Assembly: GCF_038637725.1 (NCBI RefSeq)
Contig: NZ_CP152052.1
Coordinates: forward strand, 727,501 to 791,500
Source: Psychrobacillus sp. FSL H8-0483
GTDB taxonomy: Bacteria; Bacillota; Bacilli; Bacillales_A; Planococcaceae
Direction of reading: 5' to 3'
DNA: 64,000 bases
Shown here: positions 1 to 64,000 of the stretch, one piece after another
Layout of the letters: every line of letters starts with the position of its first letter
Numbering within the stretch: the first letter of the stretch is position 1
The notes under the pieces: model-generated
What the model saw: only the letters and a program-made list of their open reading frames with translations
Databases searched by the model: none
What the model was told of the DNA's origin: nothing
Made by a program: the position numbers and the translations under genes

Positions 1-99
1 GCTCACCCCCGCAAGCCTTGCCAGTTCTTCTGATGTCAAGCCTTGTAGCCTACGTAAATACCTTATTCGCTTGCCGACTTCCTCTTTTGGAAATTCCAA
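1..99 (-). CDS. XRE-family HTH transcriptional regulator, 5' end only
   Basis: The first 33 codons of a gene running off the left edge. The translation has the spacing of a lambda-repressor-type helix-turn-helix: KRIRYLRRLQGLT, then SEELARLAGVS, the start of the recognition-helix turn. The start is TTG, with an AAAGGGG-like ribosome site about 7 bases upstream. It is divergent from the amino acid importer, with roughly 260 bases between the two starts, so it could regulate that operon, but nothing else supports this. The effector domain, if any, is outside the window. Confidence 0.75.
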   Translation of the reverse strand, partial: MEFPKEEVGKRIRYLRRLQGLTSEELARLAGVS

Positions 100-276
100 T
101 TTAGCACCCCTTTTTGAATAAATATGCATAAAACAGAATAATTAAAATTGTAAATAATGAGAATAATTGCAAGGAGTTACACATAAAATGCTAATGTAAT
201 AGGATTTTTCCTATATTTTACACCTTTTTACAAGCAGTGTAAATAATTAAAATATTAAGCTAATTAATTTTTTATG

Positions 277-305
277 TAGACACATGAATATCAATAACTT
301 ATACT
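277..305 (+). promoter_or_regulatory. Probable SigA promoter of the amino acid ABC importer
   Basis: TAGACA (277-282), a 17-base spacer and TATACT (300-305) match the SigA consensus well and lie about 60 bases before the lipoprotein start. The upstream sequence is very AT-rich. No operator palindrome is clear. Confidence 0.55.
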
Positions 306-367
306 ACTAATAATTCAGTAATTTCAGAATGGGGAACTGAATAATAGTTAAATGGGGGTAAATGTAC

Positions 368-1195
368 ATGAAAAAATGGTTAGCAGCAGTACTTATGATT
401 TCATTTTTAGTCATTGCAGGTTGTAGTAATGATTCGGGTGGGGGAGTATCCACGGAAAACTCAACTATTCAAAAAGTATTAAAAGAGAAAAAACTAGTTA
501 TCGGGATGTCTCCAGGATATTTCCCATTTGATATGAAAGACCCAAATGGCGATTTCGTTGGGTATGATGTAGACACAGCAAACGCACTTGGAGCAGCACT
601 TGGAAAAGATATTAAAGTAGAATTTAAGCAATTCACATTTGACGGCCTAATTCCTGCGTTAAATACAGGCGAAGTCGATATGGTATTCGCTGGTATGACT
701 ATTCGTGGTGACCGTGCATTAGCAGTAAGTTTCGCAAACCCATATTTCCAAACAGGTCAAGCTGTCATGGTTCCAGGATCAGATACAACGACAAAAACAT
801 GGCAAGAACTTGATGTAAAAGGCAATAAAATCGCTGTAGGAATCGGAACAACAGGCGCATTACTTGCAAAAGATGTATTTAAAAACGCGCAAATCTTAGA
901 CTTCGAAGAATTCCCATCAGCAGCAGCAGCTATGGCTCAAGGGGAAGCAGATGCAGTAGTATACGATGAACCTGCTATCGCAGTTTGGAAGTTGAGAAAT
1001 GGTGACTCTATTAAACAATTAGAAGGATTAATTTCTACGGAAAATCTTGGGATTGCTTTAAAGAAAAACGACTTCGAAACAATTCAATGGGTGAACTCAT
1101 TCCTGGACAGCTACTTAGGAAGCCCAACAGAGCTTGCGTCTCGCGAAAAATGGTTTGAAACTTCTGATTGGTTATCGGAAGTAGTAGAAGAGTAA
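368..1195 (+). CDS. Polar amino acid ABC transporter, substrate-binding lipoprotein
   Basis: Solute receptor of a polar amino acid (PAAT) importer, tethered to the outer face of the membrane. The second of two nearby ATG codons is chosen because it sits 8-9 bases after GGGGG, while the first (362) is too close. A basic n-region and hydrophobic stretch end in the lipobox VIAGC with lipidated Cys19, followed by a Ser/Gly linker. The body is an SBP_bac_3 fold (KKLVIGMSPGYFPF; GYDVDTANALG; MVFAGMTIRGDRA). At 275 residues it is normal for the family. It is followed within about 30 bases by the permease and then the ATPase, so the three form one operon. The substrate cannot be told from sequence alone; cystine, glutamine and arginine receptors look alike here. 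Confidence 0.92.
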   Translation: MKKWLAAVLMISFLVIAGCSNDSGGGVSTENSTIQKVLKEKKLVIGMSPGYFPFDMKDPNGDFVGYDVDTANALGAALGKDIKVEFKQFTFDGLIPALNTGEVDMVFAGMTIRGDRALAVSFANPYFQTGQAVMVPGSDTTTKTWQELDVKGNKIAVGIGTTGALLAKDVFKNAQILDFEEFPSAAAAMAQGEADAVVYDEPAIAVWKLRNGDSIKQLEGLISTENLGIALKKNDFETIQWVNSFLDSYLGSPTELASREKWFETSDWLSEVVEE

Positions 1196-1226
1196 AACAC
1201 TCTGGCAGCTTAGAGGAGGATCAACA

Positions 1227-1886
1227 ATGTATCAATACAACTGGAGTGTCATTCCACAAAATATGGATGTGTTCATCGATGGTGCACTCAAAACGCTGGA
1301 AATCTCAGCAATCGCGATCCTTTTGGCGATTCCAATCGGCATCATCTTTGGCCTTGGCCGTATTTCCAAAAACAAAGTCATTCTATTTATATCATCTACG
1401 TACGTAGAAATAATTCGCGGGGTACCACTACTCGTTCTATTAATGTGGATATTCTACGTGCTAGGACAGGTATTTAGATTAGGCTCGTATTGGGGCTCCA
1501 TTGTGGGACTCGCGATATTTGCCGGTGCATTTATCGCTGAAATCGTTCGTACGGGGATTCAAGCGGTACCTAAAGGACAGATGGAAGCAGCGCGATCACT
1601 TGGTATGTCTCATACAAAAGCAATGACACATATTATTTTGCCGCAAGCATTTAGACGAGTATTACCGCCGCTTGCATCACAATTTATTATGTTAATAAAA
1701 GATTCATCCCTTGTATCTATTATCGCAGCAACCGACTTAACACTAAACGCAAAAAACCTAGTAGCAACATCGTTCCGCTCGATTGAAGTATGGACTTTCG
1801 TTGCACTAATCTATTTCATCATGACCTTCAGCTTATCGCTAATCATTCGATACTTCGAAAAACGATTACTGAAAAGCGAAGCATAA
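1227..1886 (+). CDS. Polar amino acid ABC transporter, permease
   Basis: Membrane subunit of the importer, 219 residues, with about five hydrophobic segments and the HisM/GlnP-type organisation. The EAA loop that docks onto the ATPase is visible as EAARSLGMSHTKAM followed by ILPQAFRRVLPP in the second half. The ATG is preceded by GAGGAGG. A single permease gene suggests a homodimeric channel. It lies between the receptor and ATPase genes with short spacers, as expected of a complete three-gene system. Confidence 0.93.
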   Translation: MYQYNWSVIPQNMDVFIDGALKTLEISAIAILLAIPIGIIFGLGRISKNKVILFISSTYVEIIRGVPLLVLLMWIFYVLGQVFRLGSYWGSIVGLAIFAGAFIAEIVRTGIQAVPKGQMEAARSLGMSHTKAMTHIILPQAFRRVLPPLASQFIMLIKDSSLVSIIAATDLTLNAKNLVATSFRSIEVWTFVALIYFIMTFSLSLIIRYFEKRLLKSEA

Positions 1887-1907
1887 CGTTAAGGAGGGTG
1901 TACCCAA

Positions 1908-2636
1908 ATGATTTCTATCAAAAATGTCAATAAAAGCTTCGGCGACCACCACGTCCTAACCGACGTTTCGCTCGAAGTACCAAAATCGAATGTAGTTGCA
2001 CTAATCGGACCAAGTGGAGCAGGAAAATCCACCCTCATCCGAACAATCAACGCACTTGAACCAGTGGACAATGGTGAAATAGTCGTAGACGGAATCTCCA
2101 TCCACGACAAAAAAACGGATATTAACGTTGCTCGATTGAACATCGGCTTCGTATTCCAAAACTTCAACCTATTTCCGTTTTTAACGGCATTGGAAAACGT
2201 AACCATTTCACCGATGAAAGTAAAAGGACTTTCGAAAGAAGCAGCTGAAAAAAGAGGGAAAGAACTATTAACGTCTCTTGGATTAGCTGACAAATTCGAC
2301 TCGTACCCAAGCAGACTTTCTGGTGGACAACAACAACGTGTAGCGATCGCACGCGCATTAGCAATGGATCCAACTGTCATGCTATTTGACGAGCCAACAT
2401 CCGCACTTGACCCAGAAATGGTAACAGAAGTGCTTGATGCGATTCGCAAACTAGCAAAAGACGGTATGACTATGGTTGTAGTAACACACGAAATGGGCTT
2501 CGCCAAAGAAATCTGCGACGAAATCGTCTTCATGGCAGATGGCAAAATCGTCGAGCGCGCCGCACCATCCAAATTCTTCACAAACCCAGACACACAGCGC
2601 GCGCAAGACTTCCTATCCAAAGTCCTAAACCACTAG
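1908..2636 (+). CDS. Polar amino acid ABC transporter, ATP-binding protein
   Basis: ATPase of the importer, 242 residues, GlnQ/HisP type. Walker A is GPSGAGKST (residues 34-42); Q-loop in [10 protein letters not shown]; signature LSGGQQQR; Walker B VMLFDEP; H-loop VVVTHEM. It is full length with all catalytic motifs and a strong AAGGAGGG site before the ATG. It ends the operon: a terminator hairpin overlaps its last codons. Confidence 0.95.
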
Positions 2637-2657
2637 AATTATCTAGTGGTTTTTATT
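2627..2657 (+). terminator. Rho-independent terminator of the ABC operon
   Basis: AAACCACTAGA pairs with TCTAGTGGTTT around a 4-base loop and is followed by a T-rich tract. The left arm includes the last codons and stop of the ATPase gene. Confidence 0.85.
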
Positions 2658-2690
2658 TTGTCTATATTCTCTTTGTCTATTCTCACATCA

Positions 2691-2741
2691 TTATTACAGT
2701 TTTGCTACTGGTGCCTGGCACCAGTAGCAAAACTGTAATAA
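2691..2741. repeat. 51-base perfect palindrome, GGTGCC family copy 1
   Basis: Two 25-base arms are perfectly complementary around one central T. The core ACTGGTGCCTGGCACCAGT is shared with copies near 22.85, 32.62 and 60.37 kb, but the outer arm sequence (TTATTACAGTTTTGCT side) is specific to this copy and still pairs perfectly. It sits just after a terminator, outside any gene. Confidence 0.9.
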
Positions 2742-3200
2742 CATCTACTTCAAAATCTAATCACGATGCTAAATAGTACAAGCGCACACACGAGGGGGAG
2801 TGGAAGCGTCAAACGGAGTAATAGAAATCGTACCAACTAATGGAGTAATAATTAATTAATAGCCAACAAACATAAACCGAAAAAAACTTACCATTATATA
2901 CCGAAAATAGATGATGAAAACAAAACTCAGAATATTAGGAGTGCGAAAAAAAATTCAGAGGTAACAGCATAACTAATAATTCATGCAAAACCGCGGTACG
3001 AAGGGTTTTGTAAACCAAATAATCAAGATGTATAAATATAACTTAAATAGTGATAAATCCCTAATAAATATCAGAAAAAAACAAGATTTTACTAATTGGT
3101 AAAGCACCCTCAAATTGGCCGAACTAGAAAACGGAACCCCATGATAATATTAATTGGAAGACAAAAGGCTAAAAAAGCCAATTATAACGGGGGTTATATA
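2742..3200. other. Intergenic region without a recognisable gene
   Basis: No intact reading frame with a ribosome site. It is AT-rich and holds a short inverted repeat, CAAAACC with GGTTTTG around an 11-base loop near 2985-3010, and a 7-base pair TAATTGG/CCAATTA near 3151-3184 in the probable leader of the downstream SLH gene. No convincing promoter was found. Confidence 0.5.
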
Positions 3201-4886
3201 ATGAGTAAATATCAAAAATTATTGAATGTTGCCTTGGCAACAGCACTAGCTACAGGAGCACTTGTTTCTGCTGCACCATCTCTAACACAAGCAGAAGAAG
3301 TACAAGTACTAGCGCCTACATTTTCGGATGTGAAAAACATTCCGAGCCATCATTTCTATGAAGCTGTTACAAGTTTAGCTTCAAGAGGAATCATTAAAGG
3401 ATATGAAGATGGAACATTCAAGCCGAACCAAGTCATTAGCCGTGAACATGCTGCTAAAATTATGGCATTAGCGCTTGATTTAGATGTTAAAAATGTAACA
3501 GATCCAGAATTTAAAGATGTGAACGAGGAAAATCCGTATTACGTTTATATTGCAGCTCTTGTAAAAGAGGGAGTAATCAAAGGATTTGAAGATAAAACAT
3601 TTAAACCAAAAGAAACGTTAACAAGAGCTCAAATGTCTCAAATGATCGTGTTAGGCTTTGGATTTGATGAAGTGAAGCTGGCAGCAGATCTTCCTTTCAC
3701 AGATGTAAACGATAAACAATGGTCTGCAAATTATATCCAAACGTTGTATTCAAATGAAATTACAACAGGAGCAACAGCAACTACTTTCGAACCAAAAAAA
3801 TTAGTAACACGTGGACAAATGGCTTCATTCATTTTTAGAAGTGAAAACAAAATTGGCGGGATCGTAGCAGAAGACTTTGGAAACCTTACTGAAACAAGCT
3901 ACACAGCTGGCGCGGCATTAACAGAAGGAAAAACACTTAGTGACGTTCAGTCGTTTACTGCAGAGTGGTATGACCATGCAGGAAACGTAGTAGGAAAAGG
4001 AAAGCTAACAGATAAATTAGCAAAAGAATATCCAACAGCTACTCAACTTTCTATGCCTTTCGATGCAAAATTTAACTACATTACAGACGGTTATTGGACA
4101 GTAGAAGGTAACTTCACTGGCGAACCAACAAAAGTGAAGTTCACAGTAACATACAAAACTGGCGAAACAACTTCTGTAGAAAACACTAGAATCGCTACAG
4201 GCGATATCGAAGCACAAGACTTCGGATTAGTTAGTGGAACAATGTACTCAGCTGGAGCTGGCCTAACTGATAATAAAACACTTAGTGATGTAGAATCACT
4301 AACAGCAGAATGGTATGACCTAGCAGGAAACGTATTAGGAAAAGGGACGCTAACAGACAAATTAGCAAAAGAATTCCCAACAGCTACACAACTTTCAATG
4401 CCATTCGATCCTGCATTTGACTATGCAACTGACGGCTATTGGACTGCAGAAGGCAAATTTACTGGTGAACCAGCAAAAGTGAAATTCACAGTGAAATACA
4501 AAAACGGTAAAGAAGCTTCTATTGAAAACACAAGAACCGTATCAGGCGGTATCGTAGCGCAAGACTTCGGATTCGTTAGTGGAACAATGTATTCAGCTGG
4601 AGCAGGTCTAACTGAAAATAAAACACTAAGCGATGTTGCTACCCTAACTGCAGAATGGTTTGACGAAGCGGGAACTGTACTAGGAAAAGGAACACTAACA
4701 GACAAGTTAGCAAAAGAATTCCCAACAGCTACGCAACTTTCAATGCCATTTGACCCTGCATTTGATTATGCAACAGACGGTATTTGGGCAGTAGAAGGTA
4801 AATTTACTGGAGTACCAACAAAAGTAAAATTCACAGTAACATACAAAAACGGTAAACAAGCATCAGTAGAAAACACAAAAAAATAA
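3201..4886 (+). CDS. SLH-domain surface protein with three 115-residue repeats
   Basis: Secreted protein held on the wall by N-terminal SLH domains. The start is the ATG behind AACGGGGG; an in-frame extension upstream lacks a ribosome site and a signal peptide. Residues 1-31 are a signal peptide ending TQA. Three SLH domains cover roughly residues 38-210 (GYEDGTFKPNQVISREHAAK, GFEDKTFKPKETLTRAQ, FEPKKLVTRGQMASFIFR). The remainder is three tandem repeats of exactly 115 residues starting IVAEDFG, IEAQDFG and IVAQDFG, each containing TLSDV, TAEWYD or TAEWFD, KLTDKLAKE or TLTDKLAKE, and QLSMPFD. I do not recognise the repeat; it is beta-rich in composition and could be an adhesive or Ig-like module. 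The downstream dehydrogenase and glycosyltransferase may make the wall polymer that SLH domains bind. Confidence 0.88.
   Translation: MSKYQKLLNVALATALATGALVSAAPSLTQAEEVQVLAPTFSDVKNIPSHHFYEAVTSLASRGIIKGYEDGTFKPNQVISREHAAKIMALALDLDVKNVTDPEFKDVNEENPYYVYIAALVKEGVIKGFEDKTFKPKETLTRAQMSQMIVLGFGFDEVKLAADLPFTDVNDKQWSANYIQTLYSNEITTGATATTFEPKKLVTRGQMASFIFRSENKIGGIVAEDFGNLTETSYTAGAALTEGKTLSDVQSFTAEWYDHAGNVVGKGKLTDKLAKEYPTATQLSMPFDAKFNYITDGYWTVEGNFTGEPTKVKFTVTYKTGETTSVENTRIATGDIEAQDFGLVSGTMYSAGAGLTDNKTLSDVESLTAEWYDLAGNVLGKGTLTDKLAKEFPTATQLSMPFDPAFDYATDGYWTAEGKFTGEPAKVKFTVKYKNGKEASIENTRTVSGGIVAQDFGFVSGTMYSAGAGLTENKTLSDVATLTAEWFDEAGTVLGKGTLTDKLAKEFPTATQLSMPFDPAFDYATDGIWAVEGKFTGVPTKVKFTVTYKNGKQASVENTKK
3861..4883 (+). 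repeat. Three in-frame tandem 345-base coding repeats
   Basis: Units begin at 3861, 4206 and 4551, a strict 345-base period. Units 2 and 3 are closer to each other (shared LAKEFPTATQLSMPFDPAFD) than to unit 1, which suggests stepwise duplication. Confidence 0.85.
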
Positions 4887-4907
4887 TACACCAGCAACCA
4901 CAACAAT

Positions 4908-4945
4908 AAAAACCATTGACCTTTTACACAGGTCAATGGTTTTTA
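4908..4945 (+). terminator. Terminator of the SLH repeat-protein gene
   Basis: AAAACCATTGACC pairs with GGTCAATGGTTTT across a 9-base loop, followed by a T-rich tail, about 20 bases after the stop codon. Confidence 0.85.
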
Positions 4946-5072
4946 TCTATATCTAACTAAGTATTCCCCCAAAAAAATCCTGCACCAAAAACCCCAATCT
5001 CCTCAATAATCGCCCAATCCAACAAAATATGCTATAATATTGCAAGGTAAATAAAGAAAGGAAGTACCCAAA

Positions 5073-6356
5073 ATGCAAAAAAAAATATGTGTGGTAGGCC
5101 TAGGCTACATCGGACTTCCAACCGCAGTAACATTCGCTAACCACGGTGTCCGCGTACATGGCGTAGACGTAAACGAAAAAGCAGTTGAAATGATTCAAAA
5201 CAAGCAACTTCATATAGAAGAAAATGGTCTTCAGGAGCGTCTAGATAAAGCGATAGATGAAGGCTACTTAACAGCATCAACGAAACCGGTGGAAGCAGAT
5301 GTATTTATCATCGCAGTTCCATCGCCAATAAATCCAGACAAAACAGCTAACTTAGAATATGTTCGCGCAGCAACAGCATCTGTTGTTCCTTACCTGAAAA
5401 AAGGAAACTTAGTCGTATTAGAATCGACAGTTCCACCAAAAACAGTGGAAAACGTGATGCTGCCTGAGCTAATTAAAGCAAACCTTGAACTAGGATTAGA
5501 ACTATTTGTATCCCATTCACCAGAGCGCGTTATCCCTGGTAAAATATTTGAGGAATTGATTAAAAACGACCGTATCGTTGGTGGTATCAACGAGAAGTCT
5601 TCACTACTAACAAAAGAACTATATGAAACTTTCGTAAAAGGACAAATTCATATTACGGATGCAACGACAGCTGAGCTTGTGAAAGTAATGGAAAACACTT
5701 ACCGTGACGTCAATATAGCATTTGCAAACGAACTTGCAAAAATAGCAGAAACAATGGACGTAAACGTTTGGGAAGCTATCAAATTCGCAAACTTCCACCC
5801 ACGAGTGAACATTCACTTTCCAGGTCCTGGAGTGGGGGGGCATTGTATCGCAGTAGATCCTTGGTTCCTAGTGGAATTAAGCCCAGAAGCGAAAATCATC
5901 GAGCTTGCACGTAAAACAAACGATGGCATGCCTGCTTACACAGCACAAAAAACAAGCCAAATTCTACAAGAAGCTAAAAAAACATCAGGAAAAATTGCTG
6001 TTCTTGGACTAGCTTTCAAAGGGAATGTCGATGATATGCGTGAAAGTCCATCAACCGACGTTATCGAAGAACTACAAAAATTAGGACTAGAAGTAGTGTC
6101 ATACGATCCGCATATTAAAACAAATACGCATCCGACACAAACGCAATCACTTCAAGAAGCAACATCAGCAGCAGACGTTATCCTGGTACTAACAGATCAT
6201 AACGAATTTAAAGAGCTACAACCAACAAGCATCCTAGATAACGTAGCAACACCAATCGTATTCGATACGAAAAACTGTCTGCAACGCGATGTATGGGAGC
6301 AAGCAGGATTTGTTTTTAACACTCTAGGTGACTCTAAAAACAAAAACCTTAACTAA
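5073..6356 (+). CDS. UDP-N-acetyl-D-mannosamine dehydrogenase-like nucleotide-sugar dehydrogenase
   Basis: Four-electron NAD-dependent oxidation of a UDP-hexosamine to the uronic acid, most likely UDP-ManNAc to UDP-ManNAcA. The N-terminal Rossmann motif is VVGLGYIGLPTA, followed by HGVDVN and QLHIEENGL, which resemble WecC rather than UDP-glucose dehydrogenases. The catalytic cysteine is in GPGVGGHCIAVDPWF, and the C-terminal UDP-binding domain includes LGLAFKGNVDDMRESP. At 427 residues it is full length. The ATG follows AAAGGAAG. It is followed 17 bases later by a WecG/TagA/CpsF transferase, so the pair probably adds this sugar to an undecaprenyl-linked precursor of a wall polysaccharide. 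Exact substrate stereochemistry is inferred. Confidence 0.85.
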   Translation: MQKKICVVGLGYIGLPTAVTFANHGVRVHGVDVNEKAVEMIQNKQLHIEENGLQERLDKAIDEGYLTASTKPVEADVFIIAVPSPINPDKTANLEYVRAATASVVPYLKKGNLVVLESTVPPKTVENVMLPELIKANLELGLELFVSHSPERVIPGKIFEELIKNDRIVGGINEKSSLLTKELYETFVKGQIHITDATTAELVKVMENTYRDVNIAFANELAKIAETMDVNVWEAIKFANFHPRVNIHFPGPGVGGHCIAVDPWFLVELSPEAKIIELARKTNDGMPAYTAQKTSQILQEAKKTSGKIAVLGLAFKGNVDDMRESPSTDVIEELQKLGLEVVSYDPHIKTNTHPTQTQSLQEATSAADVILVLTDHNEFKELQPTSILDNVATPIVFDTKNCLQRDVWEQAGFVFNTLGDSKNKNLN

Positions 6357-6373
6357 TAGGAGCAATCAAACCG

Positions 6374-7084
6374 ATGAAAGAAATCATACTTGGCGTTAAA
6401 GTAAACACCGAAAATTACGATGAGCTGATCAAAAAACTATTCCAAAGAATAGACAACAACGAAAAATCACTTGTTGTGGCAATAAATCCAGAAAAGCTCA
6501 TGAAAGCAAAAGAAGACCAATCTTTAAAAGACCTTCTAAACCGTGCGGAATTCCAAATTCCGGACGGCATAGGAGTAATTCTAGCTTCCAAGCTAAATAA
6601 AGGGAACATCAAATCACGCGTAACGGGTATTGATATGATGGACCGCATCGTTAGAGAAGCTGCGAGAACACGTAAATCAATTTTCCTATACGGAGCAAAA
6701 CCGGGTGTTGCTGAACAGGCAGCGGAAGCACTTCAATTCACATACCCATCACTAATTGTCGCTGGTACGCAAGATGGCTATGAAAAAGACAATGAAATCG
6801 TCAAAAACAAAATCAACGAAGCAAAACCAGACATCCTGTTCGTCGCAATGGGTAGCCCAAGACAAGAAGAGTGGATCGAAGCAAACAGAGATCAACTTCA
6901 TCCTTCTCTCTACCAAGGAGTAGGAGGGTCTTTCGACGTGCTTGCAGGAAACATTAAACGCGCACCAGAATTTTTCCAAAAAACAGGACTAGAATGGTTC
7001 TATAGACTAGCAAAAGAGCCGTCACGCATACAACGACAAATGGTTTTACCTAAGTTTTTACTGGAAACACTAAAATCAAAGTAA
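6374..7084 (+). CDS. WecG/TagA/CpsF-family N-acetyl-mannosaminyl(uronyl)transferase
   Basis: Membrane-associated glycosyltransferase (GT26) transferring a ManNAc-type sugar to GlcNAc-PP-undecaprenol. Family motifs visible: NPEKLMKAKED, QIPDGIGVI (TagA-type PDG with the catalytic-region Asp), RVTGIDMM, FLYGAKPGVAEQA, FVAMGSPRQEEWI, GVGGSFDVLAGNIKRAPEFFQKTGLEWFYRL. At 236 residues it is complete. It lies in an operon with the UDP-ManNAc-type dehydrogenase, which argues that the donor is UDP-ManNAcA (enterobacterial WecG-like) rather than UDP-ManNAc (TagA-like); this is context only. No terminator separates the two genes. The likely product is a linkage unit or repeat of a secondary wall polysaccharide. 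Confidence 0.87.
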   Translation: MKEIILGVKVNTENYDELIKKLFQRIDNNEKSLVVAINPEKLMKAKEDQSLKDLLNRAEFQIPDGIGVILASKLNKGNIKSRVTGIDMMDRIVREAARTRKSIFLYGAKPGVAEQAAEALQFTYPSLIVAGTQDGYEKDNEIVKNKINEAKPDILFVAMGSPRQEEWIEANRDQLHPSLYQGVGGSFDVLAGNIKRAPEFFQKTGLEWFYRLAKEPSRIQRQMVLPKFLLETLKSK

Positions 7085-7228
7085 AGAAAATTTTCTAAAA
7101 TTTTCTTGTTGACAGGCTTTTTTCTATTGAAGTATGGAAGAAAAGATGGTAGCATAAAAACTGTAAGGATAATTTCCTCAATAATATATATGAACAATTT
7201 CCAAAAAAAGTCGGTTGGTTGCCCACGC
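7084..7228 (+). other. Candidate small transcript between convergent operons
   Basis: Directly after the glycosyltransferase stop there is an AT palindrome (AAGAAAATTTT/AAAATTTTCTT, 7084-7107), then TTGACA at 7109-7114 and, 18 bases on, TATGGA. The next plus-strand signal is the terminator at 7229-7269. This would make an RNA of about 120 bases with no convincing coding content. The -10 match is poor, so this is weak. Confidence 0.25.
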
Positions 7229-7269
7229 AAAAAAGCCTAAGTAAATGAAAATTTACTTAGGCTTTTTTG
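7229..7269. terminator. Bidirectional terminator between the glycosyltransferase and slaP
   Basis: AAAAAAGCCTAAGTAAAT pairs with ATTTACTTAGGCTTTTTT around a GAAA loop. It is flanked by A and T tracts on both sides, so it serves both converging operons. Confidence 0.9.
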
Positions 7270-7271
7270 TG

Positions 7272-8168
7272 TTAGTTATTTTCTATTACTTTAACGGACC
7301 AACTAGAAAAATCTGGCTGCTCTTTCAAGACCATTTCATTAGGGAAGATAAATGTCCAAGGCTTACTTGTATTCGCTTGAACGGTAAGAGGAGGTAGAGT
7401 AAATGCGCCTTTAGCAACAATTTCTTTTGCTGCATCCATTACCTCTAATGGTAGTTTTTCAATGGATACATTCTTTTCGTGACCACTGCGAATTAAAATT
7501 GTCACAGCCAAGCTGCCATCCTCTTGAAAACGCTGGTTTAATCCCATGAAATTCAATTCATTTTTCTTGGGAACAGCTAAACCTTCCACCACTTTAGCTA
7601 ATTGTTCTTTATCTGCACTCGCTAATGATTGTTCCCAATTCTCGTCTAAATCTAAACGGTGCGGAAGCTTTTGTTCAAAAGCAATGGACCAGTTTTCCTT
7701 TAAAATATCTTCTACAGGAACAAGTAAATGCTCTTTTTCAAAAGCGACAATCCAAGGCATAGCGCTTTCAGCGGGTATTACACCAAGTTCACTCAAATCT
7801 GCATCGATTCGGCCTAACGTTTTTCCACTTTCATCTAATAAAACAAGGGGAGTGGTTCCCAGAGTAATCTCTTTCTCTAAAGATTGACGGAAGAAGAACT
7901 GTGCGTACACAGTTTCTTCTTCGATTCTCAACTCAAGGGGTGAAAGAGATAGCTGATTACGTTTCAAAGGAGCTAACTCGTTCAATAAAAACTGAAAATA
8001 GTATTGATCCTCTATTTGCTTTGGTTTTCCACCGAAAAAGTATAATTTCGTAAGTACCTCTTCCTCTCCAACGGCAGCGGCATTTTCTAAAATTTCTTCC
8101 GAAGAAATGGCTGTTTCTTTCTGTTTGTTCTTAGAAGTGCCTTTGAAAAATGGGATTTTTATGCTCAT
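7272..8168 (-). CDS. slaP: Accessory Sec system S-layer assembly protein (SlaP-like)
   Basis: Cytoplasmic partner of SecA2 in S-layer export, 298 residues. There is no signal peptide or membrane segment. The protein is an internal duplication typical of the family: one half around residues 60-155 (NELAPLKRNQLSLSPLELR ... SAMPWIVAFEKEHLL) and a second around 200-290 (GLAVPKKNELNFMGLNQRF ... SKPWTFIFPNEMVL). Each half has an (N)xL start, alternating beta strands and an aromatic PW-(I/T)-F end. Its ATG overlaps the secA2 stop codon by 4 bases, so the two are translationally coupled. In Bacillus anthracis the equivalent SlaP and SecA2 pair exports Sap and EA1; the same role here is inferred from pairing and from the adjacent S-layer genes. 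Confidence 0.88.
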   Translation of the reverse strand: MSIKIPFFKGTSKNKQKETAISSEEILENAAAVGEEEVLTKLYFFGGKPKQIEDQYYFQFLLNELAPLKRNQLSLSPLELRIEEETVYAQFFFRQSLEKEITLGTTPLVLLDESGKTLGRIDADLSELGVIPAESAMPWIVAFEKEHLLVPVEDILKENWSIAFEQKLPHRLDLDENWEQSLASADKEQLAKVVEGLAVPKKNELNFMGLNQRFQEDGSLAVTILIRSGHEKNVSIEKLPLEVMDAAKEIVAKGAFTLPPLTVQANTSKPWTFIFPNEMVLKEQPDFSSWSVKVIENN

Positions 8169-10534
8169 TCTGTTTCGCCTCCATTAGTAGTATGCTGGTT
8201 AACTAAATTGGCAATCTCCATCGCGACGCCTTTCCCGATTCCATGAACCATTTTGGTAAAGAGTACAAGACCTTCACGTTCATATTGTCTCATCGGATCC
8301 TCTTGTGAATAGCTACGCATACCGATTCCTTCTTTTAGCTTATCCATCGCATCCATATGCTGCAACCAGTGACGATCTACTCTGCCAATTAAGTACAAAC
8401 GTAATTGTTCTTTCTCCGTTGCACGGCTCAACAGCTCCAATACCGTATCCTTATACACATCGATTTGTGCATTTACTTGCTTTTTCACTTCATCCATAGA
8501 AGGGGCTACATCCCAAGCAGGTAACGATGTACCAGGCATCGCATCTAAAAATACCTGACGAAGTGTTTGGAAATCGGCTTCCGTATGCTCACGTTCTTCA
8601 TCGAAGAAAAAGTTAATTTCATGTACAGGGAACTCTTTAATGAACGTAACAAAAGTTTCTTCTATCTGTTCACCATAAATTAAATGGTCACGAAGTTCAT
8701 AAATAGTCTTCCTCTGAACATTCAACACATTATCCAGCTTTAAATTGTACTCACGAACACTGTAACTTGCACCTTCGCAAATACGTTGTGTTCTAGTAAT
8801 AAATTCTTCCACCTTTTTATTTTGCACAAGCCCATCAGTTGCTGGTTTTACAGTAGCAACTAGCTTCTCTAGTTCTTCCCCAGCATAGCGCTTGAACATT
8901 TCATCCTCTAAAGAGATGAAAAACTCGGACATACCAGGGTCTCCTTGACGACCAGAACGACCTCTTAACTGATTATCAATACGGCGAGACTCATGCAGCT
9001 CTGTCCCGATAACATACAATCCGCCAAGTTCAGCCACACCTTCTCCTAGCATAATGTCCGTTCCACGGCCTGCCATATTCGTCGCAACTGTTACAGTACC
9101 TTTTTGACCTGCTAATGAAATAAGGGAAATTTCTTGGTCGATACTTTTCGCATTTAACACTTCATGAACAATACCTTCATGTTTTAAATACTTCGAAACT
9201 TCTTCCGATTGAATAATAGAAGTAGTACCGATTAACACAGGTTGCCCAGTCGTATGAAGTTCCTTCGTCTTCTCTGCTACAGCTTTATACTTATCTTCAA
9301 TTTTTGCATAAATACGATTAGGTAAGTCCTCACGAATAATTGGTCGATTAGTAGGTATTTTCATAACGTTCATCGCATATAATTCCTGGAACTCTTTTTC
9401 TTCTGTTTTCGCAGTACCTGTCATACCTGAAAGTAAAGGGTACATACGGAAATAGTTCTGAATGGTAATAGAAGCTTGTGTTTTGTTCTCTTCTGAAATA
9501 AGTAATCCTTCTTTTGCTTCAATTGCCTGGTGAAGGCCATTGGATAACGTTCGACCTTCCATGGGACGACCAGTGAACATATCAATTAGTAATACTTTGC
9601 CTTCTTTCACAATATAATCTACATCCCGGGCAAACATCATGCGTGCACGTAATGCTTGAATCATATAGTGATAGAGTGTTTGGTGATCCAAATCATATAA
9701 ATTATCAATAGAGAAGAAGCGTTCGATCAGTTCGATTCCTTCTTCGGAGTAGCTTACTGTCTTCGTTTCTAAGTCATAGTGAAAATGCTCATCCACTTTA
9801 AACGATTTTACAAGCTTTGCACAAAGAGTACTTAGCTGATCATGAACATCTGTTTTCCCTGCAATAATTAAAGGAGTTTTTGCTTCATCTATTAAAACAC
9901 TATCCACTTCATCAACTAAAGCAAAATGATACGGACGTTGCACACGAGAAGTGGCATTGTACGTCATATTGTCACGTAAAAAATCAAATCCAAATTCAGA
10001 ACCAATACCATATGTAATATCTGCTGCATAAGCGGTAGCCTTTTGACTCGGATCCATCATGGGTAATGTAATCCCAACAGACAAGCCTAAAAATTCGTGA
10101 ATTTGACCGATTAATTCACGGTCACGCTTCGCCAAATATTCATTCACGGTAATAACATGAACACCTTTGCCTTCTAAAGCGCGAAGATACGAGGGAAGAG
10201 AAGCAACTAATGTTTTCCCTTCACCAGTAGGCATTTCAGCGATATGGCCATCAGACAATACCATGCCTCCAATTAGTTGTACATCAAAATGACGCATGCC
10301 AAGCACGCGATCTGCAGCTTCCCGAATTACAGCAAACGCTTCAGGACGAATGGTTTCCACCTTTTCTCCTTGAGCAAGACGTTCTTTAAATTCAGAGGTT
10401 TTTGCTTGCAACTGCTCGTCTGTTAGAGCGCGAAGCGTATCACTCCAATTATCTATTTCTAGTAATTCCTTCTTATATAAATTCAATTTTTTTTCATCCA
10501 CCGATGGGAAAATTTTTTGCCAAAACAGAGCCAT
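8165..10534 (-). CDS. secA2: Accessory preprotein translocase ATPase SecA2
   Basis: ATP-driven motor that pushes a subset of proteins, here probably S-layer proteins, through SecYEG. From the chosen ATG (MALFWQK, preceded by AAGGAGA) it has 789 residues. Motor motifs: MPTGEGKTLVA (Walker A), VDEVDSVLIDEAKTPLIIAG (DEAD region), GRPMEGRTLSNGLHQAIEAKE, SGMTGTAKTEEKEF, TNMAGRGTDI and QLRGRSGRQGDPG. It ends NQHTTNGGETE and lacks the cysteine-rich zinc-binding tail of most SecA1 proteins, supporting assignment as SecA2. It is coupled to slaP and divergent from the first S-layer gene. A TATACT-like -10 lies upstream on this strand. Confidence 0.93.
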   Translation of the reverse strand: MALFWQKIFPSVDEKKLNLYKKELLEIDNWSDTLRALTDEQLQAKTSEFKERLAQGEKVETIRPEAFAVIREAADRVLGMRHFDVQLIGGMVLSDGHIAEMPTGEGKTLVASLPSYLRALEGKGVHVITVNEYLAKRDRELIGQIHEFLGLSVGITLPMMDPSQKATAYAADITYGIGSEFGFDFLRDNMTYNATSRVQRPYHFALVDEVDSVLIDEAKTPLIIAGKTDVHDQLSTLCAKLVKSFKVDEHFHYDLETKTVSYSEEGIELIERFFSIDNLYDLDHQTLYHYMIQALRARMMFARDVDYIVKEGKVLLIDMFTGRPMEGRTLSNGLHQAIEAKEGLLISEENKTQASITIQNYFRMYPLLSGMTGTAKTEEKEFQELYAMNVMKIPTNRPIIREDLPNRIYAKIEDKYKAVAEKTKELHTTGQPVLIGTTSIIQSEEVSKYLKHEGIVHEVLNAKSIDQEISLISLAGQKGTVTVATNMAGRGTDIMLGEGVAELGGLYVIGTELHESRRIDNQLRGRSGRQGDPGMSEFFISLEDEMFKRYAGEELEKLVATVKPATDGLVQNKKVEEFITRTQRICEGASYSVREYNLKLDNVLNVQRKTIYELRDHLIYGEQIEETFVTFIKEFPVHEINFFFDEEREHTEADFQTLRQVFLDAMPGTSLPAWDVAPSMDEVKKQVNAQIDVYKDTVLELLSRATEKEQLRLYLIGRVDRHWLQHMDAMDKLKEGIGMRSYSQEDPMRQYEREGLVLFTKMVHGIGKGVAMEIANLVNQHTTNGGETE

Positions 10535-10742
10535 TTGCCAGTCTCCTTTTTTATAAGTACTCAACAATTAATAAGTATAACATAATTTATAAGAAAAATT
10601 AAAATTGGTTAAACATGGCAAGGGAGGAATGAATTTTGTTTAAAAAGATTGTATTCCTTATATTTATCTATATAATGGTAATTAGAGTTCGACAAAAATG
10701 CTTAATTTTGGATATTTGTTTAATATGTTTCCAATAAAGTAA

Positions 10743-10771
10743 TTGACAGAATTCTATTACCAATTTATACT
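10743..10771 (+). promoter_or_regulatory. Strong SigA promoter of the first S-layer gene
   Basis: A perfect TTGACA (10743-10748), a 17-base spacer and TATACT (10766-10771). The transcript would have a leader of about 80 bases before the ATG. This fits a very highly expressed gene. Confidence 0.8.
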
Positions 10772-10788
10772 TTAATGTGTAGTTGATA

Positions 10789-10818
10789 ATCTATTAGCAT
10801 TTTGCCGTGTTAATAGAT
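10789..10818 (+). promoter_or_regulatory. 5' leader hairpin of the first S-layer mRNA
   Basis: ATCTATTA pairs with TAATAGAT, extended by GCA with TGT to about 11 base pairs around an 8-base loop. It is close to the predicted transcript start and well upstream of the AGAGGAGG ribosome site, so it could stabilise the mRNA 5' end rather than block translation. Confidence 0.5.
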
Positions 10819-10855
10819 TGCAAATTTATATTTACCTAGAGGAGGAAATTATTCA

Positions 10856-13800
10856 ATGGCTAACCAACCAACGAAGTATCGTAAATTTTTAGCTGGTGCA
10901 GCTTCAGCAGCATTAGTAGCAACAGCGGTAGTACCAACTGCATTAGCAGCAGAATTAACAGACATCAAAGGGAACACGCACGAAGCAGCAATCAAATCTT
11001 TAGTTGAAAAAGGCATCATTTCTGGATACCCAGATGGTACATTCCAACCTAACAAAGATTTAACTCGTTCTGACGTAGTTAAATTACTTGGTAAATGGTT
11101 AGAAACTTTAGGAGCAAAAGTTCCTGCAGATTACAAAACAGTTCAACGTTTCGACGATGTTCCTGTAACTGCTAACGAAGAGTTAGTAAAATACGCAGCT
11201 CTTGTTAAAGACAATGGCGTATTTGTAGGTAGCAACGGTAAATTACTTGCTGCAGACAAAATCTCTCGTGAAAACATGGCTCTTGTATTAGTTCGTGCTT
11301 TTGACGCAGTCAACAAAACAGAAATCGTAAAATATGTGAATGCTCAAACTTTCACTAAAGAAGTAACTGACTTAGCAGCTGCTAAAGAAGAAGCTCGTGA
11401 TGCAATCAATGTATTAGACTTCTTCAACATCACAACTGTTACTACATTCAACCCAAAAGGTAATGTAACTCGCGGTCAATTCTCTACTTTCCTTAACAAC
11501 TTGATCAAAACTGAAGTTCCAACTACTAACGCAACTAAAGTTGCATCAGTAAGTGCGACTAACCTAAAAGAAGTTACTGTAACTTTCGACGGTACAGTTG
11601 ATAAAGCATCTGCTGAAAACAAATCAGCTTATAACTTAAAACAAGATGGTACAACTTTAGGTCTTAAATCAGCTCGTTTACAAGCAGATGGTAAATCTGT
11701 AGTTCTTACATTAGATGCAAATCCACTTGTTAACCAAGAAGAGCACACACTTACAGTAACAAATGTAAAAACTACTGACAAAACTAAAACTGTATCTGCA
11801 AAAGACGTTGCGTTCACTCCAGTTGATGGTGCATTACCAACAGTTGAAAAAGTTGAAGGTCTTGGAAATAAAGCTGTCAAAATTACTTTCTCAGAACCAG
11901 TTAATATTAACTCTACAGTAGCTGGAACTTTCAAATTAGATGACAAAGCAGTTTCTGGTATTATTTCTGGTAACGGAACTCGCACTGTAATCGTTGAACT
12001 TTTCTCTACCCAAACTACTGGTAAACATACTCTTTCAATTAATAATCAAGTACAAGACTTTGCTGGCTATAAATTAGTTTCAACATCTGTAGATTTCGAT
12101 GTAGTTGAAGATGTAACAGCACCAACTGTAGTTGAAGTGAAGGATGTTACTCTTGAAGGTGCAACAGTTGTCTTCAGTGAAGATGTTAAAGATGGAGAAG
12201 CTCTTAAAGGTAGCAACTACTTCTGGATGAATGGTTCTACTAAACATGCAGCTAATGCAGTAACTGAAAAAATCGACGGAAAAACTTTCAAATTAACTTT
12301 CTCTGGCGACCATAAACTTCCTGCAGTAGCTACAGACTTGAATGTTACAAACGTTGTAGACTACAGTGGAAACAAAATTGCTGCTGATACAAAAGTAACA
12401 ATTAATCCAGTAATTGATCAAACTCGTCCTGAAGTTGTTAGTGCGATTTTTGCTGACACAAATGATTCTTTGACTCTTACATTCAATAAAAATATTAATC
12501 CAGCATCATTTAAAGTTGGAAATGTTGTATTAAAAGATGAAGATGGTAAAGCAGTAACTGGCTATGGTTACACAATCACTGAAGCTGCTTCAACTTCAAG
12601 TCGTACTCTAACTGTAAACTTCTCTGAAGCTCTTGATGCGGGAACATATACATTTGAGTTAAGTGGTATCCAAGATACTACAACATTAAAAAATACTGCA
12701 CTTCCAATTGTAGAAAAAATCGTTGTTGAAGATGTTGCTAAACCAAGTGTTACTTCAGTAACTGGTGACGGAAATGTATACTATGTAAACTTCAGCAAAG
12801 ACATGGATACTTCTTCTCAATATTCAGTATTAAATCCTGAAAACTATTATGTGAAATATGTACAAAATAACGTTACTAAAGTTGGTAAACTACCAGCGAG
12901 CACAAACCTTACACCGGTTAATGGAAACAAAGGAGTTATTATCACTCTTCCGTCTTCAGTAACAAGTTTACAAGAAATCACAATTCAAGGTGTTAAAGGT
13001 GCTAATGGAGAATATATAAATGGATTCTCGGATAAATTCTCTGTTAATGATGCTAATCCATTAAAACGAATCACTAACAGCTTTGATGTAGTAAGAGTAC
13101 ATGCTACTGCTACAAACAAATTATTGGTTAAATTCAACCAACCAGTTAGCTCAATTGATAAATCTCAATTTACTTTATCAAATGGTGTAACTGTATCAGA
13201 CTATGCAATCCAAGCTGACAATACTTTAGTTGAACTAACACTTAGTGGTACAGTATCTCAAGATGCAGTTGAAACAATTAGTTTCACTGATACAGCTGCT
13301 AGAAACTTAGTAGATAAAAAAGTTACTTTAGGAACAGCGGTTAACATTGAAGATTCGATTGCACCTTCAATTGTTAGAAACAGTGCAGATAATATTGCAG
13401 TTGTAACTGTTGCAGATGCTCTTGATACTGCAGGTTTAGAAGCTGTAACTACTTCAGGAGACACTACAGTTGAAGTAAACTTCGGTGAAAATATCACTGT
13501 TAAAAATGCTTCAAATCTAATTAATAACTTTAGTGTTTTCCAAGCAAATGGTCTTGAATTAGAATACGGTGTTGGTGGAGATTACACAGTTGCTACTGAT
13601 GCAAATGGATTCACACTAAATTTCTCTAATTCTTCATATGCTGGCGTAGTATACATCACATTCGACAACGCTAATGGTAACGTAGTTGATGCATCAGCTG
13701 TTAAAACATCTGATGGTACTGCTACTACAGCTCTTGCAGCTAAAGGATTTAATACTCGTACAGAAGGAGTTCCTGTATCAGTTTCAGTTTCTGCAGTATC

Positions 13801-14209
13801 TGATGCTACAGCTGCTAATGCAGTTAAAGCACAAATCACTGCTGCTACTACTCAAGCACAAATTGAAGCTGCAAGAACAGCATTTGCTGGTCTAACAGCT
13901 GCTCAAAAATTATTAGTTACAAATGAATCAGATCTACAAACTAAAGAACAAGGTTTAGTTAATGCTGTTGCAGCTGGAATAACAACATTTGCTCCAGCAG
14001 CTGCTGCCGCAGGAACAGTTGCTTTACCAACTGTTCCAACTGGTTATACAATTGCAGTAAACACTACATCTGCTGCAGCAGTTTACGATACAGCTGGTAA
14101 ATTACAAACAACTGGTTCATCAAACGTTGTTTACACTGTAACACATACTGCTTCACTTAAAACAACAGATACTGTTTCAATTGCAGTTGCTGTTACTGTT
14201 ACTCCTTAA
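10856..14209 (+). CDS. Major S-layer protein paralogue A (three SLH plus Ig-like domains)
   Basis: Secreted S-layer subunit of 1117 residues. The signal peptide ends ALA at residue 31, with KYRKFLAGAASAALVATAVV before it. Three SLH domains cover about residues 33-215 (GYPDGTFQPNKDLTRSD, KISRENMALVLVRAF, FNPKGNVTRGQFSTFL). Then come repeated Ig-like modules with the pattern APTVVEVKDV, VTFD/VTFS and TFKLTFSG, ending with a helical Ala/Gln-rich segment (about residues 985-1040) and a final beta module. Codon choice is strongly biased (GGT, CGT, AAC, GAA, GTA), as in abundant proteins, and differs from nearby genes. The ribosome site is GAGGAGG. The N-terminal 215 residues are nearly the same as in the gene 4.65 kb downstream. 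SecA2/SlaP encoded just upstream is the likely exporter. Confidence 0.9.
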   Translation: MANQPTKYRKFLAGAASAALVATAVVPTALAAELTDIKGNTHEAAIKSLVEKGIISGYPDGTFQPNKDLTRSDVVKLLGKWLETLGAKVPADYKTVQRFDDVPVTANEELVKYAALVKDNGVFVGSNGKLLAADKISRENMALVLVRAFDAVNKTEIVKYVNAQTFTKEVTDLAAAKEEARDAINVLDFFNITTVTTFNPKGNVTRGQFSTFLNNLIKTEVPTTNATKVASVSATNLKEVTVTFDGTVDKASAENKSAYNLKQDGTTLGLKSARLQADGKSVVLTLDANPLVNQEEHTLTVTNVKTTDKTKTVSAKDVAFTPVDGALPTVEKVEGLGNKAVKITFSEPVNINSTVAGTFKLDDKAVSGIISGNGTRTVIVELFSTQTTGKHTLSINNQVQDFAGYKLVSTSVDFDVVEDVTAPTVVEVKDVTLEGATVVFSEDVKDGEALKGSNYFWMNGSTKHAANAVTEKIDGKTFKLTFSGDHKLPAVATDLNVTNVVDYSGNKIAADTKVTINPVIDQTRPEVVSAIFADTNDSLTLTFNKNINPASFKVGNVVLKDEDGKAVTGYGYTITEAASTSSRTLTVNFSEALDAGTYTFELSGIQDTTTLKNTALPIVEKIVVEDVAKPSVTSVTGDGNVYYVNFSKDMDTSSQYSVLNPENYYVKYVQNNVTKVGKLPASTNLTPVNGNKGVIITLPSSVTSLQEITIQGVKGANGEYINGFSDKFSVNDANPLKRITNSFDVVRVHATATNKLLVKFNQPVSSIDKSQFTLSNGVTVSDYAIQADNTLVELTLSGTVSQDAVETISFTDTAARNLVDKKVTLGTAVNIEDSIAPSIVRNSADNIAVVTVADALDTAGLEAVTTSGDTTVEVNFGENITVKNASNLINNFSVFQANGLELEYGVGGDYTVATDANGFTLNFSNSSYAGVVYITFDNANGNVVDASAVKTSDGTATTALAAKGFNTRTEGVPVSVSVSAVSDATAANAVKAQITAATTQAQIEAARTAFAGLTAAQKLLVTNESDLQTKEQGLVNAVAAGITTFAPAAAAAGTVALPTVPTGYTIAVNTTSAAAVYDTAGKLQTTGSSNVVYTVTHTASLKTTDTVSIAVAVTVTP

Positions 14210-14217
14210 TTGAATTT

Positions 14218-14250
14218 AAGAGCCAGAGTTTCTAACTCTGGCTCTTTTCT
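14218..14250 (+). terminator. Terminator of S-layer gene A
   Basis: A 13-base-pair stem, AAGAGCCAGAGTT with AACTCTGGCTCTT, a 3-base loop and TTTTCTT tail, 8 bases after the stop codon. Confidence 0.92.
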
Positions 14251-14393
14251 TATGTACGCAGAGCAAGGGCCTAGTATCTTAAAGTCAGGTATTAAGTTCG
14301 GGTGCGAGGTTCTAACACAGTTATTGGGTACTAGGTTATAATAAAATTCAGACAATTACATTATGTTGATTAAATTTAATGCTTGAATGAGAG

Positions 14394-14436
14394 AAAGCCT
14401 TGTGGAGAGAGATCTCTGCAGGGCTTTTCTTTTGCC
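14394..14436 (+). terminator. Second terminator-like hairpin after S-layer gene A
   Basis: AAAGCCTTGTGGAGAGA pairs imperfectly with TCTCTGCAGGGCTTT, followed by TTCTTTT. A related GTGGAGAGA element occurs after S-layer gene B near 18181. Confidence 0.6.
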
Positions 14437-14500
14437 ATTAATCTGTATTTAATGACTTTTCAACTATTTATATTATTTAGAAGGATAGTATTTATTACTA

Positions 14501-14530
14501 AGCCCTAACTCTTTAAGTTGAGTTAGGGCT
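14501..14530. repeat. CCCTAACTC hairpin, repeated after both S-layer genes
   Basis: AGCCCTAACTC pairs with GAGTTAGGGCT. The same hairpin and following bases (TTTCTATTT then AGAGGAA) recur at 18426-18452 behind S-layer gene B (TTTCTATTT then GAGGAGGAA), so the 3' flank appears to have been copied along with the gene. Confidence 0.6.
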
Positions 14531-14890
14531 ATTTCTATTTTAGAGGAACACATTTTCGACAATTCATTTGTAAGGAATTAGATTTGAACTTTAGTGGAAT
14601 AATAAAGGAATAGCATGTAGAAACTTCACAAGGTATTTTTGTTGGAATCGAATCAAAAGAATAATGTAGTTTTTGTGATGTTGTTACAATGTAAATGGAG
14701 AATTATGTATCTACATTGTTTAAAGTTGGGTTGTGAATAGTTTAGGGTACCAACTTCTAATACACGTCTGAGAGTTCTATTCAAATGCATTGTGGAGAGA
14801 AGAAGTAGGAAAGATTGTAGAAAAAATGCTATTTAAGTTAGTGACAGAAGGGTTTTTTTATAAATAAGTCGAACTTAATAGCATAAGATA
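14531..14890. other. Intergenic region, probably decayed
   Basis: No reading frame with coding character. A GTGGAGAGA string near 14782 resembles the elements behind the S-layer genes. Nothing else is recognisable. Confidence 0.4.
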
Positions 14891-15103
14891 TTAATAGGTA
14901 TTAGTGTACATAATCGAACTTCCATCTTGAAATGCTCTTGTAGCTGTTGGATTAATGTAGTCAATGTAGGGAGTTTTTTTAAAAGAAGCTGCAATTCGCA
15001 TATCGTCAATTAGTATTGGACAGACGCCGCCAACGTGATTTGTAAATGCATTGAAAGCTTCTATAAAAGAACGTCCGTTGAACATTCCAGTTATAAGTTT
15101 CAA
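14891..15103 (-). CDS. Small hypothetical ORF or gene remnant
   Basis: A 70-residue frame from a TTG start, with natural-looking composition and codon use (for example GGVCPILIDDMRIAASF and PTATRAFQDGSS). No ribosome site is visible at the TTG, and a hairpin with a T-rich tail on the same strand lies just upstream. I do not recognise the sequence; it may be the C-terminal remnant of a longer gene. Confidence 0.3.
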   Translation of the reverse strand: MKLITGMFNGRSFIEAFNAFTNHVGGVCPILIDDMRIAASFKKTPYIDYINPTATRAFQDGSSIMYTNTY

Positions 15104-15128
15104 GAATTAGTAAAAACGAGAAAAAAGT

Positions 15129-15154
15129 CCTCTGTGTTTGTCGAATCACAGAGG
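15129..15154 (-). terminator. Hairpin with a T-rich tail on the minus strand
   Basis: CCTCTGTG pairs with CACAGAGG around a 10-base loop. On the minus strand it is followed by ACTTTTTTCTC. It lies upstream of the small minus-strand frame, so it is either an attenuator or the end of an antisense transcript. Confidence 0.4.
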
Positions 15155-15222
15155 AATTTCTGTTCTGTCAATGGTAATTCATGTTATACTGGTTTCAAAG
15201 AGTAGTGGCAGGAACGTTCCCT

Positions 15223-15339
15223 ATGTCGACTTCCAAACCTGCAGAAAATATAGCAGCAGAAGATATTACAGTAGTAGAGGACTCAATTCTACCAGTAGAA
15301 CCTGAATTAAATAGACATGTGAGATCCAGCGGCAATTAG
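15223..15339 (+). CDS. Possible 38-residue acidic small protein
   Basis: ATG frame encoding MSTSKPAENIAAEDITVVED and a further 18 residues. It is preceded by an extended -10 (TGTTATACT, ending at 15190) and a weak GGCAGGA site, and followed at once by a terminator-like hairpin. Promoter, frame and terminator in one compact unit favour a real transcript, but the peptide could also be a scrap of a decayed surface protein. No family is recognised. Confidence 0.3.
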   Translation: MSTSKPAENIAAEDITVVEDSILPVEPELNRHVRSSGN

Positions 15340-15359
15340 CCTCTGGATCTTTCTTTTAT
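15322..15359 (+). terminator. Terminator after the small acidic frame
   Basis: AGATCCAG pairs with CTGGATCT across 13 bases, followed by TTCTTTT. The left arm overlaps the end of the small frame. Confidence 0.6.
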
Positions 15360-15384
15360 GTGGTATTATTACCATAATTTCGCA

Positions 15385-15480
15385 TTAGACTTTACTAAAT
15401 ACTGGTCTTATACTAATTTAGTAGGTGTTATTTCTACATAAGTAGGACCAACTTTACTAAATAATAGTTTACTAATTTAT
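15385..15480 (+). promoter_or_regulatory. Promoter and repeated TTTACTAAAT boxes of S-layer gene B
   Basis: TTAGAC (15385-15390), 18 bases, TATACT (15409-15414). TTTACTAAAT occurs at 15391-15400, overlapping the spacer, and again at 15453-15462, with a variant TTTACTAATT at 15468-15477. The complement AATTTAGTA at 15415-15423 makes ACTAAAT/ATTTAGT an inverted pair around the -10. This arrangement suits a regulator binding site. S-layer gene A has no matching boxes. Confidence 0.45.
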
Positions 15481-15506
15481 ATTTACCAATTAGGAGGAAA
15501 TCATCC

Positions 15507-18014
15507 ATGGCCAACCAATCTACGAAATACCGCAAATTTTTAGCTGGTGCAGCTTCAGCAGCATTAGTAGCTTCAGCGGTAGTACCAACTGCATTAGCAG
15601 CAGAATTAACAGACATCAAAGGGAACACGCACGAAAAAGCAATCAAATCTTTAGTTGATGCAGGTATCATTAAAGGATATCCAGATGGTACATTCAAACC
15701 AAACCAAGAACTAACTCGTAATAACGTAGTTAAAATGCTTGGTAAATGGTTAGAAACTTTAGGAAAAGCAGTTCCTGCAGATTACAAAACAGTTCAACGT
15801 TTCGACGATGTTCCATTAACTGCTGACGATGAGTTATTAAAATATGCAGCTCTTGTTAAAGACAATGGCGTATTCAATGGTAGCAACGGTAAATTACTTG
15901 CTGCAGACAAAATTTCTCGTGAAAACATGGCTCTTGTTTTAGTTCGTGCTTTTGACGCAGTAAATGAATCAGATCTAGTAAGCTATGTGAATGATCAAAC
16001 TTTCACTAAAGAAGTAACTGACTTAGCAACTGCAAAAGCTGAAGCTCAACCATTCATCAATGTTTTAGATTTCTTCAACATCACAACTGCAACTACATTC
16101 AACCCGAAAGGTAATGTAACTCGCGGTCAATTCTCTACTTTCCTTAACAACTTAATCAACACTGAAGCTCCTGTAACAACTCCAGAAGTTGTTTCAGTAA
16201 GTGCGATTAACGCTAAACAAATCGAAGTTAAATTTAACAAAGCTGTTGATACTGCAACAGTTATCAACGCTGCTGATAAAGCTTTGAAAGGTATCACTGT
16301 TTCAGGAGTATCTGCAACATATACTGCAAAACTAAGCGAAGACAAAAAAATTCTTACGATTACTGCAAGCACATCGCTTGATGGAAAAGATTTAATTGTT
16401 GACCTACCAAAAGAAACAGTTAAGGATGAAAAAGGTGAATTTGTTACTTCTCACCTAGTTAAATTATCAGTTAAAGATACTGTTGCACCAAGTATTCTTG
16501 CAACTGAGGCTGTTAACGCTTCAACAGTAAAGGTTAATTTCTCTGAGCCTATGTCTTCTGTACCAACTCCTTCTTTCAAATATGCAGATGGTACAACAGC
16601 AAACGTAACATTCACTTTGGATGCTTCAGGTGAGTTCGGTACACTTGATCTAACAAATGCGGTTGCTAAGAAAGATGTAACAGTAGGATTCATTGGTGCA
16701 AAAGATATCGCTGGAAACCTAATTTCACCAAATCCATCTAGTGTTACAGTTCAAAAAGGTGACAAAGACGGAGTAGCTCCTTCAGTTGTTTCACTTGACG
16801 CTTTAGCTCCAAACAAAACTGTAATTAAGTTCTCTGAAAAAGTAAATGGTCTTGAAGCTTCTGATTTCACTGGACTAACTGTATCAGATGTTAAACAAGA
16901 TTCGACTGATAAAACAAAATATGTGTTGACTCACACTTCTGTAACAGGACTTAATTCAGTTAGCCTAAATGCAAGTGCTGTATCTGATTTCTCAGGTGAA
17001 CAAAACGTTGTATTCACAAAAATCCTTGATTACAAAGCTGACACTGTAGCACCTTCACTATCAAGCGCAGTTGTTTCTAAAGACGCTAAAGATGGTAAAG
17101 AGTATCTAACTCTTACTTTCAATAAAGATGTAACAGTACTTGGAGATATCACTCTAGCAGGTACGGAGCGTAAAGATGGAGTTTCCACTGATGTAACTGA
17201 TGTGAAAATTTCAAAAGCTAGTTTAACTGGAGTTGATGGATCTACTTCTGTTTACAAAGTAGCTCTTGCGGATGTTGCAAATGTTAAATCTGATGCTTCT
17301 TATGTATTAACTCTTCCAAAAGAAGTAGTGGAAAACATTTCTGGTGTTAAGAATGTTGCACAAACTAATGCTATCAGTTTCACTCGTACAACTGATTCTA
17401 ATACATTAGCACAGTCAGTTAAAACAATTACTCCAAGTCTAACTGATAATAATGTAGTAACAGTAGAATTTAACCAAGCTTTCGATGTTGCTTCTGCTGA
17501 AAATGCAGCAAACTACACTATTGATGGTGCAGTTGTTAAACAAGCAATAAACAAAGATGCAAACAAAAAAGTAGTTACATTGATTCTTGAGACTGGGAAA
17601 ACAACTTTCTCTGGAGAACGTAATATTTCAATCAGTGGCGTAAAAACTGCTGCTGGTGTTTCAATGGAAAAAGCACATTCAGATAAAGTAACATTAACAG
17701 AAAATGTTGCTCCTAGCGTAGTATCGGCAGTTCTTTCAGTTGATCTTAAAACAATCGTTGTTACATTTAGTGAAAACCTTGATGCGTTAACAGCAGGTGA
17801 TGATCTAGAAGTATTCAAAGGAACTGACACTGCTGCTCTTGTAGAAGATGCCGTAGCAGTAGAAAAAATTGTTGATAATAAGTTGACAATTACTTTGAAA
17901 GATCCTGTAACTACTCTTGATCTTAAAGTTAAAGCCTCTTCTACACTTGATTTAGCTGATACAAACAAGAACCTTGTTGTATTCCCTGCAAGTGTAAATG
18001 TAACTTCTAACTAA
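15507..18014 (+). CDS. S-layer protein paralogue B (three SLH plus Ig-like domains)
   Basis: Secreted S-layer-type protein of 835 residues, paralogous to the gene upstream. Signal peptide and three SLH domains (about residues 1-215) are nearly identical to paralogue A, including a stretch of about 60 identical bases around the signal-peptidase site. After residue 215 the two diverge, although both use Ig-like modules (for example KTVIKFSEKVNGLEASDF, TIVVTFSENLDALTAGDD). Codon bias is as strong as in A. The ATG follows TAGGAGGAAA. The separate promoter with repeated boxes suggests different regulation, perhaps an alternative S-layer for another growth state, as with sap/eag in B. anthracis; this is inference. 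Confidence 0.88.
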   Translation: MANQSTKYRKFLAGAASAALVASAVVPTALAAELTDIKGNTHEKAIKSLVDAGIIKGYPDGTFKPNQELTRNNVVKMLGKWLETLGKAVPADYKTVQRFDDVPLTADDELLKYAALVKDNGVFNGSNGKLLAADKISRENMALVLVRAFDAVNESDLVSYVNDQTFTKEVTDLATAKAEAQPFINVLDFFNITTATTFNPKGNVTRGQFSTFLNNLINTEAPVTTPEVVSVSAINAKQIEVKFNKAVDTATVINAADKALKGITVSGVSATYTAKLSEDKKILTITASTSLDGKDLIVDLPKETVKDEKGEFVTSHLVKLSVKDTVAPSILATEAVNASTVKVNFSEPMSSVPTPSFKYADGTTANVTFTLDASGEFGTLDLTNAVAKKDVTVGFIGAKDIAGNLISPNPSSVTVQKGDKDGVAPSVVSLDALAPNKTVIKFSEKVNGLEASDFTGLTVSDVKQDSTDKTKYVLTHTSVTGLNSVSLNASAVSDFSGEQNVVFTKILDYKADTVAPSLSSAVVSKDAKDGKEYLTLTFNKDVTVLGDITLAGTERKDGVSTDVTDVKISKASLTGVDGSTSVYKVALADVANVKSDASYVLTLPKEVVENISGVKNVAQTNAISFTRTTDSNTLAQSVKTITPSLTDNNVVTVEFNQAFDVASAENAANYTIDGAVVKQAINKDANKKVVTLILETGKTTFSGERNISISGVKTAAGVSMEKAHSDKVTLTENVAPSVVSAVLSVDLKTIVVTFSENLDALTAGDDLEVFKGTDTAALVEDAVAVEKIVDNKLTITLKDPVTTLDLKVKASSTLDLADTNKNLVVFPASVNVTSN

Positions 18015-18025
18015 TAGATAAAATT

Positions 18026-18057
18026 AACTCTCAATCTTCGGATTGGGAGTTTTTTGT
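18026..18057 (+). terminator. Terminator of S-layer gene B
   Basis: AACTCTCAATC and GATTGGGAGTT close on a TTCG tetraloop and are followed by TTTTTG, 12 bases after the stop. Confidence 0.92.
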
Positions 18058-18947
18058 AGGCTTCAAAACTTATTTATGCTACCCAAAAATTCTACACCTT
18101 ATAATTGCTACTGTTTGTGCTGCATTTAATCTTTCCTTACCGTGGAAAATGGTAAGAATTTGCTTACGTTAACTACACAAGTGGAGAGAATTATCTCTGT
18201 GGTGAGAAGTCTTTACAGAGCTTTTTTAATGCTATTTTCACTGTTAAATGTGTTTCAAAATCAATGTTAAATTTGGTGTCATTTGCACTTTGCTCCCTTC
18301 ATACACATGCATTAATTGTGAGGTGTAAAAGAAAACAGAGAGTATAAAGCTCTCTGTTATTCTATTTTCACCGAATCAAATAGAAAATAAATTAATATTA
18401 TTACAACGAATAACAATAACACAGGTCCCTAATTCCTTTTGAGGAGTTAGGGGTGTTTCTATTTGAGGAGGAAAAGAAATGCTTTTGGGCAAGGTAATGA
18501 TAATTTAGATGCACTTGAGATTAAAATGTCTCCCAAATATTCTTCGTAGTATTTTCCAAAAGATCTTTACCTATGTGATATTTATAATAAAAGAAACTCA
18601 AAAATATTTGTAGCTTTTTAAGTACTAAACTGTGTATTTGGTTAACATGGATACTAATTATACTTTCTTTATTAAAATTGAATAGAATGAAAAGTAGTCA
18701 AATGAAGACTGGATTTGATAAGAGATACATTTCCAGGTCTTTTTCTTTTTTATATATGTTTTTTTCATTCTTCTTTTCCTACCCCCATTTCACCGTATGA
18801 ACAATCTACAAAGTACCGACTTGTCATTTTTGTTGATAAAGGTGAAAACTACCAAATGAACTTCGAGACAAGTTTTTAAAAATAGTAGTGAGTTACTAGG
18901 TTCACAATTCTGCTTAACATCATAGAATTGTCTTAGAATCTGGTAAC
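18058..18947. other. Long intergenic region after S-layer gene B
   Basis: No intact gene. It carries a GTGGAGAGA element followed by a small CTCTGT/ACAGAG hairpin and CTTTTTT (18181-18228), and a CCCTAATTCC/GGAGTTAGGGG hairpin (18426-18452), both matching elements behind S-layer gene A. A short frame near 18795-18880 reads like protein (QSTKYRLVIFVDKGENYQM) but has no start or ribosome site, so it is at most a gene scrap. Confidence 0.45.
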
Positions 18948-19427
18948 CTACACTAGTATTTCCCTCAATTTATTCAACAGTCGCTCCCGTCGCTTTTTAA
19001 TACCTGATTGACTAATTCCTGCTCGTGTTGCAGCTTGTTGGAGGGAGATACCTTCGATGAAGAGCCATGACAATAATCTTTGCTCGTCCCATGTTAATTT
19101 CTCTAGTGCGAGTCCAAGCTCTTCATGTTCAAAGGTACTGACTAGTGAGTGGTCTATTAAGAGACTCAGCTTTTCATCCTCCACTGGGTTAATAGTATCT
19201 TCGACATGCTTTTCCTTCTTTAACTCGTCCAGCATAGCCCCGTACATACTTCGATAGGCATACGGTGTGAATTCTCCTTTATCCTCATCGAACTTCACCC
19301 ATGCTTTCCATAATGCAATATTTCCAGCTTGTTTGTATAACTCGTGATTTTTGTAAATGTGCAGTTTTCGAATGCAGGCCGAAATCATTGGTTCGTATTG
19401 TATTAGAACTTCTTCAAACGTCTTCAC
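18948..19427 (-). CDS. Small sigma-70 family RNA polymerase sigma factor
   Basis: 159 residues with only sigma region 2 (about residues 8-75: YEPMISACIRKL, FDEDKGEFTPYAYRSMYGAML) and region 4 (about 105-157: LTWDEQRLLSWLFIEGIS then AATRAGISQSGIKKRRERLL). The 1.1 and 3 regions are missing. It resembles the small alternative factors of Bacillales (SigO/YvrI or the competence-type SigH of staphylococci) more than classical ECF factors. The start is GTG behind AAAGGAAAG. No anti-sigma gene is adjacent. Its place between S-layer genes, on the opposite strand to them, makes it a candidate regulator of surface genes, but there is no direct evidence. Confidence 0.8.
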   Translation of the reverse strand: MKTFEEVLIQYEPMISACIRKLHIYKNHELYKQAGNIALWKAWVKFDEDKGEFTPYAYRSMYGAMLDELKKEKHVEDTINPVEDEKLSLLIDHSLVSTFEHEELGLALEKLTWDEQRLLSWLFIEGISLQQAATRAGISQSGIKKRRERLLNKLREILV

Positions 19428-19763
19428 TGTGCTTTCCTTTTGGAGTCGTGCACGATTCGGTTATTCCTAGGTAGCACTAGCATAATCGGTTTTTACAGGA
19501 AGTACGAATGACCAGATAGGACGTTTACTTAGGGTAAACTGCATATTTGTTCTAGACAAACTAGCTGTTTGATTGTTGTAAACGTGAAAAAGAGGAGTAT
19601 TTTCTTTTAGTGTGCCGTCACCAACTCAACACGCTTATATATAGGAAACTTAATACCAATATTAGTAGATAAATGTTATATTATAGTAATAGGTGTAAAC
19701 TTTAGCAATATTTTTTTCGTACTGTTTATAAGTATTGTTCATATAAAAGGGGGAACTTCATTC
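19428..19763. other. Divergent intergenic region, sigma factor to SLH protein
   Basis: Presumed promoters of both divergent genes. On the plus strand a TATATT or TATTAT box near 19679-19687 could serve the SLH gene, but no good -35 partner is seen. AAGGGGG directly precedes the SLH start. Confidence 0.4.
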
Positions 19764-22739
19764 ATGAGAAAACAAAGTAGATTTCTAGCAGGAGCAGTTA
19801 CGGCGAGCTTAGTAGCGACAGCGGTAGTACCAACAGCGTTTGCAGCAAGTTTTTCCGATACAAAAGGAAGTACACATGAAGAAGCGATATATGCACTAGT
19901 GAAAGCAGGTGTTATTAATGGCTATCCAGATGGCACTTTTAAACCGAACAAAACGCTGGTACGCTCGGACGTAGTCAAGTTAATAGGGAAATATTTAGTA
20001 TCGAAAGGCTATAAAGTACCTACTGACTATAAAACGAAGAGTCGTTTTACAGATTTAACAACAAAAAATACAGAAGATGAGTTATTAAAATATGCAGCAC
20101 TAGTTAAAGACAATGGAATTTTAGGAGGTAGTAACGGAAAACTTCTTCCGAAAGAAAATATGACTCGTGAAGATATGGCCATTGCTCTAGTACGCCTGAC
20201 CAATGTTGTAGAAAAGGTTGATCTAGGAGCTTATGTGGCTACTCAAAAATTTACGGGTGACGTAAAAGATTTAAGTGCTGCGAAACAATCGGCTCGAGCT
20301 TATATTAACGTGCTAGATTATTTTGATATTACGAATCCGAAGTTAGATAAATTTAATCCGAAAGACACAACGACACGAGGGCAATTCGCAACGTTCCTGC
20401 AGCGTACAGTAAAACTAGATCTATCTGCAGTAAAAGTAAAACCGATAGAGCTTACAAATTTCCAAGCAACAGGTGTGAAAGCATTAACCGTAACTTTTAA
20501 TAAAGAAGTAAATCCAACTACAGCAAAGTTTACCGTGAAAAAAGGAGCTTCTACTGTAGATATCTCAAGTGTTGAATTCTCACAGGATAAAAAATCGGCG
20601 AAACTCCTATTACCTATTAGCCTAACAGCAGGAACATATGATGTTTCTGTAACGGGTATTGGAGAAACAACACGCTCAAAATCGGTAACTGTTATGAATG
20701 AAAAGGTAGATTCCATTGTAATTCCAACAAACAATGCCATTATAAATGCAGTAGGAAATAAAGTAAAAGTTCCTTATAAGGTATTAAATCAATACGGAGA
20801 AGATATTACATTAAATAGTACAAACTTAACGGTGAATTCGAATGTAACTGGAGCTGGCAGTGACACTACTGTGAAGCCATCTGAAGGAATCGTAGAAATT
20901 ACAAAAGCAACATCATCTGCTAATTTTAAACTAGGAGATAAAATCTCTCTTACTTTACTTGATACAGCGACGTCTACCTCTCAATCGAAATCAGTAACTG
21001 TTTCGGAAAAGTCGAAAGTAAATGAAGTAAAGATTACTAGTGTCTACAATGATATCGATGCTGCAGCTACTTTAAATGTAGATGCGACATATGGAGACTT
21101 TCATTTAGTACTAAAGGCAATCGATCAATACGGGTTAGAAGTTCCGGCTCAAGACATCGCGAGTGATGTAGTAGTAGCAATTTCAGATACTTCCATTATA
21201 GATGTGAATAGTAGTGTGAGCTCACCAATCTTTACTCAACTGACAATTGATGGACAAAAGCAAACCGTATTGGAACTAAAACAACCGAAGAATAAAAAAG
21301 TAGGGAAAGCAACTGTTTCTATTACGTCAAAATCGTCAGGAAAGATTGGTAAGTTTGAGGTGACATCCGGTGAAGGGGTGAAGGCCGATACTATTACATT
21401 AACGGCTCCATCATTAGTCGTTGCAGGTGAAAAAACAGAAGTACCTTTCAAGGTGTACGGTTTGGACGGCAGAGAAATTACAAATGCAGCTACATTAAAT
21501 AACACAAATGGTGTGAAGGTAACAACCAATGATGCGAACTTAAAAGCTTCTATTGAAAATGACCCAATGACAGGCAAAGCGAAATTAGTAGTGACGGATA
21601 CTTCCAATACTACAACAGATCGCCAAGTACTTATCTCAGCTACGACAGCGAATATGAAATCAGCAACACTTGTAGTAACCATAAAAGCAAAAGCAGAAGC
21701 AAAAGCCATTATTGCAACGAAAGACATCGAAACGAATTTGCTAGTTGGTGGAGCAATTTCATTATCCAAAGATACAGTACTTGTAAGTGATCAGTACGGA
21801 CGTGAAATTGCTTTATCAGCCTCGAACTTGGCAACAGCTGAGACAACTGCGAATGCCGGAAAATATTTGATCAAAGTGGAAACAACAGACGACAAAGTAG
21901 TGCTTTCTTCCAATAAAACTATTTCCGCAACAAATGCGGTCACTGTAACAGGCAATAAAAGAGGAAACAATTCCCTTAAGCTTACACTGCAACAAATCGA
22001 TGCAAAAGGTGTCGCAAAAACAATCGATTCCAGCGCTTATGAAATGAATCTGAAGGTGACAGACAAAGCAAATATCTTAGCATATGAATTGAAAAATATA
22101 GAAGTAATTTATGATAATCCTGCAAGTACATCAACGAACAACTATGCAAGAGAGATAGTCGTCTATGGTATTACAACAGATGGAAACAAAGTAGTCGTAC
22201 CAAAATCGGATTATACAGTGATTCCAGGTCACAACGATCTAGTATATGACGCTACGGCAGGCACTTTATTTGTCCGTGGCAATAAAGACATCGTAGACAA
22301 AGAGGACAAGTACATTCCTGTGAAAGTCATCGTAAATGCAGAACGACAACCATTTACACTGGACCAAACAGTAATGATCACAAAAGCAGTACCATTCGCA
22401 AACAAAATCGAACTACAGGCAATAAATAGTTTAACAGTTCGTGAAAATATCTTATATGTCCCAGGAACAACAGCAACCGTGAACATATCTTCCACTGATT
22501 TAAAAGGCGCATTGAAAATTATCGACCAATACGGCGAAGATATTTCGAAAACGGCAGCGGATCGTATCAAACTAACCGCAACAAACCTAGTCAACTCAGA
22601 CAATGACAACGTAGTACCAACAGCATCCGGCAACGGCACGAATACACTAACATTCACTGGTGTAGAACGAGGCGACACATTCTACCTAACATACATCGTA
22701 GACGGCAACACACTAACAGCACAAGTGATTGTAGATTAG
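19764..22739 (+). CDS. SLH-domain S-layer-like protein, third paralogue
   Basis: 991 residues. The signal peptide resembles the other two S-layer proteins (RFLAGAVTASLVATAVVP, cleavage after AFA). Three SLH domains lie at about residues 28-215 (GYPDGTFKPNKTLVRSD, ENMTREDMAIALVRL, FNPKDTTTRGQFATFLQR). The rest is a chain of beta-sandwich modules in which the phrase DQYG or NQYGED recurs (LNQYGEDITLN, DQYGLEVP, SDQYGREIA, DQYGEDIS), as in Big-type domains of S-layer and cell-adhesion proteins. Codon use is less biased than in paralogues A and B (more AAT, TAT and CGA), so it is probably less abundant. The ATG follows AAAAGGGGG. A terminator inside a REP-like element follows the stop. Confidence 0.87.
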   Translation: MRKQSRFLAGAVTASLVATAVVPTAFAASFSDTKGSTHEEAIYALVKAGVINGYPDGTFKPNKTLVRSDVVKLIGKYLVSKGYKVPTDYKTKSRFTDLTTKNTEDELLKYAALVKDNGILGGSNGKLLPKENMTREDMAIALVRLTNVVEKVDLGAYVATQKFTGDVKDLSAAKQSARAYINVLDYFDITNPKLDKFNPKDTTTRGQFATFLQRTVKLDLSAVKVKPIELTNFQATGVKALTVTFNKEVNPTTAKFTVKKGASTVDISSVEFSQDKKSAKLLLPISLTAGTYDVSVTGIGETTRSKSVTVMNEKVDSIVIPTNNAIINAVGNKVKVPYKVLNQYGEDITLNSTNLTVNSNVTGAGSDTTVKPSEGIVEITKATSSANFKLGDKISLTLLDTATSTSQSKSVTVSEKSKVNEVKITSVYNDIDAAATLNVDATYGDFHLVLKAIDQYGLEVPAQDIASDVVVAISDTSIIDVNSSVSSPIFTQLTIDGQKQTVLELKQPKNKKVGKATVSITSKSSGKIGKFEVTSGEGVKADTITLTAPSLVVAGEKTEVPFKVYGLDGREITNAATLNNTNGVKVTTNDANLKASIENDPMTGKAKLVVTDTSNTTTDRQVLISATTANMKSATLVVTIKAKAEAKAIIATKDIETNLLVGGAISLSKDTVLVSDQYGREIALSASNLATAETTANAGKYLIKVETTDDKVVLSSNKTISATNAVTVTGNKRGNNSLKLTLQQIDAKGVAKTIDSSAYEMNLKVTDKANILAYELKNIEVIYDNPASTSTNNYAREIVVYGITTDGNKVVVPKSDYTVIPGHNDLVYDATAGTLFVRGNKDIVDKEDKYIPVKVIVNAERQPFTLDQTVMITKAVPFANKIELQAINSLTVRENILYVPGTTATVNISSTDLKGALKIIDQYGEDISKTAADRIKLTATNLVNSDNDNVVPTASGNGTNTLTFTGVERGDTFYLTYIVDGNTLTAQVIVD

Positions 22740-22750
22740 GGTCTGATTAG

Positions 22751-22790
22751 GTGCCAGTCACCCATGTAATTCAGATACTATTCTGACAAT
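22751..22790 (-). repeat. REP-like element, GGGTGACTGGCAC family, copy 1
   Basis: Read on the minus strand it ends GGGTGACTGGCAC and includes CTGAATTACAT before that. It shares about 40 bases with the element at 42253-42292. The family also occurs near 43.1, 47.4, 52.1 and 52.2 kb. This copy lies 12 bases behind a stop codon and is joined to a terminator. Confidence 0.75.
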
Positions 22791-22826
22791 AAAAATCCCC
22801 CGATCAATTTGGATCGGGGGATTTTT
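22791..22826 (+). terminator. Terminator of the third SLH paralogue
   Basis: AAAAATCCCCCGATC pairs with GATCGGGGGATTTTT. The equivalent hairpin at 42293-42328 has different but still complementary arms, so the stem is maintained while the sequence changes. Confidence 0.9.
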
Positions 22827-22829
22827 AGT

Positions 22830-22878
22830 TATTACGGGATTGTTACTGGTGCCTGGCACCAGTAACAATCCCGTAATA
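22830..22878. repeat. 49-base perfect palindrome, GGTGCC family copy 2
   Basis: Perfect 24-base arms around a central T, with the same core ACTGGTGCCTGGCACCAGT as copy 1. The outer arms (TATTACGGGATTGT side) differ from copy 1 but are self-complementary. Confidence 0.9.
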
Positions 22879-22980
22879 GATCTATAGCAATTCTGATAGG
22901 TAGTATGGTTGGTGGAGATATCAATACGTCCCTAATAATAAAGCTGAATACGAATGAATAGTATGAATAGAAGGTGCATT

Positions 22981-23988
22981 TTGTCGATAATAAGAGGAAT
23001 GGATGGGATAGGCATTTCTATTTACAAAAATATTTTTCATTATTATCGTGGTCAAACGAAAAGAGGATCGGAAGAAACGAAACAATTACAAATAGAAAAT
23101 AATACTACGAAGGCTTTTATGAATGTATTACAAAATTCTTCGCCAACTCTCACGATTAGATTTATGGAGTGGCTAGGCTTCCAAGTTTTCGAGAAGGAAC
23201 CGTTTGAATATATGTATCAAGTATCTAGCGAATTACATCGAAAGACACCACAAGCAGTTGTAATTGGAATCGCTGAAACAGATAAGCTAATAAGTAAAGA
23301 GCAAAGTAAAAAATACTACATTCCGGATGGTGCAATCCTCTGCGAGTCGGTTTCCATATTTATCGAAACGAAAATTGGGTTAAAATCTTATCTTGAAATA
23401 AACCAAATAGAAGGACACAAACAACGATTTGCTATTGATCAAAAGGTGGAAGAAAATATCCTTCTAACTTGGAAGACAATAAGAGATTTTTTTCAAGCGC
23501 AGCTTCCATCTTTTAAACAATCCAATGACATATTGACAGCTTTCTTGTTGGAGCAGTTTGAAGAATTCTGTGTCATTAATTGTATAGGTGGCTTAAAAAC
23601 TAACGAATACTTCTTTTTACAGTTTGAGAAGGTTAAGGCACAGGAACTCGCAAGAAAAATTCACCATTATATTTGGAATGAATCCGGATACCAAGATATT
23701 CGAGATGCGGGTACAAAAGATGGAATTGGATATAAAAGAATCGGAAAACCCAAATTTGCTACTTTATCAACTACCAGACAAAGACATTTCATTCTTCATA
23801 TAGGAAATAAAGAGAACAGATTAGGTTTAAGTATGCAAAAGGAAATTGACGTTGTACTTGGAAGGGAATTTGCTAGACCAGATTATGAGATTGAAAAGTA
23901 TCCGCATGAAGCATATATAAGATTAGAATGGGTAGATCATTTAGAACAGATTAAGCCATTTATAGATTTAACCTATGAACATAGGTAG
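22981..23988 (+). CDS. Orphan protein with a PD-(D/E)XK nuclease-like motif
   Basis: About 335 residues, cytosolic, with no signal peptide. I do not recognise the family. The stretch YIPDGAIL, then SVSIFIETKIGLKSY and an NQIEGHKQRF segment has the order of a PD-(D/E)XK catalytic core: PD, then E-T-K on a hydrophobic strand, then a Q/H-containing helix. The rest is mixed alpha/beta with no zinc or helicase motifs. Start choice is uncertain: TTG here has AGAAGG 6 bases upstream, while ATG at 22954 and ATG at 23011 lack good sites. It stands alone between two terminators and could be a single-gene defence or repair nuclease, but the function is unproven. Confidence 0.5.
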   Translation: MSIIRGMDGIGISIYKNIFHYYRGQTKRGSEETKQLQIENNTTKAFMNVLQNSSPTLTIRFMEWLGFQVFEKEPFEYMYQVSSELHRKTPQAVVIGIAETDKLISKEQSKKYYIPDGAILCESVSIFIETKIGLKSYLEINQIEGHKQRFAIDQKVEENILLTWKTIRDFFQAQLPSFKQSNDILTAFLLEQFEEFCVINCIGGLKTNEYFFLQFEKVKAQELARKIHHYIWNESGYQDIRDAGTKDGIGYKRIGKPKFATLSTTRQRHFILHIGNKENRLGLSMQKEIDVVLGREFARPDYEIEKYPHEAYIRLEWVDHLEQIKPFIDLTYEHR

Positions 23989-24043
23989 AGAATAGTCTAG
24001 AATTGCACCCTATCATAAAATCCATATAAATACATTTCTATTG

Positions 24044-24078
24044 AAATCCCTTGAAGAATAATCTTCAAGGGATTTTTT
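24044..24078 (+). terminator. Terminator of the PD-(D/E)XK-like gene
   Basis: AAATCCCTTGAAGA pairs with TCTTCAAGGGATTT, 4-base loop, then TTTT. A near copy of this hairpin is at 32650-32682. Confidence 0.88.
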
Positions 24079-24218
24079 AGCTAGATGGAATGTTGCTGGG
24101 TCCTAGTATCTAAGCATATATTTACAATTCCTTTATATGACCTTAATAATATTGAGCTATTCTTGTGTGTGACAGATACAATTTAAAGTCACTCTAACAA
24201 ATAGAAAGGGGTTTACAA

Positions 24219-27200
24219 GTGAGAAAGAAAAGTAGTGTTCTATGGAAAAAAAGTATTGCTCTATTAATGCCGTTTGCTTTAATTATGCAAACGATTCCTG
24301 CTTATGCAGCAGAAAATAGTGATACAGAAACAAATGACCGTGCAGAGTATTTAGGAATGAAGTTATATACGGGGGAGTTACATTCTCATACGTCTATAAG
24401 TGATGGGGTTTTGTTCCCAGAGGACGCGGTTAATCATGTGGCAAAAAATACGAATCTGGATTTTTACAGTACGTCAGAACATGATGTGACTTTTGATATA
24501 ACTACAGGCAATGATTATCTAGAAAGATACATAGATTCTTACTCGGAAGAATATAAGTTTTCAAGGTCAGAGCTCGATCGATTAAATTCTGACAGTCTTG
24601 TTACAGTACCTGGGGTGGAAGTAACTTGGTATGACAATGCAGGTCATATTAATTTGTTCAATACAGAATGGTTTCCTAGAACAACTGGAGAAGGTGCGAC
24701 AGGACAATTTGGTATGGGTCAATTAATGTATGATCTGCCGACTTTTTATGGTCGTTTGGCAGAAGAGGAAGGTGCAATCGCGCAATTTAATCATCCAGAT
24801 GCAAATAGTAAAGGGAATTTTAATGGCTTTCGTCATTTAAATAAAGACATCGATGATAATGTTACGTTATTTGAATATAAAGTTGCACGTTATTTTGATA
24901 CTTTCGTACAAGCTTTAGATAATGGGTGGCACCTTTCACCTTCCTATGGTGGAGATGAACATACAGCCAATTGGGGTAGTGGAAATCCTGCTTTAACTGG
25001 AGTATGGACGGATGAATTAACAAGAGAAAGTATTTATGATGCAATGGCGAATCGTCGTACGTATGTAACTTTTGATGAAAATTTTGAATTAGGCTACTCG
25101 GCTAATGGAAAAATGATGGGTTCTATTATCACGGAAGATACAAAAGAACTTACGCTTAATGCGACATTAAAAGATCCAGATAAAGATGATCTTATAGACA
25201 ATGTCACCATCTACACCAACAACGGTAAGATTGTAAAAGAATATAAAGATATTAATAGTAATGAGTTTGTGATTAATGAAACGGTCCCAACTAACGCTGG
25301 GGAATATTTCTTCGTAAGAACTTTCCAAAAAGATGGTGATGAAATACTTAGTGCACCAATTTGGGTTGGAGAGAAAACAAAAGGAACTAACTATGCTCCT
25401 GATATCACGATAGACGAGCAATTACCTACTACAGTTCAATTAGGAAATACAGTGGAAATACCTGCTGCAACATCTATTGATGATAGTGGAGAAACTCCTA
25501 GCGTAAAAGCAGAAGTTTTCTATTCTAAAGGCATGGCAGAAGTGGTAGATAATAAATTCAAAATAGAAGAATACGGCGAATATTTTGTTCGATATAAGGC
25601 GACAGATTCGGCAGGAAATGCACGAGTGAAGACCGTCAGAATATTAGTAGATGATACTAATTTAGATGGGAATAAAATATTAAATGAATTTGCGCCAACC
25701 GTAAATGTTGGAGCAACGGAAAATGAAGTTGGGATTACACTAGTTACAGATAAAGTACTAAAAAAGGCATACGTTCAGTATAAGCCTGCAGCAGAAGAAA
25801 ATTGGGCAAATGCAAACGTAATCGAAACAGAAGTATCTTACTTTGAATCTGCTTATGGAGAAAATATTGATAAGAGTAATTACAGAATTCTAGCTTCCCA
25901 TGAGGCAGATTTATCTGGCCTACAAAAAGGTACAGAGTATGAATATAGATTTGGAATTACTTCAGAAGGTCCTTGGGAAAATCAAAGCAAATTTGAAACA
26001 GCTCCTGAATCAGAAGATACTACTATTTACATCATGGGAGATCTTCAAGTACCGGATCGAAATCCAGAAAGCTTTAAACTATACAGAGATATGTTAGATG
26101 TATTGAAACAAAAAAAAGCAGATGGAAAACTGATGATTCAAGTCGGTGACCTAGTAAACTCAGCTGGAATGACAGATACTTGGACGGATGTATTTAAATA
26201 CATTTACAAAGACTTGAATTTGTTATCAGCTAATATGATTGGGAATCATGAAGTCATCCAAGATGTGGATGCAAGTTCATACAGAAACTTCTTCAACTTA
26301 CCTGATAATGGGGAAGGTACGTATACAGACGGGAATTATTCGTTTGATTACGGCGATGCGCATATCGCTGTATTAAACTCAATGGATTTCAACGATGAGC
26401 AGCTAAAGTGGCTGGAGAAGGACATGAGAGCGACCGATAAAAAATGGAAAATTGTCATGGGACATTTCCCTTATTATGGTGGTTCACATAGTGACGATGC
26501 TGGAATGAGTACAGGCAGAGCACAAATAACAAAAAAAATGCAACAATTAGGAATTAGTCTTTATATTGGTGGACATGACCATGTTTATAAACGAACTACA
26601 ATTAGAGATGGTGTGATGAATAACGATCAAGAGGCTATGAACTTAGGAACTACTTTTATAACAATGGGTTCATCGGGTCCTAAATTCTATGACAACGAAG
26701 TCTATGAATGGGATAACGTTGTATATGATGAAGATGTCCAAACAGGTATGATTTTAGAAGCGAATGAAAGCTCTTTAACAATTAAGGCCTACAATAACGC
26801 AGGTACTGTTATTGATGAATTTACATTAACTCCACCTGAAAGTCATTTGGAATTATCGAGTGTAGATGTAGAAGATGGTGCATTTAATGGAGTAGGTATA
26901 TTAAATTATCCAAATTCAACTGATGAAGTAACTGTAGTTGGAGCTACTTATGATGCAACAGGAACAAAACTGATCGATGCACAGATGAAAGAAGTAACAT
27001 TAGAGGGACTTGGTCGTGAACAATTAATCAGTTTCGACAAGCCACTTGTTTATAATGATCAAAATATAGTAAAACTTTTTGTTTTGGACAATTTAACCAA
27101 TCAAAAACCTATTTTTCCTTCTGTAACCGTTAGAGAAGCGATGGACGGGGAAGGTACTGCAGAAAATCCATATAAAATAGATAGTATTCAAGATTTCGAT

Positions 27201-30200
27201 AAAATTCAGTACTATCCTGATAAACATTTTGTACTGACGGAAGATATTATCGGAAACCAAGATGTTATAACTGCAATTGGCTCCGATGCTATACCATTTA
27301 GCGGAGTTTTTGATGGCAATGGGCACTTTATTAAAGGTGTTGAAATTGCAACAATTGGTGCTGGATTATTCCGAATAAATAACGGAACGATCAAAAATAT
27401 TGCTGTTTTAGATGCAAACGTTACGGCAGGAAAAAATGATGTAGGACTTCTAGTAGATGTTAATAACGGGACAATTGAAAACTCGTACACGACAGGATCC
27501 ATTACTGGCTTATCAACTGTTGGTGGTCTAGTCGGTATGTCCAATGGAGTCATTAGGAATAGTTACTCTACAGCAAATGTAAAAGCAACGGCAAAACAAG
27601 CTGGTGGACTTGTTGGTATCACACGTGAAGGAAGTACAACAGAGAATGTATATGCAACTGGATCAGTTACTGCCGGATCAAGTAACGCTGGTGGTATTAG
27701 TGGGTATGGGTATGAAAATACAATCATTCAAAATAGTGCAGCATTAAATACTTCTGTCATTACGATTTCAGCAGCTAACCGAATTGTCGGACGAGTATTA
27801 GCTGGAGAAACAGCGACTTTGGAAAACAATATTGCTAACAATAAAATGATCGTAAGTAAAGAATCTGTTACGTTAGAGGATGCCTCTAATGAAAAAGGTC
27901 TAAGCAAGACACAAGAAGAACTAAAAACACAATCTACGTATGAAGATTTATTACAATGGAATTTTGAATCTGTATGGGCTTGGGACGAAATTATGGAAAG
28001 ACCAGTATTAATGCAAAACAGAGAGAATGCGGAAAATAATGGGGCAAGTAAACCAACATTAGATCAAGACGAAAATGGTTTCTATATGATTAAAACCGCA
28101 GATGATCTTATGCAAATCAATCAATATTTAAATGAGAAATATATACTTCAAAATGATATTGATTTAACAGGACAAGTATTAAATCCAATTGGTGTTGATG
28201 CACCATTCATGGGGACCCTAGATGGTAACGGTAAAAAGTTAATTAATTTTAAATCGACTTCTGGTGCGTTATTCCATTTACATGGTGGATCTATTTATAA
28301 TATCGCAATGATTAATGCAGATGTAACGGGAGAAGCTGGTTCTCCTCAAACAGGAGTTTTAGTTAGTGTTAATAGCGGGACGATTGAAAATAGTTATTCG
28401 ACTGGTAAAGTAACTGGATCGAGTACAGTAGGTGGACTAGTAGGTTATTCAAATGGTGTAATACGAAACAGCTACTCAAATGTACATGTAACAGCAACAG
28501 GGAGTCAAGCTGGTGGACTAGTAGGTATCACGAACTCTGGTAGTTTAACAGAGAACGTATATACAACTGGTACCGTCAGTGCCATTAAGAGTAATGCAGG
28601 TGGTATTTCTGGATATGGATATAACAATACAGCTGTGAAAAATGCCATCGCATTGAATACATCTGTGACATCTCCATATGCGAATAGAGTACTAGGCCGT
28701 ATTTATAGCGGACATACACCGATATTAGAAAATAACTTCTCTTACAGCGGAATGATGGTAGACATAGAAAAAACAAAAAACAACGTTGGAACATCAGTAA
28801 CAGGATTAGGTAAAACAAAAGAAGAAATTGAAACGAAGGAAACGTATAGCACTTTACTAGGTTGGGATTTCGAAACAGTTTGGACATGGGATGAAGTAAA
28901 TAAAGTCCCTGTACTACAATCGAATGCTCCAGTTGATGGGAATCCGGGCGAGGAACCTGAAATTCCGGTGGATGCTCCAAATTTAGAAAAAGATAGCAAT
29001 GAAAATTATATAATTACTTCTATAAAAGATATAGGAGAATTGAGTAAGTATCCAGCAGAAAGCTACATTTTATCTGCAGATCTTGATTACGCTGGAATCA
29101 CAGATGCAACTCCAATTGCTACATTTTCAGGTGTATTAGATGGAAATGGTAAGGTAATTAAAAACTACACGTCTACTGCTGGTGGTTTTATTAACACGAA
29201 CGAAGGAACAATCAAAAACCTAGCAATAGTCGATGCAGAAATTACGACTGGAAATAGTAAAGTAGGAATTATGGTCGATGTCAATAAAGGAACCATTGAA
29301 AATTCTTACTCTACCGGAAAGATTATTGGTAACTCTACTGTAGGTGGGTTAGTAGGGGAATCTGTTGGAACAGTGAAAAATGCTTATTCACTAGCTAATG
29401 TGAAAGCTAAAGTAAGCCAAGCTGGTGGCCTCATTGGAATAACGAATGTGGGAAGTACTACTGAGAATAGTTATGCAACAGGGATGGTAAGTGCAGCATC
29501 TAGTAATGCTGGCGGACTTAGTGGTTATGCATACACGGGCACAACTATTCAAAACAGTGTTTCGCTAAACATGTTGGTCAACACAGCATCAGTTGCAAAC
29601 CGAGTTGTAGGTAGAATAAAAGATACTCCAACCTTAGTAAATAACAGTGCAAATACAGACATGCTGATAAGTACAGAAGGTCAAACAGTCGCAAGTGCTG
29701 ATAATGAAAAAGGTATGGATAAGTCCCAAGCTGAACTAAAATCAAAAGAAACTTTTGAATCAATTGGATGGGATTTTGAAAATGTATGGATGTGGGATAC
29801 AAATGTCGAAAGACCAGTATTAAAAGTTGCAAAAGAACAAACACAACCTATTGATAGTGAATCAATTCCATCTTTACCGCAAGATGAAAATGGATTCTAT
29901 ATGATCGAAACAGCGGAAGGCTTACAAGTGATTAATAGCTTTCCTAATGCGAATTATATTTTGCAAAATGACTTAGATTTAAATGGTACAACCATTTCGT
30001 CATCAGCAATAGATGCATTTTTTACAGGAACTTTTGATGGAAATGGGAAGAAATTAAAGAACTTCACATCTACTACGGGTGCGTTATTCAATCTAAATGC
30101 AGGAACAATTAAAAACATTGGGATTGAAAATGCGGCTGTTACAGGAGCTAATGCTGCAGCTCAAACAGGTATCTTAGTTAATTTAAACTTTGGAACTGTT

Positions 30201-30833
30201 GAGAATAGTTATTCCACTGGAGAAGTAACTGGCAATATTGCAGTCGGAGGATTAGTAGGTTATTCGAATGGAATAATCCTGAACAGCTACTCGAATGCAA
30301 ATGTAACAGCAACTGGCAATCAAGCAGGTGGATTAGTCGGAATGACAAACTCCGGAAGTGTTACAGAAAATGTATACGCTTCTGGTAATGTGACTACTAA
30401 TGCGAGCAATGCAGGGGGTATTACGGGATATGCATACAATAATACAACCGTAAAAAATGTCATTGCATTAAATGCATCAGTAAAAGCTACTTATGCGAAT
30501 AGAATAGTAGGCCGCGTAGCTAGTGGACAAACAGCAACGTTGGAAAATAACTTTGCCAATGAATTGATGACAGTTGATAAGAAAGGCGTAGCCACTAATT
30601 CATTAGATAATCAAAACGGTCAAGATGTTTCATTGACCTTATTTGAAACACAAGCATTTTATGCAGACACGTTAAAGTGGGATTTCGAAACGGTTTGGAC
30701 ATGGGATGAAGAGAAGAAAGTTCCTGTTCTAAGAGTGTATGAACCTATTGAAGAAGCACCTGTTGAAGAACCACCTATTCTAGAGGAACCGGTGGAACCT
30801 GAAGTTCCAACGGATGCTCCAAGTCTAGAATAA
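24219..30833 (+). CDS. Secreted PHP plus metallophosphoesterase protein with GLUG repeats, C-terminus probably truncated
   Basis: 2204 residues from a GTG start behind GAAAGGGG; signal peptide to AYA (residue 30). A PHP domain (about 45-290) has metal ligands in GELHSHTSISDG, YSTSEHD, QFNHPD and YGGDEH. A purple-acid-phosphatase-like beta domain follows (about 480-590), then a calcineurin-type phosphoesterase (about 600-860: MGDLQ, VGDLVN, GNHE, MGHFPYY, GGHDHVYKR). From about residue 970 there are four units of roughly 300 residues rich in GLUG motifs (VGGLVGYSNG, NSYSTG, AGGLVGIT, ILQNDIDL). The protein stops at DAPSLE, which is the first phrase of a fifth unit (compare DAPNLEKDSNENY), and no anchor is present. 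It probably hydrolyses phosphoesters outside the cell. Confidence 0.85.
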   Translation: MRKKSSVLWKKSIALLMPFALIMQTIPAYAAENSDTETNDRAEYLGMKLYTGELHSHTSISDGVLFPEDAVNHVAKNTNLDFYSTSEHDVTFDITTGNDYLERYIDSYSEEYKFSRSELDRLNSDSLVTVPGVEVTWYDNAGHINLFNTEWFPRTTGEGATGQFGMGQLMYDLPTFYGRLAEEEGAIAQFNHPDANSKGNFNGFRHLNKDIDDNVTLFEYKVARYFDTFVQALDNGWHLSPSYGGDEHTANWGSGNPALTGVWTDELTRESIYDAMANRRTYVTFDENFELGYSANGKMMGSIITEDTKELTLNATLKDPDKDDLIDNVTIYTNNGKIVKEYKDINSNEFVINETVPTNAGEYFFVRTFQKDGDEILSAPIWVGEKTKGTNYAPDITIDEQLPTTVQLGNTVEIPAATSIDDSGETPSVKAEVFYSKGMAEVVDNKFKIEEYGEYFVRYKATDSAGNARVKTVRILVDDTNLDGNKILNEFAPTVNVGATENEVGITLVTDKVLKKAYVQYKPAAEENWANANVIETEVSYFESAYGENIDKSNYRILASHEADLSGLQKGTEYEYRFGITSEGPWENQSKFETAPESEDTTIYIMGDLQVPDRNPESFKLYRDMLDVLKQKKADGKLMIQVGDLVNSAGMTDTWTDVFKYIYKDLNLLSANMIGNHEVIQDVDASSYRNFFNLPDNGEGTYTDGNYSFDYGDAHIAVLNSMDFNDEQLKWLEKDMRATDKKWKIVMGHFPYYGGSHSDDAGMSTGRAQITKKMQQLGISLYIGGHDHVYKRTTIRDGVMNNDQEAMNLGTTFITMGSSGPKFYDNEVYEWDNVVYDEDVQTGMILEANESSLTIKAYNNAGTVIDEFTLTPPESHLELSSVDVEDGAFNGVGILNYPNSTDEVTVVGATYDATGTKLIDAQMKEVTLEGLGREQLISFDKPLVYNDQNIVKLFVLDNLTNQKPIFPSVTVREAMDGEGTAENPYKIDSIQDFDKIQYYPDKHFVLTEDIIGNQDVITAIGSDAIPFSGVFDGNGHFIKGVEIATIGAGLFRINNGTIKNIAVLDANVTAGKNDVGLLVDVNNGTIENSYTTGSITGLSTVGGLVGMSNGVIRNSYSTANVKATAKQAGGLVGITREGSTTENVYATGSVTAGSSNAGGISGYGYENTIIQNSAALNTSVITISAANRIVGRVLAGETATLENNIANNKMIVSKESVTLEDASNEKGLSKTQEELKTQSTYEDLLQWNFESVWAWDEIMERPVLMQNRENAENNGASKPTLDQDENGFYMIKTADDLMQINQYLNEKYILQNDIDLTGQVLNPIGVDAPFMGTLDGNGKKLINFKSTSGALFHLHGGSIYNIAMINADVTGEAGSPQTGVLVSVNSGTIENSYSTGKVTGSSTVGGLVGYSNGVIRNSYSNVHVTATGSQAGGLVGITNSGSLTENVYTTGTVSAIKSNAGGISGYGYNNTAVKNAIALNTSVTSPYANRVLGRIYSGHTPILENNFSYSGMMVDIEKTKNNVGTSVTGLGKTKEEIETKETYSTLLGWDFETVWTWDEVNKVPVLQSNAPVDGNPGEEPEIPVDAPNLEKDSNENYIITSIKDIGELSKYPAESYILSADLDYAGITDATPIATFSGVLDGNGKVIKNYTSTAGGFINTNEGTIKNLAIVDAEITTGNSKVGIMVDVNKGTIENSYSTGKIIGNSTVGGLVGESVGTVKNAYSLANVKAKVSQAGGLIGITNVGSTTENSYATGMVSAASSNAGGLSGYAYTGTTIQNSVSLNMLVNTASVANRVVGRIKDTPTLVNNSANTDMLISTEGQTVASADNEKGMDKSQAELKSKETFESIGWDFENVWMWDTNVERPVLKVAKEQTQPIDSESIPSLPQDENGFYMIETAEGLQVINSFPNANYILQNDLDLNGTTISSSAIDAFFTGTFDGNGKKLKNFTSTTGALFNLNAGTIKNIGIENAAVTGANAAAQTGILVNLNFGTVENSYSTGEVTGNIAVGGLVGYSNGIILNSYSNANVTATGNQAGGLVGMTNSGSVTENVYASGNVTTNASNAGGITGYAYNNTTVKNVIALNASVKATYANRIVGRVASGQTATLENNFANELMTVDKKGVATNSLDNQNGQDVSLTLFETQAFYADTLKWDFETVWTWDEEKKVPVLRVYEPIEEAPVEEPPILEEPVEPEVPTDAPSLE
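27130..30833 (+). repeat. Four GLUG-type coding repeats and the start of a fifth
   Basis: Units start near 27130, 28053, 28971 and 29862, each beginning with a Pro-x-Leu plus acidic phrase and a NxYxI strand, and ending VWTWDExxxxPVL. A fifth phrase at 30811 is cut by TAA at 30831-30833. Units 2 and 4 are most alike (DENGFYMI; QTGVLV or QTGILV). Confidence 0.8.
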
Positions 30834-30928
30834 GATAGGGGACGATAAGGATTGTTCTAGTCAGTGCGGAGCAAATTTCTCACTGTCAGAACTTTCAATG
30901 TACGAATGAATTTTTAGGGAGGTAAAGA

Positions 30929-32440
30929 ATGAAAAAAATAATAGGTACGTTCATCGCTGCTGTTGTAATGAGTCTATGTATTCCATTAATATCCTTTGCA
31001 GCAACGACTAATAATGGGGATGGAACTTTTACAACAAGTGGCCAAGATGCCAATCTTGCTAATAAAGTAATGACGATAACTGTTTTTAAAGGGAATGCAT
31101 TCACATCTGAAAATTTAATGTACATCGATGAATTTACAGCGGACGAAACTGGTAATTACTCGATTACATATGAAACGAAAGAAGCATTAAAAAATGGCTT
31201 ATCCTTTACGGTTCAAGTAGCTTCAGAAGGTAATTTAATAGAGCAAAAAGTGTTTAAGTTAAATGGATCAACACCAGATCCAGATCCGACTCCATCAGAC
31301 CCAGATGATAAAGAGGACGATGGAACAAAAGAGGATTCAGGAAAAATTAAAGTAGATGAGAAAGACGTTAATAAACAATTAAGTGATCCTAAAAATACAA
31401 AAGTGGAAATTAAAGCTCCAGCTTTAACGGATGCACAACCTAAAGTAAATGTTGAAATGTCTGAGTCAGTCTTGAAATCTATTGCGGCTTCTGGAAGGCC
31501 ATTTGTAATAAAAGCAGGAGAAATGGAAGTAACCATTCCTTCCCAAGTACTGAAGGAAATTTCGAAGAATTCAGCTGGTAAAATGAATTTTGTAATGAAT
31601 TTAGTGAAAGATTCAAAAGTTCCTCAAAACGGAACTACATTATCTGAAGTACTTGAATTTACTATTACAGTAGATAAAGATGGAAAAGCATCTAAAGTTT
31701 CTACATTCTCTAAGCCTATTGAAATTTCTATTCCAGTGAATGTATCTGCAGTAAAAGATGCAAAAAAAGTGGCAGCATACTACGTAAATAATGGAGTGCT
31801 AGAATACGTTAACAGTAAATACGCAAACGGAAAAGTAACATTTAAAACAAATCACTTCTCTCAGTTTGTAGTAGTTGAAAATGACATTACGTTTAAGGAT
31901 CTAGAGAAAACTTGGGCAAAAGACTATATTGAATCTCTAGCGTCTAAAACGATTATCAAAGGGAAAACAGCAGATCTATTTGCACCAAATGATCAAATCA
32001 CACGATCTCAATTTGCATTACTTCTGACACGTGCACTAAACCTTCCTAAGAAAGATTACGAAGGAACATTCTCGGATGTCACAGAAAAAATGACTTGGAA
32101 CGTATTAGAAATTGAAGCTGCAAACCGAGCAGGCATCATTCTAGGCAGTGATGGTAAATTCAATCCAAACGAAAACATTACTCGTCAACAAATGGCAACA
32201 ATGATTATCCGTGCAATTCAATATAACGACGCATCTGTACTAGAGGGCGTAACAAGTAAAGCATCATTCGCCGACAATGCATCTATCAGCGATTACGCGA
32301 AAGAAAATGTTGGTTTAGCAGCTCAATTAGGCATCATTAACGGAAAAGATCAAAATGGTCAACAAATTTTCGCACCAAAAGACAACGCAACACGCGCACA
32401 AGCAGGAAAAATGCTTTACAACATGTTAGAAAATCTTTAA
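30929..32440 (+). CDS. Secreted protein with C-terminal SLH domains
   Basis: 503 residues with a signal peptide to SFA (about residue 23). An N-terminal beta domain (about 25-110) is followed by an acidic linker of DPDPTPSDPDDKEDDG type and a second domain of about 180 residues (about 135-320). Three SLH domains form the C-terminus (about 325-500: FAPNDQITRSQFALLLTRAL, FNPNENITRQQMATMIIRAI, FAPKDNATRAQAGKMLYNML). The ATG follows GGGAGG. There is no terminator between it and the GLUG protein about 95 bases upstream, so the two are probably cotranscribed. Because the upstream protein lacks an anchor, this one may be the anchored remainder of a once larger protein or a partner for it; both are inference. 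Confidence 0.82.
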   Translation: MKKIIGTFIAAVVMSLCIPLISFAATTNNGDGTFTTSGQDANLANKVMTITVFKGNAFTSENLMYIDEFTADETGNYSITYETKEALKNGLSFTVQVASEGNLIEQKVFKLNGSTPDPDPTPSDPDDKEDDGTKEDSGKIKVDEKDVNKQLSDPKNTKVEIKAPALTDAQPKVNVEMSESVLKSIAASGRPFVIKAGEMEVTIPSQVLKEISKNSAGKMNFVMNLVKDSKVPQNGTTLSEVLEFTITVDKDGKASKVSTFSKPIEISIPVNVSAVKDAKKVAAYYVNNGVLEYVNSKYANGKVTFKTNHFSQFVVVENDITFKDLEKTWAKDYIESLASKTIIKGKTADLFAPNDQITRSQFALLLTRALNLPKKDYEGTFSDVTEKMTWNVLEIEAANRAGIILGSDGKFNPNENITRQQMATMIIRAIQYNDASVLEGVTSKASFADNASISDYAKENVGLAAQLGIINGKDQNGQQIFAPKDNATRAQAGKMLYNMLENL

Positions 32441-32562
32441 ACCACCTAGTAACCTGGGAGCAAATTCAAGAACTAACATATAATATTCGACGGTTATGTA
32501 GTGAATCATATAGTTTTGAATGATTACAACTTACACACTATGTAAACTCTTTGCCTGCACCC

Positions 32563-32598
32563 AAAAGCACTTATTCCCTAGAGGAATAAGTGCTTTTT
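32563..32598 (+). terminator. Terminator of the GLUG/SLH operon
   Basis: AAAAGCACTTATTCC pairs perfectly with GGAATAAGTGCTTTT around a 5-base loop and runs into a T tract. Confidence 0.92.
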
Positions 32599-32608
32599 AT
32601 ATTACAAA

Positions 32609-32639
32609 AATGTTACTGGTGCCTGGCACCAGTAACATT
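32609..32639. repeat. 31-base palindrome, GGTGCC family copy 3
   Basis: AATGTTACTGGTGCC and its complement flank a central T. It is a short member of the family, lying between two terminator hairpins. Confidence 0.88.
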
Positions 32640-32649
32640 CCTTTTTTAA

Positions 32650-32682
32650 TCTCTTGAAGAATACTCTTCAAGGGATTTTTTT
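32650..32682 (+). terminator. Terminator-like hairpin
   Basis: TCTCTTGAAGA pairs with TCTTCAAGGGA, followed by seven Ts. It is nearly the same stem as at 24044, possibly a spread element. Confidence 0.75.
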
Positions 32683-32873
32683 AGTTTAAAGCTAACTCTT
32701 TTTCTATCTATTAAACATCTTTATCAACTCTCACACATATGGTGAAGGGAGAGGTGATATTAACGTCCAATACGAGTAAATCTAGTTCATAGTTTCGAAA
32801 CTTGGAAGGTTGATATCGCCTCATATATTAGAACAGTTTCAGTAAGACTATTAGATAAATAGGAGGCTAGGAA

Positions 32874-35800
32874 ATGAGAGCAAGCAAGAAACTTCGCCAA
32901 AAATCGTATCGAGCTGCGTTGGCAACAACGTTGGCAGCTGGATCACTTGTCGCGGCAGCACCAATAAACATGAACGTGGCAGAAGCACAAGAGGTTTTCT
33001 TCAAAGATGTAACAGATAGCCAGTATTTCTACGAAAGTGTAAAAGAGTTAACTGCTAGAGGATTTATTAGTGGATATGAAGACGATACATTTAGACCTGC
33101 TGAAAATATTACTCGAGGACAGGCTGTGAAAATAATTGCCCTTGCATTAGGGTTAAACACAGAGAACGTAAAAGATCCTGGGTTTAAAGATGTGAGTAAA
33201 AGTAATCCTTACTATGCTTATATCGCAGCACTTGTAGATGCAGGAATTATTAAAGGGTATGAAGACGATACATTTAAACCAAACGGGAATCTAACTCGAG
33301 CACATATTGCTCAAATGCTAGTAGTAGGTTTTGGGTTAGAGGAAGAGAAACTCTCAAACCTACCATTTAAAGATATTAATAATAAACAATGGTATGCACA
33401 TTATATCCAAACCTTATTTACAAATAAAATAACAACAGGTAAAACAGCTACTACATTTGAACCAAATGCATTTGTAACACGTGGACAAGCTGCCGCTTTT
33501 ATTTATAGAACAGAAGCAGCTGTTGAACTACAAAATGTAAAAGTAATAGATATCTCTAAAAACGAATTGACCTTATCTAATGGAAAGTATGCATTGAATC
33601 CAAGCTTGCAAGGCATATTTAACGAGTCGAATTTAGCCGTGTTAAAAGGTGCAAAAGTTAAGTACACATTGAAAAATAATGAGATTGTGGACATTAGTTT
33701 GATTGAAATTAGAGCAAATGGAACTGCAAATGGTTATCTTGTACTTGATGGGAAAGGTTCTACATTTGCAGGTGAGCTTTCTATAAAAGGTAATTATGTA
33801 TCGGTTAAAAACCTTACGTTGTCGGTATTAAACATACAATCTGGAGCTACTCATGTAACGTTGGACGCGAAAGTTGGTAAATTAAACATCCAATCGAAGG
33901 ATGCCAAAGTCTCATTAGGAGCTAATGCAAGAGTGGGAGACCTTATTCTTCCAACAGGAGTAAAAGCGAAAGATATAATCCTAGACTATGAAAAAGTAAA
34001 GGGAAATATCGTCAAAATTAATGGCGCAGCAAACCCTGATATAAAACCAGTGACACCACCAGCAAGTAATGGCGGCGGAGGTAGTGGCAGTGGAAATGGA
34101 AATAATCCACCTCCAGTTACTGAAGATAAAAACTTTGAATTATCCCTGATGCATTTCAACGATACACATGCCCATTTAGATAATGCTGCGAAACGTGTAA
34201 CAGCAGTGAACGAAGTACGCGCTAAAAAACCAAACGCATTACTACTAGATGCAGGCGATGTTTTCTCTGGAACATTATACTTTAATGAATTCAAGGGACA
34301 AGCAGATTTAGAATTTATGAATCTAATGAAAGTCGATGCAATGACGTTTGGTAATCATGAATTCGATCTTGGTTCATCTCCTGAAGGCCACAAAGCATTA
34401 GCAGATTTCATTAAAGCAGCAAATTTCCCGTTTGTATCAGCAAACGTAGACTTCTCAAATGATGCGTTGTTCACTGGATTGTTTAATACCAAAATATCAA
34501 ACGCTCCAAAAAAAGGTAACATTTATTCAGGTATTGTAAAAGTAGTGAATGGCCAAAGGGTTGGAATTTTTGGTTTAACAACTGCCGATACGAAAGATAT
34601 CTCTAGTCCTGGAAGCATTACATTCTCTAACTATATTGAAGATGCGAAAAAGATGGTTGCTGAATTTGAAAAAATGGGTGTTAACAAGATCGTTGCTATC
34701 ACACATATCGGCTATGACGATAATCCAGCAGTTGATAATGACATCGAGTTAGCGAAAGCAGTAAAAGGTATTGACGTAATTGTCGGCGGACATAGTCATA
34801 CAGCATTGGAAAAACCAGTTTTAATTAAAGCAAATGCTGAGCCAACAATTATCGTGCAATCAGGTCAATATGCTGACAATCTTGGTACGTTAGATATTAC
34901 GTTTAATAAAAAGGGTGTAGTTGTTGCACATGAAGGCAAGCTAATCAATGTTGCTGGGAAAACGGAAAACCCAGAAGCGGCTGCAATACTTAAAAAATAT
35001 GCTGATAAAATTGCAGAAATAAAAAATGAAGAAACTGGTGCAACTGCCGTAAATGCATTAGAAAACCCTCGCACTGGTGGGGATAATACAAAACCGAGTG
35101 TACGCAAAAATGAAACACCTTTAGGAAACCTGATCACGGATGGCATGCTGGCAAAAGCAAAAGAATATAACAAAGAAGTTGTCATGGCATTCCAAAATGG
35201 TGGCGGGATTCGAGAAGCTATTAATCAAGGACCTATTACAGTAGGTGAGGTAATAACTGTTCTACCTTTTGGAAATACATTAGCGACAATGAAACTTACA
35301 GGTGCGGAAATTAAAGCTGCATTTGAAATTAGCTTTAAAGAACTTCCACGTGAAAACGGAGGATTCCTTCATGTATCAGGTGCAAAAGTAGAATTTGATT
35401 CTTCTAAACCGAGTGGAGAGCGAGTCGTATCGATAGCTTATAAAAATGCAGAAGGTAATTATATCGCAATTCAAGATACTGAAAAGTACACAATTGCGAC
35501 GAATGCGTTCACAGCTAAAGGTGGAGATGGTTATGACGTACTGAAAAAAGCATACGAAGAAGGAAGAGTAACTGATCTAGGTCTTTCAGATTGGGAAAAT
35601 TTACGGGACCATGTCGTAAGCTTAGGTAATGTTGATCCGAAGGTAGAAGGACGAATTGTAGATGTTAAGGATGAACCTATTCCAGAAGAGTTTGAACTAT
35701 CCCTAATGCATTTCAATGATACGCATGCTCATTTAGATAATGCAGCAAAACGTGTAACAGCAGTGAACAAAGTACGTGCAGCAAAACCAAATGCATTGCT

Positions 35801-37487
35801 ACTAGATGCAGGGGATGTATTCTCGGGGACATTGTACTTTAATGAGTTCAAAGGACAAGCAGACTTAGAGTTTATGAATTTAATGAAAGTCGATGCGATG
35901 ACGTTCGGTAACCATGAATTCGATCTTGGTTCATCGGAGGAAGGTCATAAAGCGTTAACAGACTTCATTAAAGCGGCAAACTTCCCGTTTGTATCAGCTA
36001 ACGTGGATTTCTCAAATGATGCATTGTTTACCGGTTTGTTTAATACGAAAGTCTCGACCACTCCTGAAAAAGCGAACATCTATTCAGGTATTGTCAAAGA
36101 AGTGGACGGAGAAAAAGTAGGGATTTTCGGTTTAACAACAGCGGAAACCAAAGACATTTCAAGCCCTGGTAGCATCACATTCTCTAATTATATTGAGGAT
36201 GCAAAAAGAATGGTTGCTGAGTTTGAGGCAATGGGTGTCAATAAGATCGTTGCCATTACACATATCGGCTATGATGATAATCCAGCAGTAGATAACGACA
36301 TCGAGTTAGCAAAAGCAGTTGAGGGTATCGATGTAATTGTCGGCGGACATAGTCATACAACATTGGCAGAACCAGTTCTGATTGGTGTAAATGATGAACC
36401 AACAATAATCGTTCAAACAGGTCAATATGCAGATAATCTAGGAACACTTGATGTAACGTTTGATAATAATGGTGTAGTTGTAGAACATGCAGGGAAATTG
36501 ATAAAAATTGCAGACCAAACAGCGGATCCTGAAGCAGCAGCATTACTTAAGAAATATTCTGATAAAATTGCAGAAATATCAAATGAAGAATCTGGTGCAA
36601 TTGCTGTAAAAGCAATAGAAAATCCACGTGCAGAGAATAATAGTGTTCGAAGAAATGAAACTCCACTAGGAAACTTAATCACGGATGGCATGCTTAAGAA
36701 AGCAAAAGTATACAACAAAAATGTAATCATGGCGTTCCAAAATGGTGGGGGAATAAGATCGTCTATTAATCAAGGTCCTATTACGATCGGAGAAATAATC
36801 ACGGTTCTTCCATTCGGAAATACACTAGCAACAATGGACTTAACAGGAGCAGAAATCAAAGAAGCATTTGAAATTAGCTTCAAAGAACTCCCAGGTGAAA
36901 ATGGTGGATTCCTACATGTTGCTGGTGCAAAAGTGAAATTTGACTCTTCTAAGCCAGTTGGACAACGTGTCGTATCGATTGCCTATAAAAATGCAGATAA
37001 TATATATACTCCAATCCTTGATGATGCAACTTACACAATTGCAACAAACGCATTCACAGCTAAAGGCGGAGACGGCTATACAGTACTCAAAAAAGCTTAC
37101 GAAGAGGGCAGAGTTACCGATTTAGGTTTATCAGATTGGGAAAATCTTCGTGAGCATCTTGTAAGTCTAGGTAACGTAGATCCAATAGTAGAAGGACGCA
37201 TTGTCGATGTAGTTGGAGAACTTCCTGGTGGAGATGTACCAGCTACAGATTTCTCTGGTACACCTGAAAAGCTAAAAATATACAATGGCGACGTTACAGT
37301 AGACGTTCAAGACGTATCCTTCCTTGGTAATGTAATTATCAAAGGAAACTTAATCATTGTTGGTACATCCACTGCAAACATTTCTCTTGGAAACATGATT
37401 GTAGAAGGGGACTTGGACCTATCAGGACATGAAGGCAACGTTTACGGACTAGAAGATATCGAAGTATACGGAGAAACAATTTTTTAA
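32874..37487 (+). CDS. SLH-anchored tandem 5'-nucleotidase / cyclic phosphodiesterase
   Basis: 1537 residues. Signal peptide (KSYRAALATTLAAGSLVAAA), three SLH domains (to about residue 215), a beta-rich linker with a Gly/Ser-rich hinge, then two complete UshA-type modules starting at about residues 420 and 939. Each has HFNDTHAHLD, DAGDVFSGT, GNHEFDLGSS, THIGYDDNPA and GGHSHT for the two-metal site, and the substrate-binding domain with NGGGIR and AKGGDGY. The modules are exactly 519 residues apart and very similar in DNA, so the second is a recent internal copy. A short beta-rich tail follows. Expected activity: release of nucleosides and phosphate from nucleotides at the cell surface. Start ATG behind AGGAGG. 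A related gene begins at 60612. Confidence 0.9.
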   Translation: MRASKKLRQKSYRAALATTLAAGSLVAAAPINMNVAEAQEVFFKDVTDSQYFYESVKELTARGFISGYEDDTFRPAENITRGQAVKIIALALGLNTENVKDPGFKDVSKSNPYYAYIAALVDAGIIKGYEDDTFKPNGNLTRAHIAQMLVVGFGLEEEKLSNLPFKDINNKQWYAHYIQTLFTNKITTGKTATTFEPNAFVTRGQAAAFIYRTEAAVELQNVKVIDISKNELTLSNGKYALNPSLQGIFNESNLAVLKGAKVKYTLKNNEIVDISLIEIRANGTANGYLVLDGKGSTFAGELSIKGNYVSVKNLTLSVLNIQSGATHVTLDAKVGKLNIQSKDAKVSLGANARVGDLILPTGVKAKDIILDYEKVKGNIVKINGAANPDIKPVTPPASNGGGGSGSGNGNNPPPVTEDKNFELSLMHFNDTHAHLDNAAKRVTAVNEVRAKKPNALLLDAGDVFSGTLYFNEFKGQADLEFMNLMKVDAMTFGNHEFDLGSSPEGHKALADFIKAANFPFVSANVDFSNDALFTGLFNTKISNAPKKGNIYSGIVKVVNGQRVGIFGLTTADTKDISSPGSITFSNYIEDAKKMVAEFEKMGVNKIVAITHIGYDDNPAVDNDIELAKAVKGIDVIVGGHSHTALEKPVLIKANAEPTIIVQSGQYADNLGTLDITFNKKGVVVAHEGKLINVAGKTENPEAAAILKKYADKIAEIKNEETGATAVNALENPRTGGDNTKPSVRKNETPLGNLITDGMLAKAKEYNKEVVMAFQNGGGIREAINQGPITVGEVITVLPFGNTLATMKLTGAEIKAAFEISFKELPRENGGFLHVSGAKVEFDSSKPSGERVVSIAYKNAEGNYIAIQDTEKYTIATNAFTAKGGDGYDVLKKAYEEGRVTDLGLSDWENLRDHVVSLGNVDPKVEGRIVDVKDEPIPEEFELSLMHFNDTHAHLDNAAKRVTAVNKVRAAKPNALLLDAGDVFSGTLYFNEFKGQADLEFMNLMKVDAMTFGNHEFDLGSSEEGHKALTDFIKAANFPFVSANVDFSNDALFTGLFNTKVSTTPEKANIYSGIVKEVDGEKVGIFGLTTAETKDISSPGSITFSNYIEDAKRMVAEFEAMGVNKIVAITHIGYDDNPAVDNDIELAKAVEGIDVIVGGHSHTTLAEPVLIGVNDEPTIIVQTGQYADNLGTLDVTFDNNGVVVEHAGKLIKIADQTADPEAAALLKKYSDKIAEISNEESGAIAVKAIENPRAENNSVRRNETPLGNLITDGMLKKAKVYNKNVIMAFQNGGGIRSSINQGPITIGEIITVLPFGNTLATMDLTGAEIKEAFEISFKELPGENGGFLHVAGAKVKFDSSKPVGQRVVSIAYKNADNIYTPILDDATYTIATNAFTAKGGDGYTVLKKAYEEGRVTDLGLSDWENLREHLVSLGNVDPIVEGRIVDVVGELPGGDVPATDFSGTPEKLKIYNGDVTVDVQDVSFLGNVIIKGNLIIVGTSTANISLGNMIVEGDLDLSGHEGNVYGLEDIEVYGETIF
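34134..37210 (+). repeat. Internal 1557-base tandem duplication
   Basis: The coding sequence from 34134 recurs from 35691 with the same order of motifs, long stretches of identical DNA and mainly third-base changes. It includes the linker between the modules. Confidence 0.85.
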
Positions 37488-37589
37488 TTGATTTGAAGCA
37501 GATAGAATAGGCATCTCCTATTGTTTAAAAAATCTGCAAAAAGAGGTGCCTAGAAATACTAGAATGAATAAGCTAGAGGAGGATAAATA

Positions 37590-40500
37590 TTGAAACAACA
37601 AAAACGTAAAATTTCCTTGTTTCTCATCTTTATTATGATTGTCAGTCTCATTAATCCAAATTTGATAAACAAGACTATGGCAGCAACTTTCGTGGAAAAC
37701 TTTAATAATATTAATATTGCCGGAACTAGTTATATTAATGGCAGTTTTATAGGAGAAAATGACATAGTGTGGTCCTATAGCGGTGCTAGGGAAGCAACAG
37801 GAAATGAAATTGATGGTAAAGGTATTTTATTTAGAGATACAGGAAAGTATATTGAATCTAATTCCATTGAGGGAGGCATAAGCTCCTTTTCAGTGAAGTT
37901 TAAGAAAGCATTTACAGGAGCGGGAGAACGTAAGGTAGAAGTATTTATTAATGGTCAATCTATTGGGATATCTCAAGGTTTTGATGACACAGAGATTCAT
38001 AATTTTTCTGTTGATAATGTAAATGTGGAAGGTCCTTTTACAATAAAAATCACTAATGCTTCTCCAGGAAATAAACAAATAGTTTTAGATGATATTATAT
38101 GGTCAAGTAATGACAATCAAGAGCCCGAAAAAGTATCAACAATATCAGCAACTGTTTCGCCCGGTCAAGTAAATGTTGGAACGATAGTGGAGTTATCAAC
38201 AAACACAGATGGTGCAACAATCTACTATACAACCGATGGTTCAGATCCAACGAGTTCAAGTGTGAGATATGAAGCTCCGATTGTTATCGATAAGGACATG
38301 ACGATCAAGGCGATAGGAGTGAAGGAAGGTCTTGAAAACAGTTCAATTGCTGAGTTCGCTTATACAGTAATAAGTGAATCAGGAATATTGTCCATTGCTG
38401 AAGCACGCGCTACAGCTGTTGGTGAAACTGTGACGATTAAAGCGATAGTAGCTGCGAACTTGAAAAATACTATTTCTGTACAAGATGCAACCGGAGGTAT
38501 TGCAGTTCGTCCTGCAAATCTATCTGCGACAGTAGGCGATGAAGTAACCCTTACTGGTAAACTAGGAGAATTCCGTGGACTTCTTCAATTAGATGGAGCA
38601 ACCATCGTTGAAAAAACGGAAAATGTCGGAGCACCAACTCCTAAAGTTGTTACAGGTGCAGAAGTAAATGAAGCCAATGAATCGCTTCTTGTGCAAGCAA
38701 AACAAATTACAATAACTGCAGTAAATGCATTAAACTATTCAGCAACTGATGGAACTACTGAATTCATCGTTCGTGATGAAAACAATTCACTAGGTCTAAG
38801 TGTAGGTAAAACGTATGAATCAACTACTGGTATCGTGCAACAGTTCGATGCAGCTTATCAAATCATTCCACGATCTATTCAAGATATTGTAGAAGATAGC
38901 ACCACACTACAACCGGTTGCAGCAAATCCTGGAAGCGGTACGTTTGTAGGTGGTACAACCGTAACATTATCCACAACAACGGCAAATACAGAAATTTATT
39001 ACACAATAGATGGTTCAGAACCGACGAATGCAAGCACAAAGTATACAGCACCAATCGAAATTAAAAAAAATACAACGCTTAAAGCTGTAGCAATTACGGC
39101 AGATGGCACTGCAAGTGAAGTAAAGACTTTCGAGTATGTCATTACAGATAGTCTTCAAATTCATGACATCCAAGGAGCAGGACACTTTACTTCTTTTGAC
39201 AATAAATCAGTAGAAGGAATTCAAGGGGTAGTAACCTATTCATTTACCTTGAATGGGTCAAATTATTATCATATCCAAACGCCAGATGAGTTAGCGGATA
39301 ATAATCCAAACACATCGGAAGCAATCCTTCTTTATAGCGGTAATAAATCTTTAACAGTAAAAGTTGGAGACTTAGTATCAGTTACAGGGAAAGTAAGTGA
39401 ATTTGCATACGACGGATATGATGATCGTCAACAAACAGACTTGAAAACTACCCAAATCAATGTTCGTGATGATCAAGGTGGAAAAGTGGAAGTCATTAAA
39501 AGTGGCGTAGCTTTACCAGCTCCAATCTTAATTGATGAAACTAAAATGTCTTTAGCTAAAATTGATAGCGACAATCTTACAGTTTTCAATCCAACAGTGG
39601 ACGCAATCGATTTCTGGGAAAGTATCGAAGGAATGCGCGTGCAAGTTGGAAATGTGAAAGCGGTAGCACCTCAAGAGCATGGCGATTTGATTACGGTTTT
39701 AGAAAATGCACCTACGAACTCCCTTCATGGCGGTGTATTATATGAAAAAACTAATCAAAATCCAAATCGTATTCAATTCCGTTTAGAACCAAACGGACCG
39801 GGACGTGATTTTGAAGTAGCGACAGGTGATAAATTTAGTGGTCCGATTACTGGAGTGGTAGGCTATTCATTCCAAAACTTTAAAATCTATGTCTCTTTAA
39901 ACGAAATGAATGCTGCCCATACAAAAGGAACTGCAACACCAGAAAAAACAACCATTGTGAAAACAGAAGATAAGTTAACGATTGCTTCCTATAACTTAGA
40001 AAACTTCTCGAATAACAGAACATCCACTTCAGACGACAAAGCACGTAAATTAGCAAGAGCAATTGCTACGGATATGCAAAGTCCTGATATTGTTGGTGTA
40101 ACAGAAGTGCAAGATAATAACGGTGAAAGTACAGGGGATTCAAAAGCAGATCAAAGCTATGGTAGATTAATTGCTGCTATAAAAGCTGCAGGTGGACCAG
40201 AGTATAAATATGTAAATATTGACCCTGTGAACAACCAAGACGGTGGAGCACCGAATGCGAATATTCGTGTTGGATTCCTATACAATCCAGAACGAGTTAA
40301 ATTAACGGAAGGTATTTCTGCTGGGGATGCTACAACTGCTGTAGGTTACGAAAATGGTAAGTTAACACTTAACCCGGGTCGTATTGATCCAAAAAATAGT
40401 GCATTTAACAGTAGCCGTAAACCGTTAGCTGCACAATTTGATTTCAAAGGGGAAAGCGTCATTGTGATTGCGAATCACTGGAATTCAAAAAATGGTGATA

Positions 40501-42248
40501 CACCTCTATTTGGATCGATTCAGCCACCAAAATACGACAGCGAAGTACAACGTAAAAAAATTGCAAAAATAGTTTCTGACTTTGTTGTAGATATTAAAAC
40601 GAAAAAACCAGATGCAAACATTGTATCTTTGGGTGACTTTAACGATTATCAATTTGCCGATGCACTTTTAATTCACGAAGGCGAACAGATGACAAACATG
40701 ATAAACAAAGTAGAAACACCAGATCGTTACACATATCTATATCAAGGGAACTCACAAGTGCTAGATCATATTTTAGTCACGAAGAATTTAGAAAGCAAAA
40801 CAAAAATCGATATTCTTCATATCAATGCAGACTTCACGGATATGGCAGGTCGTGCTAGTGATCATGATCCAGTAATGGTTCAAATTGATATATTAGCCGA
40901 AGATGAAGTTGTAGTACCGATCGTAGCTGAAAAAACATACAATATTAAAAATCTGCAAACGATGAAATTAACAATTGGCAAACCTAGCGTTTCTATTACG
41001 CTGGATAACCATTCGCTCATTTCAGAAGGCATTCTTTTCACAGGGGCTTATGCAGAATTCCACGGAGCAGGATTTGCAGAGCATACTGTAACGATCAAAC
41101 CAGTAAATGCTGGGGCGATTTTAGATTTCAAAGGAACAGTAATGAAAAAGGTTATTATTGATGGGACTAATGTAAAGGAAATAAGAGGCGCTGAAAATAT
41201 TCAAGAAATTGAATTCATTAACGGTGCAAATCCAGATACGATTAAATTCACAAATTCGAAAGGGGAGCCCATTGAGGTTCCTTCTTTTCCAGGTGAAAAT
41301 AAAGCACCGGTAGTAAAAAGAAGTATTCCAAATCAAACAATTAAAGTCGGAGAATCCATTTCGATCTTACTAACAGATCATTTTGCAGACCCTGAAAACA
41401 AAGCACTAACTTTTACTTCTACATTAGGAACGATAGAAGGTTCTACGTTAAGCCTAACTCTAGGTGAAGGAAGCCATATTGTAGGGGTTACTGCTACAGA
41501 TGGTGAAAAAAGTGTAACGACAAGCTTCAGTGTGAGTGTAACATCTAATGAAGTTCCAACAGATGATTATTACAAAGACGCATTCGGCAAAGAGGGGCAA
41601 GCATTAAAAGATGCCTTACATGAAATTATTGATGAGCACACTCTACTATCATACGACAAAGTCTGGGACGCATTGCGTGAAACAGATGAAGATCCAAATA
41701 ACTCAAATAACATCATTTTGTTCTACTCTGGACTATCGCGCTCTAAAACTAGTAATGGGGGGAACGTAGGCCAGTGGAATCGAGAACATACATGGGCGCA
41801 ATCACATGGCGGTTTCGGTACAAGTCAAGGACCTGGTACTGACATCCACCATTTGCGTCCAACAGATGTACAAGTGAACAGCACCAGAGGGAACTTAGAT
41901 TTTGATAACGGGGGAAGTCCTGTTAATAATTGTAATGGGTGTTATAAAGATGCGGATTCATTTGAACCATCTGATCGTGTAAAAGGCGATGTCGCTCGAA
42001 TTTTATTCTATATGGCAACACGCTATGAGGCTGGAGATAGAGTGGACCTCGAATTAAATGATAGAGTCAATAACGGAAGTATCCCTTTCCACGGCAAATT
42101 ATCCGTTCTTTTACAGTGGCATGAGCAAGATCCAGTCGATGAATTTGAAACAAAACGCAATAATGTCATTCAAAAATGGCAAGGCAACCGCAATCCATTC
42201 ATTGACCACCCAGAGTGGGTAAATTCCATATGGAAAAAAGCAAACTAA
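37590..42248 (+). CDS. Secreted multidomain nuclease: OB folds, EEP domain and endonuclease I
   Basis: 1552 residues, TTG start behind AGAGGAGG, signal peptide to about residue 30. Order: an N-terminal beta domain; a chitobiase-C-like module (IYYTTDGSDPTSSSVRYEAP, about 180-257); an OB fold (about 263-340); a second chitobiase-C-like module (about 443-517); an OB fold (about 523-620); an endonuclease/exonuclease/phosphatase domain (about 794-1103: IASYNLENF, GVTEVQDNNG, ANHWNSKN, SLGDFNDYQF, ASDHDPVMV); an Ig-like module; and endonuclease I (about 1328-1552: WNREHTWAQSHGG, DIHHLRPTDVQVNSTRGNLDF). The EEP half resembles ExeM/NucH nucleases. Both catalytic sets look intact. No SLH or LPXTG anchor. 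It probably degrades extracellular DNA, feeding the neighbouring 5'-nucleotidases. Confidence 0.87.
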   Translation: MKQQKRKISLFLIFIMIVSLINPNLINKTMAATFVENFNNINIAGTSYINGSFIGENDIVWSYSGAREATGNEIDGKGILFRDTGKYIESNSIEGGISSFSVKFKKAFTGAGERKVEVFINGQSIGISQGFDDTEIHNFSVDNVNVEGPFTIKITNASPGNKQIVLDDIIWSSNDNQEPEKVSTISATVSPGQVNVGTIVELSTNTDGATIYYTTDGSDPTSSSVRYEAPIVIDKDMTIKAIGVKEGLENSSIAEFAYTVISESGILSIAEARATAVGETVTIKAIVAANLKNTISVQDATGGIAVRPANLSATVGDEVTLTGKLGEFRGLLQLDGATIVEKTENVGAPTPKVVTGAEVNEANESLLVQAKQITITAVNALNYSATDGTTEFIVRDENNSLGLSVGKTYESTTGIVQQFDAAYQIIPRSIQDIVEDSTTLQPVAANPGSGTFVGGTTVTLSTTTANTEIYYTIDGSEPTNASTKYTAPIEIKKNTTLKAVAITADGTASEVKTFEYVITDSLQIHDIQGAGHFTSFDNKSVEGIQGVVTYSFTLNGSNYYHIQTPDELADNNPNTSEAILLYSGNKSLTVKVGDLVSVTGKVSEFAYDGYDDRQQTDLKTTQINVRDDQGGKVEVIKSGVALPAPILIDETKMSLAKIDSDNLTVFNPTVDAIDFWESIEGMRVQVGNVKAVAPQEHGDLITVLENAPTNSLHGGVLYEKTNQNPNRIQFRLEPNGPGRDFEVATGDKFSGPITGVVGYSFQNFKIYVSLNEMNAAHTKGTATPEKTTIVKTEDKLTIASYNLENFSNNRTSTSDDKARKLARAIATDMQSPDIVGVTEVQDNNGESTGDSKADQSYGRLIAAIKAAGGPEYKYVNIDPVNNQDGGAPNANIRVGFLYNPERVKLTEGISAGDATTAVGYENGKLTLNPGRIDPKNSAFNSSRKPLAAQFDFKGESVIVIANHWNSKNGDTPLFGSIQPPKYDSEVQRKKIAKIVSDFVVDIKTKKPDANIVSLGDFNDYQFADALLIHEGEQMTNMINKVETPDRYTYLYQGNSQVLDHILVTKNLESKTKIDILHINADFTDMAGRASDHDPVMVQIDILAEDEVVVPIVAEKTYNIKNLQTMKLTIGKPSVSITLDNHSLISEGILFTGAYAEFHGAGFAEHTVTIKPVNAGAILDFKGTVMKKVIIDGTNVKEIRGAENIQEIEFINGANPDTIKFTNSKGEPIEVPSFPGENKAPVVKRSIPNQTIKVGESISILLTDHFADPENKALTFTSTLGTIEGSTLSLTLGEGSHIVGVTATDGEKSVTTSFSVSVTSNEVPTDDYYKDAFGKEGQALKDALHEIIDEHTLLSYDKVWDALRETDEDPNNSNNIILFYSGLSRSKTSNGGNVGQWNREHTWAQSHGGFGTSQGPGTDIHHLRPTDVQVNSTRGNLDFDNGGSPVNNCNGCYKDADSFEPSDRVKGDVARILFYMATRYEAGDRVDLELNDRVNNGSIPFHGKLSVLLQWHEQDPVDEFETKRNNVIQKWQGNRNPFIDHPEWVNSIWKKAN

Positions 42249-42252
42249 GTAC

Positions 42253-42292
42253 GTGCCAGTCACCCGCACAATTCAGAAACTATTCTGACAAT
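42253..42292 (-). repeat. REP-like element, GGGTGACTGGCAC family, copy 2
   Basis: On the minus strand it reads TTTCTGAATTGTGC then GGGTGACTGGCAC. It lies between the nuclease stop and the 3' end of the RAYT gene and is in opposite orientation to the copy on the other side of that gene. Confidence 0.8.
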
Positions 42293-42328
42293 AAAAATCC
42301 CACGATTGATTTCAATCGTGGGATTTTT
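42293..42328. terminator. Bidirectional terminator shared by the nuclease and RAYT genes
   Basis: AAAAATCCCACGATTGA pairs with TCAATCGTGGGATTTTT. The right arm overlaps the RAYT stop codon. Confidence 0.85.
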
Positions 42329-42902
42329 AACTGTTTTGCTCATCAGGCAACTCAGCCTCACAAAATTTGCAATAATCTTCATTTGTTTGGTTAAAAGATG
42401 TTGGAAGAAAAGTGGGGAGTATATGCAAATGCAGAAAAGGGTGAGTAGTGGACTTTGTAAGTTTGTAAAAAGCATAGGAACTATTTTCATATAGTTCCAT
42501 ATGAGAAACAATTGGCACCTTTGTTTCGATCGGATTTCTGTGAATATATCGACTTACAGCAAGAATGCTTCGTGGGCTAATAAGGAGTTCCGCAAAATAC
42601 CGACTATCGTAGAGAAATCCGCTCGTATTATACCTTTTCTTATAGTACTCACTATAGCGGCGATTGATAATACTCATTATTTTACCTAACGGCACTTCCG
42701 GTGACTGAATAAGCAGATGATAGTGGTTCGTCATTATACAATACGCAACAATTGAAAATGGGTATTTATCGTAAGCATAGTGAAAAATGCGAAACAACTC
42801 TCGCAAATCATCACTATTCCGGAAAATATTCTGCCTATTATTCCCTCTCATTACCACGTGATAATACATGTTCGGATGCCAGTGTCTACGTTTCCTACCC
42901 AA
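42327..42902 (-). CDS. REP-associated tyrosine transposase (RAYT, Y1 family)
   Basis: 191-residue single-strand DNA transposase of the IS200/Y1 superfamily. The N-terminus RKRRHWHPNMYYHVVMRGNN, the metal-binding HUH-type motif TNHYHLLIQ and the catalytic-tyrosine helix RRYSEYYKKRY, followed by GFLYDSRYFAELL and YIHRNPIE, match the RAYT branch. The start is TTG with GGAGGGGG 7 bases upstream. It has no IS200-type ends of its own; instead REP-like elements in opposite orientations lie on both sides. Such proteins are considered domesticated agents that mobilise REP sequences. The C-terminal tail has a CxxC pair (YCKFCEAEL). Confidence 0.88.
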   Translation of the reverse strand: MGRKRRHWHPNMYYHVVMRGNNRQNIFRNSDDLRELFRIFHYAYDKYPFSIVAYCIMTNHYHLLIQSPEVPLGKIMSIINRRYSEYYKKRYNTSGFLYDSRYFAELLISPRSILAVSRYIHRNPIETKVPIVSHMELYENSSYAFYKLTKSTTHPFLHLHILPTFLPTSFNQTNEDYCKFCEAELPDEQNS

Positions 42903-43406
42903 CCTCTAACCCCCTCCTCATTACTAAACCCCTATAGAAATTAATAAATACAGAATAAAAGGACTAAGGATTAAAGTCAATTGTACAAAAGTGTAGACAA
43001 TTCAATTTTAGAGCGATTTAGACAACCAAAATTAATTTTCCCTTCAAAAGACACAATTCGACCCAAAAAATATTTCGGTCGAATTGTGCCTAAATTGTGT
43101 GAGTATTGTGTGAGTGACTGTCACCAAAAGTAGACCAAAAGTATTGTGCTTTCATGAGGTGTGAGTTGTTTCAAAAAGAGAGGAATTATGGTGACAGAAA
43201 TATGTATGAAACCGGTCTAAACGAACTAAAACTATTTAACTAACCGTTTTCTAATAGAATCTTTTGTTACCAAAATGTAACATAATATATTATTCCAAAT
43301 AATCCGAATATATGGTAAGTTTCTATTGTCACATAATTTAGTAGGGAGTTTAATAGATTTGTAGATTCCGATTAAATTATGAACCACGAATAGGGAGGAA
43401 AGTAAA
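42903..43406. other. Intergenic region between RAYT and the first protease
   Basis: It contains a REP-like element and hairpin (43052-43125) and probable promoter sequences for the protease: TTGTTA then TATATT near 43264-43291, overlapping the inverted repeat GTTAC-N6-GTAAC at 43266-43281. The remainder is AT-rich with no coding frame. Confidence 0.5.
43052..43125 (+). repeat. REP-like element, GGGTGACTGGCAC family, copy 3
   Basis: A perfect 12-base hairpin (CACAATTCGACC/GGTCGAATTGTG) leads into CTAAATTGTGTGAG and GAGTGACTGTCACC. The part from GAATTGTGCCTAAATTGTG recurs at 47382. It lies upstream of the RAYT gene. Confidence 0.75.
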
Positions 43407-46400
43407 TTGGGGATTAAGAGAAAAAGTATGTTACTCGCTCTTGCTGGAACCTTAGTAATAAGCACCGCTTCTTTCGGTGCACCAGTTCCAACAGCCGCCA
43501 ACGTATTGGCGAAACAGATTCCACCGCTTCAATTGCAAAAGTCGGCAACCACAGTACCTCAGCAACTGATTGCTCCAAAAAATCCAAGTGAAACTGTTCG
43601 CATCATCGTGGAGCTAGAAAAAGCACCTGCGATTGAGACGGCTACCAAAAAAGGTGTCCTTTACAAGAACCTTCCTAAGTCACAACGAAAAAGCGTGGAA
43701 GCATCTATTGAAGCAGATCAAAAAAATGTAAAAGAAAAAGTGAAACAAAAGTCAAAAAAAATTAAATTCAAAGAAGAATTTACAGCTGTCTTCAATGGAT
43801 TCTCAGCCGAAGTTGAAGCGGGAGATGTCGCAGCCATCGCGGAAACGGAAGGTGTAAAAGCAATCTATGAGTCTACAGAATATACGAGACCAAATATTGA
43901 GCCAAACATGGTCCACTCGAAAGAATTAATACAAGCTCAATTGGCTTGGGAAAAATATGACTTCAAAGGTGAAGGAATGGTAGTCGGTGTAATTGATACG
44001 GGTATCGATCCAAGTCATCGCGATATGATTTTAACGGATGATGCATCCGGTGACATTACTGCTTCTGAAGTGGAAGCTTTAATTGGAGACGGTTCTATTG
44101 AATCAGGTAAATACTACTCAGCCAAAGTTCCTTACGGTTATAACTACATGGATGGAAACCTAGAAATACGGGATCTTGGACCAGATGCTTCCATGCATGG
44201 GATGCACGTTTCTGGAACAGTTGGAGCGAATGGTGATGAAGAAAATGGAGGGATCAAGGGAGTAGCTCCTGAAGCTCAACTTTTAGCACTTAAAGTATTT
44301 GGTAATGATCCATTATTCTCTTCAACATATGGAGATATTTACGTAAAAGCGATGGACGATGCGATTAAGCTCGGCGCAGATGTGTTGAACTTGTCACTTG
44401 GATCGACTGCGGGTTATGTGGATAACAGTAACCCTGAACAGCAAGCTGTTACACGGGCACAAGACAATGGACTGCTAGTGGCCATTTCTGCGGGTAATTC
44501 AGATATGTTTGGTTCCGGTTACTTCTATCCAATGGCTGAAAATCAAGATTATGCGTTAACAGGTTCACCTTCTGTTTCGGAAGATTCATTTGGTGTGGCA
44601 TCGTTTGAAAATAGTACGATCACGGCTTCCAGTTTTAAATACAAATTTGATAGTGTGGAATCTGGTCGTTCACTGTTCTTACTTGCAAATGACCAAAATC
44701 CAAACGATCTTCCTGAAGAGGAATATCAAATTCAATTCGCAGGTTTAGGTAGCCCTACTGACTTTGAAGGGAAAGATTGGACAAACAAATTTGCATTAGT
44801 AGCTCGTGGATCGTTTTCTTTCGTTGAAAAAGGACTAAATGCACAAGCTGCTGGTGCTGCTGGTATCATCGTATATAACAATGCTGCAGGAACAATTAAT
44901 ATGGCATCTGACCCAGCGATCGATATTCCGTTCATGTCCACGCTTCAAGCGGATGGATTAGCGATCAAAGCAGGGCTTGATGCTGGACAAGTCGTTTCAG
45001 TTGGATTCGACGGTCAGTATTTAGAAACACCAAGTCCGACTGCAGGAAAAATGAGTTCATTTACGTCTTGGGGTCCTACACCGAATTTAGATTTCAAACC
45101 TGAAATCACAGCACCGGGTGGAAACATCTTCTCGACATTAAATAACGATTCCTACGGTTTGATGAGTGGAACTTCAATGGCAGCTCCACATGTATCAGGT
45201 GGTACGGCGCTTGTGATGGAACGCGTGAACGAAGAGTTCGGATTAACTGGTGCAGCACGTGTTCAATTAGCGAAGAATTTAATGATGAATACAGCTTCGA
45301 AAGTTATATTTGCTGAATACGACGGTATTACTGAATATGTATCACCACGTCGTCAAGGTGCAGGTATCATGCAACTTGCGAATGCTTTGGAAACTGATGT
45401 TGTGGTGACAGACAAAGTAACTGGTGAAGCAAAAGTAGCACTAAAAGAAATAAGTAATGGCCAATTTAACTTCACTTTAACAGCGAAAAATTACTCAGAC
45501 GTAGAGAAAAACTATAATGTAGACGTTCAGCTTCAGACGGATTATGCATTAACTACATCTGGATATGATGTCGTTGTACCAAATATTGCAGGATCTAACG
45601 TTGTTACGGATGCTGTAAATGTAGATGCACCTGAAACGGTTGTTGTTCCTGCAAATGGGGAAGTGGAAATTCGAGTATCTGTTGATGCGTCTGCATTGAA
45701 AGACATGGATGGCTTTGAAACATTCGTAAACGGATTCTTCATTGACGGATTCGTTTCTCTTATTGACCCGAACGAAGAAACAACAGGAACCGTACCATTA
45801 ACAGTACCTTTCTTCGGATTTAATGGTTCGTGGGATGACGCATCCATTTTTGACTACTTTGCATGGGAAGCAGAAAATTATTATGGCATGCAAGCTTTAG
45901 CTGATGAACAAGGAAACTTGATCCTTGGACCAACCTATCGTGAAGGTATTGACCCATCGAAATTCGCATTCTCTCCAAATGGTGATGGCAATGTGGATAA
46001 GGCAATTCCTGTTTACTCTCTAATGCGTAACGCGAAAAAATTTGAAGTAAATATATTGGATGCAGAAGGCAATAAAGTACGTACAATTCGTACAGAAAAC
46101 AATTTAACTAAACATTACTCGGCTACAGCACCTAACTTACCATACACGTACAATCCTGTTTATGGGTGGGATGGATTAATTAATGGAAAAGTAGCTGTAG
46201 ATGGACAATACCAAATTCAGCTACGAGGAGTCATTGATTTTGAAGGCGCAGAATGGCAATCCATTGAATTCCCAATCATCGTGGATACAGTGAAACCTAC
46301 AGCAGACGTAAGTTATGACAAGAAAAAACAAGTCATCTCCATTGCTAAACTTTCGGATAACCAAACAGGTATCGGTATTGACCGCGTAGAAGTCCTTTTG

Positions 46401-47198
46401 AATGGTGAAGAAGTGGCAGAAGCGGCAAATATTGAAAAGTACACATTTGAGGAAAAAGTTGCTAAGGATGACAAAATTGAAGTTAGAATTTGGGACATTG
46501 CTGGTAATGTTACAGCAAAAGAGTTTAAAGGACACGGAAAATCGACAGATGAAGTAGGAGTAGAAGATCCTGCAGACGAAGGTACTCCGGGCGAAACAGA
46601 TCCAGGCAGTGAAGATGACTCAACTCCTAATGAGCCAGAGACAGTTGAACCAGTCATCTATATCAATACACCTGAATTCTTCAGCCACCATACAGCATCT
46701 GAAGTATTGGTTGCGGGGACTATTGAAGACGATTCTAATATTGCATCATTAAAAGTCAATGGACAAGACGTAACAACTTTTGATGGTGAAAACTTTACGC
46801 ACACATTGATTCTTGAAGACGGTGTACAACTTATCAATGTGGAAGCGATTGACGAGTTCGGAAATGTAATGGCGATCACACGCAGAATTTTCGTTGATAC
46901 GACAAAACCAACTGTGCAAGCTGTTTCTACAACCGTTCCGAAAAACGTTTCATCGAATCAAGGAAATCCCGTCATTCAAGTGAATGTGGGCGACAATTTC
47001 GATGAAATCCGCCTTTACCTTAATGGAAGTGAAGTTTACTACAAACCAATTTCTGAACCATATGCAATGTTAGGTTATAGCCAGACAATTGATATCGAAC
47101 TTCCATTGGTTACTGGTAATAACACATTTGAATTAAAAGTGGTGGATCTTGTAGGTAACGAAGCTAAGCAAATCATCAAAGTGTCAAAGAAAAAATAA
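43407..47198 (+). CDS. Secreted subtilisin-family (S8) protease, lactocepin/C5a-peptidase type
   Basis: 1263 residues, TTG start behind GGGAGGAAA, with a signal peptide ending near PTAA. An I9-like propeptide is followed by the S8 catalytic domain: Asp in VVGVIDTGID (about 198), His in MHGMHVSGT (about 266), oxyanion Asn in AISAGNSD, Ser in SGTSMAAPHVSGG (about 588). A PA domain is inserted before the Ser (about 430-530: FALVARGSFSFVEKG). After the protease come Fn3-like domains, an acidic linker and two beta modules with VNGQ or LNGSE phrases. There is no SLH domain or sorting signal, so it is free or held otherwise. Likely role: degrading extracellular protein or maturing surface proteins. 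Confidence 0.9.
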   Translation: MGIKRKSMLLALAGTLVISTASFGAPVPTAANVLAKQIPPLQLQKSATTVPQQLIAPKNPSETVRIIVELEKAPAIETATKKGVLYKNLPKSQRKSVEASIEADQKNVKEKVKQKSKKIKFKEEFTAVFNGFSAEVEAGDVAAIAETEGVKAIYESTEYTRPNIEPNMVHSKELIQAQLAWEKYDFKGEGMVVGVIDTGIDPSHRDMILTDDASGDITASEVEALIGDGSIESGKYYSAKVPYGYNYMDGNLEIRDLGPDASMHGMHVSGTVGANGDEENGGIKGVAPEAQLLALKVFGNDPLFSSTYGDIYVKAMDDAIKLGADVLNLSLGSTAGYVDNSNPEQQAVTRAQDNGLLVAISAGNSDMFGSGYFYPMAENQDYALTGSPSVSEDSFGVASFENSTITASSFKYKFDSVESGRSLFLLANDQNPNDLPEEEYQIQFAGLGSPTDFEGKDWTNKFALVARGSFSFVEKGLNAQAAGAAGIIVYNNAAGTINMASDPAIDIPFMSTLQADGLAIKAGLDAGQVVSVGFDGQYLETPSPTAGKMSSFTSWGPTPNLDFKPEITAPGGNIFSTLNNDSYGLMSGTSMAAPHVSGGTALVMERVNEEFGLTGAARVQLAKNLMMNTASKVIFAEYDGITEYVSPRRQGAGIMQLANALETDVVVTDKVTGEAKVALKEISNGQFNFTLTAKNYSDVEKNYNVDVQLQTDYALTTSGYDVVVPNIAGSNVVTDAVNVDAPETVVVPANGEVEIRVSVDASALKDMDGFETFVNGFFIDGFVSLIDPNEETTGTVPLTVPFFGFNGSWDDASIFDYFAWEAENYYGMQALADEQGNLILGPTYREGIDPSKFAFSPNGDGNVDKAIPVYSLMRNAKKFEVNILDAEGNKVRTIRTENNLTKHYSATAPNLPYTYNPVYGWDGLINGKVAVDGQYQIQLRGVIDFEGAEWQSIEFPIIVDTVKPTADVSYDKKKQVISIAKLSDNQTGIGIDRVEVLLNGEEVAEAANIEKYTFEEKVAKDDKIEVRIWDIAGNVTAKEFKGHGKSTDEVGVEDPADEGTPGETDPGSEDDSTPNEPETVEPVIYINTPEFFSHHTASEVLVAGTIEDDSNIASLKVNGQDVTTFDGENFTHTLILEDGVQLINVEAIDEFGNVMAITRRIFVDTTKPTVQAVSTTVPKNVSSNQGNPVIQVNVGDNFDEIRLYLNGSEVYYKPISEPYAMLGYSQTIDIELPLVTGNNTFELKVVDLVGNEAKQIIKVSKKK

Positions 47199-47235
47199 GT
47201 TTCAAATAGACAAACTAATTAGTTATGGGATAAAA

Positions 47236-47276
47236 AGTAAACCTCTTTTCCGTTTAGGAAAAGGGGTTTATCTTGT
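47236..47276 (+). terminator. Terminator of the first protease
   Basis: GTAAACCTCTTTTCC pairs with GGAAAAGGGGTTTAT (one wobble), 5-base loop, followed by CTTGTTTTT. Confidence 0.85.
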
Positions 47277-47381
47277 TTTTATATGGAGATTTCCCAGGTT
47301 TTCTACTTTTCATAGTTTTAGCCAAAGTAAAGCTTAAAACCTAGTACATAAACTATTAAAATCAGACACTTAAACGCTTGT

Positions 47382-47416
47382 GAATTGTGCCTAAATTGTG
47401 TGGGTGACTGTCACCC
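47382..47416 (+). repeat. REP-like element, GGGTGACTGGCAC family, copy 4
   Basis: GAATTGTGCCTAAATTGTG followed by GGGTGACTGTCACCC. It matches copy 3 for nearly its entire length apart from a short insertion in copy 3. Confidence 0.8.
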
Positions 47417-47614
47417 ATAAGAACCCTCAAGTATTACGAATAATAGTAGACAAGTAATCATACAAATTAGATTAAGGGTAATAGTTTAGTTCGAACAACT
47501 AGTTGTGAAGAATACTAGACTGTTATCTTTACATTTGTTTTCTGTACTTGTGCTGCAATTTTACTATCATTTTTAGTTGGATCGCAGCAACTATTGGTAA
47601 GGGGGAAGAATCTA

Positions 47615-50600
47615 TTGAAGAAGAAACAGTTTACTAGGTTATTTAGTGCATTCATGGTATTGACCATGATCTTCGCACTATTGGCTCCAATGAATGCGTT
47701 TGCGAACACAGATGCAAAACCGTTCAAACAAAGCGTTCCAAGAGAAAGCACGCTGCAAATGAAGGCAGCTATCGCTGAACAATTAGTATTGACGGACAGT
47801 GGACCAACACTTCACAAAGATCTACAAGGTTTGTCAGGAGATGAAGAGGTAGCGGTTATCGTTCATTTATCGGAGAAACCAGTAGCGCTTGAAAAAGGAA
47901 TCAAAGAATTAGCAGGAAAAAAATTCACTAGTGCAGATGCAAGTACAGTGAAGTCAAAAGTGATTGCGCAGCAATCATTTATCATAAAAGAAATGCAATC
48001 AAAGGCAGTAACATTCACGCAAGGGTACTCCTTTGATACAGTTTTAAATGGCTTTGCAGCAACTGTAAAAGCCGACGATCTTACAAAATTACTTGGAATT
48101 AAAGGTATTACATTAGTAGAACCAGATGCGACAGTGTATGCATTTGAAGACTCAAGTGAATCAGCACCATCTAAACTTGAAAAAGATGGCCAAGTAGATG
48201 CTGCGATGAATACAAGCATTTCGTTCCTTGGAATTGAAAGACTTTGGAACGAGGGAATTGAAGGTCAAGGCATTAAAGTTGCAGTACTTGATACAGGAAT
48301 CGATGCAGATCACCCAGAGTTTGCGGGAATTTATAAAGGTGGTAAGAACTTTATCCCGAACTCATCTGTCTATACAAGAACACGTTCGGCTGATGATGCA
48401 TCGGAAACTTCTCCTGTAGAACGTCCAGCGGGAACTCCTGAGTTTAATGAAAGAGGAAGTGCATTCTATACTTCTCACGGTACGCATGTTGCAGGTACAA
48501 TCGCAGCAATTGGCGCGAATGAATACGGCATTAAAGGGATTGCGCCTAAAGTTGATCTTTACGCTTATCGCGTGCTTGGAGCTTATGGAAGTGGATCTAA
48601 TTCTGGTATCGTAAAAGCGATTGACACTGCTGTAATTGAAAAGATGGATGTTATCAACTTATCTCTAGGTGGAGGATCAAACTCTGAAACGGATGCAGGC
48701 TCCTTTGCGATCAACAACGCAATGATGGCGGGGACAATAAGTGTACTTGCAACTGGTAACGATGGACCTAATCGTGGAACAATATCTCCTCCGGCTACAT
48801 CACGTTTAGGTATTGCAGTAGGGAACACAACAAACCCTGAGAAAATGCATAACGGTAAGGTAAATGTAACTGTCGGGGATTATACTCTTTCTAAACAACT
48901 ACAATTGATGGGAACTACTTTTGGGAAAGACTTAGCAACACAACTTCAAGGTGAGTTTGACGTAGTTGCTGTTCCTGGAAACGGGGAAGCAAAAGATTAT
49001 AATGGAATCAATGTGACTGGAAAAGTTGCTCTGATCTCTCGTGGTAGCATTGCATTTGTCGATAAAATTGCACATGCAAAAGCAAACGGAGCAGTAGGAA
49101 CAATCATTCACAACTCTCAAACTGGATCCAATGCACCAAATGAATCTGGTGTGTTCCTAGGTGATTCATTTGAATTCGTTCCAACGTTCGATATGTCATA
49201 CACAGACGGTGTCGCAATCCGTGCAGCATTAGTAAATGGGGCAGGAAAAGTTACTTTTGGTAATTTTGCTTCAGCAAAAACAATTGGTGATGATGTAAAT
49301 GATTCAAGTTCACGTGGACCAACCACACCTAACTTTGACATCAAGCCAGATGTAAGTGCACCTGGTACGAACATTATGTCAACGATTCCAATGTACAAAG
49401 CAGACTTTCCAGATGCTGTTTACGGTGAAGCATATGACCGTAAAACGGGTACATCGATGGCTACACCGCATGTCACAGGGATCGCAGCACTTGTAAAACA
49501 AGCGAATCCTGATTGGAATGCTTTTGACGTAAAAGTAGCCCTTTCTAACACAGCGAAAATCCTTGATACAACGAAATACGATGTATTCGCACAGGGTGCA
49601 GGTCGTGTAGATGCATATGCAGCAGCTCATCCTGCGGCACTTGCATATGCAATTGACGAGGCTGTGCTAGATGCAGATGGTGAAATAGTTGAAAACTTAA
49701 AAGGGACTGTTACATTTGGTCCGCAATCTTTAGAGGAAGATATTACAGTTACAAAGGAAATACTAGTCAAAGATATTAAAGGTATCGGCGGAGATTATAA
49801 CGTAACAGTAGATGTAACCAAAGAATTTGGCAATGCAACAGTAACTGTCGATAAACCATCCTTTACATTAGATGGAGAAGAATTGTTGAAAGTAACATTA
49901 ACAGCTTCCAAATCAGAAGCTACAGAAGCTGGTGATGAAATTCTAGGATATATTCACATTACGCCAGCAGATGAAACTAAAACTGAAACCTCCCTTTCTG
50001 TAGATAAAACAGAATTGAACATGAAAACAGGTGACAAACTTCAACTGAATGTAATAGAAACAACAACACCAGTAGAAAGTGAATACACGGAAATTTCATT
50101 GCCATTTGCAGCAGACTTTGGTGGTGCAGCAGTAACTGAAATCAAAGATATGGCTATAACAGAAACAGACTTATCGTTTGATGGAGACGGTGTGCAAGAT
50201 GCAGCTGAGCTGACATTTAGGTTGACAGGTGAGGTTGGACTTCACTTCGTCGAAGTTTGGGATGTCATGAATCCTGATGGTGGAGAATTTGGTGACGGCT
50301 ATCTTGGTTACTTATATGGAAATAATTCACTAGGTGCGGGATCTTGGAAACTACCGATTAACGGTATATACCAGCCTTGGAGTGGAGAACCTCTAACAAT
50401 TATTCCAGATGGTTTGTATACATTTGACTTCAATGCGTACGACGATAATCTTTCTGATTACGTGGGACCAATTGTCGTTAAAACTACTAGCCCAGAAATT
50501 ACTGGTACGGTAACAGAAGGCGTGGTAACAGGGCAAGTAACAGACAAATATATCGAATACAATGAAGAATTATATTTATATGGTTTAGAGTACGATTTGA

Positions 50601-51991
50601 ATGAAAAATTAAATGCATCGTATATTGCTACAGTAGATGGTGAAGCAACAGCAGCGGTTGACTTTGATTTGAATCAGGATGGAAGCTTCTCATTCCCAGT
50701 GACAGCTGAAACAGAAGCGGTAACAGTAGTAATTGAAGATGCAGCTGGTAACAAAGGGGAGCAAGTTATTGAAGGTGCATTCATACAAACTGAACCAGCA
50801 ACACCAGAAGCACCAGTAACTCCTGAAGAAGGAGCAACACCAGGAGAGCAAGTAGCTCCAGAAGTAGGAGCAACACCAGAAGCACCAGTAACTCCTGAAG
50901 AAGGAGCAACACCAGGAGAGCCAGTAGCTCCAGAAGAAGGAACAACGCCAGAAGAACCAACAGCTCCTGAAGAAGGCACAACACCGGAAGTACCAGCAAC
51001 ACCGGCAGAAACAGTAACACCAGCAGAAGCAACAACAACTCCAATCAATGAAAATGTGGAGCTTCCTAAATTAACTCTTGTGTCGCAAATAGATAATTCA
51101 GAATCTAATAATAACGCTGTATCATACAATAATAGCGCGTCGGATGGACCAGCAAGATACGGTTCATTTGAGTCGGAAACTGTTAAGAACGTTACAAAAG
51201 AAGCAACGTATATAGTTGGGGATGAAAAAGTAGTTTCAGTGTCAGAAGGTTTAGTTACTGCCAAAGCAGCAGGTAAAACAACAATAACGGTTAAACACGG
51301 TGAAGATGAAGTAACCGTAAACGTTACAGTTACAGCTCCTCCAGTAGATCCAGGACCAGGAAACCCTGGATCAGGAAACCCAGGCACATCAAATCCGGGA
51401 ACTGGTACAACAGGTCCAACTAAACCAGTAGACCCTAAACCAACAACACCTATTAAGTTTACAGATGTAACAGGGCATTGGGCAGAAAGCTATATTCAAA
51501 AAATTGCTGGATTAGGCTTCATAAATGGCTATGCAGATGGAACATTTAAACCGAACAATCATTTAACACGTGCACAAGCAGTTTCTTTGATTGTCCGTGC
51601 TTTGGGATTAAAAACAGATGAAGTCGCACCATTTAACGACATTGCTAATTATGCAAATGAAACAAAATCCGAAATTGCAGCGGCATATAAATATGGAATT
51701 ATCAAAGGCGATAATGGTAACTTCAAGCCTGCTGATAAAGTTACTCGTGCACAATTAGCATTAATGATTGAACGTGCATATGCACACAAAACTGGCAAGC
51801 AATACAAAGCATCCACAATAGCTCCGTTTTCGGATTTAGGAAACTATAGTCCGGAAACAATAAATGCAATCTCTATGCTTTATGAGCTTAAAGTAGTTAC
51901 AGGATTTGAAGGGAAATTTATGCCATCTAGTCCAACAACACGTGCACAAGCTGCAAAAATCTTTGTTATTTTTTCTGAAGGTTTAAAGTAA
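47615..51991 (+). CDS. SLH-anchored subtilisin-family (Vpr-like) protease
   Basis: 1458 residues from TTG with GGGGG 10 bases upstream; an in-frame TTG 21 bases earlier has no ribosome site. Signal peptide to AFA. Propeptide, then S8 domain: Asp in AVLDTGIDADHPEF (about 225), His in SHGTHVAGT (about 288), Asn in LATGNDGPN, Ser in GTSMATPHVTGI (about 612), with a PA insertion (VALISRGSIAFVDK). Beta domains follow, then a Pro/Glu linker of TPEAPVTPEEGATPGE repeats, a Big_2-like module (EATYIVGDEKVVSVSEGLVT ... GKTTITVKHG), a Pro/Gly hinge and three C-terminal SLH domains (about 1280-1458: GYADGTFKPNNHLTRAQ, FKPADKVTRAQLALMIERAY, FMPSSPTTRAQAAKIF). It is a wall-bound endopeptidase, probably for nutrition or surface turnover. 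Confidence 0.92.
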   Translation: MKKKQFTRLFSAFMVLTMIFALLAPMNAFANTDAKPFKQSVPRESTLQMKAAIAEQLVLTDSGPTLHKDLQGLSGDEEVAVIVHLSEKPVALEKGIKELAGKKFTSADASTVKSKVIAQQSFIIKEMQSKAVTFTQGYSFDTVLNGFAATVKADDLTKLLGIKGITLVEPDATVYAFEDSSESAPSKLEKDGQVDAAMNTSISFLGIERLWNEGIEGQGIKVAVLDTGIDADHPEFAGIYKGGKNFIPNSSVYTRTRSADDASETSPVERPAGTPEFNERGSAFYTSHGTHVAGTIAAIGANEYGIKGIAPKVDLYAYRVLGAYGSGSNSGIVKAIDTAVIEKMDVINLSLGGGSNSETDAGSFAINNAMMAGTISVLATGNDGPNRGTISPPATSRLGIAVGNTTNPEKMHNGKVNVTVGDYTLSKQLQLMGTTFGKDLATQLQGEFDVVAVPGNGEAKDYNGINVTGKVALISRGSIAFVDKIAHAKANGAVGTIIHNSQTGSNAPNESGVFLGDSFEFVPTFDMSYTDGVAIRAALVNGAGKVTFGNFASAKTIGDDVNDSSSRGPTTPNFDIKPDVSAPGTNIMSTIPMYKADFPDAVYGEAYDRKTGTSMATPHVTGIAALVKQANPDWNAFDVKVALSNTAKILDTTKYDVFAQGAGRVDAYAAAHPAALAYAIDEAVLDADGEIVENLKGTVTFGPQSLEEDITVTKEILVKDIKGIGGDYNVTVDVTKEFGNATVTVDKPSFTLDGEELLKVTLTASKSEATEAGDEILGYIHITPADETKTETSLSVDKTELNMKTGDKLQLNVIETTTPVESEYTEISLPFAADFGGAAVTEIKDMAITETDLSFDGDGVQDAAELTFRLTGEVGLHFVEVWDVMNPDGGEFGDGYLGYLYGNNSLGAGSWKLPINGIYQPWSGEPLTIIPDGLYTFDFNAYDDNLSDYVGPIVVKTTSPEITGTVTEGVVTGQVTDKYIEYNEELYLYGLEYDLNEKLNASYIATVDGEATAAVDFDLNQDGSFSFPVTAETEAVTVVIEDAAGNKGEQVIEGAFIQTEPATPEAPVTPEEGATPGEQVAPEVGATPEAPVTPEEGATPGEPVAPEEGTTPEEPTAPEEGTTPEVPATPAETVTPAEATTTPINENVELPKLTLVSQIDNSESNNNAVSYNNSASDGPARYGSFESETVKNVTKEATYIVGDEKVVSVSEGLVTAKAAGKTTITVKHGEDEVTVNVTVTAPPVDPGPGNPGSGNPGTSNPGTGTTGPTKPVDPKPTTPIKFTDVTGHWAESYIQKIAGLGFINGYADGTFKPNNHLTRAQAVSLIVRALGLKTDEVAPFNDIANYANETKSEIAAAYKYGIIKGDNGNFKPADKVTRAQLALMIERAYAHKTGKQYKASTIAPFSDLGNYSPETINAISMLYELKVVTGFEGKFMPSSPTTRAQAAKIFVIFSEGLK
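50790..51045 (+). repeat. Pro/Glu-rich coding repeats in the protease linker
   Basis: Degenerate units of TPEAPVTPEEGATPGE type, about 17-19 residues each, repeated four to five times with decreasing fidelity. Likely an extended spacer through the wall. Confidence 0.75.
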
Positions 51992-51999
51992 GGTTGCAC

Positions 52000-52042
52000 G
52001 GTACCAGGTTCAAAACAGTTAATGATATGAGAACCTGGTACC
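52000..52042. repeat. GGTACCAGGTTC inverted repeat
   Basis: Perfect 12-base arms GGTACCAGGTTC and GAACCTGGTACC separated by 19 bases, directly after the protease stop. It resembles the GGTGCC palindromes in style but not in core sequence. Confidence 0.75.
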
Positions 52043-52060
52043 ATTGGATAAATAAAAATC

Positions 52061-52100
52061 AAAAACCTCCATCAGTCTATTTAGATTGATGGAGGTTTTT
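52061..52100 (+). terminator. Terminator of the SLH protease
   Basis: AAAAACCTCCATCA pairs with TGATGGAGGTTTTT, the inner TCT/AGA extending the stem, and a T tract follows. Confidence 0.9.
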
Positions 52101-52137
52101 TGAATTGTTTCTAAATTGAGTAAGTGACTGTGGTCAC
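52101..52137 (+). repeat. REP-like element, GGGTGACTGGCAC family, copy 5
   Basis: TGAATTGTTTCTAAATTGAG then TAAGTGACTGTGGTCAC: a diverged copy of the elements at 43089 and 47382, directly abutting a terminator. Confidence 0.6.
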
Positions 52138-52230
52138 TCGAAAAATCCACGATCAAAACGGTAAACTATTCATCACCTTATTCTTTATCTTCCTCATAAT
52201 TCTGCTTTTCATTTTGCCATCAATAAATGG

Positions 52231-52278
52231 GTGATGTGTGGGTGACTGGCACGTTGAAGGTCACTGGCACTTTGAAGG
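52231..52278 (+). repeat. REP-like element copy 6 with an 18-base tandem repeat
   Basis: GTGTGGGTGACTGGCAC is followed by two tandem 18-base units, TGACTGGCACGTTGAAGG and TCACTGGCACTTTGAAGG, which differ at two positions. Confidence 0.7.
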
Positions 52279-52571
52279 TCAAAATTTTGTCAGTCCCCCG
52301 GAGATAGTAAACACTTTTTTTGTAAGCTTTTATTTTATTACACTCTTTCATATCCTTTGAATCGTACAAAAAAATAAATAACAAGATTGTATCAAAAGTA
52401 ACAATAAATTGTATGGTGCGAAAGTATACCAAGGGAATCATCCAAAAGTAGAATACTGAAAAGTCAAAAATTACCCGTTCGAGGGAGGCTGAATTGTTTG
52501 GCGCTGTTTATACTGAAGTTAGTTCCATTGCATGGTGATCAAAACGAAAACGAAGTCTAAGGAGGCACTGA

Positions 52572-52715
52572 ATGACATAAAAAGAGGAGCTTAAATCTAG
52601 AATTGAATATCAAGCAAAAAGTGGCATTATAATTCTATTATCTATCGCTGTTACAGGCTAAGAAACTAAATTTGCAATGAGAGACTTAGCCAAGGAATTC
52701 TCTAAAGTGGGGTAA
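52572..52715 (+). pseudogene. Decayed small gene upstream of the TasA-like gene
   Basis: A strong AAGGAGG site precedes ATG ACA TAA. Reading through, the frame continues as KEELKSRIEYQAKSGIII, then LLSIAVTG, a second TAA, then ETKFAMRDLAKEFSKVG and a stop. The composition is coding-like and both internal stops are TAA, one change from AAA or CAA. Beyond it, another frame continues with coding-like residues (NVTFEVKQLSD, then EMVHGTKSPLAQVNF) broken by TAG and TAA. I do not recognise the family. Its position at the head of the TasA/SipW locus suggests a lost member or regulator. Confidence 0.5.
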
Positions 52716-52894
52716 TAAATCACCTCGAACAAAATGTAACATTCGAAGTAAAACAGCTATCGGACTAGGAAATGGTGCATGGAACCAAGTCTCCCTTAGC
52801 ACAAGTAAACTTCGAAACAAAGCTGGAAAAAGAAGACGAGTAAGGAAAAGCAATAACAAAACCAAAAACTACAACTAATTGGAGGAAATTAAAA

Positions 52895-53494
52895 ATGGGT
52901 ATCAAACAAAAGTTAGCAATGGGTATTTTAACAGGTGGATTAGCTATTAGTATGATCGGTGGAGGAACTTATGCTTATTTCAATGATGTAGAAGTAAATA
53001 ACAGCAAATTTGCAGCAGGTACATTGGATATTAATGTTGCAGGTAATGATGCGGCAAATGCCATTATTGATGTGAGCAATTTAAAACCAGGTGACCATAT
53101 GTTACGTACTTTTAAACTTAATAACACAGGCAGTCTGGATGTATCTAAAGTATTACTGACTTCAACATATAGTGTTACCGATGCAAACGGCAATAATGCA
53201 GGCGTAGATTTCGGTGAGCATATTAAGGTTAAATTCCTTGCTAATGAGGACAAAGAGTCAGCGGTTATTTGGGAAACTACTTTAAAAGAATTGGCTAGAA
53301 CAGACGTTGTGGATAGAGATCTATTAGGAGCTATTCTTGGCGGAGAGAGAGATGGACTAAAAGCAGGTACATCTGATGATCTTACTGTAGTGTTTGAATT
53401 TGTTGATCAAGGGGATCAAAATAGATTCCAAGGGGATTCTTTACAGCTTAAATGGTCATTCGATGCAAAACAGACAGCAGGAGCATGGAAATAA
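52895..53494 (+). CDS. TasA/CalY (camelysin)-family fibre protein
   Basis: 199 residues, ATG behind TTGGAGGAAA. The signal peptide carries the SipW-type region GGLAISMIGGGTYAYFNDVE, the hallmark YAYF-(N/S)D near the cleavage site. The mature part begins VNNSKFAAGTLDINV and includes VSNLKPGDHMLRTFKLNNTGSLD, typical of TasA/CalY proteins that form matrix fibres or act as camelysin. It is first in the locus, followed by a terminator-like hairpin that could make it more abundant than the genes behind it. A SipW-like peptidase encoded 1.1 kb downstream is the probable processing enzyme. Fibre formation is inferred from the family. Confidence 0.9.
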   Translation: MGIKQKLAMGILTGGLAISMIGGGTYAYFNDVEVNNSKFAAGTLDINVAGNDAANAIIDVSNLKPGDHMLRTFKLNNTGSLDVSKVLLTSTYSVTDANGNNAGVDFGEHIKVKFLANEDKESAVIWETTLKELARTDVVDRDLLGAILGGERDGLKAGTSDDLTVVFEFVDQGDQNRFQGDSLQLKWSFDAKQTAGAWK

Positions 53495-53510
53495 TACTAC
53501 CATATAACCT

Positions 53511-53543
53511 GGGAGGAGAGCCCTTCTCCTCCCTTATTTTATT
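53511..53543 (+). terminator. Terminator or attenuator after the TasA-like gene
   Basis: GGGAGGAGA pairs with TCTCCTCCC around a 5-base loop, followed by TTATTTTATTT. Partial readthrough would explain expression of the next genes at a lower level. Confidence 0.75.
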
Positions 53544-53660
53544 TAACCAATCCGTCAGTGTCATTATTTATATATATTTCTCAACATATAAACTTATTTT
53601 GTGTTTTGAGGAATATATTTAAGAAAATCCGGTGATAAAACTTCGAAAGGCGGGATCAGT

Positions 53661-54611
53661 TTGAAAAGCAATCGTAGCAAGCGTAAGGAGCGTAGGCGCA
53701 GGTATAAGAAAAAGAAACTTGACCTTTTCCTGTGTTTAAAAATTGCCCTCATTTGTTACTTAGCCATTTTTGGCGTCGGTTATATGTCATCTGACACATC
53801 CGCATATTTCAGTAGCCAGTCGGAGATCTCACAGATAATTACTGCCGGTATATGGGAAGTGCCGGAAGTTCTTATTAATGGATGTGGCGAGGAATACACA
53901 ATCGGTGAGGTATCGAGCGTGGGAACCAAACCTAACAATGAGGACAATGATGGAAATTCTAATGTAGAAACCGAAAATGATGCATTACCGGGTGAGGAAA
54001 TCAATGTCGACCACGAAGACAAAGATGATAATCCTATAGAAGAAAGCGAAAAGGATGTAATAGCAAGCGGGGAAGATGAGGTTGACTGTGGAGACAAAGA
54101 TGACGTGCCTAAGGAAAAAGATGAAAAGGATGCTGCAGAAGAGCTATTATGCGAGGGCAAAGATGAAAACCTTGTAGAAGTAAATGAAGAGGATGCCGCT
54201 ACAAGCGTGGAAGTCAAGACCGACTGCCCGAAAAAAGATGACGAGCCTAATAATGAAATTGAAAAAGAAAAAGCGCCAGAAGATATAGAAACGATTGAAC
54301 CGATTATAGAGAAACAAGATGAATTAAAAGAGGGAGATATTGAAACAGAGAAAGAAAATGCGGATAAAACAGATGTGGTTGATAGCAAAGAGGATGAGCC
54401 ACAGAAATCTAACGAGGAAAGTCCAAAACAACCGGAAGCCAAGGATGAATCTGTAAACGAATCGAAAGAAAAGAACCCAACAGAAAAGGACTCCGCAAAA
54501 GATGAAACTTCAGAAAGTAGTAGCAACACAAAGAAAGATGATGAAATAAACGACGCAGTAAAACAAGAAAAAAACATAGAAAAAGCAGAGGGGGATACAA
54601 ATGAGATATAA
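53661..54611 (+). CDS. TapA-like acidic surface protein
   Basis: 316 residues from TTG behind AAAGGCGGG. A basic N-terminus (RSKRKERRRRYKKKK) precedes one hydrophobic segment (LCLKIALICYLAIFGVGYM) and then SSDTSAYFSSQSE, a SipW-type processing region. After a short folded stretch with INGCGEEYTIG, the rest is very acidic with loosely repeated units of about 25 residues containing DCGDKDD, CEGKDEN and DCPKKDD, so one cysteine per unit in the middle, and then a Lys/Glu tail. Position next to sipW and the processing motif suggest a TapA-type fibre anchoring role. The acidic Cys repeats are not like Bacillus subtilis TapA, so homology is tentative. Its end overlaps sipW by 11 bases. Confidence 0.6.
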   Translation: MKSNRSKRKERRRRYKKKKLDLFLCLKIALICYLAIFGVGYMSSDTSAYFSSQSEISQIITAGIWEVPEVLINGCGEEYTIGEVSSVGTKPNNEDNDGNSNVETENDALPGEEINVDHEDKDDNPIEESEKDVIASGEDEVDCGDKDDVPKEKDEKDAAEELLCEGKDENLVEVNEEDAATSVEVKTDCPKKDDEPNNEIEKEKAPEDIETIEPIIEKQDELKEGDIETEKENADKTDVVDSKEDEPQKSNEESPKQPEAKDESVNESKEKNPTEKDSAKDETSESSSNTKKDDEINDAVKQEKNIEKAEGDTNEI

Positions 54612-55212
54612 AATGAAAGCAAAAAATCAAAAGATAAAAAAGTGGGTAAATAACATTGTAACCGGCATATTAATGATTCTGTTGATCACGGTAGCTACCG
54701 TAGTTGTTATATCGAAAGCCTCCGGCGGAGAACCAGAGTTTTTCGGTTACCAGTTAAAAACCGTTCTATCGGGATCGATGGAGCCAGGAATTCAAACAGG
54801 CTCAATCGTCGCTCTCAAGTCTGCTGTAGTTAAAACTGGCTTCGAAAAAGGCGATGTCATTACATTTCAGACAGAAGAAGACATTTTGATTACACACAGA
54901 ATCACAGAGGTAGTCAGAACTGGTGACTCCGTACTTTACCGTACAAAAGGCGATAACAACAATGCGGAGGACATGAATCCGGTTCTTTCTGACAATGTGG
55001 TAGCAAAATACACGGGTTTCACAGTGCCTTACGTTGGATACTTCATTAATTTTTCTCAGTCTAAAAATGGCGCATTACTACTGTTGATACCTGGATTCCT
55101 GTTGCTTATCTACTCCGCATTTACAATTTGGAAAGTACTATCTGTAATTGAATTGCGCCCGAAAAAACAAGTAGACATAGTAGGCGAAGATAGCGGGAAA
55201 AGTACTACCTGA
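54601..55212 (+). CDS. sipW: SipW-like ER-type signal peptidase I
   Basis: 203 residues with an N-terminal membrane segment (IVTGILMILLITVATVVVI), catalytic Ser in VLSGSMEPGIQTG, Lys replaced by the His of THRITEV as in ER-type peptidases, and a C-terminal membrane segment (LLLLIPGFLLLIYSAF). SipW cleaves TasA and TapA precursors in Bacillus. The ATG, preceded by AGGGGG, lies within the end of the TapA-like gene, so translation is coupled. Three candidate substrates surround it, before and after. Confidence 0.92.
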   Translation: MRYKMKAKNQKIKKWVNNIVTGILMILLITVATVVVISKASGGEPEFFGYQLKTVLSGSMEPGIQTGSIVALKSAVVKTGFEKGDVITFQTEEDILITHRITEVVRTGDSVLYRTKGDNNNAEDMNPVLSDNVVAKYTGFTVPYVGYFINFSQSKNGALLLLIPGFLLLIYSAFTIWKVLSVIELRPKKQVDIVGEDSGKSTT

Positions 55213-55244
55213 ATGATTGATAGAATATGTAAGGAGGTATTACT

Positions 55245-55904
55245 ATGACCAAATTCTTTCGGCTATTCACGTTTCTTCTATTGATTAGCGTAATCTGCTT
55301 CTATCCCTTGACGAGTGTATTTGCAGATGTTGATAATGACACGACTGAGAATGATATAGTCATCAGTATTTCACCAAAAGAAAATTTATTTGATATTACT
55401 AACATGAAGCCCGGTGATTGGGCGCCTCGGACCATTACAGTTCAGAATTCCGGAAGCAAAGATTTTGTCTACCAAATGCAATTGCAAAACAGTGGAGAAA
55501 AAAAGCTTTTCAATGAGCTGTTGCTGGAAGTTAAAGAAGGTGACAAAGAATTGTATCAAGGGAAATTGGCTGGATTTAAATCATTTCCAGGAAGAAAACT
55601 TTCAAGCGGCACCGAAGAAAACTTAGATATCACTATTCGTTTTCCAGAGCATCTTGGAAATGATTTTCAAGGTCTTAATTCTGCTTTTACTTTCTCTTTT
55701 ACGGCGGAAGGAAAAGATAACACGACGGTTCAAGTCATGACAACAGGGCAGGTTGCCAGCGTCGGTCCAACATCAACTGGGTTCAGCCAGCCTAGCACTT
55801 CGACAAATATATTTTTTCTGATATTATTTGGAACTATACTTGTGGCAAGTGGAATTGTGTTGATGATCATCAGACATTACAGACGGATGAAGATAGCTCA
55901 ATAG
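55245..55904 (+). CDS. TasA/CalY-like protein with a C-terminal membrane anchor
   Basis: 219 residues, ATG behind AAGGAGG. Signal peptide to VFA. The middle (about 40-165) has the TasA-like phrase ITNMKPGDWAPRTITVQNSGSKDF, matching NLKPGDHMLRTFKLNNTGS in the first gene. The C-terminus has the layout of a sorting signal, GPTSTGFSQP then a hydrophobic stretch (IFFLILFGTILVASGIVLMII) and RHYRRMK, but the LPXTG motif is degenerate. It may be a membrane-held base for the fibre. A sortase pseudogene follows directly, consistent with loss of sorting. Confidence 0.75.
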   Translation: MTKFFRLFTFLLLISVICFYPLTSVFADVDNDTTENDIVISISPKENLFDITNMKPGDWAPRTITVQNSGSKDFVYQMQLQNSGEKKLFNELLLEVKEGDKELYQGKLAGFKSFPGRKLSSGTEENLDITIRFPEHLGNDFQGLNSAFTFSFTAEGKDNTTVQVMTTGQVASVGPTSTGFSQPSTSTNIFFLILFGTILVASGIVLMIIRHYRRMKIAQ

Positions 55905-55947
55905 ACACTAAGATGTCAAAAGGCTGATCAGTTACAGGGGAACTTTT

Positions 55948-55998
55948 GAAAAGCTGCCTATGCATGGCGTATCGTGCATTGGCAGCTTTTCCGTTTTT
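55948..55998 (+). terminator. Terminator of the TasA/SipW operon
   Basis: GAAAAGCTGCC pairs with GGCAGCTTTTC, with an inner ATGCA/TGCAT pair, followed by CGTTTTTC. Confidence 0.85.
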
Positions 55999-56087
55999 CG
56001 TAGACTACGGTGAATATGAGATGGATAAAAATATCCTTTATTAGCTTTACAGCAGGATAACTTGTTTGTAGGAGGTGAAGCATTTTA

Positions 56088-56445
56088 CTGAAAAAAATAG
56101 CTGTGATTTTGCTGGTGATTGGATTGTTTTTCATTAGATACGCCGGTGTGTATGCTTTAAAGCAAGGTGTTGTTCTCTATACAGGGACTGTTTATCCCGG
56201 TAAAATGATCAAATTCTGTTATCCAGACATGGGATACCGTTTTTACAGGACTGGACAAACTGCAAAATGGTGATACGATCATCGTAAAAATGCAGCATGG
56301 TAACTTTACATATGCCATTGTGGATGAAAATAACACAACCGTCATCGGTTCTACAGCACCGGAAGGAATGCTTACTTTATCCACATGCTATCCATTCGGG
56401 AATATTGGAAACGCGCCAAACCGAAGTGAAAAGAAAGGTGGGTAA
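56088..56445 (+). pseudogene. Sortase (class D-like) pseudogene
   Basis: After GGAGGTGA a frame without a standard start encodes a membrane anchor (LKKIAVILLVIGLFFIRYAG) and then YTGTVYPGKM. The frame is lost at GACATGGGATACC, where a CAT codon followed by a missing base would restore GH-R-DTVFTGLDKLQNGD, the region of the catalytic histidine. The shifted frame continues with DTVFTGLDKLQNGDTIIV and the signature LTLSTCYPFGNIGNAPNR, which holds the catalytic Cys and Arg, to a stop. Roughly 60 or more residues between the anchor and the histidine are also missing compared with normal sortases of about 200 residues. So it is inactive through both an internal deletion and a frameshift. Confidence 0.8.
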
Positions 56446-56532
56446 AACTTGCACTACAACAAAAGCCTATACCCTTTTCTTAACCTCCAGCTTCTTTCTT
56501 CCCTGATTAAGATAAATTAATAGATGAACTTG

Positions 56533-56566
56533 AAACAGCTCTAAGGGACTTCTTAGAGCTGTTTTA
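56533..56566 (+). terminator. Terminator downstream of the sortase pseudogene
   Basis: AAACAGCTCTAAG pairs with CTTAGAGCTGTTT and runs into TTAGAC. Confidence 0.82.
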
Positions 56567-56949
56567 GACTGTAGAAAAGCGAAATTTACTTGAATCTTAC
56601 AGTCTATTATTAATAGAACAAGGTATTGTTATTCAAATAAGTTCTTGAAATCAAAATGAGCCCTGTTGTCTATTTAATTTTTCCAGGAAAAATTAAATAA
56701 CTAATACATGCCTACAATCTGTGCAGTAGAACTGAAATTTTTAAAAATTTGAATATTACAAATACAAAACAAAGGTAGACAATCCCTTCCGTTTTCCGAC
56801 AAAAATAGAACCTACAAAACCGCGCAAAATGACGTTAAAATTGGTGTAATTTGGCTATACTGAATTCTGTAAAGTAATAAATATTTCGGAAACTGTGAAG
56901 TACGACCTGTATTTGGGCACCTGGGACGTATGGAGTTATTGGTGCAACC

Positions 56950-56996
56950 GGCCTGATTAAACTTGGACATTTTGTTCAATTTAATTAGGCCTTTAT
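56950..56996 (+). terminator. Terminator-like hairpin in the leader of the broken acidic-protein gene
   Basis: GGCCTGATTAAACTTGGACA pairs with TGTTCAATTTAATTAGGCC with few mismatches, followed by TTTATTA. Sitting 20 bases before a GGAGG site, it could be an attenuator. Confidence 0.6.
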
Positions 56997-57018
56997 TATG
57001 TATTCAGGAGGAAACGTA

Positions 57019-57712
57019 TTGAAACTGATGTTTGTTCAATCCGCACTTTTTGTATCCATGATTTTACTTCTATTGCAGAGCACTAGTTTACAACTGCAGA
57101 AATAAAAAGTGATGCAACAATAACCATGGTTTTAGAGAATAGCGCACTTGTTGCAATAACTTATGGGGAAAATAAGACACTTAAGGTCACAAATAATACT
57201 GATAAAACCATTAAAAAATTGAATTAATGGGGGAATCAGTAAAAGAGATTGTTAATATGGAAGAATCAGATTCCGATGTCATGGCAGGAGAAATAAAAGA
57301 ATTTGCTTTAACTGGTAGTCCTAAGGAGTTAACAGGCAAAGTTATTAAAATAACAGCAAGTTGGAATGGAGGCAGTGCAGAAATTACATCCATGTTTCCG
57401 AAATTCGCAGAAGATAAAATGCTTTTAGTACTAAATGAAGAAGAAAAATATTTAGGGTGTGAAAAAGAGAAACATTCAGAACTAGGTGAAGAAGTAGAAG
57501 TTCCCAAAATAGATGAAGGAGATAAGACTCCAGTATTATGTGAAGAAGAAAATGCTCCACACCAAGTTGAAGAAGTGCTTCCGGTATTAGGTAAAGAACA
57601 AACTGTTCCAAAAGAAATTGGGAATCAACTAGAACTAGACTTAATAGAAATACATTCAACTCCAAAAATTACTGAAGAACCAATTACACCAGAAATTGCA
57701 GATGTACAATAA
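57019..57712 (+). pseudogene. Secreted acidic protein gene broken by two frameshifts
   Basis: TTG behind CAGGAGG opens a signal peptide (LKLMFVQSALFVSMILLLLQ). At about 57090 coding shifts to another frame (TTAEIKSDATITMVLEN, ITYGENKTLKVTNNTDKTIKK), and at about 57220, in a run of A, it shifts again (IELMGESVKEIVNMEESDSD) to continue to the stop with an acidic, Glu/Pro-rich tail. Both shifts are in the same direction, each consistent with one missing base. The middle part looks like a small beta domain. Position after the TasA/SipW locus and composition suggest a surface protein. Sequencing error in homopolymers is the main alternative. Confidence 0.65.
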
Positions 57713-57727
57713 AAGGGGAGAGCAAAA

Positions 57728-58009
57728 TTGGGAGGAATCTTTGCTAATTTCTATAGGGAAAACAATACGAAACTTACTTTCATCCTATTACCACTGCTAA
57801 TAGTATTTGTTGCAATATCTGTCTATTCTCTGTCGCGACCTGTAACAACTACTAACCAAATCAATGGTAACACCTCTCAAATTGAGACAGTCTATGATTA
57901 CAAGGCGACAATTACACCAAATGTCCTATATCAAGTAGAATCCATTCGAAATAGAAGTCGAAGTGCGAACAAAGGTGCAGAAAGTGATCCAGCTTATGCA
58001 CTGGACTAG
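57728..58009 (+). CDS. Truncated DUF5305-like membrane protein
   Basis: 93 residues from a TTG start behind AGGGGAGAG. A short cytosolic part and one membrane segment (LTFILLPLLIVFVAISVYSL) are followed by QIETVYDYKATITPNVLYQVE, which resembles the conserved N-terminus of DUF5305 proteins often found in SipW/CalY loci. Those proteins are normally several hundred residues, so only the beginning remains. The last residues run into, and overlap by 14 bases, the start of the histidine kinase gene, as if a deletion had joined the two. Family assignment is tentative. Confidence 0.5.
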   Translation: MGGIFANFYRENNTKLTFILLPLLIVFVAISVYSLSRPVTTTNQINGNTSQIETVYDYKATITPNVLYQVESIRNRSRSANKGAESDPAYALD

Positions 58010-59690
58010 TCAAGTTTATTCTTTCATAGAAAAGAATCCTTCCAGCAAACCGCATCTGGTGCTTGTTTATCGATATATTTCACTTATCTTAACTTCTTGC
58101 TTTTTTTTGTTAGGACCGCCCCAATCGCCATTTGTTTTTAAAGTCGGGTTGGTTGTATCACTTGGTGTAGCAGCTTGGATCTTAACGGACTTACAAAGAA
58201 AATATGTAGGGAATAGTAAGGTATTAAAAACGATTGTCTTAACCGAAACAATTGGTTTGACTTTATTACTCATCCCTACAGGTGGTATTGAAAGTCCGTT
58301 TATATGGTATGCGCTGAATCCTGTATTGGCAGCTGCAAGTTTTCTAACGCCTTTGTTCTGTTGGGGAGTATTGACCTTCTATCTAAGTAGTGCGACTTTC
58401 ATTGCTTCTTCTCTATTCCGCATAGACAATATGGTAACGATTTTAGAAGAAAATTCTTATATTTATTTAGTCTGTTTATTAATTACATTGCTTGCAAGTT
58501 TGTTTTTGGGTCTAACGAAGGAGCTAGATGCAAAAGCTACTGAACTAATGCTCGTAAATAAAAAACTGTCGGAATCAAATGAAATGTATGAGAATACGTT
58601 AGAGCATATCATGTCTTTGTATCACTTAATGGATAACTTTTCAGCCGATAAAAACCCTGAAAAGTTAACAACAGATATCACATCTTCTTTAATTAATTGT
58701 ACGCAAAAAGAATCTGCATTCTTTTGGTTAATAGATCTCCATAAACAGAAAAGCTATTTAGCAAATACAACGAGTATTCTAAACATGGAAGAGGAACTTA
58801 AGAAAGACTGGCACAATATTAGCCAAAAGAAAGAATCATTTATGGACAAGATTCACGATGAATACTTTTGGATGAAAGTAATTAGAACTTCTAAAAATGT
58901 TGGTGTTGTAGGAATTAATGTCAGCAGTTTCAGTGAAGTAAGAGATACTTTCTTATTAAACCGGACATTTGAGTTTATCGCAGAGCTCAGTGAAATCATG
59001 CTCGAGAGAATTCATATGGATAAAATGATGGATCAGCTAATCATTATTGAAGAGCAAAATCGTATAGCCAATGAAATACATGACAGTGTTTCTCAGAAAC
59101 TATTTGGAATCGTCTACTCATTGCACAGCTTACAGAATAAAAGTCGGAATATTTCGAAAGAAGAGTTAAATAGAGAGTATCAATTTCTATCAAAGATAGC
59201 GAATTCGACCATAAAAGAACTAAGAGCAGCTATTTACCGACTAAGCTCAGTAAAAAAAGGAGATAAACCATTTCTGGTACTCCTAAAAAATTATTTAGAA
59301 GAGTATGCCAAGCTGAATGACGTGAGAATTGACTATCAAATAGAGGGAGATGAATCCTTCATTCCTCACGATCTAAAAACTGGACTCTATCGGGTCATTT
59401 GCGAGGCATGTGGAAATGCAGTTAGACACGGGAAATGTCATGTGATGGAAATAAGAGTTTCTTTACTAGAAGAGAAGACATTAGTAGTAATCCAAGACGA
59501 CGGGATTGGAATTAATTTGCATAAACAGGAAGAAAAGAAGGAAAAAGGAATAGGCCTCTTTAATATGAAAAGTATTGTAAATTCGTTTAATGGAACATTC
59601 TCGATAGAAGGGATACCAGGTATGGGAACAAAAATACAAATTGATATTCCACATGTAAAAATGCTAAAAAAACAAGAGGTGCTAGGATAA
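57996..59690 (+). CDS. NarL-type sensor histidine kinase (DegS/LiaS/NarX family)
   Basis: 564 residues from the chosen ATG (MHWTSQVYSF); an upstream in-frame GTG lacks a ribosome site. About five to six membrane segments fill residues 25-180, followed by a coiled linker (LDAKATELMLVNKKLSESNEM), a GAF-like region (about 210-330), the HisKA_3 box with phospho-acceptor His in EEQNRIANEIHDSVSQKLFG, and the ATPase domain (VICEACGNAVRHGKC; DDGIGI; GIGLFNMK). The stop overlaps the regulator's ATG by one base. The stimulus is unknown; the membrane-embedded input suggests an envelope or lipid signal. A link to the TasA locus or surface enzymes is by position only. Confidence 0.88.
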   Translation: MHWTSQVYSFIEKNPSSKPHLVLVYRYISLILTSCFFLLGPPQSPFVFKVGLVVSLGVAAWILTDLQRKYVGNSKVLKTIVLTETIGLTLLLIPTGGIESPFIWYALNPVLAAASFLTPLFCWGVLTFYLSSATFIASSLFRIDNMVTILEENSYIYLVCLLITLLASLFLGLTKELDAKATELMLVNKKLSESNEMYENTLEHIMSLYHLMDNFSADKNPEKLTTDITSSLINCTQKESAFFWLIDLHKQKSYLANTTSILNMEEELKKDWHNISQKKESFMDKIHDEYFWMKVIRTSKNVGVVGINVSSFSEVRDTFLLNRTFEFIAELSEIMLERIHMDKMMDQLIIIEEQNRIANEIHDSVSQKLFGIVYSLHSLQNKSRNISKEELNREYQFLSKIANSTIKELRAAIYRLSSVKKGDKPFLVLLKNYLEEYAKLNDVRIDYQIEGDESFIPHDLKTGLYRVICEACGNAVRHGKCHVMEIRVSLLEEKTLVVIQDDGIGINLHKQEEKKEKGIGLFNMKSIVNSFNGTFSIEGIPGMGTKIQIDIPHVKMLKKQEVLG

Positions 59691-60334
59691 TGAAAGTAGT
59701 TATTATTGATGATCATCCTTTAATAAGAAAAGGTCTAAAATCATTATTTTCGTTAGATGGATCAATGGAGGTACTTGGTGAGGCAACGAATAGTAGGGAT
59801 GCCTTAAATCTTTTAAACATGGTCAAACCTGATATTGCGATAGTGGACCTTCGATTAGGGGAAGAGTCAGGCCTAGAACTTATAAAAGAGGCAATTCGAA
59901 AAGGAATCGTGTGCAAATTTGTTGTGCTAACTTCATCAGCAGAAGAAGAAGACTTTAAGCTAGCAAAAGAAATAGGAGTAGACGGTTACTTGTTGAAGGA
60001 AGCCCTTCCGGAGGAACTTTTACATGCTCTATCCATGATTAGCAAAGGAAGAAAATATTACGATCCAGGAGTACTCGATTTAGTGATGAAATCAAACACA
60101 TCTCTCCAAGATGATGAGCATATCGAACAGTTAACCCCAAAAGAGAAGGAAATACTAATAGAACTAGGCAAAGGTCATTCCAACAAGGAAATCTCCAAGA
60201 CCTTATATATCACCGAATTCACCGTGAAAAAACACGTAAGCCAAGTATTCGCAAAACTAGGTCTAGCCGACAGAACCCAAGCAGCCTTATACGCCAACGC
60301 AAAAGGTTTAGTCAAGTACGTCATAAACTCATAA
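59690..60334 (+). CDS. NarL/LuxR-family response regulator
   Basis: 214 residues. The receiver domain has the acidic pair in IIDDHPLIRKGL, phospho-acceptor Asp in DIAIVDLRLGEESG, Ser/Thr in VVLTSSAEEED, and Lys in GYLLKEALPEE. The C-terminal LuxR helix-turn-helix is EQLTPKEKEILIELGKGHSNKEISKTLYITEFTVKKHVSQVFAKLG. It is translationally coupled to the kinase. It is complete and likely controls transcription of unknown targets. Confidence 0.93.
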   Translation: MKVVIIDDHPLIRKGLKSLFSLDGSMEVLGEATNSRDALNLLNMVKPDIAIVDLRLGEESGLELIKEAIRKGIVCKFVVLTSSAEEEDFKLAKEIGVDGYLLKEALPEELLHALSMISKGRKYYDPGVLDLVMKSNTSLQDDEHIEQLTPKEKEILIELGKGHSNKEISKTLYITEFTVKKHVSQVFAKLGLADRTQAALYANAKGLVKYVINS

Positions 60335-60352
60335 AAGAGTGTTTTGTTGCAG

Positions 60353-60385
60353 AAGTGTTACTGGTGCCTGGCACCAGTAACACTT
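60353..60385. repeat. 33-base palindrome, GGTGCC family copy 4
   Basis: Perfect 16-base arms (AAGTGTTACTGGTGCC and its complement) around a central T. It lies 18 bases after the response-regulator stop and could serve as part of its terminator. Confidence 0.88.
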
Positions 60386-60400
60386 ATGTCATAATAGAGG

Positions 60401-60438
60401 AAGTCCTGCGAAGAGAAATCTTTGTGGGACTTTTTTGG
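60401..60438 (+). terminator. Terminator of the two-component operon
   Basis: AAGTCCTGCGAAGA pairs with TCTTTGTGGGACTT, 4-base loop, then TTTT. Confidence 0.75.
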
Positions 60439-60611
60439 GTTTGAAGTAGATAAATTGGTCTATCTAGGACACTTATTTCGATATAAAACATTGTAAAGGA
60501 ATAGTAAATGTAGGTAAAAATGATTAAGAAATTGTAAATTTGACCTATTTATATATTGGTAAATGTTAGAATGGTTTTTGCAAGAGTATCAGATAACTAG
60601 GAGGATGGGAA

Positions 60612-63600
60612 ATGAAAGAAAGCAAGAAACTACGACAAAAGACGTATAAAGCGGTGCTGGCAACAACATTGGCTGCTGGAACACTTGTCGCGGCCGTACC
60701 ATCAAGTATAAACGTTGCAGAGGCACAAGGAATTTCCTTCACAGATGTAAAAGAGCATCAGCATTTTTACGAAAGTGTGAAAGACCTAACATCTAGAGGA
60801 ATAATAAGCGGATACGAAGATGGTACCTTTAAACCAGGAGAAAACATTAGTAGAGCACATGCTGCGAAAATAATTTCCCTAGCATTAGGCTTAGACACTA
60901 AAAATGTAAAAGATCCTGGATTTAAAGATGTGAGTAAAAACAACCCTTACTTTGGTCATATCGCTGCGCTTGTAGATGCGGGAATCATTAAAGGGTACGA
61001 AGATCAAACATTTAAGCCAAATGGAAATTTAACTCGTGCACATATCGCGCAAATGCTAGTAGTTGGTTTTGACTTAGAAGAAGAGAAACTTTCAAACTTA
61101 CCATTTAAAGATATTAACGATAAACAATGGTTTGCAAATTATATTCAAACCTTATATAAATATGAAATTACAACAGGGAAAACAGCTACTACATTTGAAC
61201 CAAATGCACATGTAACACGTGGACAAGTAGCTTCCTTTATTAATAGAGCAGAAGCAGCTGCTAAACAACAAGCTGTTGAAGTAATCGATATTTCCAAAAA
61301 TGAACTAAAACTATCGACCGGTACGTATGCAGTAAATACAAGCTTACAAAACATATTCAACGAATCCAATTTAGCTGTGTTAAAAGGTGCCAAGGTTAAA
61401 TACACAGTGAAAAACAACGAGATTACAGAAGTTAGTTCTATTGAAATCAAAGAAAGTGGAACTGCAAATAGCAATCTTGTACTTGATGGAAAGGGCTCCA
61501 ATTTTGCTGGGAATCTTACAGTGAATGGTGACTTTGTTTCCGTAAAAAACCTTACGATTAACAATGATTTAATTATCGGAAATGCAGTAAAAAATAGTTT
61601 CCTAGGTGATGCAATTACAGTCATAGGGAAAACTATTATCTCTGAGAATGCAGTTGCAAAAAATAACAATATTGCTAGTTTAACTCCTGTTGCAGCAATT
61701 GCTCCTTCATCAACTGTTTTCAATAACTCCAAACTTGGTACGGTCGAGTTATCGAAGGCCGGTTCTGTATTAGAAGCAAAAGGTACTACTTCAGCAAAAA
61801 CGATCAACGTTGGATCCAATGTGGAAATTAAAGCAGATAAAACCATCACATTACCTGAAGTTAAACTTCTAGCTGGCGCTACTCAAGTAACAATCAATGC
61901 AAATGTTAGCAAATTAAACGTAGATTCAAAAGGTACTAAACTTACTCTAGGGACCGGAACAAAAGTAGGGAATATCTCGCTTCCAGCAGGAACAGATGCG
62001 AAAGATGTCATTCAAAACTATGACAAAGTAAAAGCAAACGTCGAAAACATCAATGGCAAATCAAATCCTGATGCAAAACCAGTGACACCACCTTCTAATG
62101 GTGATGGAAATAGTGGTAACGATGATAACGATAACGAAAATAATCCATCACCGAAACCTGACGATGAAAACTTTAATCTGTCTATCATGCACGTAAATGA
62201 TATACATGCGAATACAGACAAAGCACCAAAGCTTGTTACAGCAGTAAAAGAAGTACGCTCAGTTAAACCGGATGCATTGCTATTAAATGCAGGGGATGTT
62301 TTCTCTGGTACTTTGTATTTTAATGAATTCTTAGGCAAAGCAGACTTAGAGTTTATGAATTTAATGAAAGTAGACGCTATGACATTCGGTAACCATGAGT
62401 TTGATCTTGGCTCATCTCCTGAAGGTCATCAAGCATTGGTTGATTTCATTAAAGCAGCAAAATTCCCGCTTGTTTCCGCAAACGTAGATTTTTCAAAAGA
62501 TGACAAATTCACTGGTTTATTTAATACGAAAATACCTACAACACCTGAAAACGGGAATATTTACACAGGAATTGTAAAAGAAGTAAACGGAGAAAAAGTC
62601 GGTATCTTTGGACTTACAACTGCTGAAACGAAAGACATTGCAAGTCCAGGAAAAATTACATTCTCAAATTATATTGAAGATGCCGAAAAGATGGTTGCTG
62701 AATTTGAAGCAATGGGTATTAACAAAATTGTAGCACTTACACATATTGGTTTTGATGATAATGCCGCTATGGACAATGATCAAGAACTAGCTGCAAAAGT
62801 CGATGGCATTGACGTTATTGTTGGCGGACATAGCCATACACAATTAAATGTTCCTGTAGTTATAGACAAAGATGAAACTGGTGCAACGAAAGACAAAACA
62901 ATTATTGTACAAGCATATCAGTATGCAGATTATCTTGGTACTTTAGATGTTGAATTCGATAAAAATGGTGTCGTAGTAGGACATGCAGGAAAGTTAATTG
63001 AGACAAAAGCTAAAGCAGAAGATGCTGATGCAGTTAAGCTCTTAAAACCTTATAAGGATCAAATCGAAGCTGTAAATAAAAAAGAAATTGGAGTAACACT
63101 TGATAAAGCACTTTTAAGTCCAAGAACATCGGATAAAGATTATGTACCGGGAACAAGTGTAAGAGTTAGTGAAACTATTCTAGGGAATTTAATTACAGAT
63201 GGTATGCTTGCAAAAGCGCAAGAATATGTAAAAGGCAAAAATGTAATCATGGCATTCCAAAATGGTGGAGGAATTCGGGCTGCTATTGATGCCGGTCCAA
63301 TCACAGTAGGTGAAGTAATTACAGTACTTCCGTTTGGTAACACATTAGCAACAATGGAAGTAACAGGTGCAGAGCTTAAAGAAGCATTCGAAATTAGTGT
63401 GAGTCAATATCCAAAAGAAAATGGAGGCTTCTTACACGTTTCAGGTGCAAAAGTAGAATTCGATTCATCTAAAAAAGGAAGAATTGTAGATAACAAAGGT
63501 GTTGTCACACAAGAAGGAGAACGTGTCGTTTCAATTTCATATAAAAGCGGAAATGATTCGTACACTGAAATAGACTTAGAAGACGATGAAACGAAATACA

Positions 63601-64000
63601 CAATCGCAACAAACGCATTCACTGCAAAAGGTGGCGACGGTTATACAGTACTTGCAAAAGCATATACAGAAGGTCGTGTAACAGACCTCGGTTTATCAGA
63701 TTGGGAAAACCTTAAAGACCACTTAATTGCTGTGAAAAATGATATCCCGACCGAAATAGAAGGACGTATCGTAGACGTTAAAGCTCCAACAGAACCAGTA
63801 ATAGTGGAAGATCCAGGTACAACTCCAGCACCAGTTCCAACAACTGCACCACCACTTTATAACTCTAACCCAGAGAAATTAGGAGTTTCTCAAGTAGCTC
63901 GCTATGACAGTGGTCAAGGATCAACGGGAACAGAGATATTGGCATTTGATAAAAATTCTAAAAAAGCTTTTGTTACAAATGGAGCAATTGGTGGGTTTGA
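60612..64000 (+). CDS. SLH-anchored 5'-nucleotidase with a choice-of-anchor-I-like domain, 3' end missing
   Basis: Open to the window edge (1129 codons). ATG behind TAGGAGG; signal peptide KTYKAVLATTLAAGTLVAAV. Three SLH domains (to about residue 215) closely match the tandem 5'-nucleotidase protein at 32874. A longer beta-rich region follows (about 215-490, regular NVSKLNVDSKGTKLTLG-type strands), then one UshA-type module: HVNDIHANTD, NAGDVFSGT, GNHEFDLGSS, THIGFDDNA, GGHSHT, NGGGIRAAI, AKGGDGY, with metal and substrate residues kept. After a Pro/Thr linker the last visible part (RYDSGQGSTGTEILAFDKNS, AFVTNGA) looks like a choice-of-anchor-I beta-propeller start. It probably hydrolyses nucleotides at the surface. 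Confidence 0.9.
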   Translation, partial: MKESKKLRQKTYKAVLATTLAAGTLVAAVPSSINVAEAQGISFTDVKEHQHFYESVKDLTSRGIISGYEDGTFKPGENISRAHAAKIISLALGLDTKNVKDPGFKDVSKNNPYFGHIAALVDAGIIKGYEDQTFKPNGNLTRAHIAQMLVVGFDLEEEKLSNLPFKDINDKQWFANYIQTLYKYEITTGKTATTFEPNAHVTRGQVASFINRAEAAAKQQAVEVIDISKNELKLSTGTYAVNTSLQNIFNESNLAVLKGAKVKYTVKNNEITEVSSIEIKESGTANSNLVLDGKGSNFAGNLTVNGDFVSVKNLTINNDLIIGNAVKNSFLGDAITVIGKTIISENAVAKNNNIASLTPVAAIAPSSTVFNNSKLGTVELSKAGSVLEAKGTTSAKTINVGSNVEIKADKTITLPEVKLLAGATQVTINANVSKLNVDSKGTKLTLGTGTKVGNISLPAGTDAKDVIQNYDKVKANVENINGKSNPDAKPVTPPSNGDGNSGNDDNDNENNPSPKPDDENFNLSIMHVNDIHANTDKAPKLVTAVKEVRSVKPDALLLNAGDVFSGTLYFNEFLGKADLEFMNLMKVDAMTFGNHEFDLGSSPEGHQALVDFIKAAKFPLVSANVDFSKDDKFTGLFNTKIPTTPENGNIYTGIVKEVNGEKVGIFGLTTAETKDIASPGKITFSNYIEDAEKMVAEFEAMGINKIVALTHIGFDDNAAMDNDQELAAKVDGIDVIVGGHSHTQLNVPVVIDKDETGATKDKTIIVQAYQYADYLGTLDVEFDKNGVVVGHAGKLIETKAKAEDADAVKLLKPYKDQIEAVNKKEIGVTLDKALLSPRTSDKDYVPGTSVRVSETILGNLITDGMLAKAQEYVKGKNVIMAFQNGGGIRAAIDAGPITVGEVITVLPFGNTLATMEVTGAELKEAFEISVSQYPKENGGFLHVSGAKVEFDSSKKGRIVDNKGVVTQEGERVVSISYKSGNDSYTEIDLEDDETKYTIATNAFTAKGGDGYTVLAKAYTEGRVTDLGLSDWENLKDHLIAVKNDIPTEIEGRIVDVKAPTEPVIVEDPGTTPAPVPTTAPPLYNSNPEKLGVSQVARYDSGQGSTGTEILAFDKNSKKAFVTNGAIGGF

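Follow-up and report, generated by a model that had tools for sequence, protein, structure and literature searches.

Introduction

Does a transposase gene that lies between two inverted copies of a short repeat in Psychrobacillus sp. FSL H8-0483 form, together with these repeats, a REP-RAYT system of the kind described in proteobacteria? In the available text of Nunvar 2010, RAYT genes carry inverted REPs on their flanks, RAYTs and REPs co-evolve, REP number correlates with the gene, and in four proteobacteria REPs accumulate within at most 200 kb of it (PMC2817692). According to the available text of Quentin 2018, which sorts TnpA-Y1 proteins into classes, REP sequences flank five subclasses, with double-foot REPs in subclass 2.4; none is recorded there for subclasses 2.1 and 2.3, and the word Firmicutes is absent from the main text (PMC6006769). 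The same word is missing from the main text of a 2013 paper reporting GTAG and CGTC repeats from 8 phyla (PMC3733652). Among the literature matches listed, we found no earlier account of a Gram-positive case or of the repeat letters given here, and RAYT/REPIN papers may contain one.

We analyzed a window of 64,000 nucleotides (727501-791500 of a chromosome that is one contig of 4,136,829 bases), which a preliminary description had read as a complete Gram-positive RAYT with the REPs it mobilizes. Our analysis, which found two RAYTs and two repeat families, gives good support to a REP-RAYT system in Bacillota: the locus is very probably a REP-RAYT (REPtron-like) system in which RAYT-A would act on type A repeats and RAYT-B on type B repeats.

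Results

A Y1 transposase gene bordered by inverted repeats

The transposase gene of the preliminary description, RAYT-A, was recovered by Pfam at the same place (Table 1), and a scan at E up to 1 found Y1_Tnp as the sole Pfam domain of the protein. Its catalytic motifs are HYH (H60, H62) and Y119-IHR-NP, and H60, H62, Y119, N123 and P124 are conserved without exception across the 23 homologues aligned; this is the class 2 signature (HUH plus Y-x-x-x-NP), shared with class 2 in the available text of Quentin 2018 (PMC6006769). Set against that classification, the proteins encoded by the 36 frames that we measured are short, at 185-207 aa, and RAYT-A has the Y1 domain only. The top solved relative in a profile search is E. 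coli TnpAREP (4er8, E 4.6e-4), the NCBIfam model REP_Tyr_transpos scores 65.6 bits, under its cut-off of 80, and the structure of RAYT-A is predicted with a mean pLDDT of 91. At the Pfam cut-off the genome holds two Y1 genes, RAYT-A and RAYT-B, each in single copy.

The closest relatives of RAYT-A that we found lie in Ureibacillus and Lysinibacillus, mostly at 58-62% identity, compared with 49-53% within its own genus. We do not claim a horizontal gain from this, since its own genus contains one intact relative of RAYT-A (G001) and decayed ones (G001, G010), which makes patchy loss as likely. Origins from a plasmid or a phage were rejected, as no close relative appeared among the 13 plasmid records matched (best identity 37%) or in the 1 phage record matched (identity 32%).

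Table 1. Position of RAYT-A, repeats and terminator-like hairpins, counted from the first base of the window
Feature	Position	Strand	Remarks
RAYT-A, Y1/HUH transposase gene	42327-42902	minus	191 aa, TTG start; Pfam Y1_Tnp E 1.8e-18
Type A, 3' side of RAYT-A	42253-42292	minus	TTGTCAGAATAGT block, GAATTGTGCGG foot, GTGACTGGCAC core
Type A, 5' side of RAYT-A	43082-43125	plus	core GTGACTGTCAC at 43114-43124
Type A	22751-22790	minus	divergent foot (3 mismatches); has TTGTCAGAATAGT block
Type A	47382-47416	plus	core GTGACTGTCAC
Degenerate type A	52101-52131	plus	adjoins terminator-like hairpin
Type A and core-only copy	52231-52270	plus	type A 52234-52252, then core-only 52260-52270
Type B palindrome	2692-2740	no strand	centre 2716; cognate RAYT-B outside the window
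Type B palindrome	22830-22878	no strand	centre 22854
Type B palindrome	32600-32648	no strand	centre 32624; imperfect right arm
Type B palindrome	60345-60393	no strand	centre 60369; imperfect arms
Terminator-like hairpin	42292-42329	plus	beside the left type A repeat
Terminator-like hairpin	47237-47271		about 110 nt ahead of the type A copy at 47382
Terminator-like hairpin	52061-52100		adjoins the degenerate type A copy at 52101

The two type A copies bordering RAYT-A are mutually inverted, as had been described, and the left element, from 42253 on, reads GTGCCAGTCACCCGCACAATTCAG on the plus strand. The four further copies named in the preliminary description were also found, one of them degenerate, and all type A copies in the window lie outside predicted ORFs, in keeping with the intergenic position claimed for them. 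The count of six repeats is right for type A but missed four type B palindromes. In our scan for terminator-like hairpins, which covered 41500-53500, two copies adjoin one and a third lies near one.

Searching the genome with TTGTGTGNGTGACTGNCAC at up to 3 mismatches gave 15 matches versus 1 for the reversed pattern, so the type A repeats are not a product of chance. At up to 2 mismatches there are 8 copies, all between 769.7 and 907.4 kb, with 7 of the 8 within 35 kb of RAYT-A; type A is thus local and not, as a genome-wide enrichment would have it, spread over the genome. With about 9 copies of type A and 27 of type B, copy numbers are on the low side for REPs. The hairpins of type A fold only weakly, at -1 to -7 kcal/mol in 5 copies, and the tetranucleotide ahead of the core is GTGG in four of the nine copies, GTGA in two and another in three. 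By eye, the TTGTCAGAATAGT block stands 5' of the foot in 2 type A copies here, with like blocks at several loci of other species. No strand bias was seen among the type A copies (4 plus, 5 minus), and Rfam found no RNA family at the repeats.

A second RAYT and a two-armed palindrome

RAYT-B, the second Y1 gene of the genome, lies at 927 kb, 157 kb from RAYT-A, to which it is 51% identical. A search of the genome gave 28 matches to the core GTGCCTGGCAC compared with 0 for its reversed control; 27 of these cores belong to type B and one (907388) to type A. Type B, TTACAGnnnTGTTACnG-GTGCCTGGCAC-CnGTAACAnnnCTGTAA, spans about 47 bp and is nearly palindromic, one arm being decayed in some copies. 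The tetranucleotide is mostly ACTG, ACAG or ACGG, and type B does not conform to the GTAG/GTGG tag, which counts against a REP-RAYT reading.

Across 197 distinct type B copies, almost all from the type B-rich genomes of the genus and, with orthologous ones included, not all independent, complementarity between the arms reaches about 23 bases out from the centre even as the letters vary. At distance 14 the arms pair in 136 of the 197 copies, through four pair types, compared with 64 expected by shuffling, and this covariation fades at 24-26 bases from the centre. Type A copies with core GTGCCTGGCAC were excluded from this set, and a few lone cores from type B-poor genomes were kept. With the 27 type B copies of the present genome alone, pairing is found in 20 versus 10 expected at distance 14 and in 23 versus 13 at distance 15, the excess being clear at these two distances and smaller at others. 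Such covariation suggests that what is conserved in type B is a folded strand, either DNA or RNA. In 3 copies the fold predicted under DNA parameters is strong (-18 to -27 kcal/mol).

RAYT-B has one and the same gene as its upstream neighbour in 7 of 7 regions, indicating that RAYT-B stays put. Within the flanks of RAYT-B, the exact core was found on the 5' side only, at 8 loci (L050-L053, L059, L061, L066, L067). On these points the genome agrees with a REP-RAYT system: its Y1 genes are low in copy number, RAYT-B remains in place, and palindromic repeats in many copies lie between genes.

Repeat types follow the RAYT lineage

Of the 19 genomes in the genus, 18 contain homologues of RAYT-A, and 16 named loci have them too, mostly loci of Ureibacillus, Lysinibacillus, Sporosarcina, Planococcus and Bacillaceae. 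At many of these loci the repeats share a common centre and differ in a foot that varies with the RAYT lineage. Ureibacillus, Lysinibacillus and Planococcus have AATTGTGTG or AATTGTTTG-like feet, the RAYT-B clade has TTACnG, and Mesobacillus and Bacillus have TGGAAG or TGGATG in pairs.

In a survey of retrieved RAYT loci, the core GTGNCTGNCAC was found within 450 bases of the RAYT, on either strand, at 26 of 55 loci (52 distinct), and on both sides at 17 of them, compared with 0 of 55 for the reversed control; the count is of presence, irrespective of the relative orientation of flanking cores. The other 29 loci are without this core, and several of them show other hairpins by eye. These 55 remained after 9 of 64 loci had been dropped for a decayed frame, a truncated hit, two outgroups and five duplicates (L072, L079, L090, L091, L082, L221, L223, L225, L232), and the duplicates still among them (L243, L242, L227) have no core.

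RAYT distance and repeat distance are correlated across 26 loci (Mantel r 0.60, 0 of 5000 permutations), with kinship still included in this value. Two RAYT lineages that share a genome and have different repeat feet speak for the same link. In whole genomes, TTGTNTGNGTGNCTGNCAC at up to 1 mismatch occurs 71 times in Ureibacillus sinduriensis and 20 times in L. sphaericus OT4b.31, with 0 control matches in each. Planococcus halotolerans speaks against a REP-RAYT reading, with 3 matches, all beside its RAYT, versus 2 for the control.

Repeat number and presence of the gene

The loss of repeats in relatives without a RAYT had been proposed as a check on the system. We surveyed 253 genomes of the family, 123 with a RAYT match of E 1e-30 or lower and 130 without, and called a count high at 30 or more cores and at least three times the control, thresholds of our own choosing. 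Counting the shared core GTGNCTGNCAC rather than the cognate repeat of each lineage, repeat number is linked overall to the presence of the gene: counts are high in 35 of the 123 genomes with a RAYT versus 4 of the 130 without (0 of 5000 within-genus permutations, kinship still included). In one genus (g8), all 8 genomes with the gene are high (33-314 cores) versus none of the 23 without it (15 or fewer), and most of the association is carried by this genus. Of the 11 genera containing both kinds of genome, g8 alone reaches P < 0.05 singly, the other ten showing no significant difference by themselves, and the proposed check comes out mostly in favour of the system; the one-sided P is 0.66 in g17 (40 genomes with the gene, 24 without) and 0.90 in the genus of the present genome, which has one genome without the gene.

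Several genomes count against a REP-RAYT reading. A high core count is lacking in 88 of the 123 RAYT-bearing genomes, some of which show other hairpins by eye, and is present in four without a RAYT match (G004, G174, G175, G183). Three of these four, G174, G175 and G183, have Y1 matches outside the results of the RAYT search, those of G183 containing stop codons. In G004, which belongs to the genus of the present genome, no Y1 match at all was found, yet it keeps 17 copies of GTGACTGGCAC, versus 7 in the present genome. All 17 were inspected: 1 has the type A foot and several stand in close inverted pairs, which gives them the look of orphaned repeats, most of them of another kind. G004 also has a different repeat, CCCTGTGTCAGACTCAAATG...TTGTGGCTGACACAGGGA (L246, L250, L254, L274).

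Within the genus, 8 genomes that have a RAYT-B of motif YIHxNP are rich in the type B core (28-45), and the other 11 have 0-5. Six genomes with a member of the YIHxNH clade of RAYT-B have 0 or 1 type B cores, three of them having another RAYT besides. Against the REP-RAYT reading, G005 (motif IP) and G010, G014 and G017 (NP) carry a RAYT-B yet have 0-5 type B cores. The YIHxNH sub-clade (G001, G006, G007, G013, G015, G016) is long-branched and has retained its open frame.

Intergenic position and a one-sided field

Seven regions around RAYT-B, where the coding fraction is 0.84-0.88, hold 110 cores, a single one of them type A. Of these 110, 107 lie between genes, which bears out the intergenic part of the enrichment that had been predicted. 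The preference is weaker near Lysinibacillus-like RAYTs, with 28 of 48 repeats intergenic over 16 stretches, in which mechanical ORF calls mark some repeats as coding.

Type B copies are unevenly placed around RAYT-B. In the 8 type B-rich genomes, whose ancestry is partly shared, 99 copies lie within 100 kb on the 3' side versus 12 on the 5' side, and beyond 5 kb from the gene the numbers are 96 versus 0; the copy at 907388 was excluded as type A, and draft contigs display less than 100 kb for G008 (49 kb) and G018 (77 kb) on the 5' side and for G011 and G008 on the 3' side. In nearly all 20-kb windows, GC skew and coding direction suggest that replication forks reach RAYT-B from its 3' side. 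RAYT-driven copying may be local and one-sided, with new copies made mainly on the fork-arrival (3') side of RAYT-B and the field preserving, like a fossil, the traces of cis-acting single-strand transposition coupled to forks, although we put this forward tentatively and regard it as rather doubtful.

A comparison of the closely related genomes G011 and G012, for which 33 of 35 copies were retrieved, found 18 copies at the same place with an exact core, 3 with a changed core and 1 lacking (58 bp), while 11 of the 33 had no resolvable site. Thus 21 of 22 resolvable sites are shared, and the one-sided field is partly inherited. We did not derive precise insertion boundaries from this pair, as its single clean size difference reads more like a deletion. 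In less close species, the spacer pairs 32/74, 74/75 and 30/31 contain the repeat in some and lack it in others, with absence stated only for the spacers read; such differences would fit gain and loss alike. Spacers of G009 and G002 hold repeat variants with a changed core. Repeat turnover seems to be slow, and the eight type B-rich genomes are not eight independent cases.

Discussion

By analogy with E. coli TnpAREP, we propose that RAYT-A, as a class 2 Y1/HUH single-strand nuclease-ligase retained as a single gene, would act on type A repeats, each made up of the foot AATTGTGTG at its 5' end and a small hairpin containing the core GTGNCTGNCAC. It would bind the folded repeat while the strand is single, as on the lagging strand at a fork, and then cut at the foot and join the ends, so that a new copy would be laid down very rarely, mostly nearby and between genes. 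Its paralogue RAYT-B would act likewise on the 47-bp type B palindrome. In this way a single-copy transposase probably copies short hairpin repeats around its neighbourhood. What we observed is the anatomy, the copy number, the intergenic position, the covariation of the type B arms, the match between RAYT lineage and repeat type and the overall link of repeat number to the gene; binding, cleavage, fork coupling and the mobilization of repeats by the enzyme are inferred.

The system might instead be inactive or domesticated, with the RAYT serving a host function such as hairpin processing at forks and the repeats being fossils or binding sites. The near identity of resolvable sites in G011 and G012, the fixed position of RAYT-B and the persistence of repeats in G004 would all suit this possibility. 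We nevertheless consider it unlikely, since site content differs among less close species and the RAYT-B sub-clade that lost NP is accompanied by hardly any type B repeats, which is what one would expect were they renewed by activity.

A second alternative takes the repeats as host terminators, attenuators or protein operators, among which the Y1 gene lies by chance. Their position between genes, some of them near terminator-like hairpins, is compatible with such signals, as is the strong fold of type B, whose arm covariation suits an RNA hairpin too. This explanation is improbable, however, because repeat counts track the RAYT overall and very clearly in g8, each RAYT lineage has its own repeat foot, and copies flank the RAYT at nearly half of the loci surveyed and at none in the control; it would also leave the clustering near the gene without explanation.

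IS200/IS605 elements are usually multicopy mobile units. Like that family, the present genes have a Y1/HUH core and would recognize hairpins, and RAYT-A with its two inverted flanking hairpin repeats has the outline of a whole IS200-like insertion sequence moving as a unit, but we reject this as highly implausible given that each Y1 gene is single copy, the motif is the NP of class 2 and not the Y-x-x-x-Q given for class 1 in the available text of Quentin 2018 (PMC6006769), lone repeats occur elsewhere, and the upstream neighbour of the paralogue RAYT-B is conserved between species.

The REP-RAYT reading invites comparison with the systems already described. As in the available account of proteobacteria, a Y1 gene lies between inverted palindromic repeats, RAYTs and repeats co-evolve and counts track the gene (PMC2817692); local clustering near the gene is not new, given the accumulation reported there. 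Unlike the proteobacterial systems, the host belongs to Bacillota, the core GTGNCTGNCAC is common to several genera while the foot differs between RAYT lineages, there is no strict GT(A/G)G head, the canonical GTAG/GTGG tag being partly present, copy number is low here, and type B is a two-armed palindrome. Among the literature matches listed, we found no earlier account of this atypical two-armed repeat, of a shared core with changing feet or of the one-sided field.

The repeats also resemble GTAG/CGTC REPs and TIRYTs, which in the available text of the 2013 paper combine short tagged palindromes with tyrosine transposases, TIRYTs bearing inverted repeats (PMC3733652). Membership among the TIRYTs was nonetheless rejected, as GGGGWSAS occurs on both sides of the RAYT at 0 of the 55 loci and on one side at 3, and RAYT-A, which alone was scanned (Pfam, E up to 1), has Y1_Tnp only, with no C-terminal HTH. 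GGGGWSAS-type inverted repeats were observed on both flanks of a Clostridiales RAYT relative, the outgroup L090, as in published TIRYTs.

The REP-RAYT partnership is thereby extended to a large Gram-positive family, in which the centre of the core is kept across genera and the foot changes with the transposase. One genome with two RAYTs and two repeat types, together with a genus where gene and repeats vary in step, offers a natural experiment for asking if REPs are made and maintained by RAYTs, and the one-sided field beside RAYT-B makes local, fork-coupled spreading testable.

Other features of the window

Four very large proteins of 1263-1552 aa, probably exported, are encoded in a row at 32874-51991: a 5'-nucleotidase with SLH, a protein with Exo_endo_phos and Endonuclease I, and two subtilases, one of them with SLH. 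Farther along lie a camelysin-like gene (52895-53494, PF12389), an ORF that by eye is signal-peptidase-like (54601-55212) and, downstream of both, a cyclic di-GMP-II riboswitch (56879-56962, Rfam RF01786, 73 bits), which together are perhaps a c-di-GMP-controlled extracellular matrix cluster.
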